Source: Parapristionchus giblindavisi
Taxonomy: Eukaryota > Nematoda > Chromadorea > Rhabditida > Diplogasteridae
Assembly (NCBI GenBank): GCA_943737045.1
Contig: CALSFV010000052.1
Coordinates: 186,001 to 250,000, forward strand
Direction of reading: 5' to 3'
DNA length: 64,000 nucleotides
How positions within the stretch are numbered: the first letter of the stretch is position 1; the number at the start of each line of letters is the position of its first letter. Positions 1 through 64,000 of the stretch are shown here, in pieces. A program made the position numbers and the translations under genes. The notes under the pieces were generated by a model. It worked only from the letters and a program-made list of their open reading frames with translations, did no database searches and was not told the DNA's origin.

Positions 1-1494
1 TTGCTAATACACTATTAGCATCGAATGTGCGTTGATTCCTAAACCACTTTTTTGACTCAAAATTTTGGTTTTTTTCGGACAAATTATCGCTTGTTGTAGA
101 TTGCTGCAAAGATTTCCGACCAGGTATTGTAGCCTAAGCAATTCTGCATTGATTTCACTTAAAACCGGGTTCTTCCCGTTAGACCATCTTGCCGAAATTT
201 TCATTCGAATTTCCGTCATCGATGGTTTCCCGAACAAATGTATTTTCCAAACGTATTTTCCAAACGATTGGTGCGGAATTGTGCTCTACACAAAGTTTCG
301 AGGTGAGACCAGTAAAATGACACAAGAAGCCCATCGCTTGGATCAATTTGAAAATTTTGATTTTCATGACCGGGGGGTCATGGTCTGAAAATTTCAAAAT
401 TTCTCAAGTTTGAAATGTTTTCATTTATGTGGCTTATTGTGAAGTACTAATGATGTGAATAATATTCAACCAATGCTCAATGGCTGATCTATATTTTCAA
501 CCATTTTTCGAAAATTTTCTTTCTAAATTAATGCGATAAATCAGAATTGTGTTTGAATAAGTTTCCAACTTGCTTTCTGTAACATTCTGTCATAGTACTT
601 TGCAATGTACATTATCAATATGAAAATCGTTTATTTTCGAAAATTCATAAAATTCAATTTGAGTGCCTACTTTCACGTCAAATTGCTAAAATATTGCAGT
701 TTTTCGACTCGAATGCTGCGACAATGAGCAAATGACAATGACAATGTGAAGTTTCATGATGAGTGAAACATAGTAGAACTGGAATCCCGTCATTCGGCTC
801 ACTTTTGAAAAATCGATTTCCATGACCCCGGGGTCATGGCAAAAAAAAAATGAATTTTCGAAATTGAACGATTTTCATATTGATTATGTACATTGTAAAG
901 TACTATGACAGAATGTTACAGAAAGTAAGTTGGAAACTGATTCAAGCACAATGCTGATTTTTCGCACGCAATCAGAATGAAAATTTTCGAAAAAATGGTA
1001 GAAAGGAGAGATCAGCCATTGAGCATTGGTTGAATATTATTCACATCATTAGTACTTCACAATAAGCCACATAAATGAAAACATTTCAAACTTGAGAAAT
1101 TTTGAAATTTTCGGACCATGACCCCCGGGTCATGAAAATCGAAATTTTCAAATTGATCCAAGTGATGGGCTTCTTGTGTCATTTTACTGGTCTCACCTCG
1201 AAACTTTGTGTAGAGCACAATTCCGCACCAATAGTTTGGAAAACTAGGTTGGAAAATACATTTGTTCGGGAAAACCATGACGGAAATTCGAATGAAAATT
1301 TCGGCAAGATGGTCTAACGGGAAGAACCCGGTTTTAAGTGAAATCAATGCAGAATTGCTTAGGCTACAATACCTGGTCGGAAATCTTTGCAGCAATCTAC
1401 AACAAGCGATAATTTGTCCGAAAAAACCAAAATTTTGAGTCAAAAAAGTGGTTTAGGAATCAACGCACATTCGATGCTAATAGTGTATTAGCAA
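1..1494. mobile_element. Foldback element FB1, about 1.5 kb
   Basis: The first bases (TTGCTAATACACTATTAGCA) recur as reverse complement at the right end, and long arms of about 640 bp (roughly 1-650 and 860-1494) pair throughout, leaving a loop of about 200 bp. Each arm contains a short palindrome of the type CATGACCCC-GGGGTCATG (near 366, 821 and 1117). The left end coincides with the window edge, so the element may extend further left. Reading frames of 70-130 codons in the arms are mirror images of each other and look non-coding. No transposase is visible, so this is a non-autonomous foldback. Confidence 0.85.
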
Positions 1495-1942
1495 CCTCTG
1501 TGTGCCCTAGACGCATCGCAAATGATATTTAGACTTCATCTCAACAATTTGAAAATTTATGATTTTTTAACGTTTTTTATTAAAATTATTTTTTTTAATA
1601 GCCTGAGGGCACAAACAGGAAATTTCTGCTGTTCCGTGTAATAAGGGCCGGTGACACACCTAACACCCAAGTATGGACCCCCAGTTCCCATTGCTAGCGC
1701 ACGTGTCCGGGGGGTGGTCGAGTCTTAACGGCCATCTCTCTTAATATATTACCGAAACGTCAGATCACCGAGTGGATGGCACCATCGATTCTATTCTTGA
1801 TTTTTACGATTTTGGTTGAGCTTGTGTCTTGTATGCGTTCGGGAACAAATTTACTATATACTTATTAAATAAAAAAATTATTATATTATAATTTATAAAT
1901 TATAATTAAATAATTAACAAATACAACTAATGTCCATTGCAG
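1495..1942. other. Region before first visible kinase exon; no gene recognised
   Basis: AT-rich sequence between the foldback and the first recognisable kinase exon. I see no convincing exon for the missing kinase N-lobe here. It probably is intron of the TESK-like gene, with the foldback inserted in that intron or upstream. Confidence 0.4.
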
Positions 1943-4900
1943 GTGTGCCTCCCATGGCGTCGTCGTCTCTCGTACGCTATGGACATTGCACGAGGCATGG
2001 CACACATCCACTCCCAACGGGTCATACACCGAGATCTCACCAGTATGGTACGGTAATTGGGCTGATATTGATTTATTGATTTATTAAATATTATTTGATC
2101 GATTATCCCCCCTGCTTGCTGAGCGTTGAATATTTTCTCTAGGATAGTGTATCAGTAATATGTATTAGTCGAAACATGATATAGATTCATAGGTCGAATA
2201 GCTAGGTTATAGGTTTTCAAATTTCGGTCAAGTTTTTTCGATTTTTGTGATATTTTGGCTCTAAATCCGGTCAGGCTTGGTACTTTGTCACACACTTTTC
2301 GACCTATGTATAGATTTATTTTATTGATTGATTGGTTACACTTCCAGAATGTTCTCATACAATATGGTGCCCCATCTTCATCTGGTGGAGTACGTGCAGT
2401 CATCGCAGACTTTGGCCTCTCGTGTGACTTTCCGCGTCCCGGAGAGAAGCTCAGTCAGGTATACGGTAGCTTCTGTCATTTATTGATTGATCATTCCGCA
2501 TTTACTTTTCCACTAGAGCTTGTTATCCTTTTATCGTGATTATTCAGTATTGCGATTATACCACTATTTAATTGACAAACTCTTGAAATTATTTATACAG
2601 TACTTGTGATTACGGTATACATCATACATGGGCGGGGTACCTGGAGCTCGATTCCACAGGGGGCATCCGAACGAAAAATGGTTATTTTTGCAGAGGGCCT
2701 TCACTTTTTTAATCAAAAATTTCACCTAAACGTCATTTTTTACAGGGGGGGGGGGGGGGGGGGGCATTCCATAAATTTTCGGAAAGCCCTAATTTTACAG
2801 GGGGCACCCCCAGTCGGCGCCCATGTATGGTATACATATTGCTATGCAGAAATCTTGATTACCGTATCTATGTTGATATACAGTACTCGTGATTACCATA
2901 TCCATATTCAGGTTGGCACGACGTATTTCATGTCTCCCGAGTGTCTCAAGGAGCAGTACTATGATGAGAAGGTGAGTAATGTTATATTAAAAATTAAATA
3001 AATATTTAAATATATAATTAAATAATAAATATTATAATGAATACAGTTCTGATTTTCCTATTTTATGATGAATTGTGACTCTTGAATGTCACCCGTTCAT
3101 TTCTCGTTTCAATCTTTTCGTAACTTTTCTAAATGCCGAAAAGTTTTAATAAAATTCCCTTTAATTGCACACATTGCTTAAATTCAGTCCGATGTCTTCT
3201 CGTTCGGTATCATATTGTGCCAACTCATTGCGCGAATCGATGCCGACCCTGATTACGGTAGGTCATTTCGATGGATTACTGTAGATCACTTTTTATCGAT
3301 CTTTTTTCGTTTGCTTAGAGATGCTGTTAATGGCATATAACATGAGTGGGAAAAAGTGAGGAAACGAAGTTCATGCTTTGATTTTGTAAATGTATTGATT
3401 TATTGATTTCTCAAGGTCTTCATCGCACCGTGGACTTTGGCCTGAACTACGTCCTGTTCACTTCATATTGTCCTCCTGACACACCGATCAACATGTACAC
3501 GCTCGCATTCAGCTGTTGTCTGGTACGGTAGTTTGATGATTATTGATTGATTCATTGAGAAGAACTTATTGATTACTTTGTTTCTATATTTGCAAATCGT
3601 TCACTGAATGATTGATAGCTCATTATTTGACATTCTCTTGACTACAGTGATTTACAATGGAAATATACTGATTACGATGATTATCGATTTATCGATTTCC
3701 TTGATTTATCGATTTCTCTGGTTTATTGATTGATTATTTCTCAGATGGATCCTTCTCAACGTCCTTCCTTCCCACTCATTCTGGAAGAACTACACAAGAT
3801 GAGTGTGAGCGCGGCCATGGCAGCCGAACACCAGACCACCATGGCTAATGGTAATATTGATTTATTGATTTTTCAAAATGGATTATTGATTCTTTCATTG
3901 ATTATGCCATGCCGATCGATAACATACGTGTGCAGGGCTATGTAATGCCTCTCAAATAGTTTTTAATCAGTTTCACTTTCTTGTCACTTTTATGGTATTT
4001 CCAGATATTGTATTGCCTTGATGTGGGGTAAATCACAGCGGATTCAAACTTGGTTGCTTATCAATCAATAATTCGAATTATCAATCAATAATTCTGATTA
4101 TCAATCAATAATTCGAATTATCAATCATAATTCTGATTATCAATCAATAATTCGAATTATCAATCAATAATTCTGATTATCAATCAATAATTCTAATTAT
4201 CAATCAATAATTCTGATTATCAATCAATAATTCTAATTATGGATCGGCATTCTTCCCAGGTTCACCAGACGATCTTTCACCTGGACGTCTGGAGAGATCT
4301 CGATCGGACGCCGCACTACGCAAGCCTCGTGCTGCTCTTCATCAGCGCAAGTTCTCCGCCTACCGTACCACGGTGCGCCCGCTCACCGAAGGTACCTATC
4401 GAGGACTGACTTTTTAATTGCTTGACTAGCAATATACTTGTGATTCTAATCATAATTTTCTCACATTTAGGCGTTGCCGAGTCCTCGTTCCCTGCCATGG
4501 AGGCGGCAGCGCGTGATGCCGCGTGTCTCGAGCGTTTACCATCGGGCGCCAGTGGCGAGCCAGAGTTTTGCCAGCCAATGTCCGCCCCCGGCGTCTCGCG
4601 GCCTTCATTCATCCACGGCACGCCACTGATCACAACTGGAGTGTCTCAGTCCGCTCGAGTGCAATGCTCACCACATAATCCCTTCATGAGTCATGCACGA
4701 TTCAGGTAATTTATTTTATTTGAATTGATTATTTAAATTAAATTAAAATAACAAGTGCTAGAGAGATAGACGGTGATTCCCGGTTTCTGTATCACATGAT
4801 TCCTTGAGAAATCCATATTTCGTTGTTAATTTAGACCTCTCTCGCTTAGATTCCCGAATGTACCATTCGCGCAGACGATATATGTGTGTGTGAACTATTT

Positions 4901-6025
4901 TTATTAAATATGTAATTGCTATTAATATTGATTTATTTCAGATCAGCCCGTAAGATCGTGCCTCCGCGAGAGGAAGAGCGAGATCGACGACAGAGTGAGC
5001 GGAATAGAGAGGATGAAGATGAGGAAGAGAATGAGTGTGATGGAGGAAGGAGGAGGAGGCTATGGTAAGTGGGGATTACTGTAGTACTGTAGTACTGTAC
5101 TGGTTACGGTAGAATTAAAAATAGCTTAATAGGCCGTTGTTTTTTACTTTCCAATATCAATTTCAATTGTTGATGTTTCTATCGATAACTAGCCTTGATT
5201 ATTGATTGATTGGCCAATATTGATTGATTCTCTTACAGTCGTCTACTTCGTCGTTGTTCATCTCTGCCCTCTGAGATGGATTCGCCCTCACTGGATTGGC
5301 CAGATTCTTCTGATGAATACGACGATGACTATGATGACGTCAACGATGCCATCTGCGAGCACTCGATGACCAATGGAGCTGGTGCGATACCCATGGCATT
5401 CAGGGACTATGATCAGGTAATGGGTGATTTTTGATCTTTTGATCTCTGTATCTCCAATGTTTGCAATTATCAATCAATCGATCTATAAATGATTGATCTT
5501 TGATCTTTGTTCTTTGATCATAAATGTGTTCTATTTCAGAAGTTTCTTCGTCAATCGAAGCGTTTCTCTCGTCGTTACACGGTCATGGGATCGTCGGCAG
5601 CCACTGCCGCTTCTTCCATAACCGCCATCAGTCCTTGCGCAGTTGGAGTGTCGACGGTGACGTCAGTCTCGATGAGCGCCCTTTCGACGTGTGCTATGAC
5701 GACGATTCCGAATCCGCTCACTACACCGCGCACAACCGGTGTACTGTCGCCGGATACGGTATCGTGTTCGTCGGCGTCATCACCATCGTACAGTCCGGCG
5801 ACGGGAGATCGTCTCAACAACAACAACACCGCTAAGACGCCTACGATGGCGCCAGAGGACACCACGGAGGCGCCAATGTCCACATCGCTCAAGTACTCGT
5901 CGTGGCCCAAACGACGAGAGTCGCGCATCGTGCGCCAAGAGGACGCGTCGTACGCGTCGGGTATCTGTCGAAGCCGCAACGCGACCGCGTCGCGAGCCGG
6001 ACGTGGCGCGTGCGCGATACTGTAG
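1943..6025 (+). CDS. TESK/LIMK-family protein kinase, 3' 11 exons
   Basis: Exons, all with GT-AG introns and compatible phases: 1943-2047, 2348-2458, 2912-2971, 3188-3257, 3416-3522, 3745-3850, 4260-4391, 4471-4705, 4942-5064, 5239-5416, 5540-6025 (1713 nt, stop included). The catalytic C-lobe is clear: HRDLTS catalytic loop, DFGLS magnesium loop, TTYFMSPE at the APE position, DVFSFGIIL in helix F, then ADPDYG and DPSQRPSF. HRDLTS and the ADPDY block are characteristic of testis-specific kinases TESK1/2, which phosphorylate cofilin in animals and regulate actin. The residue after HRDLTS is Met where TESKs have Lys; the following Asn is kept. After the kinase comes a long low-complexity tail: acidic stretches (EDEDEEE, DEYDDDYDD), a basic RRRR patch and a Ser/Thr-rich end. 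The glycine loop and VAIK lysine are not in the window, so the start is unknown. Function is inferred from the family. Confidence 0.88.
2743..2766. repeat. Poly-G tract of about 20 in kinase intron 2
   Basis: An uninterrupted run of about 20 guanines in the intron 2459-2911, within sequence having several ACAGGGGG words, which looks like a decayed dispersed repeat rather than coding DNA. It could be misread in length by any sequencing method. Confidence 0.8.
4063..4239. repeat. 20-bp tandem repeat in kinase intron 7
   Basis: About nine head-to-tail copies of a 20-bp unit close to TATCAATCAATAATTCGAAT or its TTCTGAT variant, lying inside the intron 3851-4259. The TGATT word recurs in many introns here. 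Confidence 0.85.
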
Positions 6026-7520
6026 CCATTATTGATTCTCCCCACTGTACTGTAAATAATGTAGTTAGAGTTTCTCCACGTGTGATGTATATCTATAGCG
6101 TATATTTTTTTTCGCTCTCTTGTTCCTGTTTGGCGGTATGTTTAATGTATTATTGTGTTGATAATTGCTGTGTGTGAGTCTAGAATATTCCATTGATTCA
6201 TTTCATCTTGTTGTCCTCTGCCCATTCCTTTTTTCCCGAATGCCTTGTCCCAACCTTGCTCTATCTCTCTCCATTTCTTTCGTTCCTTGTTGGCCTACTA
6301 TGACTGATTTTATGCATATATGTAATTTTATTATATTAACTAGAATTCAATGCTCATCCTCTTTCAATTATCTCTCCACCTATGACACTGAATTGACCCT
6401 ACACTCAATATTTCCTTGACTTTACTGTAATCGATCGAGTCTTTCCCCCGTATTTATCCCTTGTTCTGGCTACTTTTCCTCATTTCGATCATTCCTTCAT
6501 CTTTTATCATTGTTTCACTCACCCTATTCCTGTTTATGTCTCACTCCGTTTGCGTCTATTCTGCTAATCTCTGATCTAGAAGCTCCAAATTTTCTGGCTC
6601 CTCTTCTCGAAAAGTCCCGGGTGGAATGAATCCTGCTCATTTGTACTGTAGCGTGCACCTATCGATTAGTTGCTCCTCCTCATTATTGATTAATCATCTT
6701 ACCGTAACCCGCCACTATCATTACCCTTGTCTCATCAATCAATCGAATCTCATCTGTGTTTTTCCCTCTCCACTGTGAATCGGGCCCATATACCTACCGT
6801 ACCCTTACCCTACCGTACCTTTTACTGCACTCATCCATAACTACTGTAGATATATAGGTGTGTTTTTTTCTCGTTAATTCTGCCTTGTCAGATATGCTTA
6901 CATTATTCGATGAATCCCCATTATCCACTGTATATTGTGTGAGTGTGTGTGTGTGTGCGGATTACGGTAGTCGACGTTTCCCATACAATCAATCAATCGA
7001 TAACTGTTGCTTTAGTTCACCAGAGACTGCATATATATCACATGTACTATTCTTGTATCGAAGAATTATCTATTAATGTCTCATTTCTCCCCTTAATCTA
7101 ATCTCGTTTTATCTGATGCCCTCACTCACCACCTTTTTACCTTTCTGAATTACATGCCCCGCCCCCTTGACCACGCCCCTGTTTAACTCACTTAAAACGA
7201 CGGATAAATGCGAATTGGTAAATTATTTTCGATGCTCTGATAGATAAATGCGGTATCGCTGTAGCGAATTTGTGTTGATTGTTATACAATGCAATACAAT
7301 AATAATATTAATAATAATCCAACGTTAATAAAAATATTATTACAATAATAATATAATATAAATATATCTTTAAAGCGACAATACAAAATTCGACAAATGC
7401 TCTTATATATTCTCTGGATTCTATAAAAATTAACCATATTCTGCAGTAGGCCGTTCTATATTTCCGTGCTATTTTTCTGGATTGCTCTGATGAAAGATGT
7501 AGAAAGAAAAAAAGCTAAAA
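6026..7520. other. 3' flank of kinase gene (UTR and spacer)
   Basis: Non-coding, pyrimidine-rich, with many TACCGTA/TACTGTAG words. The whole stretch is repeated at 15634-17115 and, inverted, at 24810-26293, which is why it appears to hold the same reading frames three times. No gene seen. A site near 7515-7525 is the unoccupied counterpart of the FB3 insertion at 17119. Confidence 0.7.
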
Positions 7521-8512
7521 AGAGTACATAGTTTCAAGCATGTTAGTATTGTACTTGGTTAGGCCATAGATAAACGAAGAGTTGGATCATATTACTTTAT
7601 CGGTCAGACGAGTTTTTTTAGCTTCAAGCGTGCACAATATCGATTAAATCATTTGAACAATGTCTCTGTGTCTCCTACCAAGTCTCCTTGTAAAATGCAT
7701 ATAATATTGATTCCAAGATGGGAAGTGGTTCCCACTCTGTGTTGTTGATGGACATCGGTGTCCACGCCCGCGCGGTTAAATAGGCGGAGTCAGAATCACT
7801 ATATTAAGAGGGTTAATCTGAAGGAGGCGGAACCAAGAATCGGTATGTAAGAACGGGAGTGTTGGAGTATATCAAGAAGCATCATTTGTCGTCCTTTGTC
7901 TGTCTCTCAAGTCCAGCTGCTGTCTGTGTGTGGTAAATGCACGTTAGTTCAGCCTCTGGAATAGCTGGGCAACAATGAACCACATCTGGAAGAAGTTCCA
8001 GAAAAATGATTGAATATAAAGAGGGCGCGGCGGATGCCAGACGGGTTTGGTGGGATGCATTAGAGAAGACGTGCGTGCGCGATGGCATCCAATGATTCTC
8101 TCTGTCGCACTCTCCGCCGCGCAACCAAACCTGTCTGAGGTGCGCCGCTCTGACTAATGAATTATGGTCTGTTTATTGTGAAACACGCCAAAGCGCACAC
8201 CACAGTGTTGGTAAAGTCGCCTCGGCATCTCTGTTGCCACGCTATTCCCATCTCTTTCGCATTTTGAACTAACGTGAATGAAGCAATCTTGTACCCACTC
8301 CCCATACCCGAATTCTTAAACCGATTCGATGACAACGAGACAGGCCTCCATAAAACCATAATTATTATGTAACTGTTCTCTAGATGGTCGATTCGATGGA
8401 AATAAAGAAAGATAATAAATATTGTCTCATGTGATATTCAATAGAACCCTTTGCGATAATCAATAATAGATAATCAATATCATGAATAGTCAATGTTCTG
8501 TCACGCATAATA
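7521..8512. repeat. Block shared with 18621-19250 (and inverted 22678-23306)
   Basis: Direct paralogue of 18621-19250, interrupted by the element at 7940-8276, which the other copy lacks. No gene recognised; the short reading frames do not resemble proteins. Confidence 0.75.
7940..8276. mobile_element. 337-bp inverted-repeat element, TIR CACGTTAGTTCA, AATG duplication
   Basis: Compared with the paralogous site near 19022 (GGTAAATGAAAAATATTG), this copy has 337 extra bases starting CACGTTAGTTCA and ending TGAACTAACGTG, with AATG on both sides (7936-7939 and 8277-8280). The four-base target duplication and 12-bp terminal inverted repeats define a small non-autonomous DNA transposon. Its inside resembles, in opposite orientation, part of 34465-34680. 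Confidence 0.88.
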
Positions 8513-8514
8513 CT

Positions 8515-8648
8515 ACACACAGAGAAATAAGTGTTATCCTCGGAGCATAAGACCTAAAAAGTGTTGTCTTTAACACGAGCTCAAAAGTGTTAAATATAAC
8601 ACTTCTCAGGTCTTATGCTCCGTGGATAACACTTATTTCTGTGTGTGT
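8515..8648. mobile_element. 134-bp hairpin MITE, first copy
   Basis: Near-perfect palindrome centred on GAGCTC: ACACACAGAGAAATAAGTG at the left end is mirrored by CACTTATTTCTGTGTGTGT at the right. An almost identical copy is at 19255-19388. Single terminal-like pieces (ACAGAGAAATAAGTGTTAT) occur near 12285, 21019 and 29266. Confidence 0.85.
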
Positions 8649-8879
8649 GGCATACTGTATTCATATACTGTATTGTATTGTATTCTGCCGCTCTGTCTGC
8701 GGTTGGAATAATCTTTCCGTTCCACTCTCGCATATTTCATCAACAGACAAGGATCAACAGTCGAATCCCCTCCTAGAAGGCTTTCGAATGCCTGGAGGTG
8801 TACTTCCAACTGTCAAGCAGGAATAATGGACGATAGCGGAACGTTTTCGTGGATTTTCTACTCCAATCAACAAGTTCAA

Positions 8880-8976
8880 GCACAGGTAGCTTAATGGTAG
8901 AGCAATGCCCCGGATAGGCAGAGGTCGTGGGTTCGACTCCCTCCTTGTGCCAATCATTTGCCAACCTGTATCAAAT
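8880..8976 (+). mobile_element. tRNA-derived SINE-like insertion with 9-bp target duplication
   Basis: About 96 bp beginning with a tRNA-like fold: 7-bp acceptor pairing (GCACAGG with CTTGTGC), D-arm containing the A box TAGCTTAATGG, and T-arm with the B box GGGTTCGACTCC. The T stem has a T-T mismatch and the anticodon loop lacks the invariant U33, so a working tRNA is unlikely. AAGTTCAAG flanks it on both sides (8872-8880, 8977-8985), and the paralogous locus at 19638-19646 has a single AAGTTCAAG with nothing inserted. The tail is short (CAAAT). This is a very short SINE or a retroposed tRNA. Confidence 0.8.
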
Positions 8977-9031
8977 AAGTTCAAGTTCGATCGTTTTCTT
9001 GAATGGAGAAAATATCTCTCAGAGACATAAG

Positions 9032-10934
9032 AGAGACTATCTGGCTCAAGTGACATTCTCTTGGCACTTGGCCAAAAAGTGATAGTAACCGATCGGGTCC
9101 AAATCGTGCACAGTTGTAGTATGGGGTGACATAAGCTCGCAGGCGGAGTTTGGGTTCGTCATATCTACACCCTCGCTAAATAACGTAAGTTCGACAAAGT
9201 GGCATCAAAATTTCAAATTTTACGGATTCGTTCGATATGTATATTCAATGATGGGCAATATTATGCAGGTAAAATCCCCCAAGTATCATCCCGATCCAAA
9301 ACCTTGAGACCCAGAAAAAATTTAAAAAACACATAAAAATTTTTTGTTTTATTTTTCCTACAATTGCCTCTCGGTGAGGGACTTTTTTTATTCCTTCAAT
9401 TTGACGAGTATTCATTAGTGTAACTACTATACGAAAATGAACTAAAACAAATGGGTGGAATGTTGCCTTCTTCCCGAAAAACCACGACTAATTTGCCTTT
9501 TTTATCGCGAACTGAGCCGATTAAGCGTGTGCCTCTACCGTAATCCAATTCGGAAATTCAAAATTCGCCAATCATTGTATTTTTTTAGCATTCCATTTAA
9601 TTTACCTGTCAAAAAAGACCGATAAAAAATCGGTTAAACAGTAAAAACAGTAAAACTCTTAAAACCTCGGTATAATCGCGAAAAAAATGCAAAAAAAATT
9701 TCTGCGAAGCTTGCTACTCTTTCCATCGGAACTGCGACACCGTGGCTGTCTCTATAGGTGAATGACAAACGGCTAATTTGTTTTTACGTTGACCTCAGAT
9801 ATAAAAAAATATTTTGATTTCTTTTATTGTGTTGATAGGTTTAATAAGAGTAATTTATGGGGAGAATTACTGTTTATTGAGACATAAAATCACATTCGGA
9901 TACGGAAAACTTCTTGACATATTAAACATAACATTACCAAAAATACGCAGAATATCTATAATAGTTTAAATTTCGGTAATTACCGTTGAGAAAACGTAGA
10001 ATTTTACGAACGGTCAGAGACAGTTAAAACCGGTAAAAAGTGGATAACCGGTAAGGAAAATATTTCCGCCCAACCCCTCAATAAACAGTAATTCTCCTCA
10101 TAAATTACTCTTATTAAACTTATCAACACAATAAAAGAAATCAAAATATTTTTTTATATCTGAGGTCAACGTAAAAACAAATTAGCCGTTTGTCATTCAC
10201 CTATAGAGACAGCTACGGTGTCGCAATTCTGATGGAAAGAGTAGCAAGCTTCGCAGAAATTTTTTTGCATTTTTTTCGCGATTATACCGAGGTTTTAAGA
10301 GTTTTACTGTTTTTACTGTTTAACCGATTTTTATCGGTCTTTTTTTGACAGGTAAATTAAATGGAATGCTAAAAAAATACAATGATTGGCGAATTTTGAA
10401 TTTCCGAATTGGATTACGGTAGAGGCACACGCTTAATCGGCTCAGTTCGCGATAAAAAAGGCAAATTAGTCGTGGTTTTTCGGGAAGAAGGCAACATTCC
10501 ACCCATTTGTTTTAGTTCATTTTCGTATAGTAGTTACACTATTGAATACTCGTCAAATTGAAGGAATAAAAAAAGTCCCTCACCGAGAGGCAATTGTAGG
10601 AAAAATAAAACAAAAATGTTTTATGTGTTTTTTAAATTTTTCTGGGTCTAAAGGTTTTGGATCGGGATGATACTTGGGGGATTTTACCTGCATAATATTG
10701 CCCATCATTGTATATACATATCGAACGAATCCGTAAACTTTGAAATTTTGATGCCACTTTGTCGAACTTACGTTATTTAGCGAGGGTGTAGATATGACGA
10801 ACCCAAACTCCGCCTGCGAGCTTATGTCACTCCATACTACAACTGTGCACGATTTGGGCCCGATCGGTTACTATCACTTTTTGGCCAAGTGCCAAGCCAT
10901 AAGCAAAATATGTTCACTGAGTCAGATAGTCTCT
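9032..10934. mobile_element. Foldback element FB2, 1.9 kb, CATAAG duplication
   Basis: Termini AGAGACTATCTGGCTCA and its mirror TGAGTCAGATAGTCTCT; arms of about 900 bp pair almost completely around a centre near 9980. CATAAG stands immediately outside both ends (9026-9031, 10935-10940), and the paralogous site at 19687-19692 has one CATAAG and no insertion. No transposase reading frame. Confidence 0.9.
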
Positions 10935-11204
10935 CATAAGAATAAGAACTTGCAAGCAAATTCCTTCTACCCCTAACTTACTGTTCTGCACTTACTGCTT
11001 TAGTTACTTTAGTTGCTGCACTTATTGTTAGTTAGTGCTGATAAGATAAACGTATTGTATACTATATTCATCACAACCATAAATTTGTATAATATTCAGG
11101 TGAATAAATATATTTATTCAGGTGAATAAATATAATACGAAATTATACACAGCATTGAAGTCCACATTACTCCTTGCAGCATAAATTTTTGGCACCTGAT
11201 TTGT

Positions 11205-11803
11205 TTAAGAAATGAAGTTGCTTTGTGTAAACAAGGACGACAAACCAATCATGCAGTTGAATCCGAAGCTTCTAAATAGCGATCCCATGAAAATCCTGCC
11301 CTCTTCAGTTGAGGGCCAGAAGAATGGAGCTCCTGAATACATTATAACATTAACGGAATAATTTTCACTGCATTACTCCGGGCATAATGGAATTTATACA
11401 CAGGATATTCAGGGTCGGTATTGCAGGAACCTTTGCAAATAGGTGATGAACCGAACCATTTGCATTTCTAAAAGAACTCAACTCTGATTAAACTTTCACA
11501 CTTTATTTTGTTCGTGAGAGTGTTCGTCGAGAGCGGGTAATATCAAGAGTTCGGTTCAAAATATTGCGAAACGATGAAATGACTACGTTTTCGTTAGACT
11601 GTCCCAGCTCTGACAGTGAGTAAGCTCTGATTTTTTTTTAGAACAAATAAAGAAGGAATTTTTTTATAGTAGTCAATACATACGGTAAAGTTGACTGGGC
11701 CAATGAGATCCCTTAAATATTCGTACTGCTTATCGGAAAAGGTATGGCGAGTGAGAGCTTGCAATATCAAGGACATAAAAACGAAGGCGAGAAGGAATCG
11801 CAT
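11205..11803 (-). pseudogene. Small secreted Cys-rich protein, copy B (frameshifted 3' end)
   Basis: Three exons on the minus strand: 11803-11684, 11467-11377, 11332-11205. Signal peptide begins MRFLLAFVFMSLILQALTRH. Exon 2 gives KCKWFGSSPICKGSC. In exon 3 a one-base deletion relative to the intact copies brings a stop after TQSNFIS, so the conserved C-terminal Cys-Cys end is lost. Same lesion as copies A and D, so it predates the duplication of the unit. A shortened product cannot be excluded. Confidence 0.75.
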
Positions 11804-13132
11804 CCTGAAGAAGATTAAGATATATTCACAAAAATATATAGTACGAGATTACAATACTAATCTTTATATCTACAAATGTGATATTAAATGCTCCACAATT
11901 GGCTCACGATTAACGAAGAGAAGAAGAAGCTGGGCAACCGATATCAACTTTGAGAGTTGAGAGAATGAAATGGAAAATGGTCGATTGAAAAAAAATGAAT
12001 TTGAAAAAAACCAAGTTACCAATTAGGGAAAAGGGAATGTAAATATAGTAACACGAGGGATCAATTAGGGGAAAGAACATTTTGATGCACGTCACCTCTT
12101 TTTTCAAAAATCGGTCCTTGTATTCTAATCGTGACGGTTGGGGACATGCCCTTTGATACCCTCACAATGCGAAGATCGACCTATGACATACGACTCATAT
12201 TCAAGATCATCCAATCGTCTTACAGCGATAATAGTAACTCTCCGCTCTGCCCACATGAGGACGCTTCTTCATGCACCCACATACAGAGAAATAAGTGTTA
12301 TTGTGCGTATAAAATGTACTTGCATAAGAAAATGACACAATGCTCTAAAGAACGGAAGTCGCTCAAAGGCTAGATCTCGCCCCGCTTCTCGATTGTCTCT
12401 CCGCTGCCTCTCACCTAACCCGGCTGACCTTCGCCGCACACTATTTTATATATAAAAGAGATCGGAATTTTTTGAACCATGCAAAACAAGAAATAGTCTC
12501 TTCTAGAAATAAAACAAGTGATTTTTATACGCTCAATATCCACGAAGCATCAGACCTCTCTGTGCACAGAAATGATCTACCGTCACAATTACAATGCGAG
12601 GACCGATTTAAAAAAAAGAGGTTACATGCATCAACATGTTCTTTCCCCTAATTGATCCCTCGTGCTACTACACATTGCCATTTCCCTAACTGGCAACTTG
12701 GTTTTTTTCAAATTCATTTTTTTTTTCAATCAACCATTTTCCATTTCATTCTCTCAACTCTCAAAGTTGATATCGGTTGCCCAGCTTCTTCATCTCTTCG
12801 TTAATCGTGAGTCAATAGTGGAGTATATAATATTACATTTGTAGATATAAAGATTAGTATTGCAATCTCGTACTATCTCTTCTTTGAATATATCTTAGAG
12901 AAAGTCAGGAATTATCTGTGTCATTGTTTCAAACCTAATACAAGATGTCCAACATTATTTTAGCTCTACTTCTCTCTTTAAGTCAAAATTCCTGTACATT
13001 CATTTTATTTACCCCATACCCTTTCTAAATTTTCGCTGTTCTACTATAAAAGAATATCACAATAACACTATTTTTATTGATTTTTTTTAAAAATTAAGCA
13101 ATTTCGTTCTTTGTTCAACTCCCTTCTTCAGG

Positions 13133-13590
13133 ATGCGATTCCTTCTCGCCTTCGTTTTTATGTCCTTGATATTACCCGCTCTCACTCGCCATACCTTTGC
13201 CGATAAGGAATACGAATATATAAGGGATCTCATTGGCCCTGTCAACTTTACCGTATGTATTGACTACTATGAAAATTTTCATTCAATAAGGTGAGAATAT
13301 TTAATCAGATTTGAGTTTTTTTTTCAGAAATGCAAATGGTTCGGTTCATCACCTATTTGCAAAGGTTCCTGCAATACCGACCCTGAATATCCTGTGTATA
13401 AATTCCATTATGACCGGAGTAATACAGTGAAAATTATTCCGTTAATGTTATAATGTATTCAGGAGAATCATTTTTCTGGCCCTCAACTGAAGAGGGCAGG
13501 ATTTTCATGGGATCGCTATTTAGAAGCTTCGGATTCAACTGCATGATTGGTTTGTCGTCCTTGTTTACACAAAGCAACTTCATTTCTTAA
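13133..13590 (+). pseudogene. Small secreted Cys-rich protein, copy A (frameshifted 3' end)
   Basis: Exons 13133-13252, 13328-13418, 13463-13590, head to head with copy B. The start codon follows a CTTCTTCAG acceptor by one base, suitable for trans-splicing. The protein is close to copy C (IRDLIGPVNFT at the end of exon 1) but carries the one-base deletion in exon 3 seen in B and D and stops before the terminal Cys-Cys segment. Confidence 0.75.
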
Positions 13591-14175
13591 ACAAATCAGG
13601 TGCCAAAAATTTATGCTGCAAGGAGTAATGTGGACTTCAATGCTGTGTATAATTTCGTATTATATTTATTCACCTGAATAAATGATTATACAAATTTATG
13701 GTTGTGATGAATATAGTATGTCAGATATTGACCGTATAAAATACACTTGTTTATTTGGTACAATACTAACCAGCCACAGCCACAATTTGTTTCTATGTTT
13801 ACAGAGAGAGAGAGCACAAGTGAGATAGTACGTAGATAAGAGAGAGCGAGAAAGGGAGGGAGGAAAAAGTGGGGAGTTGATCGATAGTTCTGTCTCTGTT
13901 TAGCAGCCAGTAGCAAGGCAATTACACAAGTACATTTTATACGGAATATAATTATGCGTCACAGTACATTGGCTATTAATGATATTGATTATCTATTATT
14001 GATTATCGCAAAGGATTCTATTGAGTATCACATGAGACAATATTTAGTTATATCATCATTATCTGTTAATTCAACCTTACTACCTCGTTGTGGTATTGTA
14101 TTTATGTGTCCCTAATGCATTTCTCTATGTATCTCATTATCATTCTTACTTGAAACGCACATAAAGATATTATTA

Positions 14176-15633
14176 GAGCCAGAATTTGGCGCTGGCCAGC
14201 CAATGTCCGCCCCCGGCGTCTCGCGGCCCTCATTCATCCACGGCACGCCACTGACGACAACTGGAGTGTCTCAGTCCGCTCGAGTGCAATGCTCACCACA
14301 TAATCCGTTCATGAGTCATGCACGATTCAGGTAATGTATTTTATTTGAATTAATTATTTAAATTAAATTAAAATGACAAATGCTAGAGAGATAGGCGGTG
14401 ATTCCCGGTTTCAGTATCACATGATTCCTGGAGAAATCCATATTTCGCGCTCGCTTAGATTCCCGAATGTACTATTCGCGCAGACGATATATGTGTGTGT
14501 GTGCGAACAATTTTTATTAAATATGTAGTTTAATATTGATTTATTTCAGATCAGCCCGTAAGATCGTGCCTCCGCGAGAGGAAGAGCGAGATCGACGACA
14601 GAGTGAGCGGAATAGAGAGGATGAAGATGAGGAAGAGAATGAGTGTGATGGAGGAAGGAGGAGGAGGCTATGGTAAGTGGGGATTACTGTAGTACTGTAG
14701 TACTGTACTGGTTACGGTAGAATTAAAAATAGCTTAATAGGCCGTTGTTTTTTACTTTCCAATATCAATTTCAATTGTTGATGTTTCTATCGATAACTAG
14801 CCTTGATTATTGATTGATTGGCCAATATTGATTGATTCTCTTACAGTCGTCTACTTCGTCGTTGTTCATCTCTGCCCTCTGAGATGGATTCGCCCTCACT
14901 GGATTGGCCAGATTCTTCTGATGAATACGACGATGACTATGATGACGTCAACGATGCCATCTGCGAGCACTCGATGACCAATGGAGCTGGTGCGATACCC
15001 ATGGCATTCAGGGACTATGATCAGGTAATGGGTGATTTTTGATCTTTTGATCTCTGTATCTCCAATGTTTGCAATTATCAATCAATCGATCTATAAATGA
15101 TTGATCTTTGATCTTTGTTCTTTGATCATAAATGTGTTCTATTTCAGAAGTTTCTTCGTCAATCGAAGCGTTTCTCTCGTCGTTACACGGTCATGGGATC
15201 GTCGGCTGCCACTGCCGCTTCTTCCATAACCGCCATCAGTCCTTGCGCAGTTGGAGTGTCGACGGTGACGTCAGTCTCGATGAGCGCCATTTCGACGTGT
15301 GCTATGACGACGATTCCGAATCCGCTCACTACACCGTGCACAACCGGTGTACTGTCGCCGGATACGGTATCGTGTTCGTCGGCGTCATCACCATCGTACA
15401 GTCCGGCGACGGGAGATCGTCTCAACAACAACAACACCGCTAAGACGCCTACGATGGCGCCAGAGGACACCACGGAGGCGCCAATGTCCACATCGCTCAA
15501 GTACTCGTCGTGGCCCAAACGACGAGAGTCGCGCATCGTGCGCCAAGAGGACGCGTCGTACGCGTCGGGTATCTGTCGAAGCCGCAACGCGACCGCGTCG
15601 CGAGCCGGACGTGGCGCGTGCGCGATACTGTAG
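14176..15633 (+). pseudogene. Kinase-less TESK 3' fragment, copy 2
   Basis: Duplicates the original gene from within exon 8 to beyond the stop: partial exon to 14330, then 14550-14672, 14847-15024, 15148-15633, with splice sites kept. The junction with foreign sequence is near 14176. The reading frame of the tail is intact (570-residue gene reduced to about 200 residues), with a few substitutions against the original, but there is no kinase domain and no obvious promoter. It may be transcribed as a non-coding or antisense partner. Confidence 0.85.
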
Positions 15634-17118
15634 CCATTATTGATTCTCCCCACAGTACTGTAAATAATGTAGTTAGAGTTTCTCCACGTGTGATGTATAT
15701 CTATAGCGTATATTTTTTTTCGCTCTCTTGTTCCTGTTTGGCGGTATGTTTAATGTATTATTGTGTTGATAATTGCTGTGTGTGAGTCTAGAATATTCCA
15801 TTGATTCATTTCATCTTGTTGTCCTCTGCCCATTCCTTTTTTCCCGAATGCCTTGTCCCAACCTTGCTCTATCTCTCTCCATTTCTTTCGTTCCTTGTTG
15901 GCCTACTATGACTGATTTTATGCATATATGTAATTTTATTATATTAACTAGAATTCAATGCTCATCCTCTTTCAATTATTTCTCCACCTATGACACTGAA
16001 TTGACCCTACACTCAATATTTCATTTACTTTATTGTAATCGATCGAGTCTTTCCCCGTCTTTATCCCTTGTTCTGGCTACTTTTCCTCCTCATTTCGATC
16101 ATTCCTTCATCTTTTATCACTATTTCACTCACCTATTCCTGTTTATGTCTCACTTCGTTTGCGTCTATTCTGCTAATCTTTGATCTAGAAGCTCCAAATT
16201 TTCCCGCTCCTCTTCTCGAAAAGTCCCGGGTGGAATGAATCCTGCTCATTCGTACTGTAGCGTGCACCTATCGATTAGTTGCACCTCATCTTTATTGATT
16301 AATCATCTTACCGTAACCCGCCACTATCATTACCCTTGTCTCATCAATCAATCGAATCTCATCTGTGTTTTCCCTCTCCACTGTGAATCGGGCCCATATA
16401 CCTACCGTACCCTTACCCTACCGTACCCTTTTACTGCACTCACCCATAATTACTGTAGGTATATAGGTGCGTTTTTTCTCGTTAATTCTGCCTTGTCAAA
16501 TATGCTTACATTATCCGATGAATACCCATTATCCACTGTATATTGTGTGAGTGTGTGTGTGTGTGGATTACGGTAGTCGACGTTTCCCATACAATCAACC
16601 TATCGATGACTGTTGCTTTAGTTCACCAGAGACTGCATATATCACATGTACTATTCTTGTATCGAAGAATTATCTATTAATGTCTCATTTCTCCCCTTAA
16701 TCTAATCTCGTTTTATCTGATGCCCTCACTCACCACCTTTTTACCTTTCTGAATTACATGCCCCGCCCCCTTGACCACGCCCCTTTTTAACTCACTTAAA
16801 ACGACGGATAAATGCGAATCGGTAAATTATTTTCGATGCTCTGATAGATAAATGCGGTATCGCTGTAGCGAATTTGTGTTGATTGTTATACAATACAATA
16901 CAATAATAATATTAATAATAATCCAACGTTAATAAAAATATTATTACAATAATAATATGGTCGTATTCTCTTTCAAGCGACAATACGATATTTGACAAAT
17001 GATCTGATATATTCTCTGGATTCTGTATACAAATTATCCATATTCTGCAGTAGACCGTTCTATATTTCCGTGATATTTTCTGGATTGCTCTGATGAAAGA
17101 TGAAGAAAGAAAAATGCT
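15634..17118. other. Duplicate of kinase 3' flank
   Basis: Matches 6026-7520 with small indels. No gene seen. Confidence 0.8.
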
Positions 17119-18620
17119 TTAAGACACCGGCTCAGTGAGATTCCAGGTAGTGCCGGACATCGACCTCACCGATTTGGCTCAAAATTTTTTTGTGGATACC
17201 CCCACGGCCCCCTATCACAAAATGGGTATTCATTTGGGCTGTATCCTTGAAACACAGATGTGGCGGGTTCTCGAAATTTGAAAACTCGATTTTCGCCCAA
17301 AAAAAGTGGAGCGACCTAGGTCCAATATTAGTGTGGAATAATTACATATATGCCTATGCAACAAAAACTCGCTATTGGACGGTCCGGATATCCGATCGCA
17401 AACTGATTTTTTTTACCTCCTCAAAACATTCTAAATTTAATTAAAATTTTAAAACAAAAAAACGGCAGACCAATTTTAGCCTCATGTTATAGAGCAAAAA
17501 ATTCCGCATCGAATAAGGCAAAAAATCAAAAATCGATCGACCCGTGTTTTGAGATAAATGAACCTGAAGATGACCCGAAAATATTTTTGTTTTCAAACCC
17601 CCTCATGTTTATACTCATATTGAAGAGCTCTTCGAGTTCAACAACTTTCATGTTTAACGTTTTGTCTGAAACTCATGTACAAGAGAAATACATCTTTATT
17701 TATTCTTTTATTTATTCTCACAGTTTTTCAGTCAAATTTAGAGTAAATCGAAAGTAAAATATTTTTTGTGCGCAAAGTGATTAAATCTATATTGTAGAAC
17801 TCAAAAATGCATACTTAATTAGTTGTTTCACGAAAAAAAATTGTTAACCCCTATGCTGAAAAACATGGCCTCTAAAGTGGTCATGAAAAAAAGTTGTCGA
17901 AACCTTACCATGTTTATGCTCATTTTAAAGAACTCGTAGAGCACATCATTTTTTATGTTGCTCGTATTCTATGAAAGTCGTTTGTTCTCAAGATACAAGC
18001 GATAAAAAATATTTGGATCCAATAAATCTTAATTCATGTATTTCTCTTGTACATGAGTTTCAGACAAAATGTTCAACATGAAAGTTGTTCCACTCGACGA
18101 GCTATTCAATATGAGTACAAACATAAGGGGGTTTGAAAACAAAAATATTTTCGGGTCATCTTCAGGTTCATTTATCTCAAAACACGGGTCGATCGATTTT
18201 TGATTTTTTTGCCTTATTCGATGAGGAATTTTTTGCTCTATAACATGAGGCTAAAATTGGGCTGCCTTTTTTTGTTTTAAAATTTTAATTAAATTTAGAA
18301 TGTTTTGAGGAGGTAAAAAAATCAGTTTGCGATCGGATATCCGGGCCGTCCAATAGCGAGTTTTTGTTGCATAGGCATATATGTAATTATTCCACACTAA
18401 TATTGGACCTAGGTCGCTCCACTTTTTTTTTGGGCGAAAATCGAGTTTTAAAATTTCGAGAACCCGCTACATCTGTGTTTCAAGGATACAGCCCAAATGA
18501 ATACCCATTTTGTGATAGGGGGCCGTGGGGGTATCCACAAAAAAATTTTGAGCCAAATTGGTGAGGTCGATGTCCGGGGTCAATGGCTCAACCCTCGAAT
18601 CTTACTGAGCCGGTGTCTTA
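17119..18620. mobile_element. Foldback element FB3, left-arm copy
   Basis: Terminal inverted repeats TTAAGACACCGGCTCAGTGA and TACTGAGCCGGTGTCTTAA; arms pair through most of 1.5 kb. Arm-internal motif GATCGCAAACTGATTTTTTT near 17394 and mirrored near 18320. The first TESK locus has no element at the equivalent site near 7518, so the insertion followed the direct duplication. Longer reading frames inside are arm artefacts. Termini resemble FB4 and FB8. Confidence 0.88.
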
Positions 18621-19254
18621 AAAAGTACATAGTTTCAAGCATGTTAGAATTGAACTTGGCTATGCCATACGTAAAAGAAGAGTTGGATCATATTACTTTG
18701 TCGGTCAGACGCGTTTTTTTTTAGTTTCAAGCTTGCACAATATCGATTATATCATTTGAACAATGTCTCTGTGTCTCCTAAAATGCAAATAATATTGAAT
18801 CCAAGATGGGAAGTCCACTCTGTGTTGTTGATGGACATCGGTGTCCAAGCACGCGCGGCTAAATAGGCGGAGTCAGAATCACTATATTAAGAGGGTTAAT
18901 CTGAAGGAGGCGGAGCCCCGAATCGGTATGTAAGAACGGGAGTGTTGGAGTACATCAAGAAGCATCATGTGTCCTCCTTTGTCTGTCTCTCAAGTCCAGC
19001 TGCTGTCTGTGTGTGGTAAATGAAAAATATTGTACCCACTCCCCATACCCGAATTCTTAAACCGATTCGCTGACAACGCGACAGACCCCAAAAAACCCAT
19101 AATAATTATGTTACTGTTCTCTCTCATTGCTTGTGATGGAAATAAAGAAAGATAATAAATGTTGTCTCATGTGATATTCAATAGAACCATTTGCGATAAT
19201 CAATAATAGATAATCAATATCATGAATAGCCAATGTTCTGTGACGCATAATACT

Positions 19255-19388
19255 ACACACAGAGAAATAAGTGTTATCCTCGGAGCATAAGACCTAAAAA
19301 GTGTTGTCTTTAACACGAGCTCAAAAGTGTTAAATATAACACTTCTCAGGTCTTATGCTCCGTGGATAACACTTATTTCTGTGTGTGT
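19255..19388. mobile_element. 134-bp hairpin MITE, second copy
   Basis: Essentially identical to 8515-8648. It lies just inside the palindrome boundary and has no counterpart in the right arm. Confidence 0.85.
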
Positions 19389-19690
19389 GGCATACTGTAT
19401 TCATATACTGTATTGTATTGTATTCTGCCGCTCTGTCTGCGGTTGGAATAATCTTTCCGTTCCACTCTCGCATTTTTCATCAACAGACAAGGATCAACAG
19501 TCGAATCCCCTCCTAGAAGGCTTTCGAATGCCTGGAGGTGTACTGGAGGTGTACTTGGAGGTGTACTGGAGGTGTACGTCAAGCAGGAATAATGGACGAT
19601 AGCGGAACGTTTTCGTGGATTTTCTACTCCAATCAACAAGTTCAAGTTCGATCGTTTTCTTGAATGGAGAAAATATCTCTCAGAGACATA
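19389..19690. repeat. Empty-site paralogue of 8649-9031
   Basis: Direct paralogue of the first locus, but lacking both the SINE and FB2. A local 14-bp tandem expansion (GGAGGTGTACT and variants, about four copies near 19544-19577) is absent from the first locus. Confidence 0.8.
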
Positions 19691-19939
19691 AGAATAAGAA
19701 CTTGCAAGCAAATTCCTTCTACCCCTAACTTACTGTTCTGCACTTACTGCTTTAGTTACTTTAGTTGCTGCACTTATTGTTAGTTAGTGCTGATAAGATA
19801 AACGTATTGTATACTATATTCATCACAACCATAAATATGTATAATCATTTATTCAGGTGAATAAATATAATACGAAATTATACACAGCATTGAAGTCCAC
19901 ATTACTCCTTGCAGCATAAATTTTTGGCACCTGATTTGT

Positions 19940-20538
19940 TTAAGAAATGAAGTTGCTTTGTGTAAACAAGGACGACAAACCAATCATGCAGTTGAATCCG
20001 AAGCTTCTAAATAGCGATCCCATGAAAATCCTGCCCTCTTCAGTTGAGGGCCAGAAGAATGGAGCTCCTGAATACATTATAACATTAACGGAATAATTTT
20101 CACTGCATTACTCCGGGCATAATGGAATTTATACACAGGATATTCAGGGTCGGTATTGCAGGAACCTTTGCAAATAGGTGATGAACCGAACCATTTGCAT
20201 TTCTAAAAGAACTCAACTCTGATTAAACTTTCACACTTTATTTTGTTCGTGAGAGTGTTCGTCGAGAGCGGGTAATATCAAGAGTTCGGTTCAAAATATT
20301 GCGAAACGATGAAATGACTACGTTTTCGTTAGACTGTCCCAGCTCTGACAGTGAGTAAGCTCTGATTTTTTTTTAGAACAAATAAAGAAGGAATATTTTT
20401 ATAGTAGTCAATACATACGGTAAAGTTGACTGGGCCAATGAGATCCCTTAAATATTCGTACTGCTTATCGGAAAAGGTATGGCGAGTGAGAGCTTGCAAT
20501 ATCAAGGACATAAAAACGAAGGCGAGAAGGAATCGCAT
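19940..20538 (-). pseudogene. Small secreted Cys-rich protein, copy D (frameshifted 3' end)
   Basis: Exons 20538-20419, 20202-20112, 20067-19940, all offset by exactly 8735 from copy B and nearly identical to it, including the deletion that ends exon 3 at TQSNFIS. Left half of inverted unit 2 (centre near 21,201). Confidence 0.75.
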
Positions 20539-21864
20539 CCTGAAGAAGATTAAGATATATTCAAAGAAGAGATAGTACGAGATTGCAATACTAATCTTTA
20601 TATCTACAAATGTAATATTATATACTCCACTATTGACTCACGATTAACGAAGAGAAGAAGAAGCTGGGCAACCGATATCAACTTTGAGAGTTGAGAGAAT
20701 GAAATGGAAAATGGTCGATTGAAAAAAAATGAATTTGAAAAAAACCAAGTTACCAATTAGGGAAAAGGGAATGTAAATATAGTAACACGAGGGATCAATT
20801 AGGGGAAAGAACATGTTGATGCACGTCACCTCTTTTTTCAAAAATCGGTCCTTGTATTCTAATCGTGACGGTTGGGGACATGCCCTTTGATACCCTCACA
20901 ATGCGAAGATCGACCTATGACATACGACTCATATTCAAGATCATCCAATCGTCTTACAGCGATAATAGTAACTCTCCGCTCTGCCCACATGAGGACGCTT
21001 CTTCATGCACCCACATACAGAGAAATAAGTGTTATTGTGCGTATAAAATGTACTTGCATAAGAAAATGACACAATGCTCTAAAGAACGGAAGTCGCTCAA
21101 AGGCTAGATCTCGCCCCGCTTCTCGATTGTCTCTCCGCTGCCTCTCACCTAACCCGGCTGACCTTCGCCGCACACTATTTTATATATAAAAGAGATCGGA
21201 ATTTTTTGAACCATGCAAAACAAGAAATAGTCTCTTCTAGAAATAAAACAAGTGATTTTTATACGCTCAATATCCACGAAGCATCAGACCTCTCTGTGCA
21301 CAGAAATGATCTACCGTCACAATTACAATGCGAGGACCGATTTAAAAAAAGAGGTTACATGCATCAACATGTTCTTTCCCCTAATTGATCCCTCGTGCTA
21401 CTACACATTGCCATTTCCCTAACTGGCAACTTGGTTTTTTTCAAATTCATTTTTTTTTTCAATCAACCATTTTCCATTTCATTCTCTCAACTCTCAAAGT
21501 TGATATCGGTTGCCCAGCTTCTTCTTCTCTTCGTTAATCGTGAGTCAATAGTGGAGTATATAATATTACATTTGTAGATATAAAGATTAGTATTGCAATC
21601 TCGTACTATCTCTTCTTTGAATATATCTTAGAGAAAGTCAGGAATTATCTGTGTCATTGTTTCAAACCTAATACAAGATGTCCAACATTATTTTAGCTCT
21701 ACTTCTCTCTTTAAGTCAAAATTCCAGTACATTCATTTTATTTACCCCATACCCTTTCTAAATTTTCGCTGTTCTACTATAAAAGAATATCACAATAACA
21801 CTATTTTAATTGATTTTTTTTAAAATTAAGCAATTTCGTTCTTTGTTCAACTCCCTTCTTCAGG

Positions 21865-22356
21865 ATGCGATTCCTTCTCGTCTTCGTTTTAATGTCCTTG
21901 ATATTCCCCGCTCTCACGCGCCATACCTTTGCCGATAAGGAATACGAATATATAAGGGATCTCATTGGCCCTGTCAACTTTACCGTATGTATTGACTACT
22001 ATGAAAATTTTCATTCAATAAAGTGAGAATATTTAATCAGATTTGAGTTTTTTTCAGAAATGCAAATGGTTCGGTTCATCACCTATTTGCAAAGGTTCCT
22101 GCAATACCGACCCTGAATATCCTGTGTATAAATTCCATTATGACCGGAGTAATACAGTGAAAAATATTCCGGTAATGTTATAATGTATTCAGGAGAATCA
22201 TTTTTCTGGCCCTCAACTGAAGAGGGCAGGATTTTCATGGGAACGCTATTTAGAAGCTTCGGAGTTAACTGCATGTTCGGTTTGTCGTCCTTGCTTACAC
22301 AAAGTCAAATTCATTACTTCAAATCAGGTGCCAAAAATTTATGCTGCAAGAAGTGA
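21865..22356 (+). CDS. Small secreted Cys-rich protein, copy C (intact)
   Basis: Exons 21865-21984, 22058-22148, 22193-22356; the second intron is only 44 bp. Total 375 nt, 124 residues. The start codon sits one base after a CTTCTTCAG acceptor. A signal peptide (MRFLLVFVLMSLIFPALTRH) is followed by a mature domain with six cysteines: KCKWFGSSPICKGSC, a lone NC, and a terminal NLCCKK. The C-x-W-x-G-x-x-P-x-C-x-G-x-C pattern followed by a late Cys pair recalls a widespread nematode secreted family, but I cannot name its function. Right half of inverted unit 2. Copy C and copy E are the only ones of six with an open frame to the Cys-Cys end. Confidence 0.72.
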
Positions 22357-23306
22357 TGGGAACTTCGATGATGTGTCTAATTTCGTATTATATTTATTCA
22401 CCTGAATAAATGATTATACACATTTATGGTTGTGATGAATACAGTATGTCAGATATTGACCGTATAAAATACGCTTGTTTATTTGGTACAATACTAACCA
22501 GCCACAGCCACAATTTGTATCTATGTTTACAGAGAGAGAGAGCACAAGTGAGATAGTACGTAGATAAGAGAGAGCGAGAAAGGGAGGGAGGAAAAAGTGG
22601 GGAGTTGATCGATAGTTCTGTCTCTGTTTAGCAGCCAGTAGCAAGGCAATTACACAAGTACATTTTATACGGAATATAATTATGCGTCACAGTACATTGG
22701 CTATTAATGATATTGATTATCTATTATTGATTATCGCAAAGGATACTATTGAGTATCACATGAGACAATATTTATTATCTTTCTTTATTTCCATCACAAG
22801 CAATGAGAGAGAACAGTAACATAATTATTATGGGTTTTTTGGGGTCTGTCGCGTTGTCAGCGAATCGGTTTAAGAATTCGGGTATGGGGAGTGGGTACAA
22901 TATTTTTCATTTACCACACACAGACAGCAGCTGGACTTGAGAGACAGACAAAGGAGGACACATGATGCTTCTTGATGTACTCCAACACTCCCGTTCTTAC
23001 ATACCGATTCGGGGCTCCGCCTCCTTCAGATTAACCCTCTTAATATAGTGATTCTGACTCCGCCTATTTAGCCGCGCGTGCTTGGACACCGATGTCCATC
23101 AACAACACAGAGTGGACTTCTCATCTTGGATTCAATATTATTTGCATTTTAGGAGACACAGAGACATTGTTCAAATGATATAATCGATATTGTGCAAGCT
23201 TGAAACTAAAAAAAACGCGTCTGACCGACAAAGTAATATGATCCAACTCTTCTTTTACGTATGGCATAGCCAAGTTCAATTCTAACATGCTTGAAACTAT
23301 GTACTT

Positions 23307-24808
23307 TTTAAGACACCGGCTCAGTAAGATTCGAGGTTGAGCCATTGACCCCGGACATCGACCTCACCAATTTGGCTCAAAATTTTTTTGTGGATACCCC
23401 CACGGCCCCCTATCACAAAATGGGTTTTCATTTGGGCTGTATCCTTGAAACACAGATGTAGCGGGTTCTCGAAATTTGAAAACTCGATTTTCGCCCAAAA
23501 AAAAAGTGGAGCGACCTAGGTCCAATATTAGTGTGGAATAATTACATATATGCCTATGCAACAAAAACTCGCTATTGGACGGCCCGGATATCCGATCGCA
23601 AACTGATTTTTTTACCTCCTCAAAACATTCTAAATTTAATTAAAATTTTAAAACAAAAAAAGGCTGCCCAATTTTAGCCTCATGTTATAGAGCAAAAAAT
23701 TCCTCATCGAATAAGGCAAAAAAATCAAAAATCGATCGACCCGTGTTTTGAGATAAATGAACCTGAAGATGACCCGAAAATATTTTTGTTTTCAAACCCC
23801 CTTATGTTTGTACTCATATTGAATAGCTCGTCGAGTGGAACAACTTTCATGTTGAACATTTTGTCTGAAACTCATGTACAAGAGAAATACATGAATTAAG
23901 ATTTATTGGATCCAAATATTTTTTATCGCTTGTATCTTGAGAACAAACGACTTTCATAGAATACGAGCAACATAAAAAATGATGTGCTCTACGAGTTCTT
24001 TAAAATGAGCATAAACATGGTAAGGTTTCGACAACTTTTTTTCATGACCACTTTAGAGGCCATGTTTTTCAGCATAGGGGTTAACAATTTTTTTTCGTGA
24101 AACAACTAATTAAGTATGCATTTTTGAGTTCTACAATATAGATTTAATCACTTTGCGCACAAAAAATATTTTACTTTCGATTTACTCTAAATTTGACTGA
24201 AAAACTGTGAGAATAAATAAAAGAATAAATAAAGATGTATTTCTCTTGTACATGAGTTTCAGACAAAACGTTAAACATGAAAGTTGTTGAACTCGAAGAG
24301 CTCTTCAATATGAGTATAAACATGAGGGGGTTTGAAAACAAAAATATTTTCGGGTCATCTTCAGGTTCATTTATCTCAAAACACGGGTCGATCGATTTTT
24401 GATTTTTTGCCTTATTCGATGCGGAATTTTTTGCTCTATAACATGAGGCTAAAATTGGTCTGCCGTTTTTTTGTTTTAAAATTTTAATTAAATTTAGAAT
24501 GTTTTGAGGAGGTAAAAAAATCAGTTTGCGATCGGATATCCGGACCGTCCAATAGCGAGTTTTTGTTGCATAGGCATATATGTAATTATTCCACACTAAT
24601 ATTGGACCTAGGTCGCTCCACTTTTTTTGGGCGAAAATCGAGTTTTCAAATTTCGAGAACCCGCCACATCTGTGTTTCAAGGATACAGCCCAAATGAATA
24701 CCCATTTTGTGATAGGGGGCCGTGGGGGTATCCACAAAAAAATTTTGAGCCAAATCGGTGAGGTCGATGTCCGGCACTACCTGGAATCTCACTGAGCCGG
24801 TGTCTTAA
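23307..24808. mobile_element. Foldback element FB3, right-arm copy
   Basis: Mirror copy of 17119-18620, carried along by the inverted duplication and not an independent insertion, because the surrounding arms match on both sides. The 188-codon minus-strand frame inside (24171-24737) arises from a small indel and is not protein-like. Confidence 0.85.
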
Positions 24809-26293
24809 AGCATTTTTCTTTCTTCATCTTTCATCAGAGCAATCCAGAAAATATCACGGAAATATAGAACGGTCTACTGCAGAATATGGATAATTTGTAT
24901 ACAGAATCCAGAGAATATATCAGATCATTTGTCAAATATCGTATTGTCGCTTGAAAGAGAATACGACCATATTATTATTGTAATAATATTTTTATTAACG
25001 TTGGATTATTATTAATATTATTATTGTATTGTATTGTATAACAATCAACACAAATTCGCTACAGCGATACCGCATTTATCTATCAGAGCATCGAAAATAA
25101 TTTACCGATTCGCATTTATCCGTCGTTTTAAGTGAGTTAAAAAGGGGCGTGGTCAAGGGGGCGGGGCATGTAATTCAGAAAGGTAAAAAGGTGGTGAGTG
25201 AGGGCATCAGATAAAACGAGATTAGATTAAGGGGAGAAATGAGACATTAATAGATAATTCTTCGATACAAGAATAGTACATGTGATATATGCAGTCTCTG
25301 GTGAACTAAAGCAACAGTCATCGATAGGTTGATTGTATGGGAAACGTCGACTACCGTAATCCACACACACACACACTCACACAATATACAGTGGATAATG
25401 GGTATTCATCGGATAATGTAAGCATATTTGACAAGGCAGAATTAACGAGAAAAAACGCACCTATATACCTACAGTAATTATGGGTGAGTGCAGTAAAAGG
25501 GTACGGTAGGGTAAGGGTACGGTAGGTATATGGGCCCGATTCACAGTGGAGAGGGAAAACACAGATGAGATTCGATTGATTGATGAGACAAGGGTAATGA
25601 TAGTGGCGGGTTACGGTAAGATGATTAATCAATAAAGATGAGGTGCAACTAATCGATAGGTGCACGCTACAGTACGAATGAGCAGGATTCATTCCACCCG
25701 GGACTTTTCGAGAAGAGGAGCGGGAAAATTTGGAGCTTCTAGATCAAAGATTAGCAGAATAGACGCAAACGAAGTGAGACATAAACAGGAATAGGTGAGT
25801 GAAATAGTGATAAAAGATGAAGGAATGATCGAAATGAGGAGGAAAAGTAGCCAGAACAAGGGATAAAGACGGGGAAAGACTCGATCGATTACAATAAAGT
25901 AAATGAAATATTGAGTGTAGGGTCAATTCAGTGTCATAGGTGGAGAAATAATTGAAAGAGGATGAGCATTGAATTCTAGTTAATATAATAAAATTACATA
26001 TATGCATAAAATCAGTCATAGTAGGCCAACAAGGAACGAAAGAAATGGAGAGAGATAGAGCAAGGTTGGGACAAGGCATTCGGGAAAAAAGGAATGGGCA
26101 GAGGACAACAAGATGAAATGAATCAATGGAATATTCTAGACTCACACACAGCAATTATCAACACAATAATACATTAAACATACCGCCAAACAGGAACAAG
26201 AGAGCGAAAAAAAATATACGCTATAGATATACATCACACGTGGAGAAACTCTAACTACATTATTTACAGTACTGTGGGGAGAATCAATAATGG

Positions 26294-27751
26294 CTACAGT
26301 ATCGCGCACGCGCCACGTCCGGCTCGCGACGCGGTCGCGTTGCGGCTTCGACAGATACCCGACGCGTACGACGCGTCCTCTTGGCGCACGATGCGCGACT
26401 CTCGTCGTTTGGGCCACGACGAGTACTTGAGCGATGTGGACATTGGCGCCTCCGTGGTGTCCTCTGGCGCCATCGTAGGCGTCTTAGCGGTGTTGTTGTT
26501 GTTGAGACGATCTCCCGTCGCCGGACTGTACGATGGTGATGACGCCGACGAACACGATACCGTATCCGGCGACAGTACACCGGTTGTGCACGGTGTAGTG
26601 AGCGGATTCGGAATCGTCGTCATAGCACACGTCGAAATGGCGCTCATCGAGACTGACGTCACCGTCGACACTCCAACTGCGCAAGGACTGATGGCGGTTA
26701 TGGAAGAAGCGGCAGTGGCAGCCGACGATCCCATGACCGTGTAACGACGAGAGAAACGCTTCGATTGACGAAGAAACTTCTGAAATAGAACACATTTATG
26801 ATCAAAGAACAAAGATCAAAGATCAATCATTTATAGATCGATTGATTGATAATTGCAAACATTGGAGATACAGAGATCAAAAGATCAAAAATCACCCATT
26901 ACCTGATCATAGTCCCTGAATGCCATGGGTATCGCACCAGCTCCATTGGTCATCGAGTGCTCGCAGATGGCATCGTTGACGTCATCATAGTCATCGTCGT
27001 ATTCATCAGAAGAATCTGGCCAATCCAGTGAGGGCGAATCCATCTCAGAGGGCAGAGATGAACAACGACGAAGTAGACGACTGTAAGAGAATCAATCAAT
27101 ATTGGCCAATCAATCAATAATCAAGGCTAGTTATCGATAGAAACATCAACAATTGAAATTGATATTGGAAAGTAAAAAACAACGGCCTATTAAGCTATTT
27201 TTAATTCTACCGTAACCAGTACAGTACTACAGTACTACAGTAATCCCCACTTACCATAGCCTCCTCCTCCTTCCTCCATCACACTCATTCTCTTCCTCAT
27301 CTTCATCCTCTCTATTCCGCTCACTCTGTCGTCGATCTCGCTCTTCCTCTCGCGGAGGCACGATCTTACGGGCTGATCTGAAATAAATCAATATTAAACT
27401 ACATATTTAATAAAAATTGTTCGCACACACACACATATATCGTCTGCGCGAATAGTACATTCGGGAATCTAAGCGAGCGCGAAATATGGATTTCTCCAGG
27501 AATCATGTGATACTGAAACCGGGAATCACCGCCTATCTCTCTAGCATTTGTCATTTTAATTTAATTTAAATAATTAATTCAAATAAAATACATTACCTGA
27601 ATCGTGCATGACTCATGAACGGATTATGTGGTGAGCATTGCACTCGAGCGGACTGAGACACTCCAGTTGTCGTCAGTGGCGTGCCGTGGATGAATGAGGG
27701 CCGCGAGACGCCGGGGGCGGACATTGGCTGGCCAGCGCCAAATTCTGGCTC
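26294..27751 (-). pseudogene. Kinase-less TESK 3' fragment, copy 3 (inverted)
   Basis: Mirror image of copy 2: exons 27597 to about 27751 (partial), 27255-27377, 26903-27080, 26294-26779. Shares copy 2's substitutions against the original, so the inverted duplication came after copy 2 diverged. Reading through the palindrome would give sense and antisense of this tail. Confidence 0.85.
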
Positions 27752-28245
27752 TAATAATATCTTTATGTGCGTTTCAAGTAAGAATGATAATGAGATACAT
27801 AGAGAAATGCATTAGGGACACATAAATACAATACCACAACGAGGTAGTAAGGTTGAATTAACAGATAATGATGATATAACTAAATATTGTCTCATGTGAT
27901 ACTCAATAGAATCCTTTGCGATAATCAATAATAGATAATCAATATCATTAATAGCCAATGTACTGTGACGCATAATTATATTCCGTATAAAATGTACTTG
28001 TGTAATTGCCTTGCTACTGGCTGCTAAACAGAGACAGAACTATCGATCAACTCCCCACTTTTTCCTCCCTCCCTTTCTCGCTCTCTCTTATCTACGTACT
28101 ATCTCACTTGTGCTCTCTCTCTCTGTAAACATAGAAACAAATTGTGGCTGTGGCTGGTTAGTATTGTACCAAATAAACAAGTGTATTTTATACGGTCAAT
28201 ATCTGACATACTATATTCATCACAACCATAAATTTGTATAATCAT

Positions 28246-28787
28246 TTATTCAGGTGAATAAATATAATACGAAATTAGACACATCATTGAAGTTCCCATC
28301 ACTTCTTGCAGCATAAATTTTTGGCACCTGATTTGAAGTAATGAATTTGACTGTGTAAGCAAGGACGACAAACCGAACATGCAGTTAACTCCGAAGCTTC
28401 TAAATAGCGTTCCCATGAAAATCCTGCCCTCTTCAGTTGAGGGCCAGAAAAATGATTCTCCTGAATACATTATAACATTACCGGAATATTTTTCACTGTA
28501 TTACTCCGGTCATAATGGAATTTATACACAGGATATTCAGGGTCGGTATTGCAGGAACCTTTGCAAATAGGTGATGAACCGAACCATTTGCATTTCTGAA
28601 AACACTCAAATCTGATTAAATTTTCTCACTTTATTGAATGAAAATTTTTATAGTAGTCAATACATACGGTAAAGTTGACAGGGCCAATGAGATCCCTTAT
28701 ATATTCGTATTCCTTATCGGCAAAGGTATGGCGAGTGAGAGCGGGTAATATCAAGGACATAAAAACGAAGGCGAGAAGGAATCGCAT
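28246..28787 (-). pseudogene. Small secreted Cys-rich protein, copy F (altered 3' end)
   Basis: Exons 28787-28668, 28595-28505, 28460-28246. Exons 1 and 2 are intact. In exon 3 a two-base deletion after LLT shifts the frame relative to copy C, so the terminal Cys-Cys segment is replaced by unrelated residues running to 28246. The lesion differs from that in A, B and D. Confidence 0.7.
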
Positions 28788-30116
28788 CCTGAAGAAGATT
28801 AAGATATATTCACAAAAAATATATAGTACGAGATTACAATACTAATCTTTATATCTACAAATGTGATATTAAATGCTCCACAATTGGCTCACGATTAACG
28901 AAGAGAAGAAGAAGCTGGGCAACCGATATCAACTGCGAGAGTTGAGAGAATGAAATGGAAAATGGTTGATTGAAAAAAAATGAATTTGAAAATCCAAGCT
29001 ACCAATTAGGGAAAAGGCAATGTAAATGTAGTAACGCGAGGGATCAGTTAGGGGAAAGAACATGTTGATGCATGTAACCTCTTTTTTTAAAATCTTTCCT
29101 TGTATTCTAATCGTGACAGTTGGGGTCATGCCCTTTGGTACCCTCACAATGAGAAGATCGACCTATGACATACGACACATATTCAAGACCATCCAATCGT
29201 CTTACAGCGATAATAGTAACTCTAAGCTCTGCCCTCATGAGGACGCTTCTTCGTGCACCCACATACAGAGAAATAAGTGTTATTGTGCGTATAAAATGTA
29301 CTTGCATAAGAAAATGACACTGCTCTAAAGAACGGAAGTCGCTCAAAGGCTAGATCTCGCCCCGCTTCTCGATTGTCTCTCCGCTGCCTCTCACCTAACC
29401 CGGCTGACCATCGCCGCGCGCTATTTGATATAAAAGAGATCGGCACATGTTTCTGAAACATGCAAAACAAGAAATAGTCTCGCCTACAAATAAAACAAGT
29501 GATTTTTATACTCTCAATGTCCACATAAGACAATCACAGAAATGAGCCCTTATCTATAATCTACCGTCACGATTACAATGCGAGGACCGATTTAAAAAAA
29601 GAGGTTACATGCATCAACATGTTCTTTCCCCTAATTGATCCCTCTTGCTACTACACATTGCCATTTCTCTAATTGGCAACTTGGGTTTGTCAATTTCATT
29701 TTTTTTCAATCAACCATTTTTCATTTCATTCTCTCAACTCTCAAAGTTGATATCGGTTGCCCAGCTTCTTCTTCTCTTCGTTAATCGTGAGTCAATAGTG
29801 GAGTATATAATATTACATTTGTAGATATAAAGATTAGTATTGTAATCTCGTACTATATCTTTTTTTGGCTAATACATCTTAAGTCATTAATTAGTTGTGT
29901 CATTTTTTCAAGCCCAATACAAGATGTCCTACATCATTTTAGCTCGACTACTCCCTTTAAGACAAAATTCCTGTACATTCATTTTCAATTACTCCACACC
30001 CTTTCTAAATCTTCGCTGATCCACTATAAAAGAATATCACAATAACATTATTTTTATTGATTTAAAAAAAAGCAATTTTGTTCTTTGTTCACCTTGTAGG
30101 CCAAATCTTCATCAAG

Positions 30117-30892
30117 ATGCGATTCCTTCTCGCCTTCGTTTTTATGTCCTTGATATTCCCCGCTCTCACTCGCCGTAAATTAGACGATATGTACACCGAA
30201 TATTTAAGGGATCTCATTGGCCCTGCCAACTTTAGCGTATGTATTGAATAATACTAATAATACTACTCCTACTACTACTACTACTAATAATAATAATAAT
30301 AATAATAATAATATCTTTATGTGCGTTTCAGGTAAGAATGATAATGAGATACATAGAGAAATACATTACGGACATACTATAAAAATTTTCCTTCTTTATT
30401 TGTTGTTGACAAACCAGAGCTGTGACGAATCTCTCGCTTAGTCACTGTCAGGGCTGGGACAGTCTAACCAACACATAGTCACTTCATCGTTTCGCTATAT
30501 TTTGAACCCAACTCTTGATATTCCCAGCTCTTGACGAACACTCTCACGAACAAAATAAAGTGAGAAAGTTTAATCAGAGTTGAGTACTTTTAGAAATGCA
30601 AATGGTTCGGTACATCACCTATTTGCCAAGGTTCCTGCAATACCGACCCTGAATATCCTGTGTATAAATTCCATGATTCAGGTTGTAATACAGTCAAAAA
30701 TATTCCATTAATGTTATATTGTATTCAGCCGATAAAGAATTGTGGCCCTCAACTGAAGAGGGCAGGCATTTCATTGCTGCTCTATATCATCGCTTCGGAT
30801 TGAACTGCGTAGCCGGTTTGTCGTCCTTGCTTACACAAAGTCAACTTCATTTCTCAAAATCAGGTGCCAAAAATTTATGCTGCAAGAAGTGA
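30117..30892 (+). CDS. Small secreted Cys-rich protein, copy E (intact, most diverged)
   Basis: Exons 30117-30236, 30594-30681, 30729-30892; 372 nt, 123 residues. Signal peptide MRFLLAFVFMSLIFPALTR, then KCKWFGTSPICQGSC, LNCVAG and SGAKNLCCKK at the end; all six cysteines kept. Its second intron is 47 bp with a GTTGTA donor. The first intron is enlarged to 357 bp by a CTA/ATA microsatellite and a piece resembling 14110-14160. Amino-acid changes around the signal cleavage region (RRKLDDMYTEY in place of RHTFADKEYEY) suggest an independently evolving functional copy. Confidence 0.7.
30245..30312. repeat. CTA/ATA microsatellite in copy E intron
   Basis: Runs of CTA then ATA triplets, about 22 units in all, inside intron 1 of copy E. 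Confidence 0.9.
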
Positions 30893-31019
30893 TGGGAACT
30901 TCGATGATGTGTCTAATTTCGTATTATATTTATTCACCTGAATAAATGATTATACACATTTATGGTTGTGATGAATGCAGTATGTCAGATAATCATGTGT
31001 CACAGAAGAGTGGCTATTT

Positions 31020-31450
31020 ACGATAATCAGTATCTAATTGTAAGATTTATTATATAAAATTTTAGTCTGAGTCTATTTGTATATTTTTTATGTGTACGCG
31101 CATCACTTCGTGTAAAATGACATAATAAAGCTTACGAATTTCAAGAAATTTAATTTTTGATTTTTGCAATTTACACATATCTCACATTCGGTTGAAATTC
31201 TCGATGCCTGCAAACTGTTGGCTGGCCAAGGGAATGTGACCACCATGTACACAATCGTTATGGCTACAAGATGCATTATATCATTGCTTCCATCATCTCT
31301 TCAACGAGGATAGAATAAGAAAAGTCTGAAAATCAGACGAGAAAAAACATATTCAGAACGATATGATATTATTGTTCAGCTGTGTTTAGAAGGGTACATG
31401 ACATGTTACTCACCAATAAAAGAAATGAAAGTGCTATCACGATTGAAAAG
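31020..31450. repeat. Detached piece of FB4-type arm, direct orientation
   Basis: Matches 33100-33520, the outer part of the FB4 right arm, in the same orientation, with many substitutions. It abuts FB4 on the left, so that arm sequence is present three times: 31020-31450, inverted at about 31640-32060, and 33100-33520. Confidence 0.75.
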
Positions 31451-31473
31451 ATATGTTTTTTTTCACTTTTTAC

Positions 31474-33698
31474 TTAAGAGACCGGCTCGGTAAGACTCGA
31501 GCATTTTGACCCCCGCCGGACATTCGCGAGGACTTTCGATCTGGGGCTCAATACTTTCATCATAGACACATACCGGGGGGAGACCGATGAAAGTTATAGT
31601 GAAAACGCCCTTAGGCTCAAACCCGGCTCACATATGTTGCATTAAGTAAAAATTTATAAAAATCATACCTTTTCAATCGCGATAGCTAGGACTTTTATTT
31701 CTTTTTATTGGTGAATAACATGTCATGCACTCTTACAAACACAGCTGAACAGTAATATCATATCGTTCTGGATAAGTTTTTTCGTGTCTGATTTTAAGAT
31801 TTTTCCTCTTCTATCCTCATTGAAGAGAGACGGCAAGCACTGACATAGTACATATTGTAGCCCTGACAATAATGTACATGATGGTCACATTTCCGTAGAA
31901 ATCCAAGTTACTAAAATTTTGAAAATTGCAGCTGAATGTGAGATATGTGTAATTTGCAAAAATCGAAAATTAAATTTCTTGTAAATCGCAAGAGTAAGAG
32001 GTAGCTTTATTATGTCATTATACTCGTAGTAATGCGAGTGCACAGGAAAAATATACAAGTAGACTCGGACTACATTTTTAAAAAAATTAGAAAAATCATT
32101 ATTTTATTTTTATTTTTTCAACCCCCACATTCAGTCGACCGTCAAGGCAAGTTGATTCATAGGGCGAATGGTGGCTGTTGCATGTGCGTTTGCAGAAACG
32201 ACTGCAACGTTAAGAATCGTCGTTTCGCAGATCTCGAATTTATTTTTTTTAGTTATCAAACTTGAATATTTATATGTTTCTTTCATATAAATCGGTTGGA
32301 ATGTAGCGTACTGCATCCAAAGCTGTACCATTTTTATCAGTAGGAGTATACGGTATTGAACTACAGTAATCGCCAGGAATCGCGAACTGATTTTTTCCAG
32401 TCGACCCATGATTCTCAACCATGACCCGGGGTTCATGGTTGGGAATGGCTGAGGTCGGAAAAATCATGACGATCTCAGACCAAATACTATTTGGTATTAT
32501 ATCAACAGTGGACCAACTTTTATTTTTATGGATACCATAGCTCGAATTACCGTAATCTAGCTACCGTATCCTATATTAATGTGGTGAAATTCTCGGAAAA
32601 TTCAGGTGCGTGCATTACTATTACGCTAATTCGAGTTATGGTATCCATAAAAATAAAAGTTGGTCCACTGTTGATATAATGCCACATAGTATTTGGTCTG
32701 GGATCATCATGAATTTTTCGACCTCAGCCATTCTCAACCATGAACCCGGGGTCATGGTTGAAAATCATGGGTCGACTGAAAATAAAATCAGTTCGCGATT
32801 CCTGGCGATTACGGTAGTTCAATACCGTATACTCCTACTGATAAAAATGGTACAGCTTTGGATGCAGTACGCTACCTTCCAACCGATTTATATGAAAGAA
32901 ACATATAAATATTCAAGTTTGATAACTAAAAAAATTAATTCGAGATCTGCGAAACGACGATTCTTCACGTAGCAGTCGTTTCTGCAAACGCACATGCAAC
33001 AGCCACCATTCGCCCTATGAACCAACTTGCCTTGATGGTCGACTGAATGTGGGGGTTGAAAAAATAAAAATAAAATAATTATTTTTCTCAATTTTTTAAT
33101 AAAATATAGGCAGAGTCTACTTGTATATTTTTCCTATGTACGCTCATCGCTACGAGTAAAATGACATAATAAAGCTACCTCTTACTGTTGCGAATTTCAA
33201 GAAATTTAATTTTCGATTTTTGAAATTTGCACATATCTCACATTCAGTTGTAATTCTCGAGGCTTATGACAAACTGGCTGGCCAAGGGAATATGACCACC
33301 ATGTACATAATCGTCAGGGCTACAATATGTACTATGTCAGTGCTTGCCGTCTCTCTTCAATGAGGATAGAAGAGGAAAAATCTTAAAATCAGACACGAAA
33401 AAACTTATCCAGAACGATATGATATTACTGTTCAGCTGTGTTTGTAAGAGTGCATGACATGTTATTCACCAATAAAAAGAAATAAAAGTCCTAGCTATCG
33501 CGATTGAAAAGTTATGATTTTTTAAAATTTTTACTTAATGCAACATATGTGAGCCGGGTTTGAGCCTAAGGGCGTTTTCACTATAACTTTCATCGGTCTC
33601 CCCCCGGTATGTGTCTATGATGAAAGTATTGAGCCCCAGATCGAAAGTCCTCGCGAATGTCCGGACCATGCTCGAGTCTTACCGAGCCGGTCTCTTAA
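31474..33698. mobile_element. Foldback element FB4, 2.2 kb
   Basis: TTAA-bounded termini TTAAGAGACCGGCTCGGTAA and the mirror TTACCGAGCCGGTCTCTTAA. Arms pair over about 1.1 kb each around a centre near 32,580. Each arm contains the motif ATCGCGAACTGATTTT (near 32385, mirrored near 32783) and a CATGACCCGGGGTTCATG palindrome (near 32419 and 32740). No transposase. Short reading frames in the arms are mirror artefacts. Confidence 0.88.
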
Positions 33699-34000
33699 AG
33701 AAGGGGACCCATGAGTTGGCATGACTGACTCCCGCCACGATAAGCATGTTGGCTATTGTTTATATTATATGGTAATTGGCGTAACGGATAATGAGAAAAT
33801 GAGAGAGTAAAGTATGCAAATCGGATAGACACTCTTTACATGCCTTGAAAGTTATACTTTCAATGCGCATAGTGAGCTTTAAACATATCGGGAATTAATA
33901 TCAGATATGTCTTTCGATTCGTGTGAATCTATCATTCTATCCGAACAGTCATATTACGAAAAAACTCGTGTGAAAAAAACTCTCCATCTTTAATGTGACA
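33699..34000. other. No feature seen
   Basis: AT-rich unique sequence between FB4 and the Tc1-like foldback. Confidence 0.5.
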
Positions 34001-34088
34001 TACAGTACCGTGCAAAAGCATACCAAAAAGTACATTTTCCAATGTAACTTTGCTTGTACGCAACCACTCAGCCTATTTTTTTGATATA

Positions 34089-34890
34089 GGGTGATGTAAA
34101 CAATAAATTGTGGCAAACTTGTGCTTTTTGCAGGTGCGTGACAAGGATTGACAACTTTATCGCACCCAATTGCAGTCAGACATCAAATTTAATACAGATT
34201 GTTGTCAATGTGTCTAATAAATATTTGCGGTTGCAATTAATGAATGAACTGTTGACAGACAAGAAAAATGAGGATGATACAAGTCATGACCAGAGAAATG
34301 TGCTTTTTTCTACTCAGACAACAAAAAATCTTCTTTTTGATGTCAATCGATTCTTGCCTTCTCATTGACATCAAAACGAATATTTTTTGTTGTCTGAATA
34401 GAAAGAAGCACATTTCTCTAGTCATTCCATTTTTTGGTGCATTTTCATATCCTCATAATAATGAGGACGATAGTTCATTAGTCAAAGCGGCGCACCTCAG
34501 ACAGGTTTGGTGACACGGCGGAGAGTGTGACAGAGAGAATCATTTGATGCCATCTCGCACGCACACCCTCTCTAATGCAGCCCACCAAACCCGCCTGGCA
34601 TCCGCCTCGCCCTCTTTATAAGTTGGAAAACGTGATTAGCCATTCATTGTTGCCGCGCTATTACAGAGGCTGAACTAATGTTTTCTGACATGTATCATCC
34701 TCAGTTTTCTTGTCTGTCTACAAAATAGCCACTATCTGTTGCCACATTTATTTATTTCATACATTGACTACAATCGTTCTACTTTTTGAAGTCTGACAAC
34801 AAATTTCTCCGATAAAGTTGTCAATCGTTTGCCGTTGTCACACACCTGCAAAAAGCACAAGTTTGCCAAAATTTATTGTTTACATCGCCC
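34089..34890. mobile_element. Element nested in FB5 left arm, TA target site
   Basis: The right arm of FB5 supplies the uninterrupted sequence (TTTTTTGATATGTTG in mirror). Here it is split by about 800 bp beginning GGGTGATGTAAACAATAAAT and ending with its mirror, with TA on each side. Inside are a second hairpin (about 34282-34428) and a 150-bp piece also found inside the element at 7940-8276. Confidence 0.82.
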
Positions 34891-35071
34891 TATATGTTAG
34901 GCGCACAGGTCTTACCATCGTATTGTGTAAGAAAAAGAGCGACGTTTCTCAAAAATAAGAAAAAATTAATGAATTTTCCAATTTCGGCGATTTTCACATT
35001 TTGAACTATTATTTTTGTTTATTTTTTACTTGTTTGCTTTATGCTGAAAAATTGTTTTATGTTTTCAGGAG

Positions 35072-35407
35072 ATGGGTCGACCAAATGACTCTACGAAACT
35101 CAGTCGATCGGATCGACAAGCCATTGCTAGACGCCGCGCCATGGGTATGAAGTTGGTGGACCTGGCTGAGCAGTACAACACGGACCTAGGGACGATCTCC
35201 TACTCTGCGAATCGTCCAATTCGGACAAAAAGCTCTGAAAGGCTTCCCCTGACGAGGTCGAAGATCGTCAGATACATCACAACGATCAGCAAGGCAAACC
35301 CGCGAAAATCCGGGGTCCGGGAACAAGTGCAAAGATTGCTTCGGGTCGTTTTACTCTTGGAATACCCAGCTCCGAGGCATGTTAGAGCGCCCATACGGCT
35401 TCCATGA
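35072..35407 (+). pseudogene. Tc1-like transposase N-terminal DNA-binding fragment
   Basis: Reading frame starting MGRPNDSTKLSRSDRQAIAR with a helix-turn-helix profile (LSRSDRQAIARRRAMGMKLV, then LAEQYN and TISYS) and a second DNA-binding segment (RSKIVRYI, SKANPRKSGVREQVQRLL), the bipartite arrangement of Tc1-family transposases. A TTTTCAG acceptor precedes the start. It ends at the foldback centre; the DDE catalytic domain is absent. Confidence 0.7.
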
Positions 35408-35479
35408 GTAAGACGACCCGGAGCAATCTTTGCGCGCGTTCCCGGATCCTTGTGCTGAATCTGCCGATCTTCGAACTCG

Positions 35480-35662
35480 TCAGGGGAAGTCTTTCAGAGC
35501 TTTTTGACCGAATTGTGGACGATTCGCAGAGTAGGAGATCGTCCCTAGATCCGTGTTGTACTGCTCTGCCAGGTCCACCAACTTCATACCCATGGCGCGG
35601 CGTCTAGCAATGGCTTGTCGATCCGATCGACTGAGTTTCTTAGAGTCATTTGGTCGACCCAT
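35480..35662 (-). pseudogene. Mirror copy of the Tc1-like N-terminal fragment
   Basis: Same first 48 residues (MGRPNDSKKLSRSDRQAIAR and on), frameshifted after SANRP relative to the left-arm copy. Confidence 0.7.
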
Positions 35663-35937
35663 CTCCTGAAAACATAAAACAATTTTTCAGTATAAAGCAA
35701 ACAAGTTAAAAATAAACAAACATAATAGTTCAAAATGTGAAAATCGCCGAAATTAGAAAATTCATTAATTTTTTCTTATTTTTGAGAAACCTCGCTCTTT
35801 TTCTTACACAATACGATGGTAAGACCTGTGCGCACAACATATCAAAAAAATTAGTCTGATTGGATTCGTACAAGCAAAGTTACATTGAAAAATAAAAATA
35901 AAAAAAAGTACTTTTTGGTATACTTTTGCACGGTATG

Positions 35938-36097
35938 TATGTGAGCCAGGTTTGAGCCGCAGGGCATTTTCACTATTACTTTCGTCTGTCTGCCCCCGGT
36001 AAGTGTCTATGATGAAAGTATTGAGGGCCCGATCGAAAGCCCTCGCGAATGTCCAGCAGGGGTTCAAAAAGTCCTACCGAGCCGGTCTCTTAATATA
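35938..36097. repeat. Solo terminus of an FB4-type element
   Basis: Matches 33546-33699, the right end of FB4, down to CCGAGCCGGTCTCTTAA. There is no partner arm nearby; the other side was probably lost or replaced by the Tc1-like foldback. Confidence 0.8.
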
Positions 36098-36358
36098 TAC
36101 ATAGCATAGCTAATAATGTACCCTATGGTTTTCCGTCCCCTATGTCTATCTTCACTGCATCATAATTCCTTCGCACTCTATGGCATATGTTACGTAAGAC
36201 TAGACAATGGGGTATTCCCGGGGTTCCTCAGCCGCCCCATGGCTGTTTCCCACCATATTGAGGTATTCACACGGTATCCGAGAGGGAGTGAATGAGGGGG
36301 GAAGACCTATGATGGGTCACGCGTCATCTCACTACTACTGTCACTTCACCTTGTTGTT

Positions 36359-36481
36359 AAAGGCATACGACGAGCTAATGTGAAACTCACCGCACTGGCA
36401 ACACTCTCTCGTAAATAAAGAAGGCGAGAGAAAATTGCCAGAGGAGTGAATTTCAAATTAGCTCGGGTGTGAAACCTTTAA
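36359..36481. mobile_element. 115-bp MITE (GAGAGAG-hairpin family), copy 1
   Basis: TTAAAGGCATAC... to ...GAAACCTTTAA with an inner CTCTCTCGTAAATAAAGAAG / CGAGAG hairpin and GAGCTAAT / AATTAGCTC subterminal repeats. This is the reference copy for the family listed in the other MITE entries. Confidence 0.85.
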
Positions 36482-36630
36482 TGATTTTGAGCTTTCTATC
36501 AATTGGCATAATTATTGGAAATTCAATAAATACTGTACATGAAAATCAAAGAAGATGAGCATGCGTTACATTTTATCGATTAAAATGACACCGAAAATAC
36601 AATTTAACCGTAATATTGGGCTGGAAATGA

Positions 36631-37367
36631 CTAGGTATTGGTTGGAACCGGCTCTTCCTTCACCGATGTTGGGTCTTCTATAACCGTGATTCGTTTGTTC
36701 TTATCTTTCAATAATTTAAGATCATAACATGTGAGTGCTATAGCAGGAGCAATAAATACAATGAGTAGAGCAGGGTGAATGGGAATTTCGATCTCTTTAA
36801 GAATCGTACAGAAAACTAGCAGCCACATGAGCAAAAATCGATAATCTGAAAGAAATCGATAGTTAATGATTCGATTGATTACAGGAACCCCTGACCCTGT
36901 CTCTTTAGTCTGTCAAATATCAAGGAAATACATATGTGATATGAGGAGACAAGGAGCCTTGAATGCCTTGAATAACGGAATTCACCTTTACCTTTGTAAC
37001 ATTATTAAAATTTAATATTATGGGCACACCCGAACTACTCTTATTCTCTGCTCTGACAAAACTCTCTCGTGGACAAATACAGCTAGAGAGTATTGCCAGA
37101 GAGTTTAGCTCTAGGCATGCATATACAGACCCTGATCGTAGATCATTGGAGAAATCGCTTACATTCGGTAGTTCGTTTCAGTACCGTAATCAGGGTTATG
37201 ATCAATAAAATAAGTCCTACTCCGATGATGATGACCATATGAATGTCCCAATGAAAGGTGTCTTGGGAATGGGACAATTTGAGGTTGACGTATCTCTTGA
37301 CGAGAGCCACAGTGAACATAACGATGCCTGCGATGTACAATTGATAACCACGAGTGAATGAACGCAT
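36631..37367 (-). CDS. Small multi-pass membrane protein, 139 residues
   Basis: Exons 37367-37163 and 36845-36631 on the minus strand (420 nt, phases compatible). The start codon lies one base after a TTTCAG acceptor (CACTTTCAG-A-ATG), suggesting that this is the trans-spliced 5' end. About four hydrophobic segments: YIAGIVMFTVALV, MVIIIGVGLILLIITLI, YRFLLMWLLVFCTIL and ALLIVFIAPAIALTCY; then a polar tail ending KEEPVPTNT. I do not recognise the family. It has the general shape of the nematode four-helix proteins of unknown function. Confidence 0.65.
37015..37115. mobile_element. 115-bp MITE, copy 2, in intron of the membrane protein gene
   Basis: GGGCACACCCGAACTA start, CTCTCTCGTGGACAAATACAG hairpin region, degraded right end. 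Lies within intron 36846-37162. Confidence 0.7.
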
Positions 37368-37436
37368 TCTGAAAGTGAACAGAAATGATACACAAATAGA
37401 ACTATAATATTAGTAATTCATCATTGCTATTTCATC

Positions 37437-37540
37437 AAAGGCACAGACTTTAAAGCTCTCCGCTCATGCCATACTCTCTCGTTTGTTTTGTGTGCGAGAG
37501 AGTATTGCCAATGCGGAGAGTGATAGGGGGTGCCTTTTAA
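37437..37540. mobile_element. 115-bp MITE, copy 3
   Basis: AAAGGCACAGACTTTAAAGC to GGGGGTGCCTTTTAA, just upstream of the membrane protein gene's start; inner ACTCTCTCG / CGAGAGAGT stem. Confidence 0.75.
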
Positions 37541-37697
37541 ATACCAAAGGTCGTTTCAAACAGAAAGAAAAAATGAATGAGCTATAATAATACGATAACA
37601 AAAGGTGGAACACATGAGAGAGTGAATGGCCCTCGTGTTCCTTGTACCCTACTTGGCGTCGGACTACAGTAATCTCGTACACCATGGCCGTATCCAT

Positions 37698-38265
37698 AGC
37701 CGGGTTTACAAAGAACTTCCGATAATGAGTTTACATATTTTTATTTTTTAAATTTATTTTATTTATATTTTATATGAGGTGCGATTTCACAATAATATCT
37801 ACCAAAACAGAAACAAATCACATAATAAAATTGAGCGAACTAGTGGAAGTCGGCGACTTGGACGCTTCGGTTCCTGCTCTGGCTTCAATATATAACCTTA
37901 TCCATGTTGTGCTATAATTAGGCAAAAAAGTTCGACGTTCGAGCATTGTTGATAGTGCGTTTTAAGTGTGGGAAAATAATATTATCGAGAAATTAATTAA
38001 TTTGTGGGCGGAGTCAAGGTGTATCTACTTTAACAAACGAGATATCGAGAGAGCGTATTGTCCATATGGCCCATTATTCCTCCGCGAGACATCGATTCTG
38101 TTAGTCACAGTTGTGTGATAGTTTATCAGTTGATGATTAAACCCCGATCTAATTTGAAACTCTGGCAATGAAAATATCAGAAATTTATTAAATTATTTAT
38201 TCGATGGAGCTCATACAATCAATCAATAAACATCACTTAATAAACATCAATCAATAAATATAAAT
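37698..38265. other. No gene seen
   Basis: AT-rich. A short minus-strand stretch near 37846-37900 (Ser/Thr-rich, ending in stop) could be a terminal exon but has no convincing partner. Confidence 0.4.
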
Positions 38266-38324
38266 CTATGCGGGACTCAAACACCCGAAAACTCTTCTCT
38301 TCTTTCCCTCCGTCAGTTTGTCCA

Positions 38325-39561
38325 TCAAATATGCGGCATAGCACGCTTCTCGCCTGATTCTATCCGCAGGGGAACTGATAATAGGAAGAATATTATGCGG
38401 TGTTACATTTTCAAAAAGTGCGCACGTTTGAAAATGTAACACCGCCTTAGGGATAAAACACACATAAAAATGAAGTGTTAATGTGAACACCTATAGGGGT
38501 TCCGAGTGACTTTGTCATACCAATGTGTTCTAATTAACAGCTTTTTCCAAAAAGGTGCAAACTGGAACACATGGGTGTGTTTCAAAAGAACAATTTGATG
38601 TGTTCAATAGAGCTTTTTTTGCATTTTTTTGCAATATTTCTGAGCGTAATGTTGGATCAGAGAGATACCTTTTCCACATTTCATGAGCAGCCTGAGTCCT
38701 GCAATAATACTTATCTTACATAGGGTGTTTTTAAATGCACACACACCACGAGACAATTTTACTCTCCGCTCTGGCAACATTCTCTCGTAAACAAACAAAG
38801 CGAGAGCGATCATTGCCAGAGCGGAGTGTATCACATTTGCTTGGAAGATGTATCTAATGTAACAAATGATATTTTACTGCTCTCTGCTAACAATTGAAAA
38901 TTGTGCATTGAAGTTATGGATGAAAATGGAAGCAAAGATGAAAACCTCCATTTCTCCGGGAAGGTGGCAGCGATTTTGTCGATGCAAAGTGATCGAAGAG
39001 TCGGAATAAATCTCGAATCCTTTAAAGGAACATTGCAAATTATACACACTTGTTCTTAGAAAAAGAGAATGATATTGCTTGATAAGAATCCGTATGCATG
39101 GAGGTTGACAAACGGTTTCTCGGCAAATGCGACGTCACCAACGTAGGGCAAGGATCTCTGGTAAACGGCCTACACATGTTTCAAACCAGCTAGGTTTTAT
39201 TGAATTACTTTAAGTATTCACCTCAGTTAGGTAGAGTCTGCAAACACTGTCCAAGTGCCCAACAAACTTCTGCCTCAATGAGTCTGAAAGTAGATTTGTT
39301 TATCCTTTTTAAAATTTTTTTGTGATCGGCATTACGATTACTCGCGTACTAATCAAATAACAGTAAATAACAACACATACACAGTAGTTCTCTACAAGTT
39401 AGGTAGAGCGAGCCATCGGATTCATCGTATGCGAGCATGTTCAATATCCAGATCTTATCGACCGTTGGAAGACTAAAAATATTGATTGATTGATTGATTG
39501 ATTATTGATTGATTGATTGATTATTGATTGATTGATTGATTATTGATTGATTATTGATTGA

Positions 39562-39597
<36 letters not shown>

Positions 39598-42500
39598 TAT
39601 TGATTGATTGATTATTGATTGATTATTGATTGATTGATTGATTATTGATTGATTGATTGATTGATTGATTATGGATTGATTATGGATTGATTGATTATTG
39701 ATTTATTGATTTTTCTAACCGATGCCCTAGAAATGATACCGGAGGGATAGAAGGATCACGAATATTAACAACCTTAAAAAGTAATATTATTTAAAAATTA
39801 AAGTTTGATTTATCGACTTACTTGTGAGATAAGATCAGTTTTCGTGTCGAGAATCCAAATGATATCTCTGCCTTCTAGCATGAGAATTTTGTCTTTGTCG
39901 GGCATTGAAACGAATTCGAAAACACGTATGAGCGATCCTTCGGAAGGGAACGGAATAGCTCGAGACTCACTGAGAAAAGAATCTGTCTGTTCATATTATT
40001 AAAGTTTTAGTGCAATTTTGTAAACATTTAGTATTCCGAGCGATAAATTTGGTCTAGATCGTTTTGCTAAAAAACGCATGAGCTAATTTGAAGCTCTTCG
40101 ATCTGGCCACGGTTTTTTCGCAGACAAAGGCAGGGAGTGCGGCCAGAGCGGATGGTGTCAAATTCGCCCGTGGTATGCCCTTAACGGAGTACCTCATCGA
40201 AATGCTCATGAGTGCCGTATCTCGATATCCACCATTGGTGATGCAATATAATCGGTTTTTGAGAAATAATCCATTGAGAAGATTGAGAGACGATGAGAAA
40301 TTGAATTCAGTGAATGGAGGATGCTCTGAAATGGAAAAAAATCATGTACGAAATATGTTGGAAAAAACATACGAAATGTGCGAAATGATAACATTGTATA
40401 ATTTGCTAACAGGTTTCCAAGACTGTTAAAATGTGAGGCTATACCTCGAAAACGGGCGTAATTTTGAGTAATTTTGATTGACCAAGCTCACCTGAGGAAT
40501 CATTGCGCCAGTGGTCGAGCAACTGCAAAGCGTTGTATATTTGAAAAGTGTAATTGAAACCGTTCCTGAAAAAAACATGATTGATATACTTATAAGTATT
40601 CGTGCAACCATAGGGGAATTGAAATTTTGCGTAAATCATGGCGAATTATAACACTTGACATTAAAGCAAGCATAATCGATTTTTAATGAAAGTGATTTTT
40701 GTGAGGACATACAGTGCCGAAACAAAGATTATTTGCCAGAACTGTACTTTTCTTTCAGTGCGAAACCTTCGTCGGTCGGATACACAAAAGGATAGGATGC
40801 TGTACGGGCTTCCATAACATCCCTCATCGTGAAGCGAACTTGAATAAATGATGCATCGCCCATAGATGTCACTTCCAGTAATCTGAAATTATGCTCAATG
40901 GGCTCAGGAAATATTGCAATAAATTGCTCCGCATAGGGGAAAAAATAAAGAAAAATCTGTCGTAAAAATAAGTAAGAGACGGTAAATTTCATGATATAGA
41001 GTCAGTGCTGTGGCGAAAAGTTCGGCAATTGGATTCGAAAAAAATTTAAATTTTTTAAACAACGAACATGCGCCTGATAGGCCTCAGTCTTACCGCTCAT
41101 GTTGGATGTATCCTGTTGCTTTTCATTTGTCTCTTGACTGTGAAAGACGCTTTGCAAAGCATTGGCTAGCCTACATCTTCAATTTCAATACATCTTCTTT
41201 TTTCAACAAAAAATATACTACGTGTTGTGGATAATTCTCAAGAATTTATAATTCCCAAAGGATAGTCTACTTTATGGCTAGGTTATTGTTGGCAGTGTTC
41301 GTGAAAACAATGATGTATACTGTAGTTGGTCCAGCTCTGATGGCGAAGTGAATCTGAAAACACTTTTTATCAAAGGAAAACTTGCAGTGCTAATTTTAAT
41401 ATTTTTGCGCGTTTTTTTCAATTAATTTCGGGGTTAATCGTGATTTCTAAAATGAAAAAAAAAGGTACATCATTGAAAAAAGCAAAAATAAATAAATTAC
41501 TGTTGTAGCATCTTCTGGCAATGGGTGCTGGGCAATTTCGATTCGATGAAGCGTGCTGAAAGAAGTTATGATATCATTTGAGGCTGAATGAAATTCTAAT
41601 TTATCAGTGGTCGCTTCATAATGTCTCATTGGCAGAAATATAATGAAGAAATAATGTGAAGTGACGAAGTGATATGATGTTACTACTCAACAAAATCTTC
41701 AAAAGCATACGAATAGTTTCAACTCTGCTGGACTTTATTAATGTGCAAGTGCACGAAACGATACAAACAACGATATGGAGCGAAACGAGTTCAAAATGTT
41801 TCGATGATGTTTGTTCTAATGGTGGCTCACGCAAGATCAACTACAAAGGCACTAGGTCGGATGAGAACCTATGAATGACTGGATGAAAACAGTTTGCATA
41901 TGAAAGACAAGCACTAATGAATAAACAAAGTATGCAAATGGTTATCATCCAGTCCGTTCTTATTCATCGGTACCGGTACCGGTCCTCATCAGACCTCTCC
42001 AAACTATTCACCTGAACACGTGCAGTTTGTGATGATCGCAGAATCCCAAAAGAACATGTTCATTCGGCGTTGAGCAAAACATAAAGTAACTTTTCATAGG
42101 GCCTTCATTCTGTAAGCGAAATTATTGATTTAATAGGAAATTCATAGATTATTTTTAGAGCTAATTAGGTGAGCAGGAGCAGGCTGACCTCTCTTGAGCA
42201 GCAGCCTTTCTTGGCCCGAGTTAGAGGAAGGACATGTCTTCTGAGGTTCACGTAGGCGGCCTCTTGCTGAATATAATTTTTAGGTCAAGTAAATTATTAT
42301 TTACATATTTACGTGCTACTATTGGTTTACATGAAGCGTAAATAACATCAAGGTATTTTGGGGCCCAGCCCTGGCAATGCTATCTCGTAGACAAAGAACG
42401 CGAGAGAGCATTGTCAGAAAAATTTAGTGTGATGTGCTTTTAAAGATCAGACCTCAAGGAATTTTGAGGCACTCAACACTGACAAAATTCTCTTGTACAC

Positions 42501-42654
42501 AAAGAAAATGTGGGCAGAGTGTAGAGCCAGAATAGAAATATAATTAAATAAAGATATTTAAAAAACAAACAAAAACTACCTCAGCATTCAAAAGCTCGAG
42601 TTCCTCGTCTTCCATGAATGGTTTGGTAAACCAAGGAAACGCTGTCGCAATGAT
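38325..42654 (-). CDS. Multi-exon gene of unknown function; probable frameshift in one exon
   Basis: Minus-strand exons chained by phase: 42654-42580, 42266-42189, 42109-42012, 41555-41501, 41353-41271, 41170-41094, 41007-40748, 40565-40492, 40325-40193, 39969-39822, 39453-39396, 39283-39222, 39169-39139, 39054-38878, 38698-38669, 38374-38325. The 5' end before 42654 was not found. All junctions agree in phase except that exon 41007-40748 is one base out: two frames join at a T6C4 run near 40937 (LLIFTTDFSLFF then PYAEQFIAIF), which is either a sequencing error or a real lesion. Typical segments: FPWFTKPFMEDEELELL, HVLLGFCDHHKLHVF, EGRDIIWILDTKTDL, IPTLRSLCIDKIAATF. The T-L-x3-C-x3-I pattern near the end resembles an elongin BC box, and the middle has a beta-propeller look, but both are guesses. 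Acceptors of the 39453 and 39054 exons are weak. Confidence 0.5.
38398..38446. repeat. Perfect 19-bp stem hairpin
   Basis: GCGGTGTTACATTTTCAAA pairs with TTTGAAAATGTAACACCGC around an 11-base loop. It lies in the last intron of the unknown gene. Confidence 0.85.
38740..38832. mobile_element. 115-bp MITE, copy 4, intronic
   Basis: TCTCCGCTCTGGCAACATTC...CATTGCCAGAGCGGAG stem, degraded termini. Confidence 0.7.
39481..39705. repeat. TGAT-based microsatellite, about 225 bp
   Basis: Runs of (TTGA) with periodic TTATTGA variants, in an intron of the unknown gene. Confidence 0.9.
40083..40190. mobile_element. 115-bp MITE, copy 5, beside a splice donor
   Basis: GAGCTAATTTGAAGCTC start, GGCCACGG / GCGGCCAGAGCGG stem, GGTATGCCCTTAA end. 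It lies directly after the donor of exon 40325-40193 and accounts for the first part of a spurious plus-strand reading frame. Confidence 0.75.
42350..42442. mobile_element. 115-bp MITE, copy 6
   Basis: GGCAATGCTATCTCGTAGAC hairpin start, GAGAGAGCATTGTC stem, TGTGCTTTTAA end. A further degraded partial copy follows at about 42470-42510. Confidence 0.7.
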
Positions 42655-42844
42655 CTAAAAGTGATGCAAGTGATAAGATAACGTGGCATGACTCACTCAT
42701 GGTGTTATCAATGCTTGAATCACGTCCTGTCATGATATCGGTTCATAAACTCCTTCAAGGATCATTGCAGATCGCACAGATTTAACAACAGGTTCTTGTT
42801 CTTCAATCTTTATTAATTGCGATTTAAAGGAGATATAGATAAAT

Positions 42845-43110
42845 TATTGTACGTATGAAATTTACTTGCATAAGAAAATGCGAAATCTGTGATAAAAATC
42901 AAGACAATGGACGTAAAAATGCAATACTCGGAACTCTTCTTCTCGTCTCCATCTCGATTTCCACTCCACTAACTCACACCTGATCTTCGCCGCACTGACA
43001 ATGAGTTGGTGACAATGATTTATAAGACAGTGTTCATGTTTCTGAACGATGCAAAGAAGAAAGAAATATTGTGGGTGCTGTCGTACAAATAATTCAAGTG
43101 ATTTTTATAT
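42845..43110. repeat. Remnant of the inverted gene-pair unit (intergenic part)
   Basis: Diverged copy of 12300-12560: ACTTGCATAAGAAAATG, a CTCCACTAACTCACACC / CTTCGCCGCA stretch and AATTCAAGTGATTTTTATA in the same order. No secreted-gene exon remains beside it. Confidence 0.65.
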
Positions 43111-43739
43111 TGTCAATTATCTTCTATTTTTTAAAAAATAGAATGACATTAGCTTGAAATAATATTTTTATTTCGAATCGCCCTATTATCTCGATAGATT
43201 TTATTGAATTTTTAACGTTATGCGAGTTTTTCCGGACATTATCACCCTCAATATCTTCCAAATCCCTTAAACGAATACCACGAAACTCATTTCAAACTCT
43301 CCGCTTAAATACATCTCTCTTATTTTCTTCACTCCCAAAAGTGTGTGGTACTTTTGGGTGATTAACAATATCGTGCGGCATTTCTGTTTCATTTCGTTCA
43401 TTTATAACACATTTACCAAGAGTTCGTTTGGTTGAGGGCTCTGGTATGCATGCTCCAATTCTTGCTGTTGGCTTCGCTTAGAAAGTTAGCTCCAACTGAT
43501 TTACGAAAGAGGCCGCTCCATCTTGTCGGGGGTTATTCTTTTCCATTCCTATGAAGAGGACTATTTCTACGGAGATAAAAAAGCGTTAAAACACCACCAC
43601 ATCAGCTTTAGTACACTTTATAGATGTTTTTTTTCAACAGTACTTTAATTTTTAAATGTGTTTGAAATGAAATGAAAGTTGAATTTAACACTTTTTTTCT
43701 CTGTGTGATGCGTCTACAATAGAAATAGTATATCGATGG
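43111..43739. other. No gene seen
   Basis: AT-rich; AACACTTTTTTTCTCTGTGTG near 43690 resembles the end of the 134-bp hairpin MITE. Confidence 0.4.
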
Positions 43740-43962
43740 AGGTTTTGTACACACAGTTTGGTCTTCTTGCTCGTTGTATCAGATTATTCGGAGATCGATG
43801 GTTTTGGAATTTTTTTTTTTGATCATTCAAGAACCGCGAAATTGTAACCCTCAGATTAAAACTTTTATTTTATAACCGTCTATTTGAATACCGATGAATG
43901 AGCAAAATTGATTTGTGCCCTTTTGTTATGTAATCTACGCGAAGGAAACGAGCATCCGTAAA

Positions 43963-44652
43963 CGACTTTTTGCACCCCGACGATTTAGAACCGTCAATCG
44001 CGAACTGATTATTCTGGAAACGACTTTTTACACCCCGACGATTTAGAACCGTCAATCGCGAACTGATTATTCTGGAAACGACTTTTTACACCCCGACGAT
44101 TTAGAACCGTCAATCGCGAACTGATTATTCTGGAAACTACTTTTTGCACCCCGACGATTTAGAACCGTCGATCGCGAACTGATTATTCTGGAAACGACTT
44201 TTTACACCCCAACGATTTAGAACCGTCGATCGCGAACTGATTATTCTGGAAACGAATTTTTGCACCCCGACGATTTAGAACCGTCAATCGCGAACTGATT
44301 ATTCTGGAAACGACTTTTTACACCCCGACGATTTAGAACCGTCAATCGCGAACTGATTATTCTGGAAACGAATTTTTACACCCCGACGATTTAGAACCGT
44401 CGATCGCGAACTGATTATTCTAAAAAAGAATTTTTGCACCCCGACGATTTAGAACCGTCAATCGCGAACTGATTATTCTGGAAACGACTTTTTGCACCCC
44501 GACGATTTAGAACCGTCAATCGCGAACTGATTATTCTGGAAACGAATTTTTACACCCCGACGATTTAGAACCGTCAATCGCGAACTGATTATTATGGAAA
44601 CGACTTTTTACACCCCGACGATTTAGAACCGTCGATCGCGAACTGATTTTTT
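43963..44652. repeat. 58-bp satellite array, left (about 12 copies)
   Basis: Monomer contains CACCCCGACGATTTAGAACC and TCGCGAACTGATTATTCTGG; spacing is exactly 58 bp with few substitutions. Confidence 0.95.
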
Positions 44653-44689
44653 TGGAACTATTACTATGCGGAAGGCAACGGTTCCCACC

Positions 44690-45260
44690 ACGTGTGCCAT
44701 ATCACTATGAGTTATTGTGAACTACCGTAACCTACCGTAACCCGGTTCGGTAGGTCAGATCAAGTGCGATGGGTCAGATTTCAATAAAACTTGTCGGAAT
44801 AACCACCACGTGTGCCATATCACTATGAGTTATTGTGAACTACCGTAATCTACCGTAACCCGGTTCGGTAGGTCAGATCAAGTGCGATGGGTCAGATTTC
44901 AATAAAACTTGTCGGAATAACCACCACGTGTGCAATATCACTATGAGTTATTGTGAACTACCGTAATCTACCGTAACCCGGTTCGGTAGGTCAGATCAAG
45001 TGCGATGGGTCAGATTTCAATAAAACTTGTCGGAATAACCACCACGTGTGCGATATCACTATGAGTTATTGTGAACTACCGTAATCTACCGTAACCCGGT
45101 TCGGTAGGTCAGATCAAGTGCGATGGGTCAGATTTCAACAAAATTTGTCGGAATAACCACCACGTGTGCGATATCACTATGAGTTATTGTGAACTACCGT
45201 AATCTACCGTAACCCGGTTTGATAGGTCAGATCAAGTGCGATTGGTCAGATTTCACTAAA
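44690..45260. repeat. 120-bp satellite, left (about 4.7 copies)
   Basis: Period 119-120 bp; each copy has CCACCACGTGTG, GAACTACCGTAATCTACCGT and AACCCGGTTCGGTAGGTCAG. Partial inverted copies, three and more diverged, are at about 45460-45795. Confidence 0.93.
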
Positions 45261-45827
45261 ATGGGTCGGACACTAAATTGTGCGTCAGATTTGAGCAGCA
45301 GGGTGTGCGGGAAAGGGGTTTAAAAAATCAACAAAAAAAATTATTTGAAAAAAAAATCTTTTGGTCATTGTAATTTTTTATTGAAATATTTTTTTAAATT
45401 CTGTGTTTTTTTAAATTTCATAACGGCAATTTCGACAATATTCAGTGAATCCTGACACGTCGCACTTCATCTGACCCACCGAACCGGGTTACGGTAGATT
45501 CCGGGTTCACAATAGCTAATTAATCATGTCAAGCACAAGTATTGGCTATTCCGACAATTTTTATTTAAATCTGACCCATACCACTTTGACTCACCTGACT
45601 CATCGGACCGGGTTACGGTAGATTACGGTAGTTTACAATAGCTAATAATGATATCGCACATGTAGTAGCCATTCCGACAAGTTTTAGTAAAATCTGACCC
45701 ATCGCACTTGATTTGACCCACCGAACCGGGTTACGGTAGATTACGGTAGTTCACAATAACTCATAGTGATATGTCACACGTGGTGGGAACCGTTGCCTTC
45801 CGCATGGTAATAGTTCCAAAAAAATCA

Positions 45828-47850
45828 GTTTGCGATCGACGGTTATAAATCGTCGGGGTGTAAAAAGTCGTTTCCACAATAATCAGTTCGCGATTGACGG
45901 TTCTAAATCGTCGGGGTGTAAAAAGTCGTTTCCATAATAATCAGTTCGCGATTGACGGTTCTAAATCGTCGGGGTGTAAAAAGTCGTTTCCAGAATAATC
46001 AGTTCGCGATCGACGGTTCTAAATCGTCGGGGTGTAAAAAGTCGTTTCCAGAATAATCAGTTCGCGATCGACGGTTCTAAATCGTCGGGGTGTAAAAAGT
46101 CGTTTCCATAATAATCAGTTCGCGATTGACGGTTCTAAATCGTCGGGGTGTAAAAAGTCGTTTCCATAATAATCAGTTCGCGATCGACGGTTCTAAATCG
46201 TCGGGGTGTAAAAAGTCGTTTCCAGAATAATCAGTTCGCGATCGACGGTTCTAAATCGTCGGGGTGTAAAAAGTCGTTTCCAGAATAATCAGTTCGCGAT
46301 CGACGGTTCTAAATCGTCGGGGTGTAAAAAGTCGTTTCCATAATAATCAGTTCGCGATTGACGGTTCTAAATCGTCGGGGTGTAAAAAGTCGTTTCCAGA
46401 ATAATCAGTTCGCGATCGACGGTTCTAAATCGTCGGGGTGTAAAAAGTCGTTTCCACAATAATCAGTTCGCGATTGACGGTTCTAAATCGTCGGGGTGTA
46501 AAAAGTCGTTTCCATAATAATCAGTTCGCGATTGACGGTTCTAAATCGTCGGGGTGTAAAAAGTCGTTTCCAGAATAATCAGTTCGCGATCGACGGTTCT
46601 AAATCGTCGGGGTGTAAAAAGTCGTTTCCAGAATAATCAGTTCGCGATCGACGGTTCTAAATCGTCGGGGTGTAAAAAGTCGTTTCCATAATAATCAGTT
46701 CGCGATTGACGGTTCTAAATCGTCGGGGTGTAAAAAGTCGTTTCCAGAATAATCAGTTCGCGATCGACGGTTCTAAATCGTCGGGGTGTAAAAAGTCGTT
46801 TCCAGAATAATCAGTTCGCGATCGACGGTTCTAAATCGTCGGGGTGTAAAAAGTCGTTTCCAGAATAATCAGTTCGCGATTGACGGTTCTAAATCGTCGG
46901 GGTGCAAAAAGTCGTTTCCAGAATAATCAGTTCGCGATCGACGGTTCTAAATCGTCGGGGTGCAAAAAGTCGTTTCCAGAATAATCAGTTCGCGATTGAC
47001 GGTTCTAAATCGTCGGGGTGTAAAAAGTCGTTTCCACAATAATCAGTTCGCGATTGACGGTTCTAAATCGTCGGGGTGTAAAAAGTCGTTTCCATAATAA
47101 TCAGTTCGCGATTGACGGTTCTAAATCGTCGGGGTGTAAAAAGTCGTTTCCAGAATAATCAGTTCGCGATCGACGGTTCTAAATCGTCGGGGTGTAAAAA
47201 GTCGTTTCCAGAATAATCAGTTCGCGATCGACGGTTCTAAATCGTCGGGGTGTAAAAAGTCGTTTCCATAATAATCAGTTCGCGATTGACGGTTCTAAAT
47301 CGTCGGGGTGTAAAAAGTCGTTTCCAGAATAATCAGTTCGCGATCGACGGTTCTAAATCGTCGGGGTGTAAAAAGTCGTTTCCAGAATAATCAGTTCGCG
47401 ATCGACGGTTCTAAATCGTCGGGGTGTAAAAAGTCGTTTCCAGAATAATCAGTTCGCGATTGACGGTTCTAAATCGTCGGGGTGCAAAAAGTCGTTTCCA
47501 GAATAATCAGTTCGCGATCGACGGTTCTAAATCGTCGGGGTGCAAAAAGTCGTTTCCAGAATAATCAGTTCGCGATTGACGGTTCTAAATCGTCGGGGTG
47601 CAAAAAGTCGTTTCCAGAATAATCAGTTCGCGATCGACGGTTCTAAATCGTCGGGGTGTAAAAATTCGTTTCCAGAATAATCAGTTCGCGATTGACGGTT
47701 CTAAATCGTCGGGGTGCAAAAAGTCGTTTCCAGAATAATCAGTTCGCGATCGACGGTTCTAAATCGTCGGGGTGTCAAAAGTCGTTTCCAGAATAATCAG
47801 TTCGCGATCGACAGTTCTAAATCGTCGGGGGTGTAAAAAGTTGTTTCTAT
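45828..47850. repeat. 58-bp satellite array, right, inverted (about 35 copies) with 580-bp higher-order repeat
   Basis: Same monomer as the left array in opposite orientation. A variant base in the TTTCCAxAATAATCAG word follows an order that repeats every ten monomers: the C variant stands at 45874, 46454 and 47034, exactly 580 bp apart, with T and G variants in the same succession between them for most positions. Confidence 0.93.
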
Positions 47851-48030
47851 AGGATTCAAGATGATATTATCTATTCTCTAATTTCCATAATTAAGATTCT
47901 ATATGAATTGATGCTAATTTGTCGATGTCATTATGACGGTTATAAAATAAATTTTCCAGAATCATTTCAACTTTATCGTAGTTTCCTAAATTATGATTCC
48001 AAAACCATCGATCTCCGATTATTCTCAATT

Positions 48031-48557
48031 TTTTCTCACACACTGTTCCTCATATCTCTTTTTGCTACCCAAGTTGTGGCAGCGCATTTTTTGCAAATCA
48101 TCACGATATTATTTAATTGTTCGCTATTTCTAGCTATCTTTGTAACGCATACATTTATTATTATATGTGCAAATCATTCTTATTGTAAAGCAATAATATT
48201 TGGAACAATAAAACATATTTATACACCGGTAATATATATTTAAAATAATTAATAATGGAAAGTCATTCTAGGGCACGCAATATCGATACTCCCAAGCTCG
48301 CTATCAGAACAAATCGAACAAAGGGAAGAATCATTTTGATTAGGATATCGAGATATGGAATTGTTAGTATGAAGCTGCTAAGAGAGATGATCAGTGCGCA
48401 CATCTTATCTGAAAAGAGAAATATTTATTTATTTATTTATTTTTATTTATCGTACACCGCAAGGGTGTTTCATCAAGTACAAAATGTTCAAAATATGAAC
48501 GCCATAGTAACCGAATATTAAATATTAAATATATTATAGCATATATTATAGCATATG
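48031..48557. other. No convincing gene
   Basis: Two plus-strand frames (47908-48243, 48255-48521) have no splice context, family resemblance or codon pattern I trust. The region is AT-rich. Confidence 0.4.
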
Positions 48558-48673
48558 TAAGGTACACCCGAGCTAATTTTTCTCAGCTTTGGTAGTGCTT
48601 TTTCGTAGACAAAGAAAGCGAGAGAGCATTGCGAGAGCGGAGATTTTGAAATTAGCTCGGGGTGTGCCTTTAA
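48558..48673. mobile_element. 115-bp MITE, copy 7, abutting FB8
   Basis: AAGGTACACCCGAGCTAATT to AATTAGCTCGGGGTGTGCCT, with TCGTAGACAAAGAAAGCGAG in the middle. Its terminal TTTAA is also the first base group of FB8. Confidence 0.88.
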
Positions 48674-50070
48674 GACACTAGCTCAGTAAGATTCGAGGGT
48701 TGAGCCAGTGACCCCGGACATCGACCTCACCGATTTGGCTCAAAATTTTTTTATGGATTCCCCCATGGGCCCCCATCACAAAATGGGTATTCATTTGGGC
48801 TGGGTCCTTGAAACATAAAAGTGGCGGGTTCTCGAAATTTGAAAAAATCGATTTTCGCCAAAAAAGTGGAGCGACCTAGGTTCAATGTTAGTGTCGATTA
48901 ATTACAAGTATGCCTAGACAACAAAAACTCGTTATAGGACGGTTCGGATATCCGATCGCAAACTGATTTTTTTACCTTCTCAAAACACATTAAAATTAAT
49001 TAAAATTTTAAATTACAAAATCGCACAATTATTTTTGCCTTATCTTATAGAGCAAAAAATTCCACGTCGAATGAGTGTAAAAATTAAAAAATCGATAGAC
49101 CCCTATTTTGAGAAAAATGGGCCTGACCATGACTCGAAAATATTTTTGTTTTCAAACCCCCTCATGTTTGTGCTCATATTGAAGATCTTTTTTGAGTAGA
49201 ACAACTTTTGCGTTGGACATTTTGTCTGAAACTTATGTACAAGAGAGATACACGATTTTCTGACCAATTTTGAGTTAAGCGAAATAAAAATATTTTTTGC
49301 AAAATCGTTTGTATCTCTCTTGTACATGAGTTTCAGACAAAACGTTCGACATGAAAGTTGTTCTACTCGACGAGCTCTTCAATATGAGTACAAACAATAG
49401 GGGTTTTAAAAATAAAAATATTTTCGAGTTATGGTCAGGCCCATTTTTCTCAAAATAGGGGTCTATCGATTTTTTAAATTTTTACCCTCATTCGACGCGG
49501 AATTTTTTGCTCTATAAGAAGAGGTAAAAATTGGACTGCGCTTTTTTGCTTTAAAAACATTTTATTTTCGTTTTCCTCAAAATTGCAGGAAAACGTGTGA
49601 AACTCTCTTGTACATGAGTTTCAAACAAAACGTTCAACATGAAAGTTGCTCTACTCGACGAGCTCTTCAATATGAGTACAAACATGAGGGGTTTTAAAAC
49701 AAAAAAAATTTCGAGTCATGGTCAGGCCCATTTTTCTCAAAATAGGGGTCTATCGATTTTTTTATTTTTACCCTCATTCGACGCGGAATTTTTTGCTCTA
49801 TAAGATAAGGCAAAAATAATTGTGCGATTTTGTAATTTAAAATTGTAATTAATTTTAATGTGTTTTGAGAAGGTAAAAAAATCAGTTTGCGATCGGATAT
49901 CCGAACCGTCCTATAACGAGTTTTTGTTGTCTAGGCATACTTGTAATTAATCGACACTAACATTGAACCTAGGTCTCTCCACTTTTTTTGGCGAAAATCG
50001 ATTTTTTTCAAATTTCGAGAACCCGCCACTTTTATGTTTCAAGGACCCTGCCCAAATGAATACCCATTTT

Positions 50071-50190
50071 CACAGTATTCTGGTCCAAGCCATTTTTCTT
50101 CCAAAGCAAGACAAAGGAGAGACCATTGTATTCGAGAGAGTTTGTATGTTGAGCGGTCGTTCTTGCTTTGAAAGTCATGAGAACGCTGTG
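50071..50190. mobile_element. 120-bp MITE nested in FB8
   Basis: Interrupts the arm word CCCATTTT-TGTGATGG: CACAGTATTCTGG at the left and TCATGAGAACGCTGTG at the right form imperfect inverted repeats, with TTT on both sides. The other arm of FB8 (near 48778) has the uninterrupted sequence. Confidence 0.78.
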
Positions 50191-50277
50191 TTTTGTGATG
50201 GGGGGTCATGGGGGTATCCACAAAAAATTTTTGAGCCAAATCGGTGAGGTCGATGTCCGGCACTACCGGGAGTCTTA

Positions 50278-50744
50278 TGCTGTGTTCAGAACTTGGAAAA
50301 TGCAAGAAAATGCGGAAAATGCTGTTCAAAAGTTCAGGTGGAAAATGCTCGAAAATGCTCGATTTTGGATCGAAAAAGATGGTTTTATACACTTTAAAAG
50401 CGTTGAACCTCGTTGTTTCATGGAAAACAGCTAACTTAGGTCATTTATAAAGTATGCTGCTGAAATAAATATCGTATGATCCTTTTTTGAGCACTTTGAG
50501 CCGAAAATCAACGAAAATGCTGCGAAAAATCAACCTAGCGAGTCCATATTTAAAATTATCACCTATCATCAATAAAATGCGTCCATAACACTGTTTGCGA
50601 CCAATAAACGCTGATATTAAACAAAAAAACCATTAAAATTTGCTTAAAATCCTCGAAAATGAGCATTTTCAGAGCATTTTCCGGCTGAACTTTTGAACAG
50701 CATTTTCTGCATTTTCGTGCATTTTCCAAGTTCTGAACACTGCA
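50278..50744. mobile_element. 467-bp foldback nested in FB8, TTA duplication
   Basis: Termini TGCTGTGTTCAGAACTTGG and CCAAGTTCTGAACACTGCA, with TTA at 50275-50277 and 50745-50747; FB8's terminal word GTCTTACTGAGCC is restored when the insert is removed. Arms are rich in GGAAAATGC. Confidence 0.88.
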
Positions 50745-50942
50745 TTACTGAGCCGGTGTCTTAAGAACAGCTTGAAATGTGTCATGAATGAATAAATAAT
50801 AGAGACTAGTGGAGATTCAGATCAACATAAAGAGAAATAGTTTTTTTCTTTGTGAAACCAATGGGTTGCGGACAAGATAGATGTATATTTCTCAAAACGT
50901 TTTAAACAATTTCAAAAAAAATCACCGAGAATTTTATTTATT

Positions 50943-51410
50943 CTATAAATTATTATTAATATTAAGTGATCTACCGTAGTAAGATGTTGTTTCTTGGTAG
51001 TGTAGAAATGATCCAGCAAGAGTGAAGCAGAGTCCAGCACAGGGGATAAGCCGAAAAACTCCCTTGACAATGCTCTCATGGACGAAATAGGAGTCCAAAA
51101 ACGACACGGCGAGTATCAAAACTGTGCCTGCGTTCAAAAACTTCCATCTTGCACTGCTTTCGTTTAAAACGGTCGATATAGAGCGAGGTGCATTCTTGCC
51201 ATGAGGCCGATCCTTTGCTGTGCGCTCAAATCCAGAGCTAGATCCATTCTTTCTCGGAGCCAGGTCTCCTGTTCTCAGCCTGACTTCAGAGCTCGGACCA
51301 TACATGTCCAGAGCTCGAATCGTTGCTCTGTGTCCGGATACAGGGCTCGGTACCGGAATCACAGTCCAATTCTTGTTCGTGTTGTTCATTTTCGTCGTTG
51401 TTCGTTCCAT
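50943..51410 (-). CDS. Small membrane protein, 155 residues, single exon
   Basis: Open frame from ATG at 51410 to the stop at 50943. The start follows a CATTTCAG acceptor by one base, again the trans-splice pattern seen at 37367, which is why I prefer this ATG to one four codons upstream. A polar N-terminal half (MERTTTKMNNTNKNW, many Ser/Arg/Pro) is followed by two hydrophobic helices (FLNAGTVLILAVSFLDSYFV and RLIPCAGLCFTLAGSFL) and a short tail. Function unknown. Confidence 0.55.
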   Translation of the reverse strand: MERTTTKMNNTNKNWTVIPVPSPVSGHRATIRALDMYGPSSEVRLRTGDLAPRKNGSSSGFERTAKDRPHGKNAPRSISTVLNESSARWKFLNAGTVLILAVSFLDSYFVHESIVKGVFRLIPCAGLCFTLAGSFLHYQETTSYYGRSLNINNNL

Positions 51411-51900
51411 TCTGAAATGCAAACCATCATATATTATAAAAATACTTTTGATTTAGATTCATTTACTTTCTAGAAAACAATTTAACTATGTCTTGATATT
51501 GAGCAATCAGTGTCAATTGAGCATAATTCAATTGAACATAAGTGAACTCAAGTAAAAAATGACTTAAATAAGTCAATTTAACATTGACACTGATTTTAAT
51601 TCATTGCAATAACACGTATTTTTAAAATGAATTTTCAAAAAGAGGTTTAAAAAAAGGTAACAACAGAATAGATTCACAGCAAAGAAAAGCTCGTAAATGA
51701 AACCTTTGGCATCGCGTTATCAATTCCTCTCCAAAATATGTCGATCGATACTGTTAGAGGCGTCAAACAAGGTAGAAATACAATTCTGCTTCTTTCTTAT
51801 CAAACATACATACATATTCCTACCCGTTAGCGTAAACTTTATGAGCAATATATTCGGCTATAAACTTCTGTCATATTCATGCCGACGTTTCGAATCCTTT

Positions 51901-52013
51901 TTAAAGGTATCCCCCCCCTAGTTAATTTGAATCTCTCCTCGATGAGAACACTCTCTCGCTTTCTTTCACTTACGTGAGAGTGTGGCTAGAGCTAGCGTGT
52001 AGTGTGACTTTAA
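51901..52013. mobile_element. 115-bp MITE, copy 8
   Basis: TTAAAGGTATCC to TGTGACTTTAA, with CTCTCTCGCTTTC / GTGAGAGTG inner stem. Confidence 0.75.
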
Positions 52014-52474
52014 ATAGCACAAACTACGCCCTCATTGTGTAGCGCAGTAGTCAATTCGCTTAGTGTGGGATTGTTTTGTACCTCGAATTTCTTATTGAAC
52101 GAGAGATCGTCATTCGTCTACACTGACCATACGATATTTTCAACACATTTCTGATTGTATGACTGAACAGTGGACCAAACGGAGTAAGCACGCAAGGCAA
52201 AAGTACGTTTGATGGACTGAATGTGTGACCGTTTCACTCAATCATAGGCTTTTTTTTTCCATAAGATACGAACGTTCTTAAAACACTTTCACCTGACGAA
52301 AGCGCAACTGGTTATGGCAACGACAACGTGAGTGTAGATAAGAGATTGTAATGATGATTGTAAATCAATGCACGACTAAATCAACTGACAAATCATCAAT
52401 ACTTTCTCTCGCAATACTTTCACATCATCTGTTATTGATTTTCAACACGACTTGAGGTGCCTTTTAGCTGAATT
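52014..52474. other. No gene seen
   Basis: Unique AT-rich spacer without a recognisable exon on either strand. Confidence 0.4.
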
Positions 52475-52640
52475 TCATCGGTGCAAATGTGAAACAGTTT
52501 CATTTCTCACCCGTTTTTTTCTCTCAGTTTCCATTAATACGATTTCCCACAAAACATCTTGATTAGACTGTTCAATGAACGGAATAGGTAAATATGGAAA
52601 GTGTACTTCATAAGTTATGTTCAATTCATTATCAGTCATG
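52475..52640 (-). CDS. Possible short gene or exon downstream of the structural protein gene
   Basis: Frame from ATG at 52640 (MTDNELNITYEVHFPYLPIP) to a stop at 52475, with a possible donor (CGG-GTGAGA) after ETERKKR. An ATTTATAG acceptor precedes the ATG by one base and lies about 40 bp after a TTTATT/AATAAA site that would end the upstream gene, the spacing seen in nematode operons. No downstream exon was found and the protein is not recognised. Confidence 0.3.
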
Positions 52641-52812
52641 CTATAAATAATGAGCGATCGGAAAACTTTAAACAAAGTTAATTTATTGCACGGTACATGA
52701 ACCCGATTAATAGCATTATAAGTGAGAATGATAACTGTTGAAACATTAGTCGGGCATTATGAGATGATCATTTGAAGGGCAATTCGAAGATATCACTCAA
52801 ATTTCATAAACC

Positions 52813-55472
52813 TCACTCCGAAGGCCGGGGCTTTCTTGAGCGACCTCCTTTGCGAGACGTCGGAGGAGGAGCTCCAGACGCAATGGGGTCCTGAGGAGGG
52901 GGAGGAGGAGGTGGTGGAGCTACAGGTATGGGAGGTGCTTGAGGAGGTGGAGGAGGGGGAGCTCCTGATCCGAAAAGTGACTGTGGGATAGGAGGGGGAG
53001 CTCCAGAGCCGACAGGGTCCTGAGGAGGAGGAGGAGGTGGTGGTGGAGCTACAGGTATGGAAGGTGCTTGAGGAGGTGGAGGAGGGGGAGCTCCTGATCC
53101 GAAAAGTGACTGGGGGATAGGTGGAGGAGCTCCAGAGCCGACAGGGTCCTGAGGAGGGGGAGGAGGAGGTGGTGGAGCTACAGGTATGGAGGGTCCTTGA
53201 GGTGGTGGAGGAGGAGGAGCTCCTGATCCGAAAAGTGACTGGGGGATTGGTGGAGGAGGAGCTCCAGAGCCGACAGGGTCCTGAGGAGGGGGAGGAGGAG
53301 GTGGTGGAGCTACAGGTATGGAGGGTCCTTGAGGAGGTGGAGGAGGAGGAGCTCCTGATCCGAAAAGTGACAGGGGTACAGGAGGAGGAGGAGCTCCAGA
53401 GACGATAGGGTCCTGAGGAGGGGGAGGAGGGGGAGCTCCAGAGACATCAGCAACGAATCCTCCTGGTGGTCCAGCTCTCTGTCGACCTCCCTTATTGGAT
53501 CTTCCATTGGACGGTCTAGCTTCAATAGGTGTTATAGGAGGGCCTTGCTCCAGTAGAGGTTCGGGCGCAGCTACGCTTGGTCCTCCTTGTAGCCCGTTCA
53601 CAGCGTCAGCCTGGTACTGAGATCCTCCTTGAGCTCCATAGTTACTTTGAGGAGGTCCATAAGAGCTCTTGGGAGCTCCATAATTGTTTTGTGGAGGTGA
53701 ATAAGATGTATGCTCTGCTTCAGCTTCGCCTCCTTGGCGTCGGGGTTCTACGGGAGCTCCATATTTGTTCCCAGTAGGTCCGTAGCTGCTCTGAGGAGGT
53801 CCATAAGAGTTCTTTGGAGCCCCATAATTGTTTTGGGGCGGATTATAAGAAGTATGTCCAGCTCCACCGTCGCCTTCTCCGAGTTCGGGCCCAGCTCCCG
53901 GTAGAGGGAATTGGGGTTCTCCGGGAGCTCCATACTTGTTTCCAGTAGGTCCGTAGCTGCTCTGAGGTGGTCCATATGAGCTCTTTGGAGCTCCGTAGTT
54001 GTTTTGGGGAGGTGAATAAGAAGTATGCATAGCTACACCGTCGCCTCCTTGGATTTCGGGCCCAGTTCCCGGTTCAGGGAATTGAGGTCCTCCGGGAGCT
54101 CCATAAGTGTTTCCTCCAGCTCCATAGTTGCTCTGAGGTGGTCCATATGAGCTCTTTGGAGCTCCGAAGTTGTTCTGGGGAGGTGAATAAGAAGCATGCC
54201 CAGCTCCACCGTCGCCTCCTGGGATTTCAGGCCCAGTTCCCGGTTCAGGGAATTGAGGTCCTCCGGGAGCTCCATACTTGTTTCCTCCAGCTCCATAGTT
54301 GCTCTGAAGTGGCCCGTATGAGTTCTTTGGAGCTCCGTAGTTGTTTTGGGGAGGTGAATAAGAAGTATGCTCAGCTCCACCGTCACCTCCTTGGATTTCG
54401 GGCCCAGTTCCCGGTTCAGGGAATTGAGGTCCTCCGGGAGCTCCATACTTGTTTCCTCCAGCTCCATAGTTGCTCTGAGGTGGCCCGTATGAGTTCTTTG
54501 GAGCGCCATAGTTGTTTTGGGGCGGAGTATAAGAAGTCTGTCCAGCACCATGATCGCCAGCTTGGAATTCTTGTCCAGCTCCTGCGCCAGCATCGAACTG
54601 AGTTCCTCCGGGAGCTCCATACCTGTTTCCACTAGCTCCATAATTGCTCTGAGGGGGTCCGTATGAGCTCTTCGGAGCTCCATAATTGTTCTGGGGAGGA
54701 GAATAAGGGGGCTGAGGGGGGCCATATCTGTTCTTGGATGGACGATAGTTGTTTCCGAAATTGTTCGGCCCGCGTACCTCTTCGGTTATCGCTGTTATCT
54801 GGTAGACGTTGCGGGGAGGAGGTCCAAAGTTATTCGGCGGCGGTCCAAAGTAGTCGTCGTGGCCATGGCCATGGTGCCGGTGACGTGGTCCGTAGCGATT
54901 CCGGTATGGTCCGAAGTCGTTCGGGAAAGGTCCAAAATTGTCGTGCGAAGGTCCGAAATTGTTCTGATTGGGTCCGAAATCATCGTGTGGTGGACCATAA
55001 TTGTTTTGTGGAGGTCCGTAGTTGCTGCCTCGACCGTAATCTTAAATAAATGGATTCAAATTTAAGGAGGATATTGACACATCTTCTCTCATTCATTTTA
55101 AATTTTTCCTCAATTCGGTTAACATATCGTCCACCCCCACTCTTTTTCGTCATTTATAATTACCCATTTCCCAAACCCCATTTCCCTGCTGCCTTTAATC
55201 GGATAACGTGACAGACCTCCAATAACCTATGATAATCATTTATTCTCTCTCATTTGTTGTGATAGAAATAAAGAATTAAAGAATTGCTAAAAGCATTGCT
55301 GAAAACACAGAATGACGGACACAGAGATATTACCCTACTTTTATTTATAAATTATTATGTTTATTTATATTGGAAAAAAAAGAATTATGTAATATTGCCT
55401 ACCTCCTGGAAATGGTGAAGCCGCAGCGTGATGGATGATAAAAGCGATTAGCAGCATCTTGAGTCGAACCAT
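52813..55472 (-). CDS. Secreted Pro/Gly/Tyr-rich repetitive structural protein, 765 residues
   Basis: Exon 1 55472-55403 gives the signal peptide MVRLKMLLIAFIIHHAAASP; exon 2 55040-52813 carries the rest (phase 1 junction making Asp). Three modules in order: a NYGPP/NNFGP region with a His-rich patch (RHRHHGHGHDD); about eight repeats built from YSPPQNNYGAPKSSYGPPQ and NYGAGGNKYGAPGGPQFP; then a proline block repeating SGAPPPPPPQ and IPVAPPPPPPPPQDP, with four to five copies. It ends in a basic tail (SRKGGRSRKPRPSE). Tyr-Gly-Ala-Pro repeats recall resilin-type elastomers and other tyrosine-crosslinked cuticle or eggshell proteins, so an extracellular matrix role is inferred. Frames on the other strand are shadows of the repeats. 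The second exon has no internal ATG for its first third, so the two-exon model matters. Confidence 0.85.
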
Positions 55473-56018
55473 GATAGGATAGTATAGCCACTTTGTACAC
55501 TCTCACTTTCATATCTTTTATAGGAAAAGTGTTCTTATTGAGTGTGGGGATGAGAGAGTGTGTAAAATGGCGAGTATGATCAACGAAGTGAGGTGAGAGA
55601 AAAGAAGAGTATGCGTTCGTTCGACCAACTAAAGCAGAACGGCGCACTTTTTCATCCCTTGTAGTTCGGTAAAGATAGGATAACAAATGGTTTAAGTCGA
55701 ATCGTTAAACTACGTTAAAAATTTATCCAAAAAGATGGGTGTAACGTGCTTTATGAACTCGTTTACTCATTTATTTTAATGATCAATATTTTTCGTATTT
55801 TTGTTCATTCATTCTGCTTTGAAGACTAGATGCGAATGTACCATAATTTCGCATACTTTTTGACATACACTTTTAGCAAAATAAGTGTTTAAAATAAGGA
55901 AGCGATTTATTGTGCATAATTTCTCACGTACACGAAATATGTAGTATCTCACTGTTATCAAGTTCTGACACCTACAAAACTTGCAAAAATTACTTTATCA
56001 AAACAATTTATTTAAATA
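55473..56018. promoter_or_regulatory. Upstream region of the structural protein gene; no other gene
   Basis: AT-rich spacer between the structural gene's start and the end of the STR gene. It should include the promoter of the minus-strand structural gene, but no specific element can be named. Confidence 0.35.
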
Positions 56019-58586
56019 CTATCTTAGGTCAATGGCAATGGTCGTCGTAGTAGATACGTTTGATCTTCTTGATGATAAAAAGCATAAAATTCCACTCCTG
56101 AATTTCAAATAATTACAAATATTTCATAATTTATAAATAATTCATAGCAACTACATAAATTTAGTTTATTTTACAGACGTTCAAACATAATGAAAATACT
56201 GAGGGAGGGCAAAATATTGAAAGACAGAATTTTCGTTTTTGTTTTCTAATCGCTGTTACCTGTAGCTTTTCACTCCGAACATTACCACAAGCGCATCAAA
56301 CAGCGGAAAGAACGTGAGCGAAGTTGAGCACAGATTCGGAAATATCTCGATGTGCAATCCGATCAATGCAGTATTGATCGCACCCGCACACGGAAAATAC
56401 ACGATCAATAGAGGGATCAAAGTCTATAATATAATTAATAATATTAGTATATGTACAATTATAGGATTGCATGCACTTTCAATGTAAATTTTAAAAAAAA
56501 GGTATGTATAATATATATTATTCAAGTATAATATATATTATTCACGTGACTCAAAAAGAAGTAGAAAAAACCTGTACTAGAAGAGTCCTCATCATTCCCT
56601 TTTGTAGCCTTTTTGTTTTCTCGCTCCACTCAGCATTTTTCGTTCTAAATTTGAACGGGTTTCTACTTTCGAAAAATCAATAATTACTTAAAACTTCTAA
56701 TGATCTCCACTGTGCAGTAGAATATGACCGAGCACCAAAATGTCTTTATAGCATTGAGTACCATTGTACCGACGAAGGCCCTTACACGCAGACCGTTCTC
56801 ATTCTAAATTAATTACTCTGTGATATCAAAACTTAAAGTATATTTTCACATGAAGTGGAATTGTCTACTTCAAGTGGTATATACATATACTGTAATATAT
56901 TTCTTCAAACGTTCATTCACTTGAAGTAGACTTATAGTTAGAGTAAAGTTCAAGCGCCATATTTTAAGTATTATACTTTAAGTTTTGGAATACCAGAGTA
57001 TCTTTATTGTCGAACATTTTCAACGAACAAACGTACATAGTAATAGGATGCGATATGCCCTTCGCCTTTTCCACCAAATTCTCCATCGAGAAAGGGCTTA
57101 AGATAAGCGCGAGTTTCATCATCCGAATCTTGATTGACATAACAGTTACTGAACCTGAAGAATATCTTTTGGCAATCTGCCATATCGCGAAATTCATTCA
57201 AGGTGTTTTCTCGATCTTAGAAATCATTCGTACAGTCTTACGACTTCACACAATATTTTTGATTACACTATCAAAAAACAAAGTTTTCCCCTGGTAAACA
57301 GTAAAAAACCAACCACAGTGCATTTTGAATGACGACAGTTGTTGTGACAATGATGCATGTCGTACTTTTCGTATAGAATCCAAGAAGACCTGGTCTATAG
57401 GTAAAGTGTATTCAATGTGAATTATTTTCTTCGTTTCCCAATTACCATTCTCTCGCATTTTATTTTTTTCCTATTTCAATTTTTTTTCGAAAAAAATTTT
57501 TACTTGTTCAAACATCCTTCAGGTGCATAATAAATAAAATAAATAAAAATAAGAGATGGCATTTCAAACCTTGTCGTTGCGATTAATCTATAAACGAATA
57601 AGTGACCTAACAACGGCATTGCCTGCGAAAATACACTGGCAAAGAGACAGATTGAAAACTGGAAGAATGAGAAATCATTACTATGTGCAGGCTCTGAAAC
57701 AAACCTTTGAAGTCAAAACACCATTGGAAAACATAAGAAATGCTTGTTTATATGTACAAATGATCTATCAAATATTGATTAGCTAGTTTTCGAGTTAAAC
57801 AAGCATACCGGAAGAGTTAAAAAGTGTACAACGGGAAACATTATATCATTTATGGCAAACGCAAGTAGAAGATATTTATAGGATCCGAAATCGTTCGATG
57901 ATTTCGTAATTATTAGATATATCAATAATATATTTACTATGATTGATAATGCTGAAACGACAATGTCAACTTGTTAAAGGTGGAGGAGACCCGCGAATGT
58001 TCATGCAAATCTCTTACATCTCGCTTATGCAATTGTCAAATGATATGCAAGAAGATAGAGTGATCACTCATCAGTTCCTTACTATTAGCGTAGTGGTAAA
58101 GCCTCTGACTAGCTATGCGCTTGCTCGCGGGTTCGAATCCTATTGCCGAACTTTCGTATTTTCAAAAAGCGCTCCTTTGCCTGCGATTGCTAGCATGATT
58201 CTTTCATGATTCTAGCGATCAATAAGCTGAATTAGCATTTAATATATGGTGCACGGTATGTAGAATTACTTTTGCTAATTTTCTGCCTTCACAGTTTGTT
58301 CACGAAAATATTCACGGGAATCCACATTTAAAGCGCCATCCCAAGTTATTTTCGAAACTCTCCGCGCTGGCCACACTTTATCGCGTTTTTTGTCTATGAG
58401 AGAGTATCGACAATACGAAGAGCAAAATTTGCTTGGGGTGTGCCTTTAAAAAATGCAGATATTATAACTAAAACTAAGCTTACTTATGTTGAAAAATTCG
58501 ATGGTAGCGTAAAGTTCAAAGAGCGGCCGCTTTTCCTCGGCAACCAATATCTGCGAACTTTCCTTGATAAATTGAAATGTTTCCAT
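56019..58586 (-). CDS. STR-superfamily chemoreceptor GPCR, complete, 357 residues
   Basis: Nine minus-strand exons with fully consistent phases: 58586-58484, 57951-57809, 57691-57570, 57394-57300, 57215-57037, 56803-56688, 56644-56572, 56423-56260, 56097-56019 (1074 nt). Family hallmarks in order: TM1 SIIVNILLIYLIITK followed by FGSYKYLLLAF; TM3 end HLFVYRLIATTRPGLL; TM4 TTTVVIQNALWLVFY; second extracellular loop DSDDETRAYLKPFLDGEFG; TM5 AFVGTMVLNAIKTFWCSVIF; the pre-TM6 stretch SEKTKRLQKGMMRTLLVQ; TM6 LIPLLIVYFPCAGAI; TM7 SLTFFPLFDALVVMFGVKSY. These are the positions conserved in nematode str/srj receptors, which sit in sensory-neuron cilia and detect odorants. The third exon uses the second of two overlapping AGs (TTTCAGAG). 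Intron 1 contains a tRNA-like sequence. The N-terminal exon is the least certain. Confidence 0.85.
58079..58147 (+). mobile_element. tRNA-like (SINE or tRNA pseudogene) sequence in STR intron 1
   Basis: A box TAGCGTAGTGG and B box GGGTTCGAATCC at tRNA spacing, but acceptor and T stems pair poorly, so not a functional tRNA. Opposite in strand to the host gene. No clear target duplication. Confidence 0.55.
58327..58449. mobile_element. 115-bp MITE, copy 9, in STR intron 1 side
   Basis: TTTAAAGCGCCATCCCAAG to TTGGGGTGTGCCTTTAA with a GAGAGAGTATCG inner stem; ends 35 bp from the first STR exon. Confidence 0.8.
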
Positions 58587-58869
58587 AGCTGAGACGAGCG
58601 AATGATCAGAAAGAGGAAAAGGACATGAGAGTTCATACGATAGATTGTTACTTTCTATTCATTATAGTTTACTAAACCTCTGTGAATACGCTCTAATTTC
58701 GTCTGTAGCTTGAGTTTTTTTCCTCTGAATATAGGAAAATGATTCACTCCTACGTATGATTTGACGACGACGTCTACGTGACTTTGTGAGTACACTAATT
58801 AGTTGTTTCAACAAGGACTCGTACTAAAGTATATTGCACCTATTGAAGTGTTCAAGTCATGGGAAGTCG

Positions 58870-58987
58870 TTAAAGGCGCATCCCAAACCAATTTGAACCC
58901 TACCGCTCTGGCCACAGTCTCTCGCTCTATTTGACTACGAGGGAGCGTTGCCAGAGAGCTTCAAATTAGATCGGGCTGTGCCTTTAA
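58870..58987. mobile_element. 115-bp MITE, copy 10, upstream of STR gene
   Basis: TTAAAGGCGCATCCCAAACC to GGGCTGTGCCTTTAA; GCTCTGGCCACAGTCTCTCG / GCGTTGCCAGAGAGC stem. About 290 bp upstream of the STR start. Confidence 0.85.
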
Positions 58988-59724
58988 GCTTAAATGCAAC
59001 ATCTGAGAATCGGAATAGATTCTCGATTAGTAATATAAGTGCAACAACATGATTGAACTCGATCAAAGTTTAAAGATCAAAGATCTAAGATTTTGTCGTT
59101 TCGATTTACCTTCGACGACAAAACTCTTTTGGTTACTTACAATGCAAAATGAAAATTGCACTCTTTTTGGCATATTTTTAGACCCTTATTGCTAGAGACA
59201 GCATAACAAATCAGCATTACTGCACGAAGCAACACAAAGTAAAAATATTTTAGTATTTGCGATGAAGAAATGAACATAATACCAACTGATAGATGAAATC
59301 TAGGAAGAAATGAGACGAGTGAAACATATTCCGAGAGGAAGAATTTTGCAATATCAGATGTAACATCTCTTGATAAATGTGTATAAATGAAGTAAAACTC
59401 ATTGACGAGTAAATAATGTCATCGAAGATTGCATGATAATCACCGAATCAACTAATCGCAATGGTGAGTAACGGATTAAAAAAGATACCAATAAAGTATT
59501 CACAATCATTGAACTCAGTCATCATGATCACCGATTTAAAAAATTCTTATTTATATTATGGCAATTCAGAGATTCAATTCCTATTCTGTCGTGGATGATG
59601 GACACGACATGACTCATACAAGTATTCTTTCGATCGGTTTTGAAATATGTAAAAGTCACATAGACATGGTCAGAGTCTAACAAATTATTCTTTATCCCTT
59701 TACGATCAATCAATAAACAACTTG
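58988..59724. other. No gene seen
   Basis: AT-rich; short minus-strand frames without splice support. May include STR regulatory sequence. Confidence 0.4.
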
Positions 59725-59802
59725 AACAAGCTCTCTCGTAGACAAAGAAAGCGAGAGAGCATGGCCAGAGTAGAATTTTAAATTAGCTAATTGGTGTACC
59801 TT
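59725..59802. mobile_element. 115-bp MITE, copy 11, partial
   Basis: CTCTCTCGTAGACAAAGAAA, GCGAGAGAGCATGGCCAGAG and AATTAGCTAATTGGTGTACC are recognisable; the left end is missing. Confidence 0.7.
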
Positions 59803-59835
59803 TGAGATCTGGAACGGGTTTGATCAAATGATCAA

Positions 59836-61291
59836 CTTATAAAACACTATCTGAGAGAATTCAACAACTGGGATATTTTTTGGTATCGATGAAAAATAGA
59901 TTTTTTTGTTTTATGTATCATAATTACAGGCTCCATGAGTGTAGTTCACTGGTACTTGGAAATTCCTTCCAATTGAAAATTCGCTTCAGGAGGTGACCAC
60001 ACAACGATTTGGCGCCTTTTCCTAAAAGGTTTATTTCAAAGCAGATCGATTCGGGAGTGAGTGCAATGGACTCCTTCGCTAATTCTAAGAAACTATTGTC
60101 AAGAAGAGTTTTTTGATCAACGGTCAACGAAGGCTGGAATTTTGAATTTTCGAAAAAAATTTCACATTAAATTAATTCTCACTATTTTCCCATGGGGCAG
60201 GAAAACTTTTTATTTGCGTAATACCTTCTACATATTATATTACACCTTTGGTTTAAAATTCATAATTTTTTAAAAATACGAATTATATGAACTAATCATT
60301 TTTATAACGAATTTGTGAATTATGGTGTGCTCCTACAGTAATCCCTAATCAGTTAACTTGTTTTTTTTCGCTAGTTTTAAGCATATTTTCAGCGCTTTTC
60401 TTTACAATGTTAGAGGTATATGATTATTCTGCACCATCGGAGTGCAACTGCACGGTATATCTGGTGATTACATTACTGATCGTACTTGTACTGTAAATTT
60501 TATTCACTTTCGTATCCGAGCCAGCTTGCGAAGTAGTTACCATACTCATGCCGTTCCGTACTCTTTATTCTCGGTTTTATAGACAGATCAGAGAATTAGA
60601 GAGAACACGTAAATTACAGTACACGTACAGCACAAGTACGATCAGTAATGTGGTCATCACATATGCCGTGCAACGGCACTCCGATGGTGCAGAATAATCA
60701 TATATCTCCAACATTATAAAGAAAAGCGCTGAAAATATGCTTAAAACTAGCGAAAAAAACCAAAATTAACTGATTAGGGATTACTGTAGGAGCACACCAT
60801 AATTCACAAATTCGTTATAAAAATGATTAGTTCATATAATTCGTATTTTTAAAAAATTATGAGTTTTAATCCAAAGGTGTAATATAATATGTAGAAGGTA
60901 TTAAGCAAATAAAAAGTTTTCCTGCCCCATGGGAAAATAGTGAGAATTAATTTAATGTAAATTTTTTTTCGAAAATTCAAAATTCCATCCTTCGTTGACC
61001 GTTGATCAAAAAACTCTTCTTGACAATAGTTTCTTAGAATTAGCGAAGGAGTCCATTGCACTCACTCCCGAATGGATCTGCTTTGAAATAAACCTTTTAG
61101 GAAAAGGCGCCAAATCGTTGTGTGGTCACCTCCTGAAGCGAATTTTCAATTGTAAGGAATTTCCAAGTACCAGTGAACTACACTCATGGAGCCTGTTTTT
61201 TTTTTTTGAATTATCATACATAAAACAAAAAAATCTATTTTTCATCGATACCGCACCTATGTCGATTTTCTCAGATAGTGTGTTTTATCCT
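59836..61291. mobile_element. Foldback element FB9, 1.45 kb
   Basis: AAAACACTATCTGAGAGA at the left mirrors TCTCAGATAGTGTGTTTTA at the right; arms pair over nearly the whole length around a centre near 60,561. Mirror reading frames (MTVDQKTLLDNSFLELAKES and its reverse-strand partners) are present in both arms but resemble no protein I know. Confidence 0.87.
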
Positions 61292-61435
61292 TATTGTTAG
61301 CAGGTGCTTCTTCTCTTTTCCTTTTCCCTTAATACTCTTTCTTCGAACAAAACTTCGCAACTTTCTTTCGAACTTTTTCGCGAACTTTTGATAGATTGCA
61401 TGGGCCACAGAATATCTTTATGGTTTAGCTTTTTC

Positions 61436-61577
61436 CAGCGGATAACGTACATAGCAATAGGAGGAACATAATATCATATGGCGAACACAAGTAGAAGATA
61501 TTTATACGATCCTAAATCGTTCGACGATTTCGTAATAATTAGATACATCAATAATATATTGACGATAATAGATAATG
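61436..61577 (-). pseudogene. STR chemoreceptor fragment
   Basis: Repeats the TM1 exon of the STR gene (61577-61470: SIIVNILLMYLIITKSSND, then GSYKYLLLVFAI), broken by a two-base deletion just before the IND motif, and directly joined to a piece resembling the end of the 57037 exon (TCCTATTGCTATGTACGT). The introns and exons between are gone. A decayed duplicate. Confidence 0.8.
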
Positions 61578-61599
61578 CTGAAATAGCACTGATGTAGGA

Positions 61600-62496
61600 A
61601 TAAAACGCCACTCTAACAACACAAAATAGAATTATTTATATAAAATTGGAAAGTGCATACCAGGTGTTGATTTTTTGGATCCTACCTTATTTTGCCTATA
61701 CCTATCGAGGAAAAATACTCTCGCCCATTGGTCCAAAAGATATTTCTTACACTTCCATTGTAAGTTGTTTTCGAAACTCTCCGAGCATCGAAAAGAGGGT
61801 TGCATAAAGATACAGTAGAGGTAATGTTAGTGACATTACGATATATCAACATTTCGGTACATTTCAATTGAACGATGCGTTGTGGCGATCACCATTTCTT
61901 TTGTGGATTGGACGGAAAGTTAATAGTAGCCAACTGTCAACTGTCAACTGGGTTTCTTGAGTGCTACATGAAGCGATCGAATAATATGAAAAGGGGAACA
62001 GAGATTTGTAATGATGTGCGTTTAAAAAAAAAGATAAATGGTGAGGAATGAATACCGCAAAAAAGGGAAGAATGATTCTGCCATTTTTTGCTTGGCAAGA
62101 ATTGCAAAAAATTTCAAATACTATGTCTTATATGTTCATCATCAATCTAAATAATTTAATCCATTCATATTTTCGGTATCTTGTTTTCTTGTAAAACGCA
62201 TAAATTATTATTATTATCATTATCGGTCGAGAATGATTGCCGCTTTGGTAATATCTGTGGAACGAGAACGCCTACAAATGATAACTACAAATGATATTTG
62301 GTAACTGTGTGTCTACACAATCTATATTTTCATATATACATTGTATCTATTTTGTCGGTTCTTGGTCTATTTATTCGGTGCATATTTTGTCTAGCTTATC
62401 CAATCTCTTCTACTCGTCTTCGACTCGACTGCCTATTCCCCCCAAACCCGTCTGCTCTTTGCCTAGCTCATTTTATATTTCTCAGATTTATATAGG
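61600..62496. other. No gene seen
   Basis: AT-rich; a decayed CGAAACTCTCCGAGCATCG piece near 61770 resembles the MITE. Confidence 0.4.
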
Positions 62497-63249
62497 GGGG
62501 GGGGGGGGCGATCATTTGCACAACGATCATTTGCATAACGGATCATAAATCGGTCGGGAGGTGGCGCAAGGCAACCAAAGTTGTACCATTGTTATCAGTG
62601 GGAGTGTACGGTATTGTGCTACCGTAACCGTCGGGAATCGTGAACTGATTTTTTTGAATTAGCCCAATACCGTACACTCACACTGATAACAATGGTAAAA
62701 TTTTTGTTTCCATACACCATCTCCCAACCGATTTATAACTCGTTGCCGAAATGGACGTTGCCGAATTGTCCACCCACCGAAAGAGCCTACGTCGTCCTCT
62801 GCTACGTCCAACTCCTCGTCCTCGTCGTGGGGTTCATGGTCGAAAATGGCCGAAGTCGAAAAATTCATGATACTCCGGGACCAAATACTAGTTGCCATTA
62901 TATCAAAAGTGAGCCGACTTTTACCTTTCTGGATACCGTAACCCCAACTACCGTAATCAAACCGGGATTTGCGTGAATTTCGCTATAATATTGCAGGGGT
63001 TCATTGTTGAAAATTGTCATTATTCATTTTTTTCAATCTAAGGTCATGGGTAGATTGAAAAAAAATTCCCGACGGTTACGGTAGCACAATATCGTACACT
63101 CCCACTGATAACTGGTACAACGTTGGTTGCCTTGCGCCACCTCCCAACCGATTTATGATCCGTTGTGCAAATGATCGTTGTGCAAATGATCGTTGTGCAA
63201 ATGATCGTTGTGCAAATGATCGTTATGCAAATGATCGCCCCCCCCCCTT
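62497..63249. mobile_element. Foldback FB10 with poly-G/poly-C ends and 15-bp repeats
   Basis: Left end GGGGGGGGGGGG followed by CGATCATTTGCACAACGATC; right end mirrors it, closing with CCCCCCCCCC. The right terminus has five tandem copies of a 15-bp unit (CGTTGTGCAAATGAT), the left only about two. Inner arms pair imperfectly and share the GTGAACTGATTTTTTT motif (62640) and AACCGATTTAT words with FB4. Confidence 0.83.
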
Positions 63250-64000
63250 TATATAACCGTCTGTTCTTAAATGTTCTGGGTATTTGGATCTTTATCTAGA
63301 CTTCATTCCCGCTATTACAGTACTAACGTGTATATTATGGCACCTCTGTTATTAACGCCAAATAATTTTCCTTCATTTATTTTATCGCCCATATTGGGTA
63401 CTACCCGGAGTTGTAAAAAAAAGATAAATTACGCTGTGGTAAAGTTTTTGTTGGAAATATTGTTTGAAAAATAATCAAAACAGAAACAACGATATTGGAA
63501 ATCTACCATATTGGATTCTCAATTCAATCAAGCCTGTAATATAAAATATGAAAAAATCATATTTGATATCAGATTCGTTGACCAAAGAACAAATGATTGT
63601 ACTATTTTCTTTTCATTGTGTCATAATTGTTGATTCTATACTGTGTGAATTAATTGCATTCCACTATGCTGGTGGGAACTCTTCAATCTCTATTGCGTCT
63701 CATTTTTTTTCTTTGAGATTGAGACAGTTTTCTTTCGCTATCAAGGTTGTCCCAAATTTTCCCATACATGAAGTCATAATTATTTTCGAATAATTGCTAA
63801 ATAATAGAAAACATGGGCGGTACTAGCGACAAAACCCTTCCGATTTTATCACTCGGCCCACCCGATTTTTTTCGTATGAAAATCTCTTGTTTTCTTTGTC
63901 CGAGAGCGTACTCAATGACATTTCCTTGTTTTCCCGTTGTTCAGAAACATGTGCTGCATTTTCAAAAAAAAACGTGCGCACGCCATAACCTCCGCTGTAA
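63250..64000. other. No supported gene
   Basis: Two plus-strand frames (63271-63474, 63548-63793) lack splice context or recognisable domains. Could be intron or flank of a gene beyond the window. Confidence 0.35.

Follow-up and report, generated by a model that had tools for sequence, protein, structure and literature searches.

What produced a near-perfect palindrome of 14.6 kb, with gene fragments in both arms, in the genome of the nematode Parapristionchus giblindavisi, and is the structure real? The initial annotation of a 64,000-nucleotide stretch of contig CALSFV010000052.1 (assembly GCA_943737045.1, positions 186,001 to 250,000; the whole stretch is referred to here as the window, and positions are counted from its first base) described two near-perfect reverse-complement arms with an almost constant coordinate sum. 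We compared the arms with each other, with the remainder of the window and with the other contigs of the genome, and the coordinates of the features are collected in Table 1.

Table 1. Features of the palindrome and of the surrounding duplications in the window
Feature	Position	Strand	Basis or remark
Parent kinase gene (TESK type), source of the copied tail; model of 11 exons without the N-terminal part	1942..6025	+	Pfam and homology
K, tail exons and 3' flank, copy 1, in the parent gene	4572..7511	+	96.4% BLAST identity to 14195-17114
T, downstream DNA of unit 1; IRb counterpart at 8412-8511	7515..8880	+	matches 18617-19022 and 19016-19646
R unit 1, palindromic head-to-head gene pair	10935..14051	.	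inverted arms; 97.8% identical to R' (19687-22778)
R left gene, 81 codons, two exons	11345..11803	-	
R right gene, 81 codons, two exons	13133..13450	+	
Palindrome left arm, core	13650..19151	+	alignment with 28275-22778
IRa, 100-bp homology at the R end	13951..14051	+	93% to the reverse complement of 19152-19251
K', kinase-tail copy 2, begins inside a parent exon, without kinase domain	14177 (about)..17114	+	self-comparison
Fold-back element, 1.5 kb, bounded by TTAA; each inverted end about 0.58 kb long	17118..18622	.	in both arms, absent from unit 1
T', copy of T, includes IRb (19152-19251)	18617..19646	+	self-comparison
R' unit, palindrome centre	19687..22778	.	genes 20080-20538 (-) and 21865-22180 (+)
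Inner join, IRa-type sequence turning into reverse-complement T' at its right edge	22679..22778	+	
Palindrome right arm, inverted copy of 13650-19151	22778..28275	-	BLASTN and base-by-base alignment
R'' unit, older copy, contains the outer join near 28275	28244..30991	.	genes 28473-28787 (-) and 30117-30716 (+); stretches 86-91% identical to R

Identity of the arms

BLASTN of the window against itself matched 13123-19251 with 28797-22679 on the minus strand over 6129 columns (99.3% identity, 33 mismatches, 6 gap openings), and both the coordinates and the sum given in the initial annotation proved right within a few bases. The annotation had also proposed that the arms be aligned and their substitutions counted. 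Base-by-base alignment of the core arms gave 4 substitutions, at left-arm positions 18263, 18450, 18502 and 18809, and 3 one-base indels, at 17407, 18592 and 18714; a second scoring yielded 4 substitutions and 4 gap events over 5497 columns, the fourth gap being taken as an end effect. Beyond the core, the edges hold 22 substitutions in 13123-13649, within one of the R genes described below, and 7 in 19152-19251. Chance cannot give this palindrome or the inverted repeats in its spacer.

All seven core differences fall within 17407-18809, five of them inside the fold-back element, and left-arm positions 13650-17406 do not differ from the right arm at all. A substitution-free run of 4,610 columns, such as the one between the arms, was reached in 13 of 5000 shuffles; the differences are therefore unevenly spread over the arms, and conversion may have reached one part of the arm more recently than the rest. 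The ampliconic palindromes of Y chromosomes have arms that are more than 99% identical around a spacer and undergo arm-to-arm conversion. The palindrome described here resembles them in having long arms around a spacer with an identity above 99%, the level of conversion-maintained palindromes, and differs from them in that its arms measure kilobases rather than tens to hundreds of kilobases and its arm genes are fragments. That near identity implies either recent origin or arm-to-arm conversion had been proposed before and is supported; either would account for the arms, and it is between the first two copies of the kinase tail, not between the arms, that conversion is indicated.

The few differences also bear on whether there are two arms. 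In comparison with five other copies of the fold-back element, private states occur at 17407 and 18450 in one arm (arm A) and at 18263 and 18502 in the other (arm B), while position 18592 is variable among the element copies. That both arms have private changes favours two distinct arms; the same pattern could, however, arise from alleles of a single locus or from residual errors. We considered whether the differences came from polishing with reads of other element copies and rejected this, since such polishing should make the arms more similar to those copies, yet one arm A substitution and two arm B substitutions point away from the five.

It is improbable, in our judgement, that the palindrome is an artefact of assembly or haplotype merging, in which one block, or two alleles in opposite orientation, would have been placed twice in the contig. 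The P. giblindavisi assembly was described as built from CCS reads with a mean length of 13 kb at about 60-fold coverage, with FALCON-Unzip followed by HaploMerger2, the latter because heterozygosity remained (PMC9526060). This is the likely source of the contig, and an artefact would fit both these programs and arms that are only 4 substitutions apart. The mean read is shorter than the 14.6-kb structure, but 13 kb of CCS read suffices to cross a 5.5-kb arm into the spacer or the flank. Each arm has its private changes, which alleles could have too, and the joins lie in diverged homologies of 100 bp and of a few hundred base pairs, not in long perfect repeats.

The kinase gene and its tail copies

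The gene fragments in the arms had been recognised as the tail of a kinase gene with its splice sites kept, and this holds: the gene belongs to the TESK family, and the left-arm exons have intact signals and an open frame, as does the right arm, because the arms show no difference in that stretch. A third, direct copy of the tail, which the initial annotation had not included, is part of the parent gene itself. In a six-frame Pfam read the parent scored 29.3 bits for PF07714 (cut-off 23.1) and 30.6 bits for PF00069 (cut-off 31.7); its best solved relative is LIM kinase 1 (E 2.8e-40), and its best protein matches, at 52-57% identity, come from Pristionchus, of which Parapristionchus is reported to be the sister genus (PMC12181933). 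The exon edges of the parent were set by hand, and some are off by at least one base.

K and K' differ by 65 substitutions in 2,908 columns (2.2%). The frame of K' is open over 307 codons including the stop, with the splice sites kept, and carries 3 synonymous and 4 nonsynonymous changes relative to the parent. A run of 678 bp without substitutions (4916-5598) spans introns and exons, and none of 5000 shuffles gave a run as long; gene conversion between K and K' is indicated at the level of sequence. The K/K' patch crosses introns and exons, as does conversion between paralogues in Caenorhabditis (PMC3966223). When the same test was applied to the copies of T, such a run was absent from one part (2569 of 5000 shuffles) and present in the other (0 of 5000).

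The two kinase tails inside the palindrome converge, with stop codons at 15633 and 26294, and a read-through hairpin RNA is therefore possible. The palindrome might persist because its arms, transcribed convergently or by read-through, give rise to double-stranded RNA that would silence the parent kinase or the R genes, but this seems to us very improbable. The opposite orientation of the tails and the substitution-free 678 bp shared by K' and the parent gene would suit such silencing. Against it, the stop codons are separated by about 10.7 kb containing two other genes, and duplication alone accounts for the structure. The kinase-tail copies are probably passengers.

Another copy of the kinase gene was observed on contig C493, from about position 20144. 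It is intronless and 5'-truncated, with all ten of the modelled introns absent and an open frame of 562 codons; identity to the parent is complete over the first four exon pieces (300 columns), 88-98% in later pieces and 90% in the 3' part. This copy is a processed retrocopy, perhaps patched by conversion. A DNA search that scored 40 of 4712 candidates had failed to list it, and absence from that search therefore carries little weight.

Palindromic gene pairs at the centre and the joins

Within the spacer, the initial annotation had noted a further inverted repeat, which we found at 19811-20242/22017-22447 (91.9%), 20387-20548/21855-22016 (91.4%) and 20551-20872/21313-21630 (93.2%). What had been called a spacer is itself an old palindrome, a pair of genes from a family with many copies. 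Such pairs are multiplied as whole units, of which the window contains three, named R, R' and R''; every unit consists of a minus-strand and a plus-strand paralogue that point apart, head to head. The inverted arms of the first unit lie at 11112-11507/13285-13683 (96.2%), 11661-11813/13123-13275 (94.1%) and 11816-12138/12579-12897 (89.5%); the last of these, like the last repeat of the spacer, is the intergenic DNA of the pair. The right part of R' and the left part of R'' (21855-22778 and 27876-28797) are alike over 0.92 kb, with 14 substitutions.

The six R genes of the window look intact. Each encodes a protein of 81 residues in two exons with GT donors and AG acceptors, and TAA follows directly in five of the six, TAT in the sixth. 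The start of the protein looks like a putative signal peptide, and the motif C-x-W-x-G-x2-P-x-C-x-G-x-C is common to eleven members of the family, some of which were joined by guess. No homologue outside this genome was found by a single-sequence search or by a search with the 11-row alignment (331 candidates, none at E 0.001), and Pfam returned only unrelated families at E 0.016 or worse. The ratio dN/dS among the six genes was uninformative, as there are few changes. At the centre of the first R palindrome, between the divergent genes, a 240-bp repeat (12299-12538) occurs on many contigs at 91-94% identity; it is a dispersed repeat at the shared promoter region.

The palindrome belongs to a kind that is known from nematodes. 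Inverted-repeat divergent gene pairs of Caenorhabditis have been described as head-to-head paralogues with an intergenic inverted repeat that multiply as a unit, and at the F44E5.4 locus arms of 2207 bp around a 126-bp spacer are 99.7% identical, a likeness ascribed to gene conversion (Zhao et al. 2007, PMC1803023). The R units share this layout. Unlike the Caenorhabditis pairs as presented there, the R pair sits in the middle and at both ends of a larger palindrome, and fragments of an unrelated kinase gene occupy the 5.5-kb arms. Among the matches listed in literature searches on Pristionchus palindromes and inverted repeats and on nematode palindromes, inverted duplicates and gene pairs, we found no description of this locus, and for the nematode topics nothing closer than PMC1803023, PMC4352052 and PMC3966223.

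Self-comparison of the window revealed a tandem unit of K, T and R that recurs as K', T' and R'. In addition, the segment that starts at the end of R and extends across K' into T' is present a second time in inverted orientation, with the older R'' after it. The palindrome forms the third block of this small cluster of duplications. The three R units flank two intervals, both of which hold the same block of kinase tail, element and T', in opposite orientations, and the tract that they share continues without interruption from 13650 to 19151. Only unit 1 contains a tRNA-Ser (8880-8951) and an insertion at 9060-10896 with inverted ends of 0.82 kb (9060-9881/10077-10896, 97.9%). The fold-back element has at least 34 near-full copies on other contigs (among the 40 of 4712 candidates that were scored), with TTAA at the right edge in all five copies examined and at the left edge in all four in which that end was found. 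Since the element is present in both arms and missing from unit 1, the order of events was tandem duplication, element insertion and inverted copying.

Both joins of the palindrome lie in inverted homologies of the R family, which had not been recognised before. At the inner join, 22628-22778 follows the end of R, including all of IRa, with one substitution. The change to the reverse complement of T' occurs within an ATTTA common to both, where the 100-bp inverted homology between IRa and IRb has its right edge. At the outer join, the right arm tracks the left arm to about 28275 and continues as R'' sequence, inside the arm common to the R units. Between the arms 13650-14051 is identical, though R and R' differ there at 6 sites, as one continuous copied tract predicts.

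We consider the palindrome to be a real and recent inverted segmental duplication, formed by homology-directed copying between palindromic gene pairs, with a probability of roughly 0.6; the mechanism is one that we infer from the sequence. A break or a stalled fork between R' and R'' would have been repaired with the interval between R and R' as donor. As the R units are palindromic, the flanks of the two intervals match also in inverted orientation, so that the donor would have been copied in reverse, giving the observed joins. With 4 substitutions in about 5.5 kb, the arms would either have had little time since then to become different or be kept alike by conversion. Joins at inverted homologies at both ends, the fold-back element at the same place in both arms and missing from unit 1, the conversion between K and K', the private changes of the arms and a second R-family palindrome on another contig all count for copying. 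Against it stands the short homology of the inner join, 100 bp long and 93% identical. In the part of the literature consulted, conversion between C. elegans paralogues is tabulated genome-wide at 12-2,958 bp (PMC3966223); a single 5.5-kb tract would exceed this range, and template-switch copying may therefore be the better name.

The 0.92-kb likeness of R' and R'' also counts against copying, as it suits a different history, in which a direct third block between R' and R'' was flipped through the inverted R ends (21855-22778/27876-28797) and the arms were later homogenised by conversion. We regard this as unlikely. The right block is indeed flanked by these inverted repeats and conversion has been active between K and K', but this history takes three steps, duplication, inversion and conversion, where copying takes one. 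An inversion alone, whether between IRa and IRb or confined to the R arms, was rejected, as on our reading of the joins it does not yield both flanks.

Human DUP-TRP/INV-DUP rearrangements, attributed to break-induced replication with template switching, likewise contain an inverted copy with a join inside inverted repeats (PMC4352052). As far as they are described there, they follow the order direct, inverted, direct, whereas the order in the window is direct, direct, inverted, with both joins in repeats instead of one and with copies of different ages, at 2.2% and 0.07% substitutions. A single event of this type was rejected because the copies differ in age (65/2908 and 4/5497 columns).

A second palindrome and further repeats

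A related R family occupies 19 exon-2 places, counted as places and not as gene pairs, in 150 kb of contig C2. On this contig, 1613765-1618453 and 1621303-1625996 are reverse complements (99.79% over 4,694 columns, 5 mismatches, 2 gaps) around a spacer of 2.85 kb, with an R-family gene in each arm and a 4-base indel between the copies. The outer ends of this palindrome lie in sequence common to other R-family places; at its inner ends no R-family homology was found, so it need not have formed as the palindrome in the window did. Two palindromes with R-family genes, without a genome-wide baseline, make no rule.

The locus is of interest because both joins of a long palindrome are still readable and both fall in inverted homologies of a palindromic gene pair, which offers a concrete and testable path by which small inverted gene pairs, as known in Caenorhabditis, could give rise to large near-perfect palindromes. 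It also lends itself naturally to measurements of gene conversion and of the stability of palindromes, in a cultured worm. In a wider and rather doubtful reading, palindromic divergent pairs would act as orientation-blind copying modules: the DNA of one interval would be copied into the next in either direction, repeatedly seeding large palindromes, here and on C2, and leaving mirrored fragments of neighbouring genes, some of which might feed small-RNA silencing of the parent gene.

Other repeats were observed in the window. A whole 2.2-kb stretch (31474-33698) matches its own reverse complement at 91.7%, and at 43960-47847 arrays of a 58-bp satellite lie in opposite orientations on either side of inverted arrays of a 118-bp repeat. 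An open frame of 742 codons on the minus strand (52813-55041) encodes repeats rich in proline, tyrosine and glycine. A 22-base pattern, which we take to be the nematode spliced leader SL1, occurs 351 times in the genome (251,446,729 bases, 703 contigs), against no occurrence of the same pattern read backwards, which marks the genome as a nematode's; it also forms an array with a period of about 1.17 kb on the minus strand of contig C145 (26449-82876).
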